Assembly (NCBI GenBank): GCA_015490875.1
Contig: WFWZ01000300.1
Span: 1 to 40,669 of the forward strand
DNA: 40,669 nucleotides
Direction: 5' to 3'
DNA from: Planctomycetaceae bacterium
Lineage (GTDB): Bacteria > Planctomycetota > Planctomycetia > Pirellulales > Pirellulaceae
The translations under genes were made by a program, and so were the position numbers. A model generated the notes under the pieces. It saw only the letters and a list, made by a program, of their open reading frames with translations, was not told where the DNA came from and did not search any database. Positions 1 to 40,669 of the stretch are shown in pieces (position 1 is the stretch's first letter; each line of letters starts with the position of its first letter).

Positions 1-3000
1 CTTGGCGCCGGCCCATCCCAAGTGCGTCTCGAGAATCTGTCCTACATTCATACGGCTCGGGACGCCGAGCGGATTGAGCATGATCTGCAGCGGCGTTCCG
101 TCTTCGAGAAACGGCATGTCCTCGACAGGGAGGATCTTGGCCACGACACCCTTGTTTCCGTGACGTCCGGCCATCTTATCGCCAACCGAGATGACTCGCT
201 TCGTCGCCACGTAAACCTTGACCATTTGCAGCACGCCGCTGCGCAACTCGTCGCCTCGCTTCATGCTGTTGAGCTTGCGGTCTCGAGCATCGATGGCGGC
301 TTCGATTTCGGGTGCCTTCGCCTTGTAGATCTTCTGAACCGCTTTGATTTTCTCTTCGCTGCGCAGCGATGCGATATGGGGTTCGAGCCGGAACTTCGTG
401 GCCTGCTCGACCAGGTACTTGACGTCTTGCTGACCGGCCAACGGCGTCTTGTCTTCGTCGGTGAGCGGCCGGCCGATCACCTGCTCCATTTCCCGAACCA
501 TCTCCTGGAAGACTTCGGCGATGCGCTCATTCCCTTCCTTCTCCGCTGCCGCCAAATCGGCTTCGAACGCTTTACGCTCCTCTTCACTGAGGCTCATGCG
601 GCGCGAGAACTTCTGCGTGTCGATGACGATTCCTTCGATCCCCGAGGGGACTTCCAAGGAATCGTTCTTCACATCCTCGCCAGCCCGACCGAAGATCGCC
701 TGTAACAGCTTCTCCTCGGGAGTCAGCTCGGTTTTCGACTTCGGCGACACCTTCCCCACGAGGATGTCGCCGGGGCGCACGTAGGTGCCGACCTGGACGA
801 TGCCGTTCTCATCGAGGTTGCGCAACGCCTTTTCACTGACGTTGGGAATGTCCCGTGTGAACTCTTCCCGTCCCAGTTTCGTCTCGCGAATCTCCACGTC
901 GAATTCCTCGATATGAATCGACGTGTAGACGTCGCGCTGCACCAGCTCCTCACTGATGATGATCGCATCCTCAAAGTTGTATCCATCGAACGACATGAAG
1001 CCGACCAGAACGTTGCGTCCCAACGCTAACTCGCCGTGATAGGTCGCAGCGCCGTCCGCGATCACCTGACCCTTCTCGACCCGCTCTCCCAGCGTCACGA
1101 TGGGGCGCTGGTTCAGACAGGTCCGCTCGTTCAAACGCACGTACTTCTTCAGCGGATAGACATCCTTGCCGATCACGATCTCCCGCGCGTCACACTTGGT
1201 CACCGTGCCGGCTCGCTTCGCTCGCACTACCATGCTCGAGTTGCGCGCGACGTCTTTCTCCATCCCCGTCGCCACGATAGGCGGCTCGGTCACCAACAGC
1301 GGCACGGCTTGCCGCTGCATGTTCGACCCCATCAACGCCCGGTTCGCATCGTCGTGCTCGAGGAACGGAATCAAACTGGCAGAGACCCCAACCATCTGAC
1401 TCGGCGTCACATCGATGTACTCGACCTCCTCCGGCTGCACCATCTCGAAGTCGGCACGGTAGCGAGCGACGACGGGGCGGTCCGAAACGAGGCGTCCCTT
1501 TTCGATGGGTGTGTCGGCCGGGGCTACCTTCGCTTCCGCTTCCTGGTCCGCCCGCATCCAGACGATTTCATCCGTCAGCTTCCCTTTGACGACCTTCCGG
1601 TACGGAGTGACGAGGAAGCCATAATCGTCGATTCCCGCATACAACGCGAGACTCGAGATGAGACCGATGTTCGTCCCTTCGGGAGTCTCGATGGGACAAA
1701 TCCGCCCGTAGTGCGAAATGTGCACGTCGCGCACTTCAAAGCCGGCTCGCTTCCGGTTCAGGCCTCCCGGTCCCAACGCGGAGAGACGCCGTTCGTGCGT
1801 CAACTGGGAAAGCGGATTCGTCTGATCGACCACCTGCGACAATTCGCCTCGACCAAAGAAATAGTCGATCGCTGCAGAGACGCTCTTGGGATTGATCAAC
1901 CCTCGAGGCGTCATGTCCGCCGTGTCCTTCAGACTCATGCGCTCCTGTACAGTCCGCCTCAGCTTGAGAAAACCCTTGCGGATCTCATCGCAAGCCAACT
2001 CGTCGATCGTGCGCAAACGCCGGTTGCCGAGGTGGTCGATGTCGTCGGTCTGTGCCGAGTCATCGCCGGCGTCGAGCCGAATCAGATAGTCGATGGTCGC
2101 AATCAGGTCTTCCGGCCGCAACGTCATGTGCTTCTCGGGAACCGACAGCCCGAGTTTGCGGTTGACGCGGAAGCGCCCTACGCGTCCCAAACGGTAGCGG
2201 TTCTCATCGAAGAACTTCTCTTCAAACAGTTGCCTCGCCTTTTCCAGGTGAGGCGGATTGCCCGGTCGGAGTCGCGCGTAGATGAGAACCAACGCCTGCT
2301 CGTGACTGTGCGACTTGTCGTCCGCCAGGCTATTGAGGATCAAAGGGGATTTGGGAGGCGACATGACTTCGACTTTGGTCACGCCCGCGGCAACGATCTC
2401 GTCCGCCTTCTCCCGACTGATCTTCCTTCCCGCTTCGACAATGATCTCCCCAGCCCGCTCGTGCCCCGGCGGATAAACGATGTCGTCGACAGCGATCTTC
2501 TCGACCAATTTCGGCGCACTGCGTCGATCGGTCACAGTTACCTTCGAGGTTTCATAGAACGCCCGCAGAATGCTCGCGTCGTCGCTGTACTTCGGATCCA
2601 TCGCCCGCAGCAGCGTCAGGACGGAAAACTTCCCGCTTTGGTCGATCCGAACCTGCAAGATCCCCTTCTTATGAACGTTGATTTCGATCCAACTTCCACG
2701 CTCGGGAATGATCCGGCAACTCGCCAGTTTCCGCTCCGAGGTCCCGTCTTGCTCCAAAACGAAATCGACGCCGGGGCTTCGGTGGAGTTGGCTGACGACG
2801 ACGCGCTCGGCGCCATTGATGATGAACTCCCCTCCGCCCATCATGATGGGCAGCTCGCCTAGGAACACCTCTTCCTCAACCGGCTCATCTTTCACCAGAC
2901 GGAGCCAAATTCGGAACGGACGTCCGTACGTCAGCCGGAGTTGACGGCACTCTTCGGGCAGATACCTCGGCTTCCCCAGCTCATAGCGGAGATATTCCAG

Positions 3001-3219
3001 CCGCACGTTCTTGTCATAGCTCTCAATGGGAAAGATCTCGCGCAAGACGCCTTCGAGTCCCTGATCTTTGCGCTTTTCCGGGGGGACGTCCGCCTGCAAG
3101 AACTCTGCGTAGCTGGCAGTTTGAATTCGCGTCAGGTCGGGCGTCGGAAAGTCTTCGCGCCCGCTGCCGAACCGCCGAGTCTCCTGAGGGCTCAACCGTC
3201 GTTGTGCTGAAATCGCCAT
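1..3219 (-). CDS. rpoB: RNA polymerase beta subunit, 3' end outside window
   Basis: Catalytic beta subunit of RNA polymerase. The reading frame is open from the ATG at 3219 (protein start [16 protein letters not shown]) to the window edge, so about 1073 residues are present and the C-terminal part is missing. Conserved landmarks are visible: [14 protein letters not shown] in the N-terminal lobe, the rifampicin-pocket segment [18 protein letters not shown] (encoded near 1795-1855) and [14 protein letters not shown] near the left edge. In the rifampicin segment the residue equivalent to E. coli Asn518 is Thr; Asp516, His526 and Arg529 equivalents are kept. It follows rplL after 294 bp that hold no gene, the usual place for attenuation or mRNA processing, though I see no clear terminator there. 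A GGAG lies 10 bp before the start. Confidence 0.98.
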
Positions 3220-3513
3220 GCGCTAGTTGCTCCGAATGGGTCTTGAGGGCTCCGAGCAGACAACACCGTGCGGGCACCGTTCGGCCGCCCGCCTCGTCCT
3301 GCCATGACCGGGGGCTGCCGTTGGCACACGCGCTTGAAGCCGATGGCACCTCGAGCGCAAACCGAATCGCGCCCGAATGGCAGCGCGCAAAGCGAGCGCC
3401 CTCTCGGCAGACCAGCCGACTGGAGGCGCAGGCTTTTACGGGGCAGGTACTTCAAGCGCGAATACCGCCGTTGGGATTGGGAAAAAGGAGGGGAAATCGA
3501 GACGACGCAAGGA

Positions 3514-3927
3514 TTATTTCAGTTCGACCGAGGCTCCGGCCTTCTCCAAGTCGGCCTTGATCTTCTCCGCCTCTTCTTTGTCGACCTTTTCCTTCAGCGT
3601 GACCGGGCATCCTTCCACCATCTTCTTGGCTTCGATCAACGTCCCCCCAAGGATGTTCTTGACGGCACGGACGACGTCGAGTTTCTTGTCGCCAAAGCCG
3701 GTCAGAACCACGTCGAATTCGGTCTGAGCGGCCGCGGCTTCTTCGCCGCCACCCTCACCGCCTGCAGCCGCCATGACGACCGCTCCGCCGGCTGCCGGCT
3801 CGATGCCATAGGCATCCTTGAGGTAATCACTGAGTTCCTTGGCCTGCTTCAACGTCAGACTGGCGATCTTGTCGCCCAGTTCCTTCGTCTCCGCACTCAC
3901 TTCCAGAGTTGCCGTTTCTTCAGACAT
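3514..3927 (-). CDS. rplL: 50S ribosomal protein L7/L12
   Basis: Ribosomal stalk protein that recruits translational GTPases. It is 137 residues, slightly longer than the usual 120-130. The N-terminal dimerisation helix region is followed by an Ala/Gly/Glu-rich hinge at about residues 45-65 ([15 protein letters not shown]) and then the globular C-terminal domain with [16 protein letters not shown] and [10 protein letters not shown]. It lies 130 bp downstream of rplJ in the usual rplJL order, so the two are expected to be co-transcribed and to form the L10-(L12)n complex. Confidence 0.98.
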
Positions 3928-4057
3928 GGCTGCTAGGTTCCTTTCTCACTGAACCAGGAAACACGTTCGATGTCAACTGCAGTTTTTTCTCAGGCCACGC
4001 AAACTGCCAGGAAAGACTCGTCTTCTCCCGCCGGACCGTGGGAGCCCTGCGGAAACC

Positions 4058-4585
4058 CTACTCCGTCGCCTCTTCGGCCTTCTTTTCGATTTGGCTGGCC
4101 AGTCGACCGCCCGGCCCAAGGAGCGCTCCACTGAGCTGAGCACCAGGGGAGAGGATCTGCCCAGCCAAAATGCTCAGCTGCTCGGCCCGGTTCGGCCACT
4201 TGCTGATCTCCTGGACGCGCTGAGGCGAAAGAGGCTCCCCATCCATCACGCCGCCGCGCGTTTCGAAACCGGGGAACTCCGCCTCGTTCTTGTCGATCTC
4301 CACGATGGTCTTGGCGAGCGAGATGAAGTCCTCGTCACCCCACGCCAAGGCGACCGGCCCCTCAATCCCCTCGAACGCGGCACCCAGGGGCGTCCCCTCT
4401 GTGGCTCGCCGAGCCATGCTCGTCTTCACTACCAACAACTCGATATTCCGCTCACGCAACTTCCGCCGCAGAGAGACCGTCGTGTTGGCGTCCATCCCAA
4501 TCACATTGACCAGCAACGCGTCCTCGACGCCCTCCAGCCGCCGGGCAATGTCCTGGACGATCAAGTTCTTCACATACTTGCTCAT
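4058..4585 (-). CDS. rplJ: 50S ribosomal protein L10
   Basis: Stalk base protein that anchors L7/L12 dimers to 23S rRNA and, in many bacteria, represses its own mRNA. It is 175 residues and starts MSKYVKNLIVQDIARRL; the L10 core is seen in NVIGMDANTTVSLRRKLRE and LLVVKTSMARRA. The C-terminal helix that binds L7/L12 is SQIEKKAEEATE. It sits between rplA and rplL in the conserved rplKAJL order. The 112 bp upstream would be the place for an L10 leader, but I cannot fold it by eye with confidence. Confidence 0.97.
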   Translation of the reverse strand: MSKYVKNLIVQDIARRLEGVEDALLVNVIGMDANTTVSLRRKLRERNIELLVVKTSMARRATEGTPLGAAFEGIEGPVALAWGDEDFISLAKTIVEIDKNEAEFPGFETRGGVMDGEPLSPQRVQEISKWPNRAEQLSILAGQILSPGAQLSGALLGPGGRLASQIEKKAEEATE

Positions 4586-4697
4586 AGTCGACTCTCACTT
4601 GCCACCGCTTCGCGAGCGGCTTTCCCGCCCCACTCCGTTGTCCCTCGATTTTCTCACCACGCCCCCACTCTTAGGCACTCTCCCGCCCAACGCCAAC

Positions 4698-5378
4698 TCA
4701 CGCCGCCACGCGCACCCCGGGACTCATCGTGGCCGCCAGAGAAACACCTTTCACGTAGGTGCCTTTGACCGAGGCCGGCTTGAGTGACTGGATATGGCGT
4801 ATGAACGCCTCAATGTTCTCCAGAAGGGCCTGGTCGTCAAAGCTGAGCTTCCCTGCAACCGCGTGCACGTTCCCGCCCGAATCATTTCGGAACTCGACCT
4901 TACCGGCCTTGTACTCTTTGACCACTCGAGCCACATCGGGTGTCACGGTTCCCGCTCGAGGCGACGGCATCAGGCCTCGAGGCCCCAAGATGCGCCCCAA
5001 GCGTCCGACAATTCCCATCATATCGGGAGCCGCGATGCAGGCGTCGAAATCGAGGAACCCCTCCTGGATCTCTTTCGCCAAGTCCTCCTGGCCCACCCGG
5101 TCGGCCCCCGCTTCCTCGGCCGCCGTCGCCAAGTCTCCCTTAGCAAAGACGATCACGCGTTGGGTGCGCCCAATGCCGTGAGGCAACACGAGCGAGCCAC
5201 GAATGATCTGGTCCGCCTGCCGGGGATCGATTCCCAGACGCATGTGGACCTCGACCGTCTGATCGAACTTCGTATTCGCGAACTCCTTCAACCGCTTGAC
5301 CGCCTCGGGAAGGGGGAGCGGCTGTTTCGGGTCGTGCCGTTCGAGCATCGCCCGGTAACGTTTGGATCGTTTCGGCAT
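4698..5378 (-). CDS. rplA: 50S ribosomal protein L1
   Basis: Protein of the mobile L1 stalk that helps release deacylated tRNA. It is 226 residues from the ATG at 5378 ([12 protein letters not shown]). A GAGGAAG Shine-Dalgarno lies 7 bp upstream, so I prefer this start to the in-frame codon at 5492, which would add 38 residues of low-complexity sequence with no family support. Family landmarks are [30 protein letters not shown] and [11 protein letters not shown]. It is followed by rplJ and preceded by rplK, as in most bacteria. Confidence 0.97.
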
Positions 5379-5481
5379 CGTCTTGCTTCCTCGGTCTTCT
5401 TTTCTCTGCGATCCGGCGCTTGCCACCTCCGGCGGCAACCAGCCCTCCGACTCAAGGCCCTCACCCGGCCCCCTTGGGAGC

Positions 5482-5907
5482 TCAGTCCACAACCTCCAAG
5501 CCCATACTGCGCGCCGTCCCTTCGATCATGCGCATCGCGGCTTCCATACTGCCTGCGTTCAGATCCTTCATCTTCTTTTTGCAGATATCCATAATCTGCT
5601 CGCGCGTCACCTTGCCGACCTTATCTCGATTGGGAACTCCCGAGCCCTTCGCGATACCGGCCGCCTGCTTCAACAGCGCTGCCGCCGGCGGACTCTTCGT
5701 GATGAAATCGAATGTCCGGTCGTTGTAGACGCTGACGACAACCGGAATGGGTGTTCCATTGAACTCCTTGGTGCGATCATTGAATTGCTGAACGAACTGC
5801 CCCAAATTGATCCCGAACTTCCCGAGGCTCGTGCCGACCGGCGGGGCCGGCGTTGCCTGTCCTCCCGGGATCTGAAACTTGGCCTGTCCCACCAACTGCT
5901 TTGCCAT
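5482..5907 (-). CDS. rplK: 50S ribosomal protein L11
   Basis: Protein of the GTPase-associated centre, needed for RelA activation and factor binding. It is 141 residues, the standard length, and begins [20 protein letters not shown] with the typical proline-rich N-terminal domain ([16 protein letters not shown]) and the rRNA-binding C-terminal domain ([18 protein letters not shown]). It is the first ribosomal protein gene after nusG, 63 bp away, consistent with a secE-nusG-rplKAJL-rpoB transcript. Confidence 0.98.
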
Positions 5908-5970
5908 GATTCCACCTATATGATTCGCATGCCGGCCGCGTTCCGGTCGGCTCGTCGGCGGTAGGAGCCG

Positions 5971-6891
5971 CTACAGCGACTCGACCTGCCAGTGCTCCAA
6001 CTCGACCGGCGTCGAACGACCGAAGATACTGATGATGACCGTAATCCGTCCGTTGGCCTCGTCGATCGATTCGACTTCCCCCTCGAAGTTCTCGAAGTAC
6101 CCTTCCTTGACGCGCACCCGGTCGCCGGGCTTGAACGGAATGGCCGTCTTGACTTGGGTCTCTCCGGTTTCCGCATCGACACTGGCATGAAGGATCCGCT
6201 CGACCTCCGCCTCGTCCATGGGAGACGGCCGGCTACCATAGGCCGTCCCGGTGAAATCTCCCACGCCCGGCGTTTCCCGCACGAGAAACCACGCATCATC
6301 GGTCATTCTCATACGGATGAGCAAGTACCCCGGAAAGAGTTTTCGCTTGACGAGCCGTTTTTTTCCCGATTTGGTGAACTCCACCACATCTTCGGTGGGC
6401 ACGACGATCTGATCGAAGCAGTCTTCCAAGCCCGCTACCTTGATCCGGCGCTCCAGCGCCGTACGAATCGAATCCTCACGGTTCACCTGCACTTTCAAGA
6501 TGTACCAGTGCAGTTCGACCTCCTCTTCCCCCTCCGGTGTCTCCGACACCGGCCCAGCCGGCGCCACTTCCGCTTCTTCAGCGACCTCCGCTTCTTCAGA
6601 GGCTGCCTCCGTCAACGCCGCGCCCGAACCCTCGGCGACCACGGCCTCTTCCAAGTCTTCGTCTTCCTCCGCGCCTTCACCGGAACTCTCTCCGGACGCC
6701 ACTTCCTCGAGCATCCCAGCTTCCTCGGACGCCTCGCCCTCGCGGGACAGACTCGTGTCGCCCGCCGACTCTCCTGACGTATTGATCTCCTCTTCCCGAT
6801 GACCGGCTTGCGGCTGGTCGCTACCGGCGACGTCCGCCGACACTTCGTCGTCGGGCGACGGCACGCTCGATGCGCTCTGCGAATCAGTCAC
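5971..6891 (-). CDS. nusG: Transcription antitermination factor NusG with long acidic N-terminal extension
   Basis: NusG binds RNA polymerase and links it to Rho, S10 and the ribosome. The NGN domain begins at HWYILKVQVNRED and contains KLFPGYLLIRMRM and WFLVRETPGV. The KOW domain follows with FKPGDRVRVKEGYFENFEG and ends in VELEHWQVESL. I choose the GTG at 6891 (306 residues) because AAGGGAG lies 9 bp upstream and it falls just after the secE stop. ATGs at 6927 and 6945 overlap secE and lack a ribosome site. About 125 residues of Glu/Ser/Ala-rich sequence precede the NGN domain, where typical NusG has almost none. The NGN and KOW assignments are firm; the role of the extension is unknown. 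Confidence 0.95.
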   Translation of the reverse strand: MTDSQSASSVPSPDDEVSADVAGSDQPQAGHREEEINTSGESAGDTSLSREGEASEEAGMLEEVASGESSGEGAEEDEDLEEAVVAEGSGAALTEAASEEAEVAEEAEVAPAGPVSETPEGEEEVELHWYILKVQVNREDSIRTALERRIKVAGLEDCFDQIVVPTEDVVEFTKSGKKRLVKRKLFPGYLLIRMRMTDDAWFLVRETPGVGDFTGTAYGSRPSPMDEAEVERILHASVDAETGETQVKTAIPFKPGDRVRVKEGYFENFEGEVESIDEANGRITVIISIFGRSTPVELEHWQVESL

Positions 6892-6905
6892 GACCGACTT
6901 CTCCC

Positions 6906-7385
6906 TTACAAACGAATGCCCAGCCATCGCAACACCAGGAGCCACCCCACGTCGGCAGCAGCCAACGCCACCGCCATGACGAACATCACCACGATCACCA
7001 CAATGGACGAGCGCACCAATTCGGTGCGACTTGGCCAGGAAACCTTTGTCATCTCGGCTTCGACCGAGATAAGAAAGTCGGCGAAGCGAGTGTAATTCAC
7101 TAGGCGGTACGAAAGGAACACCCCGCAGGCTGCCACCAGAAGCACCACCACGCGGCGCACCGTAGCCGCGGAAACGGCCCCTTTCAACACCCCGTCGGCC
7201 AGCTTGCCATCCCAGTGGTACGACGACATCACTCCTCCCAGCCGAAACGCGGCCAGACAGCAGATGAGCGCCACCACGGCGAACGTCACCTGTCGAGTGA
7301 CACGCCCCTGGGTTTTCTTATAGATCTTGAGCTGAAACAACTGGGCCCAGAAGGAACCAGCGGCCAGCGAATTCTCCTTCGCCAT
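6906..7385 (-). CDS. secE: Preprotein translocase subunit SecE
   Basis: Clamp subunit of the SecYEG channel in the cytoplasmic membrane. It is 159 residues with three predicted membrane segments: VTFAVVALICCLAAFRL, VVVLLVAACGVFLSY and SSIVVIVVMFVMAVALAAA. The SecE signature EMTKVSWPSRTELVRSS lies just before the last helix. The three-helix form resembles that of enterobacteria rather than the single-helix form of many other phyla. It sits in the conserved tRNA-Trp-secE-nusG arrangement. The ATG at 7385 gives MAKENSLAAGSFWAQLFQL. Confidence 0.95.
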   Translation of the reverse strand: MAKENSLAAGSFWAQLFQLKIYKKTQGRVTRQVTFAVVALICCLAAFRLGGVMSSYHWDGKLADGVLKGAVSAATVRRVVVLLVAACGVFLSYRLVNYTRFADFLISVEAEMTKVSWPSRTELVRSSIVVIVVMFVMAVALAAADVGWLLVLRWLGIRL

Positions 7386-7464
7386 GTGCCGACCTCACCG
7401 TCCCGACCTCTTTGACATCCAGCCCCTCCCCTTCCTGCAGAAGGAACCGGCGCACCGAAAAAAA

Positions 7465-7540
7465 TGGCAGGGGCGGCGGGAATCGAACTCGCAACCTCCG
7501 GTTTTGGAGACCGGCGCTCTGCCAATTGAGCTACACCCCT
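7465..7540 (-). tRNA. tRNA-Trp (CCA anticodon)
   Basis: The minus strand folds into a full cloverleaf with acceptor AGGGGTG/CGCCCCT, anticodon arm CCGGT-CTCCAAA-ACCGG (anticodon CCA) and T-loop GTTCGATTC. Discriminator G at 7468 is followed by an encoded CCA (7467-7465). It is the only tRNA in this window with an encoded CCA. It lies between tuf and secE, a widely conserved position. Confidence 0.97.
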
Positions 7541-7577
7541 GCGCGAATGTGACGCCGCGAGGCGCCACGCCATCGAC

Positions 7578-8774
7578 CTATTCGATGATTTTCGTGACGA
7601 CCCCCGAACCGACGGTCCGACCGCCTTCGCGGATGGCAAACCGTACTCCGTCGTCCATGGCGATCGGCTTTTGCAACTCGACCGTCAACTTGACATTGTC
7701 TCCAGGCATGCACATTTCCGCATCGACCAGATTGGCAGTGCCCGTCACGTCAGTCGTCCGGAAGTAGAACTGCGGACGATAACCGCTGAAGAACGGCGTG
7801 TGACGTCCTCCCTCGTCTTTCGACAGGCAGTAAACCTCCGCTTCGAACTTCTTGTGCGGCGTGATCGAACCAGGCTTGGCCAACACCTGACCACGCTCGA
7901 TCTCATCCCGCTTGATGCCTCGCAACAGACAACCCACATTGTCGCCGGCACGTCCTTCGTCCAGCAACTTGCGGAACATCTCGACGCCCGTGCACGTCGT
8001 CTTACGAGACTCGTTCGCCAACCCGACGATCTCCACCTCGTCGCCGACATGGATGACACCTCGCTCGATCCGACCCGTCGCCACCGTTCCACGACCTTCG
8101 ATCGAAAAGACATCTTCAATGGCCATCAAGAACGGCTTGTCCTCTTCGCGAGCCGGCTCGGGAATGAAGTTGTCCACCGCGTCCAGCAATTCGGCAATAC
8201 ATTTGTTCGCCTCCGGATCTTCCGGATTCTGGTAGGCGGGCAGCGCCGAACCTCGGATGATGGGCGTATCGTCGCCTGGGAACCCATACTTGTCGAGCAA
8301 CTCACGGATCTCGATCTCCACCAAATCGAGCAACTCAGGGTCGTCGACCAAGTCGCACTTGTTCATAAAGACAACCATGGCCGGCACATCGACCTGCCGA
8401 GCCAGCAGCACGTGCTCCTTCGTCTGCGGCATTGGCCCGTCGGCCGCCGAGACAACGAGGATCGCCCCGTCCATCTGAGCCGCACCGGTGATCATGTTCT
8501 TGATGAAGTCGGCGTGGCCCGGGCAGTCGATGTGAGCATAGTGGCGCTTCTCCGTTTCATACTCGACGTGCGCCACGGCAATCGTCACCGTCTTCGTCTC
8601 ATCACGAACAGTACCGCCCTTGGCAATGTCCGCATACGACCGAAACTCGGCCAACCCCTTGGCTGCTTGCACCGCCAAGATGGCACCCGTCAGCGTCGTC
8701 TTTCCATGGTCGATGTGGCCGATCGTGCCAACATTGACGTGAGGCTTCGTGCGTTCAAATTTCTCCTTCGCCAT
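7578..8774 (-). CDS. tuf: Elongation factor Tu
   Basis: GTPase that delivers aminoacyl-tRNA to the ribosomal A site. It is 398 residues, the normal length. All GTP-binding motifs are visible: G1 GHIDHGKTT (residues 18-26), G3 DCPGHADF, G4 NKCD and G5 SAL. Domains 2 and 3 follow, ending VVTKIIE. It lies downstream of four tRNA genes in the same order as the E. coli thrU-tyrU-glyT-thrT-tufB operon. The four tRNAs and tuf may therefore share a transcript. Confidence 0.99.
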
Positions 8775-8937
8775 CGCTGATTTACCTATTCTCGTAGAGT
8801 GACTAACAACTGCCGGCTCCTACCCGCTGGCAAGAGCCACCACCAAAATTCCACAACAAACCCGACGGACGCCCGAACCGCCAACAGCCGCGCGACTCAC
8901 CCTGCCCCAACCCGAAAGGCCATCGGCGACCCGCAAA

Positions 8938-9010
<73 letters not shown>

Positions 9011-9020
9011 GACCTGCCAG

Positions 9021-9091
9021 AGCGGGCGAAGGGAATCGAACCCTCGTCTTCAGCTTGGAAGGCTGTGGCTCTACCATTGAGCTACGCCCGC
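9021..9091 (-). tRNA. tRNA-Gly (TCC anticodon)
   Basis: Minus-strand cloverleaf of 71 nt with acceptor GCGGGCG/CGCCCGC. The anticodon loop CTTCCAA gives anticodon TCC, and the T-loop is GTTCGATTC. CCA is not encoded. It is separated by 10 bp from the Thr(GGT) gene, so the two are likely cut from one precursor. Confidence 0.96.
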
Positions 9092-9235
9092 GTTTTCGGG
9101 ACCGGCAAGCGACCTGAGCTAGACAGCCAAGCCCTGGGCCACACCCAGATCCAGCCATCCAACCCCGCATCACTCGACCGCCGTCCTCCCATTTATATGC
9201 GTCCCCTTGGGGAACGCCAAGGAGACCCTGCAAAA

Positions 9236-9317
<82 letters not shown>

Positions 9318-9484
9318 ATCACTTGTCTGCCAACCGGCTGCCGCCGAATCTCAGTCCGTGCGTCTTGACCTCCTCCACATCCTCCCGTCGAAGGAACCGC
9401 TGCCATCTCGAAACCGGTACGCCAAACGGCCCGCCGACTCGAGTTTCCCCAATTTAATTTCCTTGAACGCTGATTTCCCAGGTA

Positions 9485-9557
9485 AGCCAGCGGAGGGACT
9501 TGAACCCACAACCTGTTGATTACAAATCAACTGCTCTGCCAATTGAGCTACGCTGGC
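9485..9557 (-). tRNA. tRNA-Thr (TGT anticodon)
   Basis: Minus-strand cloverleaf with acceptor GCCAGCG/CGCTGGC and anticodon stem TTGAT/ATCAA, whose loop TTGTA gives anticodon TGT. T-loop is GTTCAAGTC. It is the first gene of the Thr-Tyr-Gly-Thr-tuf series. Confidence 0.95.
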
Positions 9558-9765
9558 CCGTCACCCCGCCGGGACGCAACAGGCGCACGCCCGCCGGTGA
9601 AAACCAGTAACTATAACGACCGGCTCCGTTTCCGCAAGGCGAACCGGGCCGATTTTTTTCCAAGGAGCCTCCGACATCCATCCCAGGGCGGCTCACCCAT
9701 GGGAGAACCCCCTTCATCCTTGGGAAACTATGGGAAAAACTGGGAATCGCTTAGAAAGAAGCGAC

Positions 9766-9786
9766 GGCAGCCCCCCCCGGGCTGCC
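9766..9786 (-). terminator. GC-rich hairpin downstream of the sigma factor gene
   Basis: An 8-bp perfect stem GGCAGCCC/GGGCTGCC with a 5-base loop sits 54 bp after the sigma factor stop. On the minus strand it is followed by GTCGCTTCTTTC, a weak T-rich tract, so it is a plausible intrinsic terminator. A second small hairpin (CGCTT-AAGCG) follows directly. Confidence 0.55.
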
Positions 9787-9839
9787 GCCGCCAACCATGG
9801 CCATCGTGGATGCCCAAGTCGACCGATCACCCGGCCCGA

Positions 9840-11507
9840 TCAATCGGGCAACTCCAATCGCTCGTCGCTGGCCACGAGGCGCAGCTTGTTGAGCGCTCGA
9901 GCTTCCAACTGCCGGATACGCTCCTTGGTGACTCCGAGTTCCCGGCCGACCTCCTTGAGCGTCAACGGTTCTTCGCCCGGGTTGAGTCCGAACCGGCGGA
10001 TGATAATCGTCTGTTCGCGCTGATCCAAGTGAGCCAGCATCTTGCGGATCTGCTCCTTGCGCAGCCGCTGCTTGCTCTCCTGCTCATACGCGTCCGCCCG
10101 CCAGTCCTCCTGCCCCTGGAACGCCTCGTCCTGCGAAGTTCGGAAGCGGTCCCGGTGCTTGAACTCTTCGGGAATCGACCGTGCGAAGTTCTTGATGATC
10201 GCCCAGCTCGCGTACGTGCTGAACTTGAACCCTCGCCCGTAGTCGAACTTCTCAACCGCACGAATCAGCGACATGTTCCCGTCGCTGACCAGACCGAAAA
10301 AGTCCTCGGTCGCGCCCACGTGCCGCTTGGCGATCGAGACGACCAATCGCAGATTCGCCTGGACGATCTGGTTCTTCACCTGCACCGCTTCCTGATAGAA
10401 CTTCTCGATCTTGTCCATCAGGGAAGCTCGAGGATGACGCACGTCCAGCTGCTCCCGCAACTTGGCCGCTCGATACTTCAAGTAGTTGAACTTGCGGAAC
10501 AGGTGCACCTCCTGCTCCCGAGTCAACAGCGGCACCTCGTACAAGGAGGCAAGATACTGGGGCAACCCTTGAGGCACACGCGGGGGTCGAGTCCGGTTCG
10601 GATTCTCGGGCATCGGCGCCAAGATCCGCTTGTGAGCTCCCGGACGCGTGAACTCGTCGTTGAAAATGTATTCCAACGGCAATTCCATGATCCGCTGCGC
10701 CCGCACCTCCTGAATCGCGCGGTAAACAGACGACCGAGGCCGGCCGAACTGCCGGGCCAGCTTTTCGACACTCTGGCCCTGCCGGTGCAGCCGATAAAGC
10801 TGCTTCTTCGTCTCCTCATCCAGCGGCCCTTCGTGACCGCCCGGAAACACCGCCAGGTTCGGATAACGCTGTTCAAACTGCTTCAGCGTCAACCGGATCG
10901 TTTCGACCGACCGGTTCGTGTGCTGAGCGATCCGCCGGTAGACCTCCGTCGGCCCGCCTCCTTCCTGCGCCAGCCGTCGAGCCCGGCGCACGATCTCCTC
11001 GCGCTCCGCTTCCGTCAATTGACGAAAGCGCTCCCCACGCTCCACACGCTCCCGATTGCCTGCGACAAACCGATCCACGCTGCTCTGCAAAAACCCGACG
11101 CGCTTGCGACCGTCGAAGACGAAGCGGCGACTCACCAGTCCCTGCTGCCGCCAGCGCGAAATGGTCTTGGTCGACACATGAAACATTTCCGCCAACTGAT
11201 CGATCGTGTAGACCGGTTCGGACAGCTCCTCGGGCGTCAAATCGGCCGAGTCCGAAAGGTCCTCGATCAGCAACAGCAAATCATGCCGAGCCTCTTCGCC
11301 GGACAGCGTCGCCGGCGGCATCGCCTCCGGACGATAACCGGTCACCCGAAAACAGACGTATTCAAAGCTGTAACGCCGACTCGGCTCCAGTTCCGACCAA
11401 AGCTTCTCCGCCGCTTCCATCTGCTCCAGCTTCCGCTCCCGAGGCGCATAGCGCACCTGCTGGTCACGCAAAGCCCGCATCGCGTCGCTTCGATAGTTCG
11501 TCCTCAT
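9840..11507 (-). CDS. Sigma-70 family RNA polymerase sigma factor with extra N-terminal helix-turn-helix domains
   Basis: Transcription initiation factor of the sigma-70 family. The start chosen (11507, MRTNYRSDAM) gives 555 residues; an upstream in-frame codon at 11621 would add 38 residues without homology. The C-terminal half has region 2 at about residues 376-445 (LRLVVSIAKRH, FFGLVSDGNMSLIRA, FKFSTYASWAIIKNFAR) and region 4 at about 490-545 (LKEVGRELGVTKERIRQLEA). The N-terminal half is unusual. It has a MerR/HTH_17-like segment at 100-125 (YTIDQLAEMFHVSTKTISRW), and a second HTH-like segment at about 246-268 (SVEKLARQFGRPRSSVYRAI). No canonical region 1.1 is seen. It could be the primary or an alternative group-2 sigma factor; the sequence alone does not decide. 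Confidence 0.9.
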   Translation of the reverse strand: MRTNYRSDAMRALRDQQVRYAPRERKLEQMEAAEKLWSELEPSRRYSFEYVCFRVTGYRPEAMPPATLSGEEARHDLLLLIEDLSDSADLTPEELSEPVYTIDQLAEMFHVSTKTISRWRQQGLVSRRFVFDGRKRVGFLQSSVDRFVAGNRERVERGERFRQLTEAEREEIVRRARRLAQEGGGPTEVYRRIAQHTNRSVETIRLTLKQFEQRYPNLAVFPGGHEGPLDEETKKQLYRLHRQGQSVEKLARQFGRPRSSVYRAIQEVRAQRIMELPLEYIFNDEFTRPGAHKRILAPMPENPNRTRPPRVPQGLPQYLASLYEVPLLTREQEVHLFRKFNYLKYRAAKLREQLDVRHPRASLMDKIEKFYQEAVQVKNQIVQANLRLVVSIAKRHVGATEDFFGLVSDGNMSLIRAVEKFDYGRGFKFSTYASWAIIKNFARSIPEEFKHRDRFRTSQDEAFQGQEDWRADAYEQESKQRLRKEQIRKMLAHLDQREQTIIIRRFGLNPGEEPLTLKEVGRELGVTKERIRQLEARALNKLRLVASDERLELPD

Positions 11508-12193
11508 CGCTCTCACCCATGCCTCTCTCGTTCCGACTCCGGAAGCCTTCCCTGCGGGTCCTCCGCACCTCCGAAAGTCGCCCTCCTGTCTCGGCAAACC
11601 TCCCGATGCCGAACTTCCCATCGTCCTCTCAGAACCAAAGAATCTTGACGACCTGCTCTCCTCCCTCTACGCACTCTTCACCGACCCAGTTCTGTAAAAC
11701 CGTTCACCTGCTTCCATTCGCCGGGCAACTCACCTCCCCGTCTCCACACACCACCGTCGTCCCCTCCTGGTCCAACCACGTTGTTGAACACCGTTTCCCC
11801 GGATTTGTCTCATTTTGCAATGCCACGACCCGGCCATCTATGCCGCGTCCTCCACGATCGCCAGGCCTCCGGCCACCTGCCAAACAAAGTCCTAACCAAC
11901 CTTCGTCACTCGACTTACTCCACTTCCACATCCCCAGTTTCAACAGCCCGCAGTTCCCCTGCTCCACTCAGGATCGCTCGAGCCCCGCCCCCTAACCGGC
12001 GCGGACTCGTGTTCACCCGGCATTCACCTAGCAAACGGCATGCCCAGCCGCCCGCGATGACTCCCAATCAACCTCGCTCCTTCAAACCACCTAATCGCCG
12101 GAAGGGAACCGTGTCGATGTATGTCGAAAGGCCCTTCCCACCAACCGGCTACTACCATAGACGCTCCGAGACCTCTGTTTATTCACTGAAAAT
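11508..12193. other. 686-bp intergenic region without a convincing gene
   Basis: This lies between the divergently oriented sigma factor gene (minus) and the secreted protein gene at 12194 (plus). The plus strand is strongly C-rich (pyrimidine-rich). Reading frames here are short, have no recognisable domains and no ribosome sites. It should contain the promoters of both flanking genes, but I could not pick -35/-10 boxes with confidence. Confidence 0.6.
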
Positions 12194-13603
12194 ATGTCCA
12201 TCGCCACATTTTCTTCCTTCAGGCGGCCCCTCTCACCCGTCGCTCTCTGCCTCCTAGCCACCTGGATGGCCGGGCTGGCCACCGGTGAAGCCCCCACGCC
12301 CAGGAAAAACCACTCATCGCCCGGCCATATCCGCCGCGTCGTCGCGCAAGTCGACCTGGCCGGCAAACTCCTGTTCAATGCCGATGGCCGAGGCGTCCAA
12401 GATCGCTCCATGCAGTTGCAGGGACGTCTGGAATACCGCGAAACGGTCCTCCGCATCACCGACGGGCATCTCCGGCAGGTCTTACGGACCATCAACCGTT
12501 CCACGGCTCAACTGGTGGTTGGCAAGTGGTCCAGCACTCCTCAATGGACCCACGGCACTACCCCTTTGGTGGCTCGCTGGAGCGGATCCCAGGTCCAGCT
12601 CTATGGCCTGTCCCGCCCTCTCAGCTCCAGCGACTTGGACATCGTCGCCCTCCAAATGGACCCTCTGGCCCTCGATCGGCTCATTCCAGCCGAACGCCGA
12701 GGTGAGTTGGCCAAGCCCAAACCGAGCGGCCAATGGAAGGTCGCCAATGAAGTGGCAGGGGCCCTCATGACCTGGGAGGTGTGCAGCCACCAGACGCTTG
12801 AGTGCCGAGTGGTGCGTCGCGATGAGGCTCGAGGCGTCGTGCTCCTCGAGGTTAGCGGCGAAATGCTGGGTGCCGTGGGAGGCGCCACAGCCGAAGCCAC
12901 ACTTCGAGGCAAACTGAATTACGACTGGAACACGGGAACCTGTACGTGGGCCGATTTCCAAATCCAGGAAAAGCGGGCGATCGGGCATGCGGCTCCGGGA
13001 CTGGAGGTCCAAGGACGCATTCGCGTGCAAACCACGCCGGAAGGCCGCATGTCGGCCGAAGAGTTGCGAGAACATCTGAGCACCATTCCGTCGCAGCCAG
13101 CTCCGACCGACCTGTACCTCGCCTTCGCCTCCCGCTACCACGGTTTCGAACTCATGCACGATCGCTCGTGGAAACTCCTCGTGGACGGTCCCAATCGCAC
13201 AATCTTCCGATTCATCCGCGATGGCGACCTGATCGCCCAAGCCAATATCGCTCGCGTCCGCTCCACGGAACGGCCGACGCTGGCCGAGTTCCAGGAAGAA
13301 ATCCGACTTGGATTGGGCGACGAATTCGAGAGAATCGTCTCGGCAACCAAGGAGACTCGCGACGACCAAACGCAGGTCTATCACGTCGTCGTCGCCGGAA
13401 GCGTCCAGTCACTCCCCATCCAGTGGATCTACGCCCATTTCCGCAACGAGCAGGGAGCCGTGACGGCCGTCCTCACCATCGATGCCCGGCTCGTCGAAAA
13501 ACACGCCGGCTTCGAACAACAGCTAATCGGGAGCCTCCGCGTGCTCCCGCCCCCACGCCCAAAGGAGGCTCGGGCGGTGGGGAAATCCTCCAAAAGCCGC
13601 TAA
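12194..13603 (+). CDS. Secreted protein of unknown function
   Basis: I do not recognise this family. The 469-residue product begins with a positively charged N-terminus and a hydrophobic stretch (PVALCLLATWMAGLATGEA), a probable signal peptide cleaved near residue 31. The mature part is mixed alpha/beta with no membrane segments or catalytic motif that I can name. The last 130 residues (DLYLAFASRYHGFELMHD, then WKLLVDGPN) resemble a compact domain that could bind a partner, but this is inference. Ribosome site before the ATG is weak. The next gene (13891) is also a secreted protein of unknown function in the same orientation. Confidence 0.75.
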   Translation: MSIATFSSFRRPLSPVALCLLATWMAGLATGEAPTPRKNHSSPGHIRRVVAQVDLAGKLLFNADGRGVQDRSMQLQGRLEYRETVLRITDGHLRQVLRTINRSTAQLVVGKWSSTPQWTHGTTPLVARWSGSQVQLYGLSRPLSSSDLDIVALQMDPLALDRLIPAERRGELAKPKPSGQWKVANEVAGALMTWEVCSHQTLECRVVRRDEARGVVLLEVSGEMLGAVGGATAEATLRGKLNYDWNTGTCTWADFQIQEKRAIGHAAPGLEVQGRIRVQTTPEGRMSAEELREHLSTIPSQPAPTDLYLAFASRYHGFELMHDRSWKLLVDGPNRTIFRFIRDGDLIAQANIARVRSTERPTLAEFQEEIRLGLGDEFERIVSATKETRDDQTQVYHVVVAGSVQSLPIQWIYAHFRNEQGAVTAVLTIDARLVEKHAGFEQQLIGSLRVLPPPRPKEARAVGKSSKSR

Positions 13604-13890
13604 GAGGCAGTACACCCCGATCTGCCGCCAACCCCGGTCGAAGGCGAGATCGACGCCGAGCAGATGGCTCCACGCTCGAAAACTGCCCGACTCTCCGTGC
13701 CGACTCCCCCAACCGGCCCATTCCCCGAAAAAGCCGAATAGACCCGGCTGGCGATTTGACCTGTTCTCTCCGGCCTGACTATACTAGCTAAACTGTCCCG
13801 TCGTCATATTTGAGTTCCGTTGTTTCCGCCGCTTTTGGCTGGTGGAGCGGCGATAGTGTTGGCTGGTGTGAACTTCTCGGAGTGAGCCAG

Positions 13891-14901
13891 ATGCGAGTTG
13901 GGTGGTACCGTGCCATGGGGTGGATCGGCGCCTGGATGGTCTTCTCCGGACTGGCCGCAGGCCCCATGGCGGCTCAAGTGGCAACTCCCGAAAGTCCCAC
14001 CCCGGCCTCTCCGGCCGTGCAGCCACGAAAGTTGGCCCTCGGCGTCCTCCGTGTCATCCAGCCGGAAATCCAGGTGACTGAAACGTTCACCGGCCCGGAC
14101 AAGCTCGTCGAACTGGCGACTCAGCGGCAACTCGACTGGACTCCCCACTTCGCTGCGAAGACGCGAGCACTCTATCGGCGAGCCCAAGAAGTGACCCTGC
14201 GGCGCGAAGTCTGGGCGTTCGAGTTCGCCTTCAAGCCCCTACGCGTGGTGATGGTCGATATTCCCCAGCCCAGCGGGCGGATGCAACGCAAGCCGGTCTG
14301 GTACATGGTCTATCGCGTCCGCTACCGCGGTGGCAACCTGGCTCCGCAGAAACAGGAGGATGGCACGGTTGCACCGGTCGTCACCGAGCACCCCCAAGGG
14401 CGGATCTTCTTCCCGCAGTTCCTCCTGACCGCTCACGAACTGAAGGAAACCTACTTCGACCAGGTGATCCCTGCGGCCATGGAAGTCATCACCAAACGGG
14501 AAAAACCCGATGGTCCGCTCCACGATTCGGTAACGATCGCCTCCAAGCCCATACCGCTTACCCGCGAGGAAGACGCACCGGGTGTTTGGGGCGTCGCCAT
14601 GTGGCAAGATGTTGATCCTCGGATCGACTTCCTCTCCATCGACGTCAAAGGACTCACCAACGCCTATCGCCCCGTCGATCCGCCTGGGGCATACAAACCG
14701 GGAGATCCCGCGGGAACGGGGCGGCAGCTCCTTAGCAAGACCCTGCGACTTTACTTCTGGAAGCCGGGCGATTCGGTGGAAGAAACCGAAGACGAAGTCC
14801 ACTTCGGTATTCCCGTCGAAGAAGATCCCGATCGCCAAGCCGATCTGCTCCGAGTCTACGGCGTGCAAAGACGGGTTGATTACGAGTGGGTCTACCGGTA
14901 A
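13891..14901 (+). CDS. Secreted protein of unknown function
   Basis: The 336-residue start at 13891 ([18 protein letters not shown]) is preferred because GGAGTGA precedes it and it gives a clean signal peptide ending near AAQVATPES. The in-frame codon at 13810 adds 27 residues without features. The mature protein contains [18 protein letters not shown] and [11 protein letters not shown] and ends in [11 protein letters not shown] do not recognise the family; it looks like a planctomycete-restricted hypothetical. It lies 90 bp upstream of rpmA in the same orientation, so it may be co-transcribed with rpmA-obgE-coaX. Confidence 0.75.
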
Positions 14902-14991
14902 CAATGGGAAGCTCCCATGGACCAACCCACCCGGAAACCCGGGCCATCTGGAACTCCGGATATCCTGGCCTTCGAGAGCAGCAGGTGAATC

Positions 14992-15246
14992 ATGGCACAT
15001 AAGAAGGGACAAGGCTCCAGCCGCAATGGACGCGATTCCAATGCCCAGCGTCGCGGCGTGAAGAAGTTCGGCGGACAACGTGTGCGAGCCGGCAACATTC
15101 TCGTCCGTCAAGTCGGCAACCGCTTTCATCCCGGGCACAACGTGGGCCAAGGAAAAGACTTCACGCTCTTTGCCCTAGCCGACGGCATCGTGCAGTTCGA
15201 TCGCAATGGTCGGCGGGTCAACGTGATTCCCGCCGAAGCCAACTGA
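14992..15246 (+). CDS. rpmA: 50S ribosomal protein L27
   Basis: Small protein near the peptidyl transferase centre. It is 84 residues and begins [20 protein letters not shown], the standard L27 N-terminus without a cleavable extension, followed by [19 protein letters not shown]. It is followed by obgE after 61 bp, the usual pairing. The usual upstream partner rplU (L21) is absent; two secreted-protein genes are there instead. Confidence 0.97.
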
Positions 15247-15307
15247 TTCCCACTGCACTTCGCGGGCCTCTTGCCGCTCGGCGGCACCATCCAAGGGGCC
15301 ACAGACC

Positions 15308-16312
15308 GTGTTCGTAGACCGCATTACCATCGAGTGCATTGGGGGAGACGGAGGCAACGGCTGCCTCAGCTTCCGGCGCGAAAAGTATGTTCCTCGAGGT
15401 GGTCCCGACGGCGGCGACGGCGGGCGAGGCGGTAACGTCATCATCGAGGCTCGTGAGGGTGTTGATCACCTCTCCGCATTGGCCCACCGTAAACGCTGGT
15501 GCGCCCAACGCGGCCGACACGGAATGGGAGCCAACCGGCACGGCAAGCGAGGCGAAGATATCATCCTCGCCGTCCCACCCGGTACCATCGTCTACGATGC
15601 CGAGGGCGGTTTCGTGCTCAAAGACCTCGTGCAAGCCGGGGATCGCCTGATCGCCGCGCGAGGTGGCAAAGGGGGATACGGCAACGCCCACTTCAAGTCG
15701 GCCACGAACCAAGCACCGCGCGAGCACACCCCCGGCGAAAAAGGAGAGATCCGACGGTTGACGCTCGAACTGAAAGTCATCGCCGACGTGGGTTTGGTCG
15801 GCAAACCCAATGCCGGCAAGAGCACTCTCTTAAGCCGCCTGTCGAAAGCCCGCCCCGAAATCGCCGCCTATCCCTTCACCACCAAACATCCCCATCTGGG
15901 CCGCGTCACTGTCGACTGGACTACGTCTTTCGTCATGGCCGATATTCCAGGACTCATCGAAGGAGCGCACACCGGCGTCGGCCTGGGCCACGAGTTCCTC
16001 CGCCATATCGAACGCTCGGGGATCCTCGTGCATCTTGTCGAACCGGCACCCCTGGATGGAACGGATCCGGTGGCCAACTACAACGCTATCCGCGAGGAAC
16101 TAGTGCGCTACAGCAAGTCACTCGAGGATCGTCCCGAAATCGTGGTGGTCACGAAAGCGGAACTCCCCGAAGCAGAAGACGCTCATCGACGGTTACAGGA
16201 AGCGTTGGACCGCGAGGTTCTCCAGATCTCCGCGGTCACGGGCACCGGCTTGGACCGGCTCCTCCATTCGATCCTCACTCAACTTGCCCAAGCCGAATCC
16301 CATGTCTCGTGA
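15308..16312 (+). CDS. obgE: Obg family GTPase
   Basis: Essential ribosome-assembly GTPase. The GTG start at 15308 follows AAGGGG by about 9 bp. The 334-residue protein has the glycine-rich Obg fold (residues 1-155, with GGDGGNGC and GGPDGGDGGRGG). The G domain has G1 VGKPNAGKSTLL and G3 DIPGLIEGAHTG. G4 is atypical: the position normally occupied by NKxD reads TKAE (VVVTKAELPEAED). There is no C-terminal OCT domain, and the length fits the short form. The coaX start codon overlaps its last codons by 11 bp, suggesting translational coupling. Confidence 0.95.
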   Translation: MFVDRITIECIGGDGGNGCLSFRREKYVPRGGPDGGDGGRGGNVIIEAREGVDHLSALAHRKRWCAQRGRHGMGANRHGKRGEDIILAVPPGTIVYDAEGGFVLKDLVQAGDRLIAARGGKGGYGNAHFKSATNQAPREHTPGEKGEIRRLTLELKVIADVGLVGKPNAGKSTLLSRLSKARPEIAAYPFTTKHPHLGRVTVDWTTSFVMADIPGLIEGAHTGVGLGHEFLRHIERSGILVHLVEPAPLDGTDPVANYNAIREELVRYSKSLEDRPEIVVVTKAELPEAEDAHRRLQEALDREVLQISAVTGTGLDRLLHSILTQLAQAESHVS

Positions 16313-17099
16313 CACGCCGTTGTCGCTCCCGTGGGCGCTGGTCGACATCGGCAACCGGCGATGCAAAGCCGTGCTCATCGATCCCGGTCGGTGGGACGCC
16401 GACCAGACTTTGACACGGCAAACGGTGGAACTCGAGTCGGACCACGTATTCTGGCAGTCGCTGCCGCGCCAGCCGATCCACTGGTGGATCGGGAGTGTCC
16501 ACCGGCCGACGCTTCGATCTTTGCAAGCTCGGATCGAGCAGCTCCGTCCTCGAGATCAGCAAACCGTCCTGACCGCTACCGACTTTCCGCTGAAGATCGA
16601 CGTCGCCGCTCCCGACCGCGTCGGCATCGATCGGCTCGCCGCGGCACTGGGAGCGTCCGCGTCGCTGCAGCCCGGGGAATCGGCGGTCGTCGTCGACGTC
16701 GGGACAGCGGTGACCGTGGATCTGGTCCGAGAGGAAAAGGAGGGGCCGGTCTTCGCTGGAGGCGCTATCTTCTGCGGTCCCCACCTGGCTGCGCGAGCCC
16801 TCCACGAGAGAACCGACGCTCTGCCTCTCATCGAGCCTCCCAACATGGCGCCTCCTCCCCTCGGCCGCGACACGCAAGCGGCAATGGCCTCGGGGCTCTA
16901 TTGGGGACTAGTGGGCGCCGTGCGCGAACTGGCTGAACGGATGGGGCAGGGCGATGGCGCAAAGTGTCGGATCGTTGTCACCGGCGGTGCTGGAGAGTCG
17001 CTGGCCGAGCAACTCCCAGGAGACGTTCGCTACGATGGAGCACTCGTGCTGCGCGGGCTCGGCATGGCCGTCAGCGCCTCCGCCAGGCGTCGGCAATGA
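16302..17099 (+). CDS. coaX: Type III pantothenate kinase
   Basis: Catalyses the first step of coenzyme A synthesis, phosphorylation of pantothenate. From ATG 16302 (MSRDTPLSLPWALVDIGN) it is 265 residues. ASKHA-type ATP-binding motifs are visible: LVDIGNRRCKA near the N-terminus, APDRVGIDRLAAALGA (pantothenate site), AVVVDVGTAVTVDLV and VVTGGAG. The start overlaps obgE by 11 bp. Its last 29 bp overlap the 3' end of the convergent permease gene, so the two transcripts must collide or terminate within coding sequence. Confidence 0.9.
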   Translation: MSRDTPLSLPWALVDIGNRRCKAVLIDPGRWDADQTLTRQTVELESDHVFWQSLPRQPIHWWIGSVHRPTLRSLQARIEQLRPRDQQTVLTATDFPLKIDVAAPDRVGIDRLAAALGASASLQPGESAVVVDVGTAVTVDLVREEKEGPVFAGGAIFCGPHLAARALHERTDALPLIEPPNMAPPPLGRDTQAAMASGLYWGLVGAVRELAERMGQGDGAKCRIVVTGGAGESLAEQLPGDVRYDGALVLRGLGMAVSASARRRQ

Positions 17100-18060
17100 C
17101 TGCCAGCACAATGACCCCGCCGGTCACCAACCGCTTGACCGGATCGGTGGCGCCAACCTGATCGAGTCCGGTCTGCAGAACGCTGATGATCAGGACGCCG
17201 AGGAACGATCGAACGATCGAGCCCCGGCCTCCCGCCAGACTCGTACCGCCGATCACCGCAGCCGCAATGGCCGCCAGCTCCATCCCCGTTCCACTGTTGG
17301 GGTCCGCCACGGCCATGCGGGCCGTCTCGATGACGCCAGCCAACCCCGCCAACAAGCCCGAGACGGCGAAGACGATCCACCTCGTGCGCCGCGGGTCGAT
17401 ACCCGACAATCGCAGTGCCGCGTCATTGTCACCCGTGGCAATGCAATGCCGTCCGAAGACGGTCTTCTGCAAAACGAGCTGGCCAAGCAACACCGCCAGC
17501 AATGCTACACCGAACGCAATCGATACTTGCAGCGTGCCGCGAGGAACCGTCAGCCATTGAATCTGAGTGCCGATGTACTGGGTGCTCGAGCCGGTCACCA
17601 GATAGGCGGCTCCGCGAGCTGCTTCCATCATCCCGAGGGTCACAATGAAGGAAGGAACCGACCAATGCACGACGAGCCATCCGTTGAAGGCACCGCAGGC
17701 CAGTCCGCAAGCCAACGAGACAACGAGGGCAGACGCGATCGACCACTCTTGGGAGACGATCAAGTAGCCGAAGACACCGGCCGTTAACGCCATGATCGAT
17801 CCGACCGACAGGTCGATGCCACCGACAATGAGCACCCACGTCATCCCCACCGTCACCAACATCAACGGGGGAATCCGGTTCGCGATCGTCGTCGCCACCG
17901 TGCGCGACCAGAAATAGTCGCTCAAGGTGCCAAACAGCGCAATCAGGCCGACGAGGACGGCGACCAGGACCAACGAGTCTGTCGACGCGCGCACAGCGCG
18001 GGGCAAACGATCGAACAGCGACATGACGGGGCTTTCTTGCGTCGGTAGGGTTTCAGGCAT
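17071..18060 (-). CDS. ABC transporter permease, ribose/sugar type (RbsC-like)
   Basis: Membrane permease of the branched sugar/ribose ABC importer family. It is 329 residues with about eight to ten hydrophobic segments. The family signature is seen in LIVGGIDLSVGSIMALTAGVFG and in the C-terminal IAAAVIGGTSLAGGRGSIV. An alternative start at 18024 (MSLFDRLPRAV) is possible. No ATPase or binding-protein gene lies next to it, so the partner subunits must be encoded elsewhere or the gene is an orphan. It follows the LptF/LptG-like gene on the same strand after 72 bp. Substrate cannot be told from sequence. Confidence 0.85.
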   Translation of the reverse strand: MPETLPTQESPVMSLFDRLPRAVRASTDSLVLVAVLVGLIALFGTLSDYFWSRTVATTIANRIPPLMLVTVGMTWVLIVGGIDLSVGSIMALTAGVFGYLIVSQEWSIASALVVSLACGLACGAFNGWLVVHWSVPSFIVTLGMMEAARGAAYLVTGSSTQYIGTQIQWLTVPRGTLQVSIAFGVALLAVLLGQLVLQKTVFGRHCIATGDNDAALRLSGIDPRRTRWIVFAVSGLLAGLAGVIETARMAVADPNSGTGMELAAIAAAVIGGTSLAGGRGSIVRSFLGVLIISVLQTGLDQVGATDPVKRLVTGGVIVLAVIADAWRRR

Positions 18061-18132
18061 GTAACAAGACCCGCCAACGCGATTCCCGTCTTGAGACGCA
18101 TCGCTGGCGGCCCAAAGTCCTGTTACAGCGTT

Positions 18133-19287
18133 TTACTCCCATCCTCGCCGGAGGACCACATAGGCACAAGGCCCGAAGATCAGCAACGGTAACCAGGCGG
18201 CCAGCGATGCGGGGCGGACAATGAGGTAGTTGCCGAGCGCATGGGCAGCCATCGTCACGGCCAAGAAACCGATGACCAATAGCAACGCCATACCTCCCGC
18301 ATAGAAGATGCCGTGTCCGTGCCGTCGAGTCACCAGCGGCAGGCCGATGACCAACAGACAAAAATCGAGTAGCGGCTGAACCAGCCGGGCATGAAGCAAC
18401 ACGCGCGCATCGGCCCCATAATCGAGACTCGGGTTGCGCAGCGCCGACACCAGTTCGCGCGTCGACAAGTACCGGCGATAACGCCTCCCGAACGCCAATT
18501 CATCGAACGTCACAGCGCTCACGAGAAACAACTGATCGGCCTTGAGCCACGGCGTGTCGTGGGGACTCAGAATTACTGCCTGCCCACCGATGCGAGCCGA
18601 CGGGCGTGTCGCCGCGTCGGCGGGACTCGTCACTCCGATCATCAGGTAGCCGCCCGGGCGGTCTTGCCGCGGAGCCACATAACGAGCTTCGCGACTGGTC
18701 AGCGCCGGCCCCCACTCGGTCGCCAAAGCGTCCGGCAACTGGAAAGCAGGTTGGACAATCGTGCGACTCGCCGGAAGGACTCCTTTTCCGGTGAGCAAAA
18801 TGCGGGTCTGGAAATCGAAGACCGGTGTGAAAGCTCGAGCCTCACCGCCGGCCCACGTCTGGGCATTACGCGTCAGACGGTCGCGAAAACCGGGAATCCA
18901 CCACTCGCGGTTGGCTGCTGCCGTGAGCGACACGAGCCAACCGGCACACAGCAACGGGAGTACGACGCGGCGCTTGGGGATCCCCGCGGCCATGACCGCC
19001 GTCAGTTCATTGGTGCGCTGCATCCAGGTGATGACAAATAGAGATGCGAGTAGCGCCAGCAGTGCGCTCGTTTGATCGAAGAACGCCAAGACGCGAGGCC
19101 CGTAGTACTCGAGCAGGACGAGCGTGCCGAATCGTTCGATATGCCCCAGGAACTCTTCCAGATTCCCGAACAAATCGATGACGATATAGAGTCCGCTGAA
19201 ACTGGCGAAAGCCACCAGCAATGTTCGGAGAAAGAGGCGAAGGATGTACCTGTCGAGCAGATACAACCGCGGAATCAGCGGTATCAT
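18133..19287 (-). CDS. LptF/LptG family permease (lipopolysaccharide export)
   Basis: Member of the YjgP/YjgQ family, the transmembrane subunits that pull lipopolysaccharide from the inner membrane in the LptB2FGC exporter. It is 384 residues. The layout is typical: N-terminal YLLDRYILRLFLRTLLVAF, helices to about residue 125, a large periplasmic domain (about 130-290), then C-terminal helices starting near LVQPLLDFCLLVIGLPLV. It supports an outer membrane with LPS-like lipids. Whether this is the F or the G copy is not resolved; no second copy is in the window. Confidence 0.85.
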   Translation of the reverse strand: MIPLIPRLYLLDRYILRLFLRTLLVAFASFSGLYIVIDLFGNLEEFLGHIERFGTLVLLEYYGPRVLAFFDQTSALLALLASLFVITWMQRTNELTAVMAAGIPKRRVVLPLLCAGWLVSLTAAANREWWIPGFRDRLTRNAQTWAGGEARAFTPVFDFQTRILLTGKGVLPASRTIVQPAFQLPDALATEWGPALTSREARYVAPRQDRPGGYLMIGVTSPADAATRPSARIGGQAVILSPHDTPWLKADQLFLVSAVTFDELAFGRRYRRYLSTRELVSALRNPSLDYGADARVLLHARLVQPLLDFCLLVIGLPLVTRRHGHGIFYAGGMALLLVIGFLAVTMAAHALGNYLIVRPASLAAWLPLLIFGPCAYVVLRRGWE

Positions 19288-19332
19288 CGGCGTCTTCCCT
19301 CCGTGGAATCTGCGCCCGCCAGCGAGCGGCCG

Positions 19333-20604
19333 TCACGCTCCTCCGTCCATCACGCGGCGAATGGCCCGCGCGAGCGCCGCCATCCCCTTCTCGATGTTCT
19401 CGCACGTCGGCACACCGAAACTCAGACGCATCGTGTTGGCGTGAGCCGGTTCGCCTTCCAGCGGGAAACAGTACTGCCCGGGAACGTAGAGCACGCCTTC
19501 TTCCATGGCCACGTCTTGCAGCGTCCCCGACGGGCCGGTCTCGATCTCCTCGGGCAAGGTGACCCAGACGTAGAGCCCTCCCTGAGGCCGCACCCATTCG
19601 ACTCCCGGAAGAGGTCCAAACTCGCGATCCGCTGCCGCCAGCATGCACTCGAGCTTGCGCGAATAGGCCTTCCGGAGGTACTCGACGTGAGGCATGAACA
19701 GCCCCTGGTCGAGCACCTCGGCCATAATGAACTGGTTGAAATTGGGCGACCCGAAATCGATGTTCCCCTTCTGATTGCAAACCGGCCGCACGAGATGTTC
19801 CGGCAGGATCCCCCAGCCGACGCGCAGGCCCGGAGAAAACGTCTTGGAAAACGTCCCTGCAACCACGACCGTGTCGTGTTCCTCATCCACCGTCCACATG
19901 CTCGGGATGTCGTCCCCTTCGTACCGCAACAACCGATAGGCGGCGTCTTCGATGACGTGCAAGTGGTGATTTCGCCGCGACCATCGCTTGGCGATTTCCA
20001 CCACCGCCTCGCGCCGGTGCTGGGGCATCGACACGCCTTGAGGATTGTCGAAGTACGGGACGAGGTAGATCGCCTTGACTCGCGACAATTCTCCGTCGTG
20101 CTCCAGCCGCTCCAATGCCTCCACCAGCGCCTCGGGGATCATCCCCTGCCGGTCGGTCGCCACACCGTAGGAGCGGCATCCCAAGTTGCCCAATGTCCCC
20201 AAAAAGACCAGGTACGTGGGAGCCGCACACAGGACGATGTCCCCGGGATCCAAAAGGCTCTCGCACACCAGGTGAAGCAACTGATTGCTTCCCGCAGTGA
20301 TGACGACTTGCTCGACCGAGGGTGCGGGCAAGCCGGGCGGGAGCTCGAGTTGCTCGATAAGCCGCTCGCGCAAAGGGGCGTAACCAGGCGTGATGCCGTA
20401 TTGCAGGGCCCGTCGAGCCCGCTCGGGAGTCGCCACGAGCGCCTCAATGGCCGCGTGCGTCGGCCCGACCGGTAAGGTCTGTTGGTCGACGAAGCCGGCT
20501 GCCAGCGAAATCAACTGCGGGTTGGCCAGCGCCGTCGCCATCAAGTCGCTGATCGGCTGGCCTTCCGCCCAGGCGGCACGTCGGCTGAGACCCTGTACTG
20601 GCAT
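19333..20604 (-). CDS. PLP-dependent aminotransferase, class I/II (2-aminoadipate / LysN-like)
   Basis: Fold-type I aminotransferase. I choose the ATG at 20604 (MPVQGLSRRAAWAEGQPI, 423 residues); an upstream in-frame ATG at 20664 is the alternative. The substrate-domain start PISDLMATALANPQLISLAAGF and the PLP-binding segments VVITAGSNQLLHLV, YLVPYFDNPQGVSM and GTFSKTFSPGLRVGW (Schiff-base Lys in SKTF) are all present. This pattern resembles the MocR/LysN group without a DNA-binding domain. Substrate may be an aromatic amino acid or 2-aminoadipate. It is the last ordinary chromosomal gene before the cassette array. Confidence 0.88.
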   Translation of the reverse strand: MPVQGLSRRAAWAEGQPISDLMATALANPQLISLAAGFVDQQTLPVGPTHAAIEALVATPERARRALQYGITPGYAPLRERLIEQLELPPGLPAPSVEQVVITAGSNQLLHLVCESLLDPGDIVLCAAPTYLVFLGTLGNLGCRSYGVATDRQGMIPEALVEALERLEHDGELSRVKAIYLVPYFDNPQGVSMPQHRREAVVEIAKRWSRRNHHLHVIEDAAYRLLRYEGDDIPSMWTVDEEHDTVVVAGTFSKTFSPGLRVGWGILPEHLVRPVCNQKGNIDFGSPNFNQFIMAEVLDQGLFMPHVEYLRKAYSRKLECMLAAADREFGPLPGVEWVRPQGGLYVWVTLPEEIETGPSGTLQDVAMEEGVLYVPGQYCFPLEGEPAHANTMRLSFGVPTCENIEKGMAALARAIRRVMDGGA

Positions 20605-20812
20605 GGCATCGACGGAGATCGCAAGTAGGAAACGGCACCACAAGTGCAGCGGTGCCCGGACCATACCCTACAATAAGTGAGGCGGACCGGACCGGCAAGC
20701 CGAACTTGGAGCAGCCAGGCCGCCCTGGAGACCTCCCGGCCACTCGTTCAGGAAAGTGCAAGCGCTATCGTCTGGCCCGATTTGCTGCCCTGTGCGCTCC
20801 TGTCGCGCGACT

Positions 20813-20877
20813 CGTGAACGGCAGTTTTGGAATCGCCAGAGTCATCCCGAACGCTCGACTCGATCCGATTGTTCTGC
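20813..20877 (-). repeat. Candidate attC of cassette C23 (left end of array)
   Basis: Left core CGTGAAC (20813-20819) and right core GTTCTGC (20871-20877) flank an imperfect palindrome with arms AATCG..GAGTC and GACTC..CGATT. The HExGH gene ends inside it at 20842. Beyond it to the left only ordinary chromosomal genes occur, so this is the probable distal end of the array. Confidence 0.55.
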
Positions 20878-21432
20878 CAGGGGGAAGCACTGATGCGCGT
20901 TTTCATCTGTTTCGGCGTTCCCGGACCTGCGTGGGGATGCCGCCAATAGGCGGATGCATGATCCTCGAAACCCGATGTAGCCCATGCCGATCGTCACGAC
21001 GCAATAGATCACAATGGTGATGGGATGAGCACCGGTTTCGAGGAGTTTCGGTGTGTCGAGATACTGGCCACCGGAAACCCATGCCATTGCCAGATAGACA
21101 CCATTGGCAAGCATGCAAAAGTGAGCGATGAACCACATCCAGTCTCGGCGAATGAGCAAGGCCAATCCGAACGGAACGAGCACACCAAGCATGGGCCCGC
21201 ACCACAGCGTTACCAACGGTTCCGGATCAGGGTCGAATATACTGTACGGCAGGTGCCATGGGAGTAAGTCCACGCTCTTGAGCGTGCCGCCGCTCATCCA
21301 CCCGCCGACGATATGTCCCGTTTCGTGAGTGAACGTCATCACCCACCACGACACGCCAAGCAAGAGAACGAGGTAGAGAATGCGACTCGCCAATCGTTGG
21401 AGCCCTTCCATGCCGGGTTTCATCAGCCGCAT
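20842..21432 (-). CDS. Integral membrane protein with HExGH motif (M50-like)
   Basis: The 196-residue product has about five hydrophobic segments (LYLVLLLGVSWWVMTF, then LVTLWCGPMLGVLVPFGLALL, WFIAHFCMLANGVYLAM, ITIVIYCVVTIGMGYIGF). The motif THETGHIVGG follows the first helix. HExxH close to a membrane helix resembles M50 zinc metallopeptidases, but the family's second motif (NxxPxxxxDG) is not seen, so enzymatic activity is uncertain. It overlaps the preceding DUF1963-like gene by 10 bp (GGAGAG ribosome site inside that gene), so both ride in one cassette. The last residues (EQSDRVERSG) are encoded by the attC site. Confidence 0.7.
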   Translation of the reverse strand: MRLMKPGMEGLQRLASRILYLVLLLGVSWWVMTFTHETGHIVGGWMSGGTLKSVDLLPWHLPYSIFDPDPEPLVTLWCGPMLGVLVPFGLALLIRRDWMWFIAHFCMLANGVYLAMAWVSGGQYLDTPKLLETGAHPITIVIYCVVTIGMGYIGFRGSCIRLLAASPRRSGNAETDENAHQCFPLAEQSDRVERSG

Positions 21433-22307
21433 GCACTCTCCACACGGACGACGCCGTCCTCGTCCAGAAACAGTGTCAACTCTCCCATGTCTCCTATCAT
21501 CAAACAGTTCTTCGGCGCGTGGATCGACTCTTCGAGCGGAGCCTCTCTATCCACCCATGGCCACGGGAGGTCGTCGCTGGCCTGGATTGAGGTCAGTTGG
21601 CACAAGTAGCCCGGCGGGACTTCGTCCAAATTGGCTTGGGAGTTGTAGGGGACGCCCCCAATCTTTGTGCCCCACAGAACGGGAAGACTCCAACATCTCC
21701 CATCAGCCGCATCCGGGGGAATCCGATAGGCCTGTTCCCACTTGCTAGGCACATCCACCGTGCGGTACCGAACGCCCCATGTCGTCACAAACTCGAAAGG
21801 GTGTGTCGGTTCCGGAACATCCTCGGCAGTGACAATGTCCGCTTCGTCAGCAGAACTCCAAACGAACCGCATCCGTGCTTCGTCTCCGAACAGTGCCGAA
21901 TCTTCATCGGCCACAAACACAAGGAGCAAATCGCCCGGCAATTCACCGCTGGCTCGCTGCCCTATAAGGTCCCGGCTGTCGCAAAAGTCGAACTGACACA
22001 AGAACGTCGTCACCACACCGTCAATCACGGGCCACGGTGTATTCTTGCTTAACCATGGCACTCCACCGACTCGGGTCAGCCGACGATCCGGCGGTTCCCC
22101 CGCACCCCAGACGAACAGATCACAGGCAACAGCATCCGGATCTTGAATGCCAAAGCGATCCCGCATTACTTCCCACCCGATTAAATCACTCGGGCTGCTG
22201 ATATTCCAGACATCGAGAGGCAAGTCTGGATAGTAGCGCACGAGCGCCTCAAGGTCCAGTGTTGGATGAACTCCCATTCCGGTGCGCACAAAAGGGGCCA
22301 GCGTCAT
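21423..22307 (-). CDS. DUF1963 (YwqG-like) domain protein
   Basis: The 294-residue protein has the pattern of the YwqG/DUF1963 family: RVGGVPWLSKNTPWPVIDG, TTFLCQFDFCDS, LLLVFVADEDS and VPPGYLCQLTSIQ. The family's role is unknown; members are common in orphan and immunity-like gene clusters. It has no signal peptide, so it is cytoplasmic. It is the first gene of cassette C23 and is predicted to be read from the promoter at 22475-22503 through the attC at 22341-22422. Confidence 0.75.
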   Translation of the reverse strand: MTLAPFVRTGMGVHPTLDLEALVRYYPDLPLDVWNISSPSDLIGWEVMRDRFGIQDPDAVACDLFVWGAGEPPDRRLTRVGGVPWLSKNTPWPVIDGVVTTFLCQFDFCDSRDLIGQRASGELPGDLLLVFVADEDSALFGDEARMRFVWSSADEADIVTAEDVPEPTHPFEFVTTWGVRYRTVDVPSKWEQAYRIPPDAADGRCWSLPVLWGTKIGGVPYNSQANLDEVPPGYLCQLTSIQASDDLPWPWVDREAPLEESIHAPKNCLMIGDMGELTLFLDEDGVVRVESACG

Positions 22308-22340
22308 GGATCACCGATTATCGTTGTGATTCGAGGACTG

Positions 22341-22422
22341 CAGTCACCAGGCAGGAGCTGGCACTGATGAGCGCAGCGAAGATATCGCGCTGATGCCGCT
22401 CCCGTGCACCAGGTCGTTCGCG
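22341..22422 (-). repeat. attC of cassette C22 (between C22 and C23)
   Basis: The R'' core GTTCGCG (22416-22422) is the exact reverse complement of the C22 5' boundary CGCGAAC (23354-23360). Inner arms pair as GCAC/GTGC, GAGCG/CGCTC and CAGCG/CGCTG. The left core is degenerate, so the left limit is approximate. Confidence 0.6.
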
Positions 22423-22474
22423 TGCATCTTGGTATCGCGCCACACGCCCCACCGCAAACACGGTCGCACTTCGA

Positions 22475-22503
22475 ATTGTAGCAGAATGCTATCAGAGCGT
22501 CAA
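22475..22503 (-). promoter_or_regulatory. Sigma-70 type promoter upstream of the C22 attC
   Basis: Minus strand TTGACG (22498-22503), 17-bp spacer, TACAAT (22475-22480). It is near consensus and lies 52 bp before the attC R'' end. It points through attC towards the DUF1963-like gene at 22307. Its spacer resembles that of the promoter at 27192-27220 (both CTG...GC...TTC.GC). Confidence 0.65.
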
Positions 22504-22573
22504 AATGTCTCGATCCACCCGGGTTCTTGACCTAAGCCTTGAACATCGAATCGGTCGTCGCGATATCCAAACC

Positions 22574-22759
22574 TCAAGGGTCAGGCAGCCTTTCGAGCCA
22601 CTGGTAGTAACGGAACGATCGGTGGCAAAAGAGATCGGAAGAAAACTCGACGCCATGCGCCCAACCCGATTGGTCGGAGACCCAGCCGAAAACTGTCAGC
22701 GCGATGATGATCACGCCGACGACTCCCATTATTAGCCATAGACGGCGTCTACGAGTCAT
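22574..22759 (-). CDS. Small single-span membrane protein
   Basis: A 61-residue frame starting MTRRRRLWLIMGVVGVIIIALTVFGWV has a positively charged N-terminus and one clear transmembrane helix. It begins 21 bp after the DUF1877-like gene, in the same cassette and strand. No strong ribosome site is visible, so it depends on coupling or may be unused. I do not recognise a family. Confidence 0.45.
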   Translation of the reverse strand: MTRRRRLWLIMGVVGVIIIALTVFGWVSDQSGWAHGVEFSSDLFCHRSFRYYQWLERLPDP

Positions 22760-22780
22760 TGTTCGGCACCGAACCCGACA

Positions 22781-23335
22781 TCAGCCAGCTCCCTCGAACA
22801 TGACTGGACGACTGTCGGCCAAAGCTTCTTCGAAAAACCGCAGAGCGTCACTACAGTAGCCCATGACGTATTCGAAATCCTCTTCGCTCACGAAATCCGC
22901 GTACCAGTGACGCCGCTTGGCGAATATCCCTCGCCATCCCTTCCGACGCGGCAACGGCTCGAGAAGCGAGAAGTATCGATCCTTTAGCACAGCCTTATCG
23001 AGCCTTCGCCACTGCGGAACAATGGCCCGAACCCGAGCGGCCGATAGTAGGGACCAATACCTCCCCTCCACCACATAAAGCTGTTGAGTTCCAAACTCTG
23101 TTGGTTCGCCCAAACAGTCAATAGGATCCGTGTCGATGATCCCCCGCGGCAAAATGCAGAAAAGCCCCCACCATGCCTTGTCCATCAGGCCCACATCATC
23201 CTCTCCGAACAGGCCGGTATCTTCATTCTCATTCAGGGTCTCGAACGCCTGCAAGAAGGACTCGCGGTCAGGTGCGGACAGGAACTGCCCGTATTGCTCG
23301 TTCGAGAGCTTGTAGAACGCTCCGCGTGCACCCAT
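22781..23335 (-). CDS. DUF1877 (YfbM-like) family protein
   Basis: The start at 23335 (MGARGAFYKLSNEQYGQFL, 184 residues) follows AGGGGA by 8 bp. The longer frame to 23416 crosses the attC and is rejected. DUF1877 features are seen in GEDDVGLMDKAWWGLFCIL, the central VEGRYWSLLSAARVRAIV and a C-terminal DALRFFEEAL segment. Family function is unknown (E. coli YfbM). It is the first gene of cassette C22, with its ATG about 20 bp after the cassette boundary, the spacing expected for cassette genes. Confidence 0.75.
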   Translation of the reverse strand: MGARGAFYKLSNEQYGQFLSAPDRESFLQAFETLNENEDTGLFGEDDVGLMDKAWWGLFCILPRGIIDTDPIDCLGEPTEFGTQQLYVVEGRYWSLLSAARVRAIVPQWRRLDKAVLKDRYFSLLEPLPRRKGWRGIFAKRRHWYADFVSEEDFEYVMGYCSDALRFFEEALADSRPVMFEGAG

Positions 23336-23353
23336 GACTTGTCCCCTAGCGAC

Positions 23354-23432
23354 CGCGAACACCCGACGGGGACGACGCTGGGAAGCGTCCATCTCGTCCC
23401 AGAGCTCGGCCGCCATTCTCGCCTGGTTTCAC
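23354..23432 (-). repeat. attC of cassette C21 (between C21 and C22)
   Basis: Left core CGCGAAC (23354-23360) and right core GTTTCAC (23426-23432). Inside are arms GGGACGA/TCGTCCC and a nested perfect GACGCT/AGCGTC hairpin. The right flank CGCCTGGTT matches the right flanks of attC3 and attC4. Confidence 0.6.
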
Positions 23433-23508
23433 CATCTCGTTATTCGGTGTGTGCGAGTTTGGCTTCGACAAAAAGCGGTTCCACTGTACCGACCCGCGAC
23501 GTCTGAGA

Positions 23509-24000
23509 TCACGACACACGGTGCTGTCGTCGACAGTGCGAAATGGCGGTCACCATACGTCTCGTGAACTCGTCACAAAACTCGGCGTCAGGTCCTTCGC
23601 GCGTGTAGCAGACGCGACAACCCAAGCCGTGAGCGTGACCTGGAAACATGATCCACTCGGTCCTACGATGCTGCCACAGGTACCCCATGTGCCACAGCCC
23701 AAGAAACAGCACAAACACTCCCGCCACGATTCGCACGACGGCCAAAGCGGACGTGACGAAGATGTAACCGCCCACGAAAACGAACACAACGGCAAATACC
23801 CATCCCATGTGGTAGATCAGGGGCGAGGTTGTCAAGGTTCCGTAAATTGGCGACAAGCACTCCAGGGGAACAGTCTGTTCCCACGACCCGCGATACGTCC
23901 GCGTTTTCACGCGCACCGAGTCCTTCGTGAGCGTGATCTCTCCCCGGGCGCCGATTGCGGCGAAGCGATACACCGTTTCTTCAGCACTGGTGGATTCCAT
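23509..24000 (-). CDS. Membrane protein of unknown function
   Basis: The 163-residue product has a soluble N-terminal part (residues 1-60), then two hydrophobic segments (MGWVFAVVFVFVGGYIFVTSA and VVRIVAGVFVLFLGLWHMGYLW). The C-terminal soluble tail has three cysteines (GLGCRVCYTREGPDAEFC). I do not recognise the family. It is the only gene of cassette C21. The start at 24000 (MESTSAEETVYRF) lies about 20-30 bp after the candidate cassette boundary. Confidence 0.6.
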   Translation of the reverse strand: MESTSAEETVYRFAAIGARGEITLTKDSVRVKTRTYRGSWEQTVPLECLSPIYGTLTTSPLIYHMGWVFAVVFVFVGGYIFVTSALAVVRIVAGVFVLFLGLWHMGYLWQHRRTEWIMFPGHAHGLGCRVCYTREGPDAEFCDEFTRRMVTAISHCRRQHRVS

Positions 24001-24018
24001 GACTGAAGTTTACAATCC

Positions 24019-24151
24019 GAGGAACGGAACAATCAAGTTCGTCCGACGGGAGTGGCACCGAGTCGCGTTGGTTTCACCCCGAGCCGCGATGGCCATTGCG
24101 ACTCGGGGACAGCGTCTGGACGAAAGCGAGTCCGGCTCAACGGCGGTTAAG
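24019..24151 (-). repeat. Candidate long attC of cassette C20
   Basis: The right core GTTAAGC (24145-24151) and left core GAGGAAC (24019-24025) flank two nested stems. The outer arms are TTCGTCC/GGACGAA. The inner hairpin is at 24077-24108, with arms CCCCGAG/CTCGGGG continuing as CGCGATGG/CCATTGCG. The length (133 bp) is in the range of Vibrio-type attC sites. Cores are degenerate, so this is a candidate only. Confidence 0.5.
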
Positions 24152-24167
24152 CACTCCTTGCTCTTGC

Positions 24168-24398
24168 TCAATGTCCAACGATTTCTTTGCGCCTGGGCCG
24201 TCGCGCCAAGAGGTAAATAAGAGCACCGATCCAGTGTGTGAAGAGAATGACGAGGATCCAAACGATCTTGTCATTTCCTTCGGAAGGCTCGTTCATGGCA
24301 CAGTCGATCAGCATCCAAATCCAGAGGATCGTACCTCCAATGCCAAGAACGCCAAAAACGAGCACGAATAGCAATCCAATAATGCTTGCACCCATCAT
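24168..24398 (-). CDS. Small membrane protein, PLDc_N (cardiolipin synthase N-terminal) type
   Basis: The 76-residue product has two membrane helices (IIGLLFVLVFGVLGIGGTILWIWML and VWILVILFTHWIGALIYLLAR) joined by DCAMNEPSEGNDKI. This is the PLDc_N pattern, in which a conserved WI.ML.D loop precedes the second helix. Stand-alone forms are common and of unknown role. A strong GGAGGAGG ribosome site precedes the ATG. It forms cassette C20 on its own. Confidence 0.75.
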   Translation of the reverse strand: MMGASIIGLLFVLVFGVLGIGGTILWIWMLIDCAMNEPSEGNDKIVWILVILFTHWIGALIYLLARRPRRKEIVGH

Positions 24399-24424
24399 TT
24401 TTCCATCCTCCTCCTTTATCAGCG

Positions 24425-25131
24425 TGCAATGTCTGACGTAACAGCGAGCGGAGGTGATGTCGATAAGCAGAGCCCGTGCGAGACGCGGACTCCTTTCCCA
24501 TTCTCCGATCTATTGCGTCAAGTGTCTGGAGTACCAAGCATCGAATTGGTCAAGATTGCATAGATCATACCATACCAAATCATCGATCACATAGTATGGG
24601 CCATCGTCAACCAACAAACGACCGTCCCGATCGCGGTCTGTGAGCCGAAAAAAGGGGGCGGAGCTTCGGAACGACGCCACCACGGAAACCGCCTGTCCTG
24701 CGAGGTGTCGCTTTCGACGTCGGCCGGCGCGCAGGTCGACAAATGCTCTCGGTACAGCAGCCATCCTCGCGACCGACACGGCTCGATAACCGGCCTCGCC
24801 ACGTTCCCCACTCGCCATTTGTCACGCGAGGCCACGGCACATTGACGGCGACCGTGCCCGGAACGACTACGGTAAAGATCGGGTTCTTGAGAAACAGAAG
24901 CATACCGTGCTATGGGGACGGAGGACGGGTCAGCCGACCGGAAGACGGCCCGCGACGTTGGTTTTCACAACTCCACGTCCGACCGGTGCTCCGGTCGAGC
25001 AAATGGTTATCTGTCACTTCCGCTGTTTGAAGGCAATCTGTCCGAGTGCGCGAGGCATCCAACAGTCTACCTGTTCCCGAACGACTTGTGCCAGTTGAGC
25101 AGAATCGTCATCCTTCTTATTCGACAACGGC
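24425..25131 (-). pseudogene. About 700 bp with a decayed or frameshifted gene
   Basis: No intact gene is convincing here. Two minus-strand frames look protein-like in part. One (from 24903) begins MLLFLKNPIFTVVVPGTVAVNVP, like the start of a membrane methyltransferase-type protein. Another (ending 24510) finishes DGRLLVDDGPYYVIDDLVWYD and then DAWYSRHLTQ. They would join only through a frameshift near 24690-24800. A degenerate core-like ACGTAAC lies near 24435. I read it as an inactivated cassette, with low confidence. Confidence 0.35.
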
Positions 25132-25935
25132 TCAAGTGTCCGTCGGCGTCTCATCCCATCGGTTGTAAGGAGCGTAGCCGGAAAGCCAGTTCAGCGCGAA
25201 GTGCCGCTCAATTGTGATCGACCGCACTTCCGCCCACTCTTCCGCGCTCAGCTCGCGGTATGCCTTGCCCCTGGCCGGAAAGTCTTCGGCGATCGGCACC
25301 ATCCGACCTTCCTTCGCCAGCTTTTTCGCCGTGAAACGAACCACATCATCGTAAGTCGAAAACCCCGCAGCTCTCGTTCGTTCGTCCGCCGGGAACTCTC
25401 GTCCTTCTTCGACTAGCTGACGAGTGCGGCTTCGCCAATGCCACCATTCGGCGTCGGAGCGCGCCCGATCAATTTCCGACTCCTCACGCAAGCAGGCCGA
25501 CGAAACAAACCGCCGAGCATCATCATTGGAAGGAATCTCTTTTAAGAGGTCATGACTGGCTGGTATGTCATATGGAGGAAGATGGCGAATCACTCCGAGC
25601 GCCCACATCAAGACCACTGCTGATTCGATGCGCCAGGTAGCATTGACCTGTTGGCCAGACGTCATCGTCACGATGGTGCTCCGGGCCAACTCGCGCTCAG
25701 TTGGTGACACGTCCTCCCACAGTCCCATGCGTTGAAGTGGTCGCCAAAACTGGTCGCGTCGGGCCTCGCCGTCAGCGGCAAACTTCTCTTGATCCTCAAC
25801 ACTCCAATTTTCCAATAGCTTGGCAAGCCTGTCGCGCGGCGGGGCCGTCAGGGCATAGACGATAACATACTTCAGCACGACAAGCCGTCGGGCGGCTTGT
25901 TCCGCTGATGGACGAGACACTTGTTTTCCTGTCAT
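25132..25935 (-). CDS. DUF4272 domain protein
   Basis: The 267-residue protein shows the DUF4272 pattern: SAEQAARRLVVLKYVIVYAL near the start, then WRIESAVVLMWALGVI in the centre, and CLREESEIDRARSDAEWWHWRSRT. The C-terminal third ends ERHFALNWLSGYAPYNRWDE. TTTGGAGGC precedes the ATG. Family function is unknown; it occurs beside immunity-type genes in many bacteria. No clear attC follows it on the left, so this cassette may have lost its recombination site. Confidence 0.8.
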   Translation of the reverse strand: MTGKQVSRPSAEQAARRLVVLKYVIVYALTAPPRDRLAKLLENWSVEDQEKFAADGEARRDQFWRPLQRMGLWEDVSPTERELARSTIVTMTSGQQVNATWRIESAVVLMWALGVIRHLPPYDIPASHDLLKEIPSNDDARRFVSSACLREESEIDRARSDAEWWHWRSRTRQLVEEGREFPADERTRAAGFSTYDDVVRFTAKKLAKEGRMVPIAEDFPARGKAYRELSAEEWAEVRSITIERHFALNWLSGYAPYNRWDETPTDT

Positions 25936-26064
25936 GCCTCCAAATACTCTCTGAGCAGAGAACCATTAGGGTAACGCAGTCGGGAATGACGGTCACCGAG
26001 CAAAGAAAGCCCGCCGGCTTATTCCAGCGAACGTTTGGCGCGTGATCTCCGTAGCGAATCTCCG

Positions 26065-26175
26065 GTCTAACTGCTATGACTCCGGTTTCACACCATCCCT
26101 AACCGGGCGACCACGAAAGATTGTTCAGTTCAAAATCGCTCGACTTCGCCACTATGGCTTGCAGCATTGTTCGAC
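26065..26175 (-). repeat. Candidate attC of cassette C17
   Basis: The left core GTCTAAC (26065-26071) fits the consensus exactly and the right core is GTTCGAC (26169-26175), near-complementary to it. Inner pairing is modest (CCGGTT/AACCGG and a TGCT/AGCA arm). The right core matches the C17 boundary ACCGAAC in five of seven bases. Confidence 0.35.
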
Positions 26176-26182
26176 GAGTGTG

Positions 26183-26938
26183 TTACCTAATGTAGACGAC
26201 TGTGCCTACGTCACTGTCGCGACGCAACAGAATCTCGTACGGCAATGGGCGAAAGTATAAAATCGGCGTCTTGGGGAATCCATACTCGTCCAGCCCAAAA
26301 TCGTGTTCGCCCCGAATGCCGTCGCTCACCTTCGTAGCGTATTTGCAGTCATTTACGGGGACGAACACGAGCATCTTGAATCGTTGCTCGAAAAAGCCGG
26401 GCGTACCGTCGGGCAGATCTTCGTTACGAAGGTTCTTGAGCTTCGATATCTTGTCGAACAATTCGGCGTACGTGAGTGAAAAGGAAAACCAAAACGTATT
26501 GAGTTTCAGGAAATCTTCCTTGGCCCTCCCTGCCTTGGAACCGTCGGCGTACTTGCCCAAGATGTCCCGCCCCGCGAAGCCATGACGTTTGGCAACCTTC
26601 GTTGCCAGAGTCGTGACCAGTCCACGTTCCAGCAAGACATCCAAGAACAGCCTTGCATCGTCGCCCTTCGTCTTGTCCAACAGTTCCGGATCAGACGCGA
26701 TCCTGAGAATCTCCGCTTCGTCCTCTGGAAGGTACGCCAGGAGATACATCTGGTGTTCTTTGTGTTCGACAGGACCGGTCTCCTTTTTGAACACCAATTC
26801 GATCGAGAGACGCTCGCCAGCGGCATGGCCGACAAAGATGGATGGCAGGTAACACTCCACCACTAGAGGATCCCGCTGCCCCCAAGCCACCGAAGGTACA
26901 AGAAAACATGCCAGTAGTGCCATGGACCAACGCATCAT
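26183..26938 (-). CDS. Exported protein of unknown function
   Basis: The ATG at 26938 gives MMRWSMALLACFLVPSVAWG, a clear signal peptide, and GGAG precedes it; the longer frame to 27010 is rejected. The mature part of about 230 residues is acidic/basic mixed with HQMYLLAYLPEDEAEIL, KLNTFWFSFSLTYAELF and MLVFVPVNDCKYATKV. I do not recognise a family. It is the only gene of cassette C17. It is predicted to be read from the strong promoter at 27192-27220 through the attC at 27097-27175. Confidence 0.65.
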   Translation of the reverse strand: MMRWSMALLACFLVPSVAWGQRDPLVVECYLPSIFVGHAAGERLSIELVFKKETGPVEHKEHQMYLLAYLPEDEAEILRIASDPELLDKTKGDDARLFLDVLLERGLVTTLATKVAKRHGFAGRDILGKYADGSKAGRAKEDFLKLNTFWFSFSLTYAELFDKISKLKNLRNEDLPDGTPGFFEQRFKMLVFVPVNDCKYATKVSDGIRGEHDFGLDEYGFPKTPILYFRPLPYEILLRRDSDVGTVVYIR

Positions 26939-27096
26939 ACCGCACTCCTTTCTCGCCGAAGGTCTGAAATAACCAGTCTGGCGGACCAGCGGTTTTTCGC
27001 ACTGACACACAGAGAATCGTAAACGAAAGAAACGACCATGGAAAACCGAAAAGCAAGCCGTCCCCTTGGCCGGCGGGGAGTTGGCGTGTTGATCGC

Positions 27097-27175
27097 ACCG
27101 AACCGACCACTTGGCTCCCGCTCACCCATTGATTCGAGTCCGTGTAAGTGCGGAGCTCCACGCGCCTCGTTGGAC
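27097..27175 (-). repeat. attC of cassette C16
   Basis: Left core ACCGAAC (27097-27103) and right core GTTGGAC (27169-27175) flank arms GGCTCC-C-GC and GC-GGAGC. The right core matches the reverse complement of the C16 boundary ATCCAAC in six of seven bases. The right flank CGCCTCGTT resembles other attC sites here. Confidence 0.55.
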
Positions 27176-27191
27176 ACCACTGCCACCACGC

Positions 27192-27220
27192 ATTGTAGCG
27201 AAGCATCGCCAGTGCGTCAA
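27192..27220 (-). promoter_or_regulatory. Strong sigma-70 type promoter at the end of cassette C16
   Basis: Minus strand TTGACG (27215-27220), 17-bp spacer, TACAAT (27192-27197), ending 16 bp before the attC R'' core. Points at the exported protein gene starting at 26938. It is the best promoter match I found in the array. Confidence 0.7.
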
Positions 27221-27505
27221 AATCCAGTAGCGGTAGTCGCCCAAGCCTTGCCAGCTGCTTCACTTGGCTGAGGAGTTACTCAACTCCTTCACGAACCGTC
27301 GAATTACGGTGTGCGGGATGGCGAGCATCTGGTGGTTATCGTGACTGGCAATGTGGACAGTTGTCCGAGGACAGTGCCCCACCGAAACTGACACAACATT
27401 CAGGGGCTCCTCTCGAGCATCGGGCTACTCGCCAACTTGGACTGGTTCTGAGGTTCGTTTCGTTCGTAGGAGGCCAATTCCATGAGCGGCAAAACGGCGC
27501 AACGT
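27221..27505 (-). other. Body of cassette C16, no convincing gene
   Basis: Between attC15 and the promoter above, about 285 bp hold no gene I can support. A 73-residue frame (27557 to 27336) starts inside attC15 and has no family. A small hairpin GGAGTT-ACTC-AACTCC lies near 27273-27288. Functionally this cassette may consist of a promoter and attC only. Confidence 0.5.
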
Positions 27506-27566
27506 ATCCAACAACTGACCGTCCATCCGGCGGCGCCATCGCAGAAAGATGGATCACGCATTGAAC
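27506..27566 (-). repeat. attC of cassette C15 (repeat-family copy D)
   Basis: Left core ATCCAAC (27506-27512) and right core ATTGAAC (27560-27566, A replacing the expected G). The hairpin arms CCATCC/GGATCA correspond to the same stem in attC6, attC9 and attC13. The degenerate right core suggests reduced activity. Confidence 0.55.
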
Positions 27567-27740
27567 CTTGCCGCGTCAGAATGTGCGAGTCGCCACTACG
27601 TCAAGGATTGTAACCGAGGCAAGTTGCCCGGTGCAACCGTTTCGCTGCTCCGATGAACTCGATCATACCACTTCGGCTGGTGACGCGATGCCGCGACATC
27701 ACGCCAAACTCCGCTTGAGGGGTTTTGCTTTCAGATTCCG
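27567..27740 (-). repeat. Cassette-tail repeat copy D with promoter-like core
   Basis: Shares about 170 bp of imperfect sequence with the tails of C6, C9 and C13. On the minus strand it carries TTGCAC (27631-27636), an 18-bp spacer and TACAAT (27607-27612), with the -10 box 40 bp from the attC R'' end. One frame encodes a remnant peptide WYDRVHRSSETVAPGN related to the tail of the zinc-ribbon frame in C9, interrupted by a frameshift. Confidence 0.6.
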
Positions 27741-27810
27741 TGGGCGTCCGCCGGATGGACACTCCGGCGAGGTTGCTCTATCGGCTCGTCGGGCCAGTGC
27801 TTTGAGCAAG

Positions 27811-28347
27811 TCAATGGGGTAGTGGCCACAACCCCAACAGAGCCCCCAGAAACACCGGCAACACGGACCAAACCAGCACCAACGTCAGCAGACCGAGGTA
27901 GCAGGTCAAGCGCGAGATCGCTGCCGGCTCCCCGCGCCGATGGCGACGCAGATTTCCGACCAGCAAGCAGGTCGGACCAATGCCCAAGAAAAACAGCAGG
28001 TACACGACAGCGTACCACGTCAACAGACGGTTGGATTCAGCGGGGAGACGCGGATCCACGCAGCCGAGTTTCGGGAGGATCGCTGGAAACGGGGCGACGA
28101 CCGCCCCCACGGAGACCAGCAAGAGGAACGCGACTGCCAAACGTCGCGCACCCTTGGCCGTGGCGTGATGCAAAAGCAGCAGCGCCGCGAGCGGCGGCGA
28201 GACGAAAAGCAGAAGCACCCCAGTGCTCACGCCTCGGAGCTGGACAAGATGAACAACCGCCACGAGCAACGCCGCAACACCTTTGTAGATGCCGTGCTGG
28301 GTCAACCCACCAATCGCGTTGCCTTGTCGGTCTGTTGAGGTGCTCAT
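27811..28347 (-). CDS. Multi-span membrane protein of unknown function
   Basis: The ATG at 28347 (MSTSTDRQGNAIGGLTQHG) gives 178 residues; the longer frame to 28716 covers an inverted repeat and part of attC14 and is rejected. Four to five membrane helices are visible: GVAALLVAVVHLVQLRG, VLLLFVSPPLAALLLL, LAVAFLLLVSVGAVVAPF, LLTWYAVVYLLFFLGIGPTCLL and CYLGLLTLVLVWSVLPVFLG. I do not recognise the family. It is the only gene of cassette C15, whose tail carries repeat copy D. Confidence 0.65.
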   Translation of the reverse strand: MSTSTDRQGNAIGGLTQHGIYKGVAALLVAVVHLVQLRGVSTGVLLLFVSPPLAALLLLHHATAKGARRLAVAFLLLVSVGAVVAPFPAILPKLGCVDPRLPAESNRLLTWYAVVYLLFFLGIGPTCLLVGNLRRHRRGEPAAISRLTCYLGLLTLVLVWSVLPVFLGALLGLWPLPH

Positions 28348-28691
28348 CGCCTTGGGACCTAACGCCCCTGGGAGCCGAAGGGCGGCCCATCGGCCGTTAC
28401 TCGCACTGTACCGAATTCTCTGCGGGCGTGCAAATCGTCCAGTCGAGACGCAAACCGCCAAGGGACGAGAACCCACACAAGTCCGATCCGAACATTTTCG
28501 TGTGTTTCGTGTATTTCGTGGTTGATCCCTCTTCGCGAGTACCCGTCGACCGAAGCCAGACCACAGCCAACCACGAAAGACACAAAAGACACGAAAGCGT
28601 GACTGCGCCCAGGCGAGACGGGAAACGAGTGGCGTGCCAACGCGACCACTACCGCATCCATCGACAATCGGGTTTCGAGTTCCCTCACGCC
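28348..28691. repeat. Gene-free cassette segment with a 30-bp inverted repeat
   Basis: No gene is convincing in these 344 bp. Arms at 28495-28524 and 28568-28597 match in 26 of 30 positions as an inverted repeat separated by 43 bp; both are built from repeated CACGAAA-type units (plus strand TTTCGTG on the left, CACGAAAGACAC on the right). It could be a small non-autonomous element or a strong RNA hairpin in the leader of the gene at 28347. Confidence 0.55.
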
Positions 28692-28788
28692 ATCTAACCG
28701 TCGACGGGCAACGCACACAGGTAGATCGTGCGTTGAACTGTGTCGTGTCAGCACCGACGCTGCCGCCCGCTCTCTCGCAACGTTATCC
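28692..28788 (-). repeat. attC of cassette C14 (apparently chimeric)
   Basis: Left core ATCTAAC (28692-28698, exact consensus) and right core GTTATCC (28782-28788). The left half contains the stretch GGTAGATCGTGCGTTGAAC found in the attC6/9/13 family, including an 8-bp CAACGCAC/GTGCGTTG stem. The right half (GCCGCCCGCTC) matches attC3. It may be a recombination product of two attC types. Confidence 0.6.
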
Positions 28789-28804
28789 ACGTATGTTTCT
28801 CAGT

Positions 28805-29644
28805 TCAGCCGTCTTGCGCAATCCAAGTCAAATGCGGGAGATTCGACGTGTTCCGCTCGCGGTCACCACGAAGAAGCAACTCGTGCAATACAGCCTTGAG
28901 CCATTCCATCCGGTCCGACTGCAGCATTGACCCGAATCTGATTGTTCGATCAGCCGCAAGTTCGATAACCCTGTTGGTGGCACCGTCCGACTGCCACGCA
29001 GAGGTCCCATAAGTGATCGCGTGAACCTTGCGCGGATCGAACCGCCGCTTCCATTTGAAGAACCAGACTCCCGTGGCAACCCAAGAATCACGCTCATCGA
29101 TGACGACTTCGACTTTACCAACTAGGTTGATGATTGCTCCAAGGGTCATCCCAACGCCAACGGTTACAAACGGAATAAGGAACACACACAAAAACAATGT
29201 CATTCCGAGCCCCATTGGTTGACCGTTCATTTCTGGTTTCCCTTGTTCGAGTTCCGGAGCGGGAAACCAGGCTGGAAGGGGACCGATCAAATTTGCGTAG
29301 AGTCCAGCGATCGCAATCAGTACAAACACCGAAAGGATGCCGTTCCAAAACAAAGCGAATCCCGCATAACCTAGGAAGCCAGAAAGCGATCGCAATGAAG
29401 CTGTTGCGATAACACCTAGCCCCACAGGTTGAATGGAGCATCCGACAGGTGGCTGGCTGAGAATCTCCTGAATGGAACGTCTGCTGTAATTCAATTCCGA
29501 AAGACGTGATAGCAGGCCACACTTGGGGCACAGCGCGACGCCTTCCTTGATATTGATGGCATCCGAATCGATCGATTCGTCACAGTTAGGGCATCGCTGC
29601 AACTCTTGTCCTTTCACGAATTGCCATACCTCTCGAAGGCCCAT
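28805..29644 (-). CDS. Zinc-ribbon membrane protein of unknown function
   Basis: The 279-residue product starts MGLREVWQFVKGQELQ and carries a zinc ribbon with two CxxC knuckles (CPNCDESI at about 18 and CPKCGLLS at about 38). Two or three membrane segments follow (ILSVFVLIAIAGLYANLIG and TLFLCVFLIPFVTVGVGMTLGAI), then a soluble C-terminal domain (WKRRFDPRKVHAITYG). It is a typical layout for a small membrane-anchored sensor or scaffold, but no function is assigned. It is the only gene of cassette C14. The promoter-like tail repeat of C13 and attC13 lie directly upstream. Confidence 0.7.
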   Translation of the reverse strand: MGLREVWQFVKGQELQRCPNCDESIDSDAINIKEGVALCPKCGLLSRLSELNYSRRSIQEILSQPPVGCSIQPVGLGVIATASLRSLSGFLGYAGFALFWNGILSVFVLIAIAGLYANLIGPLPAWFPAPELEQGKPEMNGQPMGLGMTLFLCVFLIPFVTVGVGMTLGAIINLVGKVEVVIDERDSWVATGVWFFKWKRRFDPRKVHAITYGTSAWQSDGATNRVIELAADRTIRFGSMLQSDRMEWLKAVLHELLLRGDRERNTSNLPHLTWIAQDG

Positions 29645-29664
29645 CGGTCATCTTCAAGCACGAA

Positions 29665-29725
29665 TGAAATGAATTGCCATCCATCCGTCGAAGTGCAGCG
29701 CAGACAGATAGATCGTGTGTTGGAC
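29665..29725 (-). repeat. attC of cassette C13 (repeat-family copy C)
   Basis: The right core GTTGGAC (29719-29725) is followed on the left by the same hairpin as attC6 and attC9 (ATCCGTC...GACAGATAGATC). The left core is degraded (TGAAATG, 29665-29671), so the site may be inactive. Confidence 0.55.
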
Positions 29726-30071
29726 TTCGTCGCGTCGCGGTCAGCAGCTGCCTGCTACACCAATGATTGTAAAGGAAAAAAGTGGCCCGATGCAACCGTT
29801 TCGGCGCTCCGATGGGGTGGACCATTCCACGAAGGACGGCAGCCGGCAACACGAGCCGCCAACGTAAGCGAGACATCGGCAATGGGGAGCCCATTACTGC
29901 GACTCCGATCGACCGGCCGAAGCCATGATGTCACGCCAACCGAATCCTCAGTCATCACAAGCGGGCGACGCATTCATGGCCTCACACACGTCCTTCGAAA
30001 GCGCAGCCAATCGGCAGGGACCGAAGGTGGCGGCGTTCGGTACCTAGCGCCACGCCGTAAAGCGAGATTAA
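29726..30071 (-). pseudogene. Cassette C13: decayed homologue of cassette C9 with tail repeat copy C
   Basis: No intact gene. The 5' part (29960-30071) aligns with the 5' part of C9 (32545-32659): shared pieces include GCAGCCA.TCGGC and GAGATTAAGTTCA. The 3' part is tail repeat C with TTGCAT (29790-29795), an 18-bp spacer and TACAAT (29766-29771). The zinc-ribbon coding segment of C9 is missing and about 70 bp are inserted in the tail peptide frame. It looks like an old duplicate of C9 whose gene has been lost. Confidence 0.5.
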
Positions 30072-30178
30072 GTTCAGCGTTCCAAGTAGCGAGGCGGGGA
30101 ATGGATGCTGAAGAGCGAACCGAACGCGCTGCGCTAATCCTGCTTCCGTTCATCCCTTGGTGCATCGCCTTGTTCTGC
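30072..30178 (-). repeat. attC of cassette C12
   Basis: The right core GTTCTGC (30172-30178) is the exact reverse complement of the C12 boundary GCAGAAC (30703-30709). The left core GTTCAGC (30072-30078) is a one-base variant of the GTTCAAC in attC8, and both flanks match attC8. The YcxB-like gene ends inside it at 30134. Confidence 0.7.
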
Positions 30179-30670
30179 CACGTTGTTTTTCGCGTCGAGT
30201 TTCCCATGCGATACAAGCCAACCACGGAGGGCATCATACTCGTCATCCTCGAGCTCCGTCTTCGGCAAGTATAATTCAAGCCGAGGCGACTCCTGAACCA
30301 AGAATGAAATCATCCTCGGCGAATCCTCCGCGGAAAGGATCCAATCCCAGTCTTGCCTCACAATCTCGCCGTTATGGTCCACGATCACGTCGTCTTCCGT
30401 GAACGTCACGGTTCGTTGATCCACTCGCCGTGATTGAACAGCCGCCGCAATGATATGTAGCGTCAACACAGCCGCACAAAGAGCGGCAAAGTACCTCAAG
30501 CCCTTCCATGCCATATCCATTGGTTCGATCGACGTCTTGTGGCCGTGAATCCCATACGTCATCAACGCAACGGCCGTGGCGTACCGGAATATACTACGTC
30601 GCAGGAACCAACGGACCTTCGCCCGCATCACGAAACGGAACTTGTTTACGAAGGTCTTGGTGATTTCCAT
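30134..30670 (-). CDS. YcxB-like membrane protein
   Basis: The ATG at 30670 (MEITKTFVNKFRFVMRAKV) gives 178 residues; the longer frame to 30838 crosses attC11. The pattern of two membrane segments (IFRYATAVALMTYGI and YFAALCAAVLTLHIIAAAV) followed by a beta-rich domain (TVTFTEDDVIVDHNGEIVR) and a PKTELEDDEYDALRGWL segment resembles YcxB-like (PF14317) proteins. The role is unknown. The last residues (VAEQGDAPRDERKQD) are encoded by attC12. It is the only gene of cassette C12. Confidence 0.65.
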   Translation of the reverse strand: MEITKTFVNKFRFVMRAKVRWFLRRSIFRYATAVALMTYGIHGHKTSIEPMDMAWKGLRYFAALCAAVLTLHIIAAAVQSRRVDQRTVTFTEDDVIVDHNGEIVRQDWDWILSAEDSPRMISFLVQESPRLELYLPKTELEDDEYDALRGWLVSHGKLDAKNNVAEQGDAPRDERKQD

Positions 30671-30702
30671 GGTATTGCCGCCGAATTCCGAATCGCTGAC
30701 CG

Positions 30703-30794
30703 GCAGAACGATTCGGGTCAACGAGTGGTGGCCCGCGACTTTCCAGATCGGATTCTGAGCCCAACCGTCGCTCCGGTTGAGCGATTCGTCAGGC
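30703..30794 (-). repeat. attC of cassette C11
   Basis: Left core GCAGAAC (30703-30709) and right core GTCAGGC (30788-30794). The right core differs by one base from the reverse complement of the C11 boundary GCCTAAC. Arms GATTCGGGTCAACG and CGGTTGAGCGATTC are partly complementary. The DUF3592 gene stops immediately next to it. Confidence 0.6.
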
Positions 30795-31409
30795 TCATCT
30801 CCTGTCCGAATGGACCATGAAAATACCCAGAGCCGCAAAAACGCTTCCGACTCCGCCGAACACCAAGGGGATCGCCCAATTGTCCAAGAATGTATTCAGG
30901 CGACCCGACGCGGGTTGGTCCGCTGGATAGAGAACCTCAACGTTCTCGCCCACGCGCGGAAGCCAGGTAGGAGTCGAGCCGACGTCCCCCTCAGTTCTGT
31001 ACTTGACGCCGTCAACCTCATACTCCACGACCGGATGCCACGTGGTCTCTGTTCCCGATTCTCCAACGCGGCTCGTCGTCTCCTCGCGCAACTGAACGAC
31101 GGTTCCCGTTGTCCGCTTCGCGCCCGTCAGGAGACAGAAGGACCGGACGCCCCAACCGAAGCCAAACAAGGCGAAAAGTGTTCCGATGACGAGAAAACCC
31201 CACGCCGCTACAACAGCTTGATTCCCATCCCGTCCTCTGTTCAGGGATGAGTCCGATCCGTGCGTAGTTTTCTCTGTTTCCGTGAGCGCTGTCACAAACA
31301 GACCCTTGGCGCGAAGACTCTGCCGCGCTTCATCAGCATTCGCTGCTCGCAGATCACCTTCCCGACGTTCGCCGGAAACATCCATCGCTTGGTAGCGGAA
31401 GTGTCGCAT
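30795..31409 (-). CDS. DUF3592 membrane protein with GspF-like N-terminal segment
   Basis: The 204-residue product begins MRHFRYQAMDVSGERREG and continues LRAANADEARQSLRAKGLFV, a pattern like the N-terminal segment of type II secretion/type IV pilus GspF proteins (YxAxDxxG...G.i.A....A...L...G). A membrane helix (AAWGFLVIGTLFALFGFGWGV), a DUF3592 domain (TTWHPVVEYEVDGVKYRTEG, then VGENVEVLYPADQP) and a last helix (IPLVFGGVGSVFAALGIFMV) follow. GGAGGT lies 5 bp before the ATG, an excellent ribosome site. It is the only gene of cassette C11. Function unknown. Confidence 0.75.
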   Translation of the reverse strand: MRHFRYQAMDVSGERREGDLRAANADEARQSLRAKGLFVTALTETEKTTHGSDSSLNRGRDGNQAVVAAWGFLVIGTLFALFGFGWGVRSFCLLTGAKRTTGTVVQLREETTSRVGESGTETTWHPVVEYEVDGVKYRTEGDVGSTPTWLPRVGENVEVLYPADQPASGRLNTFLDNWAIPLVFGGVGSVFAALGIFMVHSDRR

Positions 31410-31425
31410 GGGTGACCTCCCGACA

Positions 31426-31550
31426 GCCTAACGTTTGAGGTAACGGGGCGGGCCGAAGCCATCGACTTTGGACAACCAATTACCGCAATCGAAGAAACTG
31501 AGGTTGAAGAGCCGGAAACCTGCCTGCTCCCGTTCACCGACTTGTTACGT
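31426..31550 (-). repeat. attC of cassette C10
   Basis: The right core GTTACGT (31544-31550) is the exact reverse complement of the C10 boundary ACGTAAC (32019-32025). Left core is GCCTAAC (31426-31432). Arms GGCGGGC and GCCTGCTCCCG are partly complementary. At 125 bp it is of the long Vibrio type. Confidence 0.75.
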
Positions 31551-31724
31551 GCTGGTCGCGATTCATGTGGCGTAATGTGATCACGATAGAGTGATGGTGG
31601 CGGCTCTATGCTTCTGTACTGGATGGATGGACCGAGTGACACAACGAAGGCCGCTCAGCCCCAAAGTCGAGCCCCGTGTCGGACAAATCAACACGGCGTG
31701 TCGACATCGATCTATATCGGCATT

Positions 31725-31982
31725 CTACGATGATTGTTCACGAGCCATGTTTTCCTCTATCGCAGTTCTCTCTTGTGGACTTCGTGGCCAGACTTGTCGC
31801 ATGAGGAAGAATGACGTCAAAGCTCCTGCTCCGAAGCACAACCAGTATTGAATTGTAAAGACAGTTTCGCTGTCGATGCCGAGGAGAAACACAGTGAAAA
31901 ACGCGAAAACAGCGTAGTACAGGTTCAGAAAGACGCCAGCGACAATGATTCCGGCGAACACGATGGCGATTCTGGCGATCAT
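31725..31982 (-). CDS. Small membrane protein of unknown function
   Basis: The 85-residue product has two hydrophobic segments (ARIAIVFAGIIVAGVFLNLYYAVFAFF, split over two helices, and YWLCFGAGALTSFFLM). The C-terminal tail is basic then acidic. No family is recognised. It is the only gene of cassette C10. The 174 bp between its stop and attC10 show nothing I can name. It is predicted to be read from the C9 tail promoter through attC9. Confidence 0.6.
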   Translation of the reverse strand: MIARIAIVFAGIIVAGVFLNLYYAVFAFFTVFLLGIDSETVFTIQYWLCFGAGALTSFFLMRQVWPRSPQERTAIEENMAREQSS

Positions 31983-32018
31983 TGTTCTGTGTAAGGCGGA
32001 TCGGTGTTCCCTTTAAGC

Positions 32019-32087
32019 ACGTAACGAAAAACGAATTGCAATCGATCCGTCGGAGTGCCGGGCAGACAGATAGATCGTGTGTTGAAC
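32019..32087 (-). repeat. attC of cassette C9 (repeat-family copy B)
   Basis: The right core GTTGAAC (32081-32087) is the exact reverse complement of the C9 boundary GTTCAAC (32653-32659). Left core is ACGTAAC (32019-32025). The hairpin arms (ATCCGTC and GACAGAT) match attC6 and attC13. Confidence 0.75.
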
Positions 32088-32127
32088 TTTGTCGCGTCGG
32101 AGTGGGCGAGTGCCCGCTACGCTAAGG

Positions 32128-32157
32128 ATTATAGCGGAGGCGAGTGGCCGGGGGCAA
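32128..32157 (-). promoter_or_regulatory. Promoter-like core in the C9 tail (copy B)
   Basis: Minus strand TTGCCC (32152-32157), 18-bp spacer, TATAAT (32128-32133). The -10 box is a perfect consensus and lies 40 bp from the attC9 R'' end, the same distance as in the three other copies. It points through attC9 into the gene starting at 31982. Confidence 0.6.
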
Positions 32158-32341
32158 CCGCTTCGGCGCTCCGGTGAGGGGGACCATACCACCTTGGACG
32201 GTCCGTAGAGGCCATCACGTCCTGCCAACTCGGCTTGGAGATCTCTCCTTGCGAAATCATCGGTTGTCCGCACGATGGACACGTGGCAGAGGATTCGTCA
32301 TCGCCTTGTGGCTCGAGTGAGACGGACCCGGGCGCAAGCAC
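32129..32341 (-). CDS. Small single-knuckle zinc-ribbon-like ORF
   Basis: A GTG-started frame of 70 residues contains a CPSCGQPM knuckle and ends in PRWYGPPHRSAEAVAPGH then SPPL. The tail peptide recurs in tail copies C (WNGPPHRSAETVASGH) and D (WYDRVHRSSETVAPGN), and partly in A (TETVASGHSPPL). It could be a real small protein of cassette C9 or the end of a longer decayed gene; an ATG in another frame (near 32362) hints at a frameshift. Its last codons overlap the promoter-like core. Confidence 0.4.
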   Translation of the reverse strand: MLAPGSVSLEPQGDDESSATCPSCGQPMISQGEISKPSWQDVMASTDRPRWYGPPHRSAEAVAPGHSPPL

Positions 32342-32652
32342 CTTGTCTCAAGAACAGTCATTCTGCTGCCGCACGGTGCGGCAGGCGATCTCTTCTTTCA
32401 AGGATGCTTGCGCATGCTCACAAGCGCAAATCGATTTTATCGGAACAACCCCTACGACTCCTCGTGGGGCACTGCATGAAGGACGGGACAACTGGGACTA
32501 CGGTCGTGCCGGTAGGCCGTGGGCATCATCAGGCATCCCAAGAGAGTGACGCACTCATGGCATCAGACGTGTACTTCGAGTGCGCAGCCAGTCGGCTGAG
32601 AACGAAGATGGTGACGCTAAACACGTTGCACTGTGCCAACAGCCGCGATTAA
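32342..32652. other. 5' part of cassette C9 without a convincing gene
   Basis: About 310 bp between the boundary at 32659 and the zinc-ribbon frame. Minus-strand frames are short and uninterpretable. A perfect small inverted repeat (CTGCCGCACC/GGTGCGGCAG type, near 32368-32387) is visible. The first 110 bp match the same part of C13. Confidence 0.5.
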
Positions 32653-32782
32653 GTTCAACGACCAAGATCACCGGGCGGGCAGACCAACAGGAGTGATCGT
32701 GGAAAAACCAAAAACCGCAAACGAAGCGAACGACTTTGAAAACCGAACACGTAGCCCGCTCCGGTGCATTGCCTTGTTATCC
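32653..32782 (-). repeat. attC of cassette C8
   Basis: The right core GTTATCC (32776-32782) is the exact reverse complement of the C8 boundary GGATAAC (33335-33341). Left core is GTTCAAC (32653-32659). Arms GATCACCGGGCGGGC and GCCCGCTCCGGTGC pair with bulges. Length 130 bp. The gene of C8 ends inside the R'' core. Confidence 0.8.
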
Positions 32783-33319
32783 GACGTTTGGCTGGTAGAG
32801 TTGGTCAAGCGTCAATTGAATTACGTGGATTGTATCATCCTGCGGCGGATCGCGATAATTGGTAGTTGGGGAATAGAAGAAAAGGTATTTGTGTTCTGCG
32901 TTTGCCTCTTGCAACCGCGTGAAATCGTTCGCGAGCTTATTGTTGTTGTTTGGCGTGACCGCAGCGAAGCATTCGGCGATTATTGATCCGTCGGTGTTTT
33001 GAATGTCGTATCCGGCAACTGGGCCAACATTCAATTGTAGTGGAAGGGCGTTCGGATGGGATAGGAGGATCAATTTGGCACCGGCAAACGATACCAATGA
33101 CGTGAATGATTGGTTGATCGCCTCCACGACATTGTATGATTCATCGCTATCGAATGGACTGAAGGCCGTGAACGTGAATCGAAGCTCGTGAATCAGGTCA
33201 ATTCCGTGATGTTGCGTCAGTAGTCTTTGCAGATTCGCGGTTGTTTTTCGCGCTGCGGTGAGCACTTCGAGGTGAAGGCGTGAGAGATCTTCACGGGAGT
33301 TGATTTGCAGTGTCGGCAT
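32777..33319 (-). CDS. Unknown protein, possibly restriction-endonuclease-like fold
   Basis: The 180-residue protein starts MPTLQINSREDLSRLHLEVL. Its centre has VGPVAGYDIQNTDGSIIAECF and then AAVTPNNNNKLANDFTRLQE. The D...(I)IAE-C-F pattern followed by N-N-N-K-L resembles the beta-hairpin core of PD-(D/E)XK-like proteins, but the catalytic Lys after Glu is absent, so I treat the fold call as tentative. The last residues (NVG) run into the attC8 core. It is the only gene of cassette C8. Confidence 0.6.
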   Translation of the reverse strand: MPTLQINSREDLSRLHLEVLTAARKTTANLQRLLTQHHGIDLIHELRFTFTAFSPFDSDESYNVVEAINQSFTSLVSFAGAKLILLSHPNALPLQLNVGPVAGYDIQNTDGSIIAECFAAVTPNNNNKLANDFTRLQEANAEHKYLFFYSPTTNYRDPPQDDTIHVIQLTLDQLYQPNVG

Positions 33320-33334
33320 GGAGTGGATTTAGTC

Positions 33335-33409
33335 GGATAACGTTTGAATTAAGCGGCGCGCGTTAGCGCGTCCGGCGCCGTAGGCGCGAACTTGAATGAC
33401 TTGTTATGC
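33335..33409 (-). repeat. attC of cassette C7
   Basis: The right core GTTATGC (33403-33409) is the exact reverse complement of the C7 boundary GCATAAC (33865-33871). Left core is GGATAAC (33335-33341). On the minus strand the flanks (CATAACAAGTCATTCAAG and TTAATTCAAACGTTATCC) closely match the classical aadA-type 59-base element. Confidence 0.85.
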
Positions 33410-33416
33410 GTTTCGA

Positions 33417-33854
33417 TCACAGTGCTTCAACCGTTAGGGCTAGCCCTAGACGGGGTCCCTCTTCAAGCACGGCTTTCCGCAACCCCTTTTTGTATCGATT
33501 GGCTGCCTGCGCAGGACACACAAAACAAAATGACCGTATTTGCGGCGTTGAGTTATATCTCGCGATCAATACCTTGAAGATATCCCGATAGAACTCGAAA
33601 TGATCGTTGTTTGGTGAAACTTTCAATTCGTAGGCAACTCCTGCTTCCAAATCTACGAGATCAATTCTTTCGTTAAGATGATCTGCAACTGGGTGTTCAG
33701 CCGAAAATCGACCTGGGTACTTTGACAAGACTGCATTTTGCCAATCCGCTGTTACTGCTGCTGCGAGCTTATCACCAGTGCCAGCATCACCACTCATTCG
33801 CCAATGCTTTGAGTGGGCTTCCCTGCATAGTTTAATCACGGTTTCATGCGGCAT
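33417..33854 (-). CDS. PD-(D/E)XK nuclease-like protein
   Basis: The 145-residue product (MPHETVIKLCREAHSKHW) contains ERIDLVDLEAGVAYELKVSP: Asp65 and Glu76-x-Lys78 fit the D...(D/E)XK catalytic core of the restriction-endonuclease-like superfamily. A helix with FYRDIFKVLIARY follows, as expected after the core. It may be a small restriction or defence nuclease, or a nuclease-fold regulator. It is the only gene of cassette C7. The ATG lies about 11 bp after the cassette boundary. The C6 tail promoter at 33967-33996 is predicted to drive it through attC6. Confidence 0.7.
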   Translation of the reverse strand: MPHETVIKLCREAHSKHWRMSGDAGTGDKLAAAVTADWQNAVLSKYPGRFSAEHPVADHLNERIDLVDLEAGVAYELKVSPNNDHFEFYRDIFKVLIARYNSTPQIRSFCFVCPAQAANRYKKGLRKAVLEEGPRLGLALTVEAL

Positions 33855-33864
33855 GGCTTTTCAC

Positions 33865-33926
33865 GCATAACGAATTGCGATCTATCCGTCGGAGTGCAGC
33901 GTAGACGGATAGATCGTGCGTTGAAC
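33865..33926 (-). repeat. attC of cassette C6 (repeat-family copy A)
   Basis: Left core GCATAAC (33865-33871) and right core GTTGAAC (33920-33926). Between them is a perfect 12-bp stem GATCTATCCGTC/GACGGATAGATC with a short loop, the best-preserved hairpin of this attC family. The C6 boundary that should match the right core is not clear. Confidence 0.75.
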
Positions 33927-33966
33927 TTTGTCGCGTCGGAGTGGGCGAGTGCCCGCTACGCCAAGC

Positions 33967-33996
33967 ATTCTAACGGAGGCGAGTGCCCCGATGCAA
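33967..33996 (-). promoter_or_regulatory. Promoter-like core in the C6 tail (copy A)
   Basis: Minus strand TTGCAT (33991-33996), 18-bp spacer, TAGAAT (33967-33972). The -10 box is 40 bp from the attC6 R'' end, identical geometry to copies B, C and D. The nuclease-like gene at 33854 starts just past attC6. Confidence 0.6.
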
Positions 33997-34033
33997 CCGT
34001 TTCGGTGGTTCATCGCGTGGTTCTCTGCTATTG

Positions 34034-34630
34034 CTACATTGTGTATGTCCGATCAAATGACCGTTCGACGAAGTCTCGGATCTCATCCTGTGTGAGCATC
34101 CGCGATTCGGCGTTTTCATCGCGAGATTCAATGATCTTTTGCCGAATCTCAGCCATCCGCTCTGAGCGGTCGAAATCTGCCTGGAGTATTCCATTGGCAA
34201 AGATCAGCTCAATCACGGTCATGTATTTCCATGCCGGGTGAAAGCCCATGTGGACGTAGAGATCATCAATGAACCCATCAGCAAGCAGCAGTCCACCCGT
34301 GTATTCCAAATGGTAGTCGAGTCCGATGTAGTTGTTGTTGAACCAGTCATGTTCTCCGTGCGGGCCCGTCGGACTGACACCATTGATCGGCGGCCCCGCT
34401 TGACGCTTGTAGTCTTCATCTTCGGCAAAGAGGTTCACATGCAACGTATCGAGAACGAGGTGCGATTGTGAGATGGCAAAGATCGCCTGATAACCGCGCC
34501 AGCACGCGGTGCAAGTGCCGACAGGTTTCAGACCAAGCAAGCCGGGGTCAAAGAGCTCACCTTCGCTGATTCCGGAGACAGAGAAGTTCGTTCCGTTGTA
34601 CCGAAACATGTCGTCGATTTGGGCAGTCAT
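34034..34630 (-). CDS. Protein of unknown function
   Basis: The ATG at 34630 (MTAQIDDMFRYNGTNFSVSG) follows AGGAG by 9 bp and gives 198 residues; the longer frame to 34666 lacks a ribosome site. The protein has a CTACW motif (residues about 39-43), a central DYHLEYTGGLLLADGFIDDL and an acidic C-terminal helix. No signal peptide or membrane segment. I do not recognise the family; size and composition recall immunity-type cytoplasmic proteins. It is the only gene of cassette C6. Confidence 0.65.
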   Translation of the reverse strand: MTAQIDDMFRYNGTNFSVSGISEGELFDPGLLGLKPVGTCTACWRGYQAIFAISQSHLVLDTLHVNLFAEDEDYKRQAGPPINGVSPTGPHGEHDWFNNNYIGLDYHLEYTGGLLLADGFIDDLYVHMGFHPAWKYMTVIELIFANGILQADFDRSERMAEIRQKIIESRDENAESRMLTQDEIRDFVERSFDRTYTM

Positions 34631-34705
34631 GTTTCGTGTCTCCTGAGCCCTGATGCTAAGCCTCACAATATCTGAGACGAATGAGGGGCCTGAGTCTCAC
34701 TTTAG

Positions 34706-34773
34706 GTGAGACGGTATCCCGCCGCCGTCGCCGCCCCGCCAATCGCCGCTCGGCGTGCATCGCTTTGTTCATC
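34706..34773 (-). repeat. attC of cassette C5 (left limit uncertain)
   Basis: The right core GTTCATC (34767-34773) is the exact reverse complement of the C5 boundary GATGAAC (35301-35307). The left core is not recognisable; a 7-bp hairpin GTCTCAC/GTGAGAC at 34694-34712 lies where it should be. The true left limit may be nearer 34650. Confidence 0.5.
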
Positions 34774-34796
34774 GCGATCCGTCCAACCGTGGCAAT

Positions 34797-35264
34797 TCAT
34801 GGGCCATCGTATACCGGACCCCAAAACCACAGCTCTCCTGATTCGCGATCCAGTATACCAAGTTCCTTTGGCTTGAGGGATGACTGCCGTGGCGAAACAC
34901 CGAAATCCTCGGCGCCGCCCAGCCACGCAGTACAAGCATCGATCAATACTGCCAGACCCTCATCGGTCATTTCAATCGTCGCGTTGTCAGTATCGTATCG
35001 GATGTTCATTACCCGCAGGTCTTCACGTTCGGCATCAACGATCAATCGCATGTTCGTCAACGTCCCCCTTCGGGAACAACTGGCAAAAGTGAGCTTGCGT
35101 TGCGCCGGACGTGTTTCGTCGCGAAGTTCATTCAGTGCATCGAGAATCGGTGAACCACTCTCGACGCTATCGTGGAAAAGGCAGAGATTCTGGTTTGAGA
35201 GACCGATCCTACCGCGATGGACCCACAAGTCGACTTTGAGATTCGAAAACTGCGGCTTGACCAT
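34797..35264 (-). CDS. Protein of unknown function
   Basis: The 155-residue cytoplasmic protein starts MVKPQFSNLKVDLWVHRGR and ends ESGELWFWGPVYDGP. The middle (NMRLIVDAEREDLRVMNIRY, then EGLAVLIDACTAWLGG) looks like a compact alpha/beta domain with a central helix. No motif identifies it. It is the only gene of cassette C5, with exact boundary-attC agreement. Confidence 0.65.
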   Translation of the reverse strand: MVKPQFSNLKVDLWVHRGRIGLSNQNLCLFHDSVESGSPILDALNELRDETRPAQRKLTFASCSRRGTLTNMRLIVDAEREDLRVMNIRYDTDNATIEMTDEGLAVLIDACTAWLGGAEDFGVSPRQSSLKPKELGILDRESGELWFWGPVYDGP

Positions 35265-35300
35265 CTTCGCTTTGCGACACGATGCCAGGGATCTCTCAGC

Positions 35301-35391
35301 GATGAACGTCCAAGGTCAGCGGGCGGCGGCCAAGGAGCATTGGAGTCAGGACCGATCTGATCCGCCGCTCCGCTGCATCGCCTGGTTCAAC
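35301..35391 (-). repeat. attC of cassette C4
   Basis: Left core GATGAAC (35301-35307) and right core GTTCAAC (35385-35391). Arms TCAGCGGGCGGCGG and CCGCCGCTCCGCTG pair almost fully. The right core matches the C4 boundary GGCGAAC only in five of seven bases. Confidence 0.75.
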
Positions 35392-35403
35392 GATTCTTCT
35401 CAA

Positions 35404-35607
35404 CTAGCTGGATGGTGATGAGCGAGCTTCTTCGCTGCCTTCAAATATGGCGAGTTCTTCGTTCAGCCTGGCAATGAGCTTGCGGATCCCTGCCTTCGTG
35501 AACCCCTTTTCGCCCATCGGGTGGTCGCGTTGCAGTTGAGCAAGCCGTTCCTGCAGATCTCGAAGTTCGGACTGCGCCCGTTCGTATTCGACCGGCGTTG
35601 AAATCAC
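35404..35607 (-). CDS. Small helical protein paired with the nucleotidyltransferase (antitoxin-like)
   Basis: The 67-residue product ([20 protein letters not shown]) is almost entirely helical, with a coiled-coil-like first half and a KGFTKAGIRKLIARLNEEL second half. Its ATG overlaps the stop of the upstream nucleotidyltransferase gene by 4 bp (ATGA), so the two are translationally coupled. Similar small proteins accompany this nucleotidyltransferase family in planctomycetes and other bacteria as far as I recall. A role as antitoxin or regulatory partner is inference. Confidence 0.65.
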   Translation of the reverse strand: MISTPVEYERAQSELRDLQERLAQLQRDHPMGEKGFTKAGIRKLIARLNEELAIFEGSEEARSSPSS

Positions 35608-36032
35608 AGTTCTACCTCCACGACACCTTTTCGTCTTCCGTCAGCCTCACGTGTACGACTAAAGAATTCTACCCAATCATCCCAGTCTCGGCTATCTTCT
35701 GCCGCAAAAATCTCCTCTGGCTGTCTGGTCACGAGCATCATTTCCAGCTCGATTGCTGCCACGTCACCGCGGGTCACCCGATCCACGAAGTCATCGCCAA
35801 GCCACACGACCGCATCGATATCGTTGGGATCAGGTTTCGCCGTCACAAAACTGCCGTCGACGAACAGTCGCTTCGCGGCAACTGATCGCGACAATTCGAT
35901 CCAGCGTCGAAGTCGCACTGCGAGACGGCGCCGTCGCGGTGTGGCCGTGCCAAACCGGAAAGTGATTTCCGCCGCGGTAGCGAGGTGCAACCCCTCAGGC
36001 AGATATCCATCGTCGCGGAAGTCCGGGATCAT
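35604..36032 (-). CDS. Nucleotidyltransferase-fold protein (MNT-like, toxin-antitoxin type)
   Basis: The 142-residue product starts [20 protein letters not shown]. Residues 58-75 ([19 protein letters not shown]) match the Pol-beta nucleotidyltransferase signature: Gly60-Ser61, nine residues, then Asp71 and Asp73 as metal ligands. The C-terminal half has [20 protein letters not shown] and [14 protein letters not shown], which belong to the same family of short orphan NTases (DUF6932-like). It would transfer a nucleotide to a protein or tRNA. It is the first gene of cassette C4, paired with the 67-residue protein. Confidence 0.75.
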
Positions 36033-36060
36033 TGTCGAGAGACGATTCCTTTCTCAACTC

Positions 36061-36150
36061 GGCGAACGACCAAGTTCACGCGGCGGGCGCGTGTGACATT
36101 GACTTCAAAACCGACGTCGCCGCCCGCTCGCGTGCAACGCCTGGTTATGC
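36061..36150 (-). repeat. attC of cassette C3
   Basis: The right core GTTATGC (36144-36150) is the exact reverse complement of the C3 boundary GCATAAC (37012-37018). Left core is GGCGAAC (36061-36067). Arms GTTCACGCGGCGGGCG and CGCCGCCCGCTCGCGTG pair with one bulge, a very clear attC stem. Confidence 0.85.
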
Positions 36151-36151
36151 C

Positions 36152-36991
36152 CTACGAGGTGCCGCCGAAACGGTCCGCAAGCTCGTAGCCCTCGTTGGTG
36201 AGTCCGAACACTTCGCCCTTGTGACCACGTGCTTCCATCAATCCGAGATTAAGGAGTTCTTCAATAGCCCCTTTCCAACGTGCTTCGCTTCGCGCGTCAC
36301 CCATTTGTGCAAGTTGCTTGCCGTTTGTTTGTACTATAAGGCCACCCATTACGCGGATACACACCACTGTACCGCTGGTGTCCCTTGCCGCCTCTAACAA
36401 CAACTGCTTCGCGGTGTCGCTCAGTTGCGGAATTGCCTGTGCGCGCGACATAATTTCGGCAGCATGCGTTGTCCCAACATTTCCGTACTCGCGGATGATG
36501 GTTTGTGCGAGTTGACGCCGGAATTTCCCTTGGAATTCCTCAAGGGAATCGTACGTTTCAATCAGGCCACGCTTTTGACACGAAGCGCGAAATTCGCGGA
36601 GTGCATTGTATTGCTCGTCATCGACGCTGTCTGGGCGGACGGGGGCATTTGAGAAATACAGCATGGCCGGCTTGCCGGACGCAAGATGTTCCTCGATCTC
36701 TTCGACGGTCCCACTGGCAGCCTTTCCGGTCGGTGTTCCCAGACGAGTCCAGAATATGGCAATAAGAAGGTCGCAGTTTTGCAAGACTTGCTTATTGATT
36801 ACGGCTTGAGCACGGTCTCCCATTTCGGGTGCCGAGTGAGTTTCCCAACCGACCGGAACGAGTATCACTCGACGATCGGCAGAATGCACCGCGTTCCAAT
36901 CGTGAATCGCTGACCGAACGATGTTTCGTTCAGTGGCAACGTCTCCTGGCGACGCGATCATCACGTTGATGACTGTTGCGTTGTATGGCAT
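36152..36991 (-). CDS. DUF4062-like protein with C-terminal winged helix
   Basis: The 279-residue protein opens MPYNATVINVMIASPGDVATE, a Rossmann-like start typical of DUF4062, with CDLLIAIFWTRLGTPTG and SGTVEEIEEHLASGKPAMLYF as the following strands and helices. These features resemble TIR/SLOG-type nucleotide-binding effectors. The C-terminal part (WKGAIEELLNLGLMEARGHK, then VFGLTNEGYELAD) is a winged-helix DNA-binding-like domain. It may be a defence effector or regulator; no catalytic residue is proven by sequence alone. It is the only gene of cassette C3. Confidence 0.65.
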   Translation of the reverse strand: MPYNATVINVMIASPGDVATERNIVRSAIHDWNAVHSADRRVILVPVGWETHSAPEMGDRAQAVINKQVLQNCDLLIAIFWTRLGTPTGKAASGTVEEIEEHLASGKPAMLYFSNAPVRPDSVDDEQYNALREFRASCQKRGLIETYDSLEEFQGKFRRQLAQTIIREYGNVGTTHAAEIMSRAQAIPQLSDTAKQLLLEAARDTSGTVVCIRVMGGLIVQTNGKQLAQMGDARSEARWKGAIEELLNLGLMEARGHKGEVFGLTNEGYELADRFGGTS

Positions 36992-37011
36992 TCGCGTTTC
37001 GCCTTATTTGG

Positions 37012-37072
37012 GCATAACGGATTGGCGATCAGCCGCTGGCGAAGCCGGTCGGCTGGATCGCCTTGTTAGGCG
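37012..37072 (-). repeat. attC of cassette C2
   Basis: Left core GCATAAC (37012-37018) and right core GTTAGGC (37066-37072), the exact reverse complement of the C2 boundary GCCTAAC (38212-38218). Arms GGCGATCAGCCG and CGGCTGGATCGCC pair almost perfectly. 61 bp, a classical short attC. Confidence 0.9.
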
Positions 37073-38006
37073 CCTCCTCAAGTTCCTGGCCCGGAGCCCC
37101 AGTAGGCGCGGCCAGCACTACTTGCTGCGCCATCTTGATGAAGGCGACGCCTCGGTGGTTCTCGATAATCTTGAAGGCTGGGGTGGCGGAGAAGGTGAGC
37201 ATACAGGCGTGGTGCAATGACAACACGGCGTCCTGGAACTCCTGCTCCGTCTCTAGTTCTCTCACCCTTAGCCCCATCTCACGACATCGTTCGATAGGTA
37301 AATGGCGGGAATGCGACTTTGTTAGGGCATGGTCTCCGAGTTCTTTGAGGATCCTGTTGATCTTGCGTTGTGGCTTCTGCTCGTCCGCGAACATACCGGT
37401 ACGTAACCACTCCTTGGTCATTTCGGTCGACCAGGCTATCGCCTTTTCGCATTCTCCAATGAACGTCGGGTGGTATTTCGCGATGATTGGCTGCCAGATC
37501 GGAATCGTAGAATTGTCTTCGCTGATCTCCTTCCTCGCCCGATTGAACTCCTCCACTACACCATGCGCAGGAATGCCTCCAAAGTGTGGGTCTATAGGAC
37601 CGAGACTCGACTGATGTCCCATGATGATTTCCTTGCAAGCACAAGCGATCATTGTGCCCCCTGACATGGCGAGCTGTGGGACGATAGCTCGCATGTCTGT
37701 TCCGAACATCGCTCTAAGGTAATGGACGAGCGATTCTGTGGCCGCTGTCTCGCCACCTGGGGTGTGGAGAATGAGGTCAAGGCCTTTGCGTCGATCCAAC
37801 TCGTGGATCACCGTCATGAAGCCGTTCTTGTCCTCATTGTTGATCTCCGCTCCATCAACGCCCTTCTTCTGCAGCCAACCCGAATAATAGATAATGACAT
37901 TGCGACCGGTGAGTTCGCGGAGCCGAGACAGATAGCGGCGCCTCACAACGTCATACATGCTGCCAGCGGCTTTGATCTCGTTAAGAAGCTGGTTCCAGTT
38001 GGGCAT
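37029..38006 (-). CDS. SDH_sah family serine protease (ClpP-like)
   Basis: The ATG at 38006 (MPNWNQLLNEIKAAGSMYDV) follows GAGAGGAAG and gives 325 residues. The longer frame to 38087 has no ribosome site. The ClpP/crotonase-like fold is clear: IIYYSGWLQKKG, LDLILHTPGGETAATESLV and the nucleophile elbow QLAMSGGTMIA (Ser115), then LGPIDPHFGGIPAHGV. This is the serine dehydrogenase proteinase family (PF01972), which lacks membrane helices here and is probably cytosolic. The C-terminal residues (NKAIQPTGFASG) are encoded by attC2. It is the second gene of cassette C2 and overlaps the 67-residue protein by 26 bp. Confidence 0.85.
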   Translation of the reverse strand: MPNWNQLLNEIKAAGSMYDVVRRRYLSRLRELTGRNVIIYYSGWLQKKGVDGAEINNEDKNGFMTVIHELDRRKGLDLILHTPGGETAATESLVHYLRAMFGTDMRAIVPQLAMSGGTMIACACKEIIMGHQSSLGPIDPHFGGIPAHGVVEEFNRARKEISEDNSTIPIWQPIIAKYHPTFIGECEKAIAWSTEMTKEWLRTGMFADEQKPQRKINRILKELGDHALTKSHSRHLPIERCREMGLRVRELETEQEFQDAVLSLHHACMLTFSATPAFKIIENHRGVAFIKMAQQVVLAAPTGAPGQELEEAPNKAIQPTGFASG

Positions 38007-38184
38007 CGTCTTCCTCTCGGCGTGTGTTATTACGGGTATCCGCCCAGCGGACTGTAGCTTGCGCTTCCTGTGTCCCGACTTGACCAAGGCGGGCCAGCTG
38101 ACGCAACCGCTGTCGATCTCCTTCGGTCTCGAGACCGAGGAGGCGGAACACCTCCATCGTCGTAGGGTGCTTACGCTTTTTCAT
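37981..38184 (-). CDS. Small basic protein preceding the SDH_sah gene
   Basis: The 67-residue product (MKKRKHPTTMEVFRLLGLET) is highly charged, with an N-terminal basic segment, a helix with RQRLRQLARLGQV and an Arg/Asp-rich C-terminus. GGGAGGA lies 8 bp upstream of the ATG. It overlaps the protease start by 26 bp, so translation is likely coupled. I do not recognise a family; a small regulator or substrate of the protease is a guess. Confidence 0.55.
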   Translation of the reverse strand: MKKRKHPTTMEVFRLLGLETEGDRQRLRQLARLGQVGTQEAQATVRWADTRNNTRREEDDAQLEPAS

Positions 38185-38211
38185 GATGTCCTCCCGTTGC
38201 AGTTCTTGGGT

Positions 38212-38271
38212 GCCTAACGGAATAGCTCAGCCGCCCGCTGAAGGCGGGTCGGCTGAAGCGCCTTGTTGGCA
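38212..38271 (-). repeat. attC of cassette C1
   Basis: The right core GTTGGCA (38265-38271) is the exact reverse complement of the bases at the attI junction TGCCAAC (39863-39869). Left core is GCCTAAC (38212-38218). Arms CTCAGCCGCCCGC and GCGGGTCGGCTGA pair with one bulge. 60 bp. Confidence 0.9.
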
Positions 38272-39846
38272 TGCAGGCATAAATTCATCCATTACCTCTC
38301 TGAGTTTATCTCGGAGAGACGATAAGGGTGATGAATCATTTGCCACAAGGGCATCAACGATCAATCCAATGTAAGCATCTCTCGATAAGCCCAACTTGCG
38401 AATGAGTAATGACCAATACACTTTACCGGGAAGGACGCGAATGAGATGTTCGTCTGGGCTTGACACAGCAAGGTCTACGATGGTCAGTTCGGCATCCATG
38501 ATATCTTGGGGAGGCGTCGCCCACTTGGATGGGTTAAGCTCTTCCTCGTGATTCTGGCGCATTGATACATCGGATTCTTGTACTCTCAATGCGTTGAGGG
38601 CTCGGTTAAACTGGTCCGCACATCGATTCTTGAAACGTTCTGACACCTGTTTGTTTTTTAGTTTACCTGTGAATTGTGCTGCTGCTTCGTTTAGAAATTC
38701 TCTATATAACTCTTCGCTCACTTCCTCTTGGTTTCCAAGATGTTCCGACACGGCAAAAAATATCCCTCTGTGGCAAAGGAGGGATTCAATTTCATGTACG
38801 GGCAAGACGTGAACGGCTTCGGGCAATGAATCCAGGAATGCTTCCGGCCAATAGTCTCTGTCAACAATGCCAATAGCATTCATCCCTTGGACAATCCCCG
38901 AATCAGAGAACGCTTCGGTGCATTTTATAACATCGCGGCACGATCCCACTGGAACGACGGCAATACTCCGGTCATTGTAGTATGCGCGATATACCTGTTG
39001 GTCAACGCTTGATTCTGTCCCTTCGCAGAAAACGACTGTGTCTGCGTAGATAGAAAACGAGGCCGCTGCTAGGATCTCCTTCGCAACGTCCGGCGGAAGA
39101 CCCTGATCGACGGGCGTGATCTGAGGGTCACTTCCAGGTTTCACGATCAGATAACCGGATGCTTGTCTGGACTGGGCGAATGGCAAATCATGGGTGATGT
39201 AGACGAAGCGACAGTCCGGTCGCAGGCGTTCGAGTTCATCCCAAAACTGCATGGCGAGCCTCGAATGAAAGTGAACTTCAGGTTCATCAACGACGATGAC
39301 GCCCGGCTTGGCATCTAGGACACGTCCCGCAAGATAAAGGGCGACTCGTTCTCCGTCGCTCATCGACTGCGCAGCGTACTCCTTCTCTCCTGCCACATAC
39401 TCGGAAGTGACCTTTGGGGTGTAGCCCTTGAACACAATTCGACGCCCAGGGAATAACCGTTCCCATGAATGTTGCAATTGCATAAGTTTTGTAATTTCTG
39501 GTTCGGCACCCTCACTGTAATTATCACGAAAATCGATGGCTGATGCTGCATCCTCAGCCATAAGCTTGGCAAATAGGTTGTTAATTTCAGAAGAAATGTT
39601 CCAAGGTTGCTGCCTGTGACGCTGTTTGTGGCTCGTTAGTTCCTGCTCTGCCTGGGTCAGTGACTGCATGGGGATATTCTGTGGGATCGCTATGTTCCGT
39701 AGCGCTGCTATCGTTTCGGCATCATTCCATTCAGCCAGCTGCAGGCCAAACCGAGTTTTCCCGGACCCGTTCGGGCCGATGATAATCAGTGGCGCATCAC
39801 CATCGTGGATAGCCTGAGCGGCGTTGTATTTAATTGGGATTGTCAT
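38227..39846 (-). CDS. ATPase-TOPRIM fusion (OLD/PARIS-like, DUF4435-type C-terminal half)
   Basis: The 539-residue protein has an ABC-type ATPase: Walker A GPNGSGKT (24-31), signature-like SMSDGERVALYLAG (161-174), Walker B VIVVDEPE (183-190) and H-loop ITHD (His219). The C-terminal half is TOPRIM-like: Glu275 in FCEGTESS and Asp329/Asp331 in IGIVDRDYW, with HEIESLLC nearby, as in DUF4435 proteins. ATPase plus TOPRIM/DUF4435 is the make-up of PARIS (AriA-AriB) and OLD-type anti-phage systems; here it is one chain. The ribosome site is weak, and the last residues (QQGASADPPSAGG) are encoded by attC1. It is the first cassette, next to the candidate attI and promoter, so it should be best expressed. 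Confidence 0.8.
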   Translation of the reverse strand: MTIPIKYNAAQAIHDGDAPLIIIGPNGSGKTRFGLQLAEWNDAETIAALRNIAIPQNIPMQSLTQAEQELTSHKQRHRQQPWNISSEINNLFAKLMAEDAASAIDFRDNYSEGAEPEITKLMQLQHSWERLFPGRRIVFKGYTPKVTSEYVAGEKEYAAQSMSDGERVALYLAGRVLDAKPGVIVVDEPEVHFHSRLAMQFWDELERLRPDCRFVYITHDLPFAQSRQASGYLIVKPGSDPQITPVDQGLPPDVAKEILAAASFSIYADTVVFCEGTESSVDQQVYRAYYNDRSIAVVPVGSCRDVIKCTEAFSDSGIVQGMNAIGIVDRDYWPEAFLDSLPEAVHVLPVHEIESLLCHRGIFFAVSEHLGNQEEVSEELYREFLNEAAAQFTGKLKNKQVSERFKNRCADQFNRALNALRVQESDVSMRQNHEEELNPSKWATPPQDIMDAELTIVDLAVSSPDEHLIRVLPGKVYWSLLIRKLGLSRDAYIGLIVDALVANDSSPLSSLRDKLREVMDEFMPACQQGASADPPSAGG

Positions 39847-39861
39847 TCAATATCTCTATGC

Positions 39862-40078
39862 GTGCCAACTTTGTGTTCGTTGATTATCCGGCGCCGGATA
39901 AGAATGTGTGTGGGCGTTTTGTGCATGATAACACGGAGTGCCCGTCCGGCAAAATCCGGCGCAACGTGTCGCAATGTGCGGAGTTGCATCACGTGAAGCC
40001 GCTCGGTGCGGTAGTCTTACATGGCACACAATCGCCGAATAACACCGAAAGCATCTCCTCTTGCCTTGTCATCCCTTC
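39862..40078 (-). other. Candidate attI and array leader region
   Basis: The junction on the minus strand reads AACACAAAG^TTGGCA; class 1 attI ends AAACAAAG^TTRRRY, so the match is close. The first six cassette bases (TTGGCA) complement the R'' core of attC1. A perfect 18-bp palindrome (39884-39901, TTATCCGGC and its complement) lies 15-32 bp upstream of the junction. A promoter candidate reading into C1 is TTGCCG (39947-39952), 16-bp spacer, TATCAT (39925-39930). The region lies between the intI stop and the first cassette. Confidence 0.65.
39925..39952 (-). promoter_or_regulatory. Candidate cassette promoter (Pc)
   Basis: Minus strand TTGCCG, 16-bp spacer, TATCAT, about 80 bp upstream of the ATPase-TOPRIM start codon. 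Plausible Pc for the first cassettes, but boxes match the consensus only in part. Confidence 0.4.
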
Positions 40079-40669
40079 TTACCTGAATGGGCTGAGCTTG
40101 TCAGCCGGGCTTTGCACTCCGCGCCCGCCACGGTTCAATACGTGCGTGTAGATCATCGTCGTGCTGACGTCTTTGTGGCCCAGTAGCTCCTGGACCGTCC
40201 GGATGTCGTGACCACTCTCCAGCAAATGCGTGGCGAAACTGTGGCGGAGCGCATGACTCGTCACATGCTTGGTGATCCCAGCGGCTCGGACCGCACGCCG
40301 TAGGGCACGCGAAACCACCGATTCGTGCAGATGATGACGCCGCCGCTCGCCAGATCGCGGATCGACAGAAATCGTCCTCGCGGGAAAGACATATTGCCAG
40401 CACCACTCGGCTGCCGCGTTGGGGTACTTGCGCGCCAAGGCAAACGGCAAGTAGACGCGACCGAAACCCCTCGCAAGGTCCTGCTCGTGCTGACACCGGA
40501 CGCTCTCTAAGTGCTGGGCCAGGGCCGGCTTGATGGATCCTGGGAGCATCGTCAGGCGATCCTTTTGGCCCTTACCGTCGCGGACGGTGATTTCATTCCG
40601 CTCGAAGTCGACGTCCTTGACGCGCAAACGCAACGCCTCCATCAGACGCAGGCCGGAACCATACAAGAG
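40079..40669 (-). CDS. intI: Integron integrase IntI, N-terminus outside window
   Basis: Tyrosine recombinase that inserts and excises cassettes at attI and attC. The frame is open at the window edge, so the first part is missing; about 196 C-terminal residues are seen. Catalytic boxes are present: box I Arg in [14 protein letters not shown], then box II His-x-x-Arg in [15 protein letters not shown], the later His in [10 protein letters not shown] and the Tyr nucleophile in TMIYTHVL. The IntI-specific extra domain is clear between them ([18 protein letters not shown], then [14 protein letters not shown]), which separates IntI from XerC/D. The gene points in the same direction as the cassettes, the inverted arrangement reported for Treponema denticola and some planctomycetes. 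Confidence 0.92.

Follow-up and report, generated by a model that had tools for sequence, protein, structure and literature searches.

A family of IS91-transposase cassettes with a conserved outward promoter-like site before attC in Pirellulaceae integrons

Expression is generally held to be poor for gene cassettes that lie at a distance from the promoter of the integron itself. In this work we focused on a cassette array of a Planctomycetaceae bacterium, in which six cassette tails bear promoter-like sites directed through the attC hairpin towards the next cassette. This raises the question of whether such sites are promoters or the codons of a shared peptide, and of where they come from. The window, i.e. 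the whole stretch of 40,669 nucleotides that was analysed, belongs to a draft genome of 429 contigs, and the genomes of the relatives used here are partly drafts as well. An Rfam search of the window yielded tRNAs and one sub-threshold match, but no other known RNA. The integron integrase is present by its C-terminal part, whereas its N-terminal part probably lies on contig C392:

40079..40669, minus strand: C-terminal part of the integron integrase (TIGR02249, 321.6 bits over a cut-off of 265)

Promoter-like sites in the window and the repeat behind four of them

The six promoter-like sites of the preliminary description were all found at the positions and on the strand given there:

33967..33996, minus strand: C6 outward promoter-like site, TTGCAT-N18-TAGAAT (pattern match; 40 nt before R'')
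32128..32157, minus strand: C9 outward promoter-like site, TTGCCC-N18-TATAAT (pattern match and consensus scan)
29766..29795, minus strand: C13 outward promoter-like site, TTGCAT-N18-TACAAT (pattern match)
27607..27636, minus strand: C15 outward promoter-like site, TTGCAC-N18-TACAAT (pattern match)
27192..27220, minus strand: C16 promoter-like site, TTGACG-N17-TACAAT, outside the transposase family described below
22475..22503, minus strand: C22 promoter-like site, TTGACG-N17-TACAAT, likewise outside this family

The pattern TTGC-N20-TANAAT has exactly four matches in the window, all on the minus strand, with 0.08 expected and no shuffle reaching four; TTGACG-N17-TACAAT has two (27192-27220 and 22475-22503). 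When measured, the distance from the -10 box to R'' was indeed 40 nt in the four shared tails (C6, C9, C13 and C15). As to the quality of the boxes, a consensus score of 10 out of 12 is attained by C9 only among these four sites, and the -35 boxes of C6, C13 and C15 match the consensus barely beyond TTG. Scanning the region simply for the sigma-70 consensus showed no surplus of promoter-like sites (7 versus 9.4 expected), and the case therefore depends on the shared tails and not on the quality of the boxes.

Used as a query against the genome, the C6 tail retrieved 14 full or near-full copies of a repeat of approximately 126 bp (76-100% identity), four of them inside the window. Their alignment has a core running from CCGAAACGG to CGTT, with similarity dropping sharply downstream of CGTT and at varying points upstream. 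The four tails thus share their motif, as had been proposed, but as homologous copies of one repeat and not independently, so that both the motif and the 40-bp distance reflect inheritance. The distance had been put forward as a rule, which is valid only inside this repeat family, since it ranges from 26 to 80 nt among lineages. Within the genome, the boxes are more conserved than the rest of the tail (95.5% versus 87%; p 0.003, with alignment columns treated as independent).

C16 and C22 have approximately 30 nt in common, of which no third occurrence exists in the genome (5.7 Mb). Their sites and positions are as described, but their inclusion in the same module family was rejected, as they show no similarity to the repeat and the genome contains no other copy. 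They constitute a separate, unrepeated pair that may be real promoters, with little support, none of it comparative.

The IS91-family transposase and the edges of its cassette

In a first search of related genomes the hairpin half alone of the repeat was recovered. This attC core is carried by 62 of the 241 genomes of the family Pirellulaceae, and was also found in named Rhodopirellula and Neorhodopirellula records; cultured species that carry the family include Neorhodopirellula pilleata, Rhodopirellula solitaria and R. maiorica. Upstream of many copies a protein with the signature CxxCG...KPSWxxVM...RPxWY is encoded, present by its C-terminus or sometimes whole, and a fragment of it ends near attC in 60 of the 105 copies with enough flank. 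The gene of the repeat is an IS91-family (HUH/Y2) transposase: whole copies reach 295.3 and 286.2 bits with NF033538 (cut-off 125) and match the Y2_Tnp (PF04986) and Zn_Tnp_IS91 (PF14319) domains, and the HUH (HPHVH) and YxxxY (YLARY) motifs are visible in their translations. A dN/dS of 0.24 between two N. pilleata copies indicates that the transposase is under purifying selection. The genome of the window has one copy free of stops, located at the end of contig C107. A wide spread of the same transposase subfamily over the phylum was rejected, as it was detected at E 1e-60 in 2 of 294 genomes, including that of the window. We found no publication on planctomycete transposase cassettes in the open-access papers searched, an absence that is weak evidence. 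A more distant relative from another family (L207) has IntI, a tyrosine recombinase and an IS91 transposase, the last with a different attC-like hairpin after it, the names of the genes upstream of the transposase being assigned by eye.

The edges of the unit are exact. The two N. pilleata copies, one of which lies in the array beside intI, match each other along a stretch of exactly 2008 bp with the edges G|TTGAAC and CG|TT; preceded by an ordinary attC, the unit starts with G|TTGAACTTAATCG, and its last letters are CAATTCG|TT. Four copies in genome G237 start in common with G|TTGAACTTAATCGG next to differing neighbours, as do those of G203 and G196, and in these three genomes and others the conserved 5' end lies directly 3' of differing attC arms. 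Like an integron cassette, the unit has G|TT crossover edges on both sides and different neighbours, and its 5' end is complementary to its own R'' (GTTGAAC with GTTCAAC). Covariation between R'' and the 5' end was rejected as a proof of cassette pairing, because a lineage with CTTCAAC retains the GTTGAAC 5' end, pairing at 6 of 7 positions. The GTTGAAG match seen in L139/L182 is probably due to chance. In the window the family is represented by the following features:

33865..34010, minus strand: C6 tail, 5'-truncated 3' end of a transposase cassette behind an unrelated gene (34034-34666)
33865..33926, minus strand: C6 attC-like hairpin, from R'' GTTCAAC to R' GTTATGC
32031..32658, minus strand: C9, IS91-transposase cassette with an internal deletion, both conserved ends present (TTGAACTTAATCG ... 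CAATTCG)
32132..32347, minus strand: C9 transposase C-terminus remnant, CPSCG...KPSWQDVM...RPRWY (hmmsearch, E 1.3e-13)
32030..32087, minus strand: C9 attC-like hairpin
29671..30077, minus strand: C13, transposase cassette with an internal deletion, both ends present (CTGAACTTAATC ... CAATTCA)
29668..29725, minus strand: C13 attC-like hairpin
28688..28738, minus strand: C14, attC-like hairpin of this class that lacks the promoter and adjoins a truncated arm of an ordinary attC
27599..27730, minus strand: C15 transposase C-terminus remnant behind an unrelated gene (hmmsearch, E 0.0023)
27510..27566, minus strand: C15 attC-like hairpin

C9 begins with CGTTGAACTTAATCGCGG (32660) and C13 with CGCTGAACTTAATCTCGC (30079); these match the 5' end of the family, and both are therefore internally deleted transposase cassettes. 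C6 and C15 are tails that have lost their 5' part and are each fused to the 3' side of an unrelated gene. C7, which follows the C6 tail, has a 5' end (TTATGC) that is complementary to C7's own R'' GCATAAC (33403-33409), as expected if the integrase joined C7 there.

The arms of the attC stem pair with compensatory changes: a G-C pair of the stem is also found as A-T (6) or C-G (2), and the outer C-G pair also as G-C (8). Ordinary attC sites of the same loci have an extrahelical base in the L stem, the feature that sets strand choice; it is absent from the family hairpin, the L arms of which pair without a bulge. The hairpin and the 13-nt 5' end are nearly fixed in sequence across genera, beyond the needs of attC function. 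Together with the missing extrahelical base, this points to recognition of the cassette ends by a second protein as well, which could be the transposase. IS91 elements insert next to a fixed tetranucleotide (GTTC/CTTG) at the oriIS side. No such fixed target was found beside the family hairpin, since the base after GTT varies (A 56, T 25, C 24 and G 3).

Conservation of the outward boxes

The 105 copies with enough flank were taken with 120 upstream bases each and reduced to 42 diverged groups, using grouping thresholds of our own choice. The best match to TTGACA/TATAAT, a consensus that may not be the one preferred by planctomycetes, was compared with that in dinucleotide shuffles for spacers of 13 to 22. 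On the outward strand, enrichment reached z 7.5 for a spacer of 18 and z 6.6 for one of 17, the other spacers being weak (z 3.3 or less), and at spacer 18 a match of at least 9 out of 12 was present in 10 groups versus 0.6 expected. On the reverse strand, the means of the 42 groups at spacers 17 and 18 were at or below those of the shuffles, without enrichment. A looser pattern count was picked post hoc, after the data had been seen, unlike the consensus scan, which was chosen beforehand. The boxes recur with unrelated spacers between them (TTGCAA-N18-TAAAAT, TTGCAC-N18-TAAAAT, TTGCGA-N18-TAGAAT, CTGGCA-N18-TCTAAT, TTGACA-N18-TAAAAT and others), and approximately a quarter of the 42 groups have no recognisable promoter. 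Most lineages of the family have a conserved outward -35/-10 pair with sigma-70 spacing before the end of the element, like the POUT promoters of ISCR1. The motif with 18-nt spacing, which it had been suggested to look for in other planctomycete integrons, is there, with 17 nt as well, but not at a fixed distance from attC.

As a control, ordinary attC sites of the same loci were collected by a stem-with-bulge rule (91 raw matches versus 13 in the reversed sequence), an earlier and stricter pattern having been abandoned because it gave 9 sites only. The 70 ordinary attC sites showed no promoter enrichment at any spacer (z 1.8 or less), and promoters as a general trait of cassette tails were rejected on this basis. 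Hence, of the original idea of promoter-attC modules, the boxes of promoter type pointing outward through attC hold up across the 42 groups, against the shuffles and against the ordinary sites; their generality does not, as the promoter is a property of one transposase cassette family.

The preliminary description had also considered that the tail is a conserved peptide whose codons happen to resemble boxes. The peptide itself is real: HRSAETVAPGH forms the very end of the transposase (HRSAETVAPGHSPPLQSLA). In the genus of the window it runs over the boxes, with the frame through them intact in L003 and L017, and the transposase C-terminus overlaps the boxes in several groups. Yet three copies (C9, L002 and L010) have gained TATAAT at the expense of an in-frame stop (TAA), and third codon positions are no more variable than first ones (0.856 versus 0.843 conserved). 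Moreover, the stop codon of the transposase in several related lineages is located 226-311 nt before attC and well upstream of the boxes, which are noncoding there and nevertheless remain with their 17- or 18-nt spacing; the peptide cannot account for them. The boxes are also retained in decayed copies without transposase. The substitution patterns, with stops traded for TATAAT and boxes outlasting the frame, favour a promoter, and an explanation by coding alone is highly improbable.

Proposed mechanism, alternatives and known systems

Taken together, we consider it probable (about 70%) that the tails are the mostly decayed 3' ends of a Pirellulaceae family of IS91-transposase cassettes bearing an outward sigma-70-type promoter before attC. 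An intact cassette consists of G|TTGAACTTAATCG, the transposase gene, the outward promoter-like site and attC (GTTCAACGCACGATCTATCC...GGATAGATCGCAATTCG|TT). The promoter, of the approximate form (T/C)TGnnn, 18 or 17 nt, TAnnAT, would be used by RNA polymerase to start a transcript roughly 7 nt downstream of the -10 box, shortly before attC. This transcript would cross the attC hairpin into whatever the integron integrase, which presumably recombines the attC-like sites of the family, has joined at the R' crossover. In the array this would be the next cassette; once the cassette has been excised as a circle, it would be its own transposase gene. In the window, leaders of about 106, 139 and 115 nt are predicted for C7, C10 and C14, respectively. 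The boxes may be retained for the expression of the neighbours. However, both ends are conserved beyond what the integrase needs, and the benefit under selection may thus be that of the transposase and not that of the neighbours.

The promoter may instead serve mainly to drive the transposase gene in the excised circle, where this is the next gene faced through attC, the activation of other cassettes being a by-product. The purifying selection on the transposase fits such a role, and so does its own 5' region, in which no strong promoter-like site (9 out of 12 or more) was found in the full-length copies checked, although these represent few lineages and were judged by consensus alone. The persistence of the boxes in decayed copies without transposase speaks against it, and the terminators that some attC loops contain would block the transposase transcript too. 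We regard this role as quite conceivable, though on balance we do not favour it. These Rho-independent terminators lie inside the attC loop in 9 of 120 copies, from about four lineages including that of N. pilleata, and there the transcript would end before the next cassette, so that read-through is not a universal rule. With such terminators, the product of the promoter could also be a short RNA with its end in the attC hairpin instead of an mRNA leader. This is improbable, because the other 111 copies, including all those of the window, have no such terminator.

Alternatively, the tail may belong to an IS91-like transposon with attC crossovers as insertion sites and constitute its oriIS end, the hairpin then being a transposase site that merely resembles attC. 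The hairpin lies 3' of the transposase gene, at the expected location of an oriIS, it is conserved in sequence across genera together with the 13-nt 5' end to an extent exceeding what attC needs, and the 5'-truncated copies have one 3' end in common. Truncated copies can, however, also result from deletions between adjacent cassettes. The edges fit integrase crossovers exactly, with the TTATGC of C7 complementing its own R'', and the nucleotide following GTT varies among A (56), T (25) and C (24), unlike the fixed IS91 target. We therefore find this origin of the tail rather unlikely. Combining both, one hairpin could serve as integrase site and as single-strand origin of the HUH transposase, making the unit movable by either route, which we propose with still more reserve. 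If true, promoter-bearing attC sites would have been pasted downstream of unrelated genes, of which C6 and C15 would be examples, resulting in new cassettes. Use of the attC hairpin by the transposase would then provide a concrete source of attC sites and bear on the long-standing open question of how genes acquire them. Returning to the transposase cassette with an outward promoter, such a selfish cassette would give arrays many internal starts, spread by the cassette and not by each gene.

Both parts of this arrangement have counterparts in known systems. In the IS91-like element ISCR1, which is associated with class 1 integrons, outward promoters located in the oriIS region increase the expression of the genes downstream (PMC6218425). 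Its POUT promoters (PCR1-1 and PCR1-2; PMC6218425) resemble the present case by the IS91-family transposase gene, the outward sigma-70 promoters at the 3' side and the tie to integrons. ISCR1 is itself not a cassette: its place in class 1 integrons is the 3' conserved segment, and it terminates in oriIS (PMC6218425), whereas the Pirellulaceae unit has cassette edges, an attC-type end and a location in chromosomal arrays. With the IS91 family (Y2 HUH) in general the unit shares a transposase above the curated family cut-off with both domains; it differs in being bounded by attC-type crossovers. In Vibrio superintegrons, gene-less cassettes with promoter activity have been described by reporter assays and 5'-RACE (PMC11014356). 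C9 and C13 are similar in having no intact gene and a sense promoter towards the next cassette, but here the promoter is traced to one transposase cassette family and recognised from cross-species conservation. As for the ordinary chromosomal attC sites of the same arrays, the family hairpin follows the same R''/L''/L'/R' plan with a GTT crossover and a variable loop, but is nearly fixed in sequence across genera, lacks the extrahelical base of the L stem and is preceded by a promoter-like site. The Pirellulaceae family joins two known features, an outward promoter of the IS91 type in the form of a cassette.

Tails and attC sites of the cassettes

In the transposase cassettes, a Pirellulaceae family carrying an IS91-family transposase gene, a Rho-independent terminator (for example AGCTCAACTAGCAAGTTGAGCTTTTTT) lies within the attC loop at seven loci, namely L030 (Neorhodopirellula pilleata), L042, L085, L114, L126, L147 and L152. 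Outside this family, the tails of cassettes C16 and C22 (27192-27220 and 22475-22503 in the window) have in common the block TTTTGACGCnnTG-N10-GCTACAAT, placed ahead of ordinary attC sites, and a genome-wide search gave no further occurrence of it. In cassettes C14 (28688-28790) and C6 (33990-34034), an apparently truncated left arm of an ordinary attC is fused to a transposase-type tail, and their genes would therefore now bear a second-hand attC.

Integrase and first cassettes

The N-terminal half of the integron integrase seems to be located on another contig of the same genome (C392:6-563); in N. pilleata the integrase is divergent. For the first cassettes of the array (36152-39846), assignment by eye gives an OLD/AAA-type ATPase, a ClpP-like serine protease and a DUF4062-like protein; these genes may serve in defence.

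A mini-cassette and a distant relative

Locus L171 is a mini-cassette of approximately 155 bp, running from the conserved 5' end GTTGAACTTAATCG to attC without any transposase. The distant relative L207 (G282:C160) has consecutive genes for an IntI-like protein, a tyrosine recombinase and an IS91 transposase. After the last of these come inverted repeats, one nested in the other (CGTCCAACG...CGTTGGACG), that resemble an attC carrying a bulged base.
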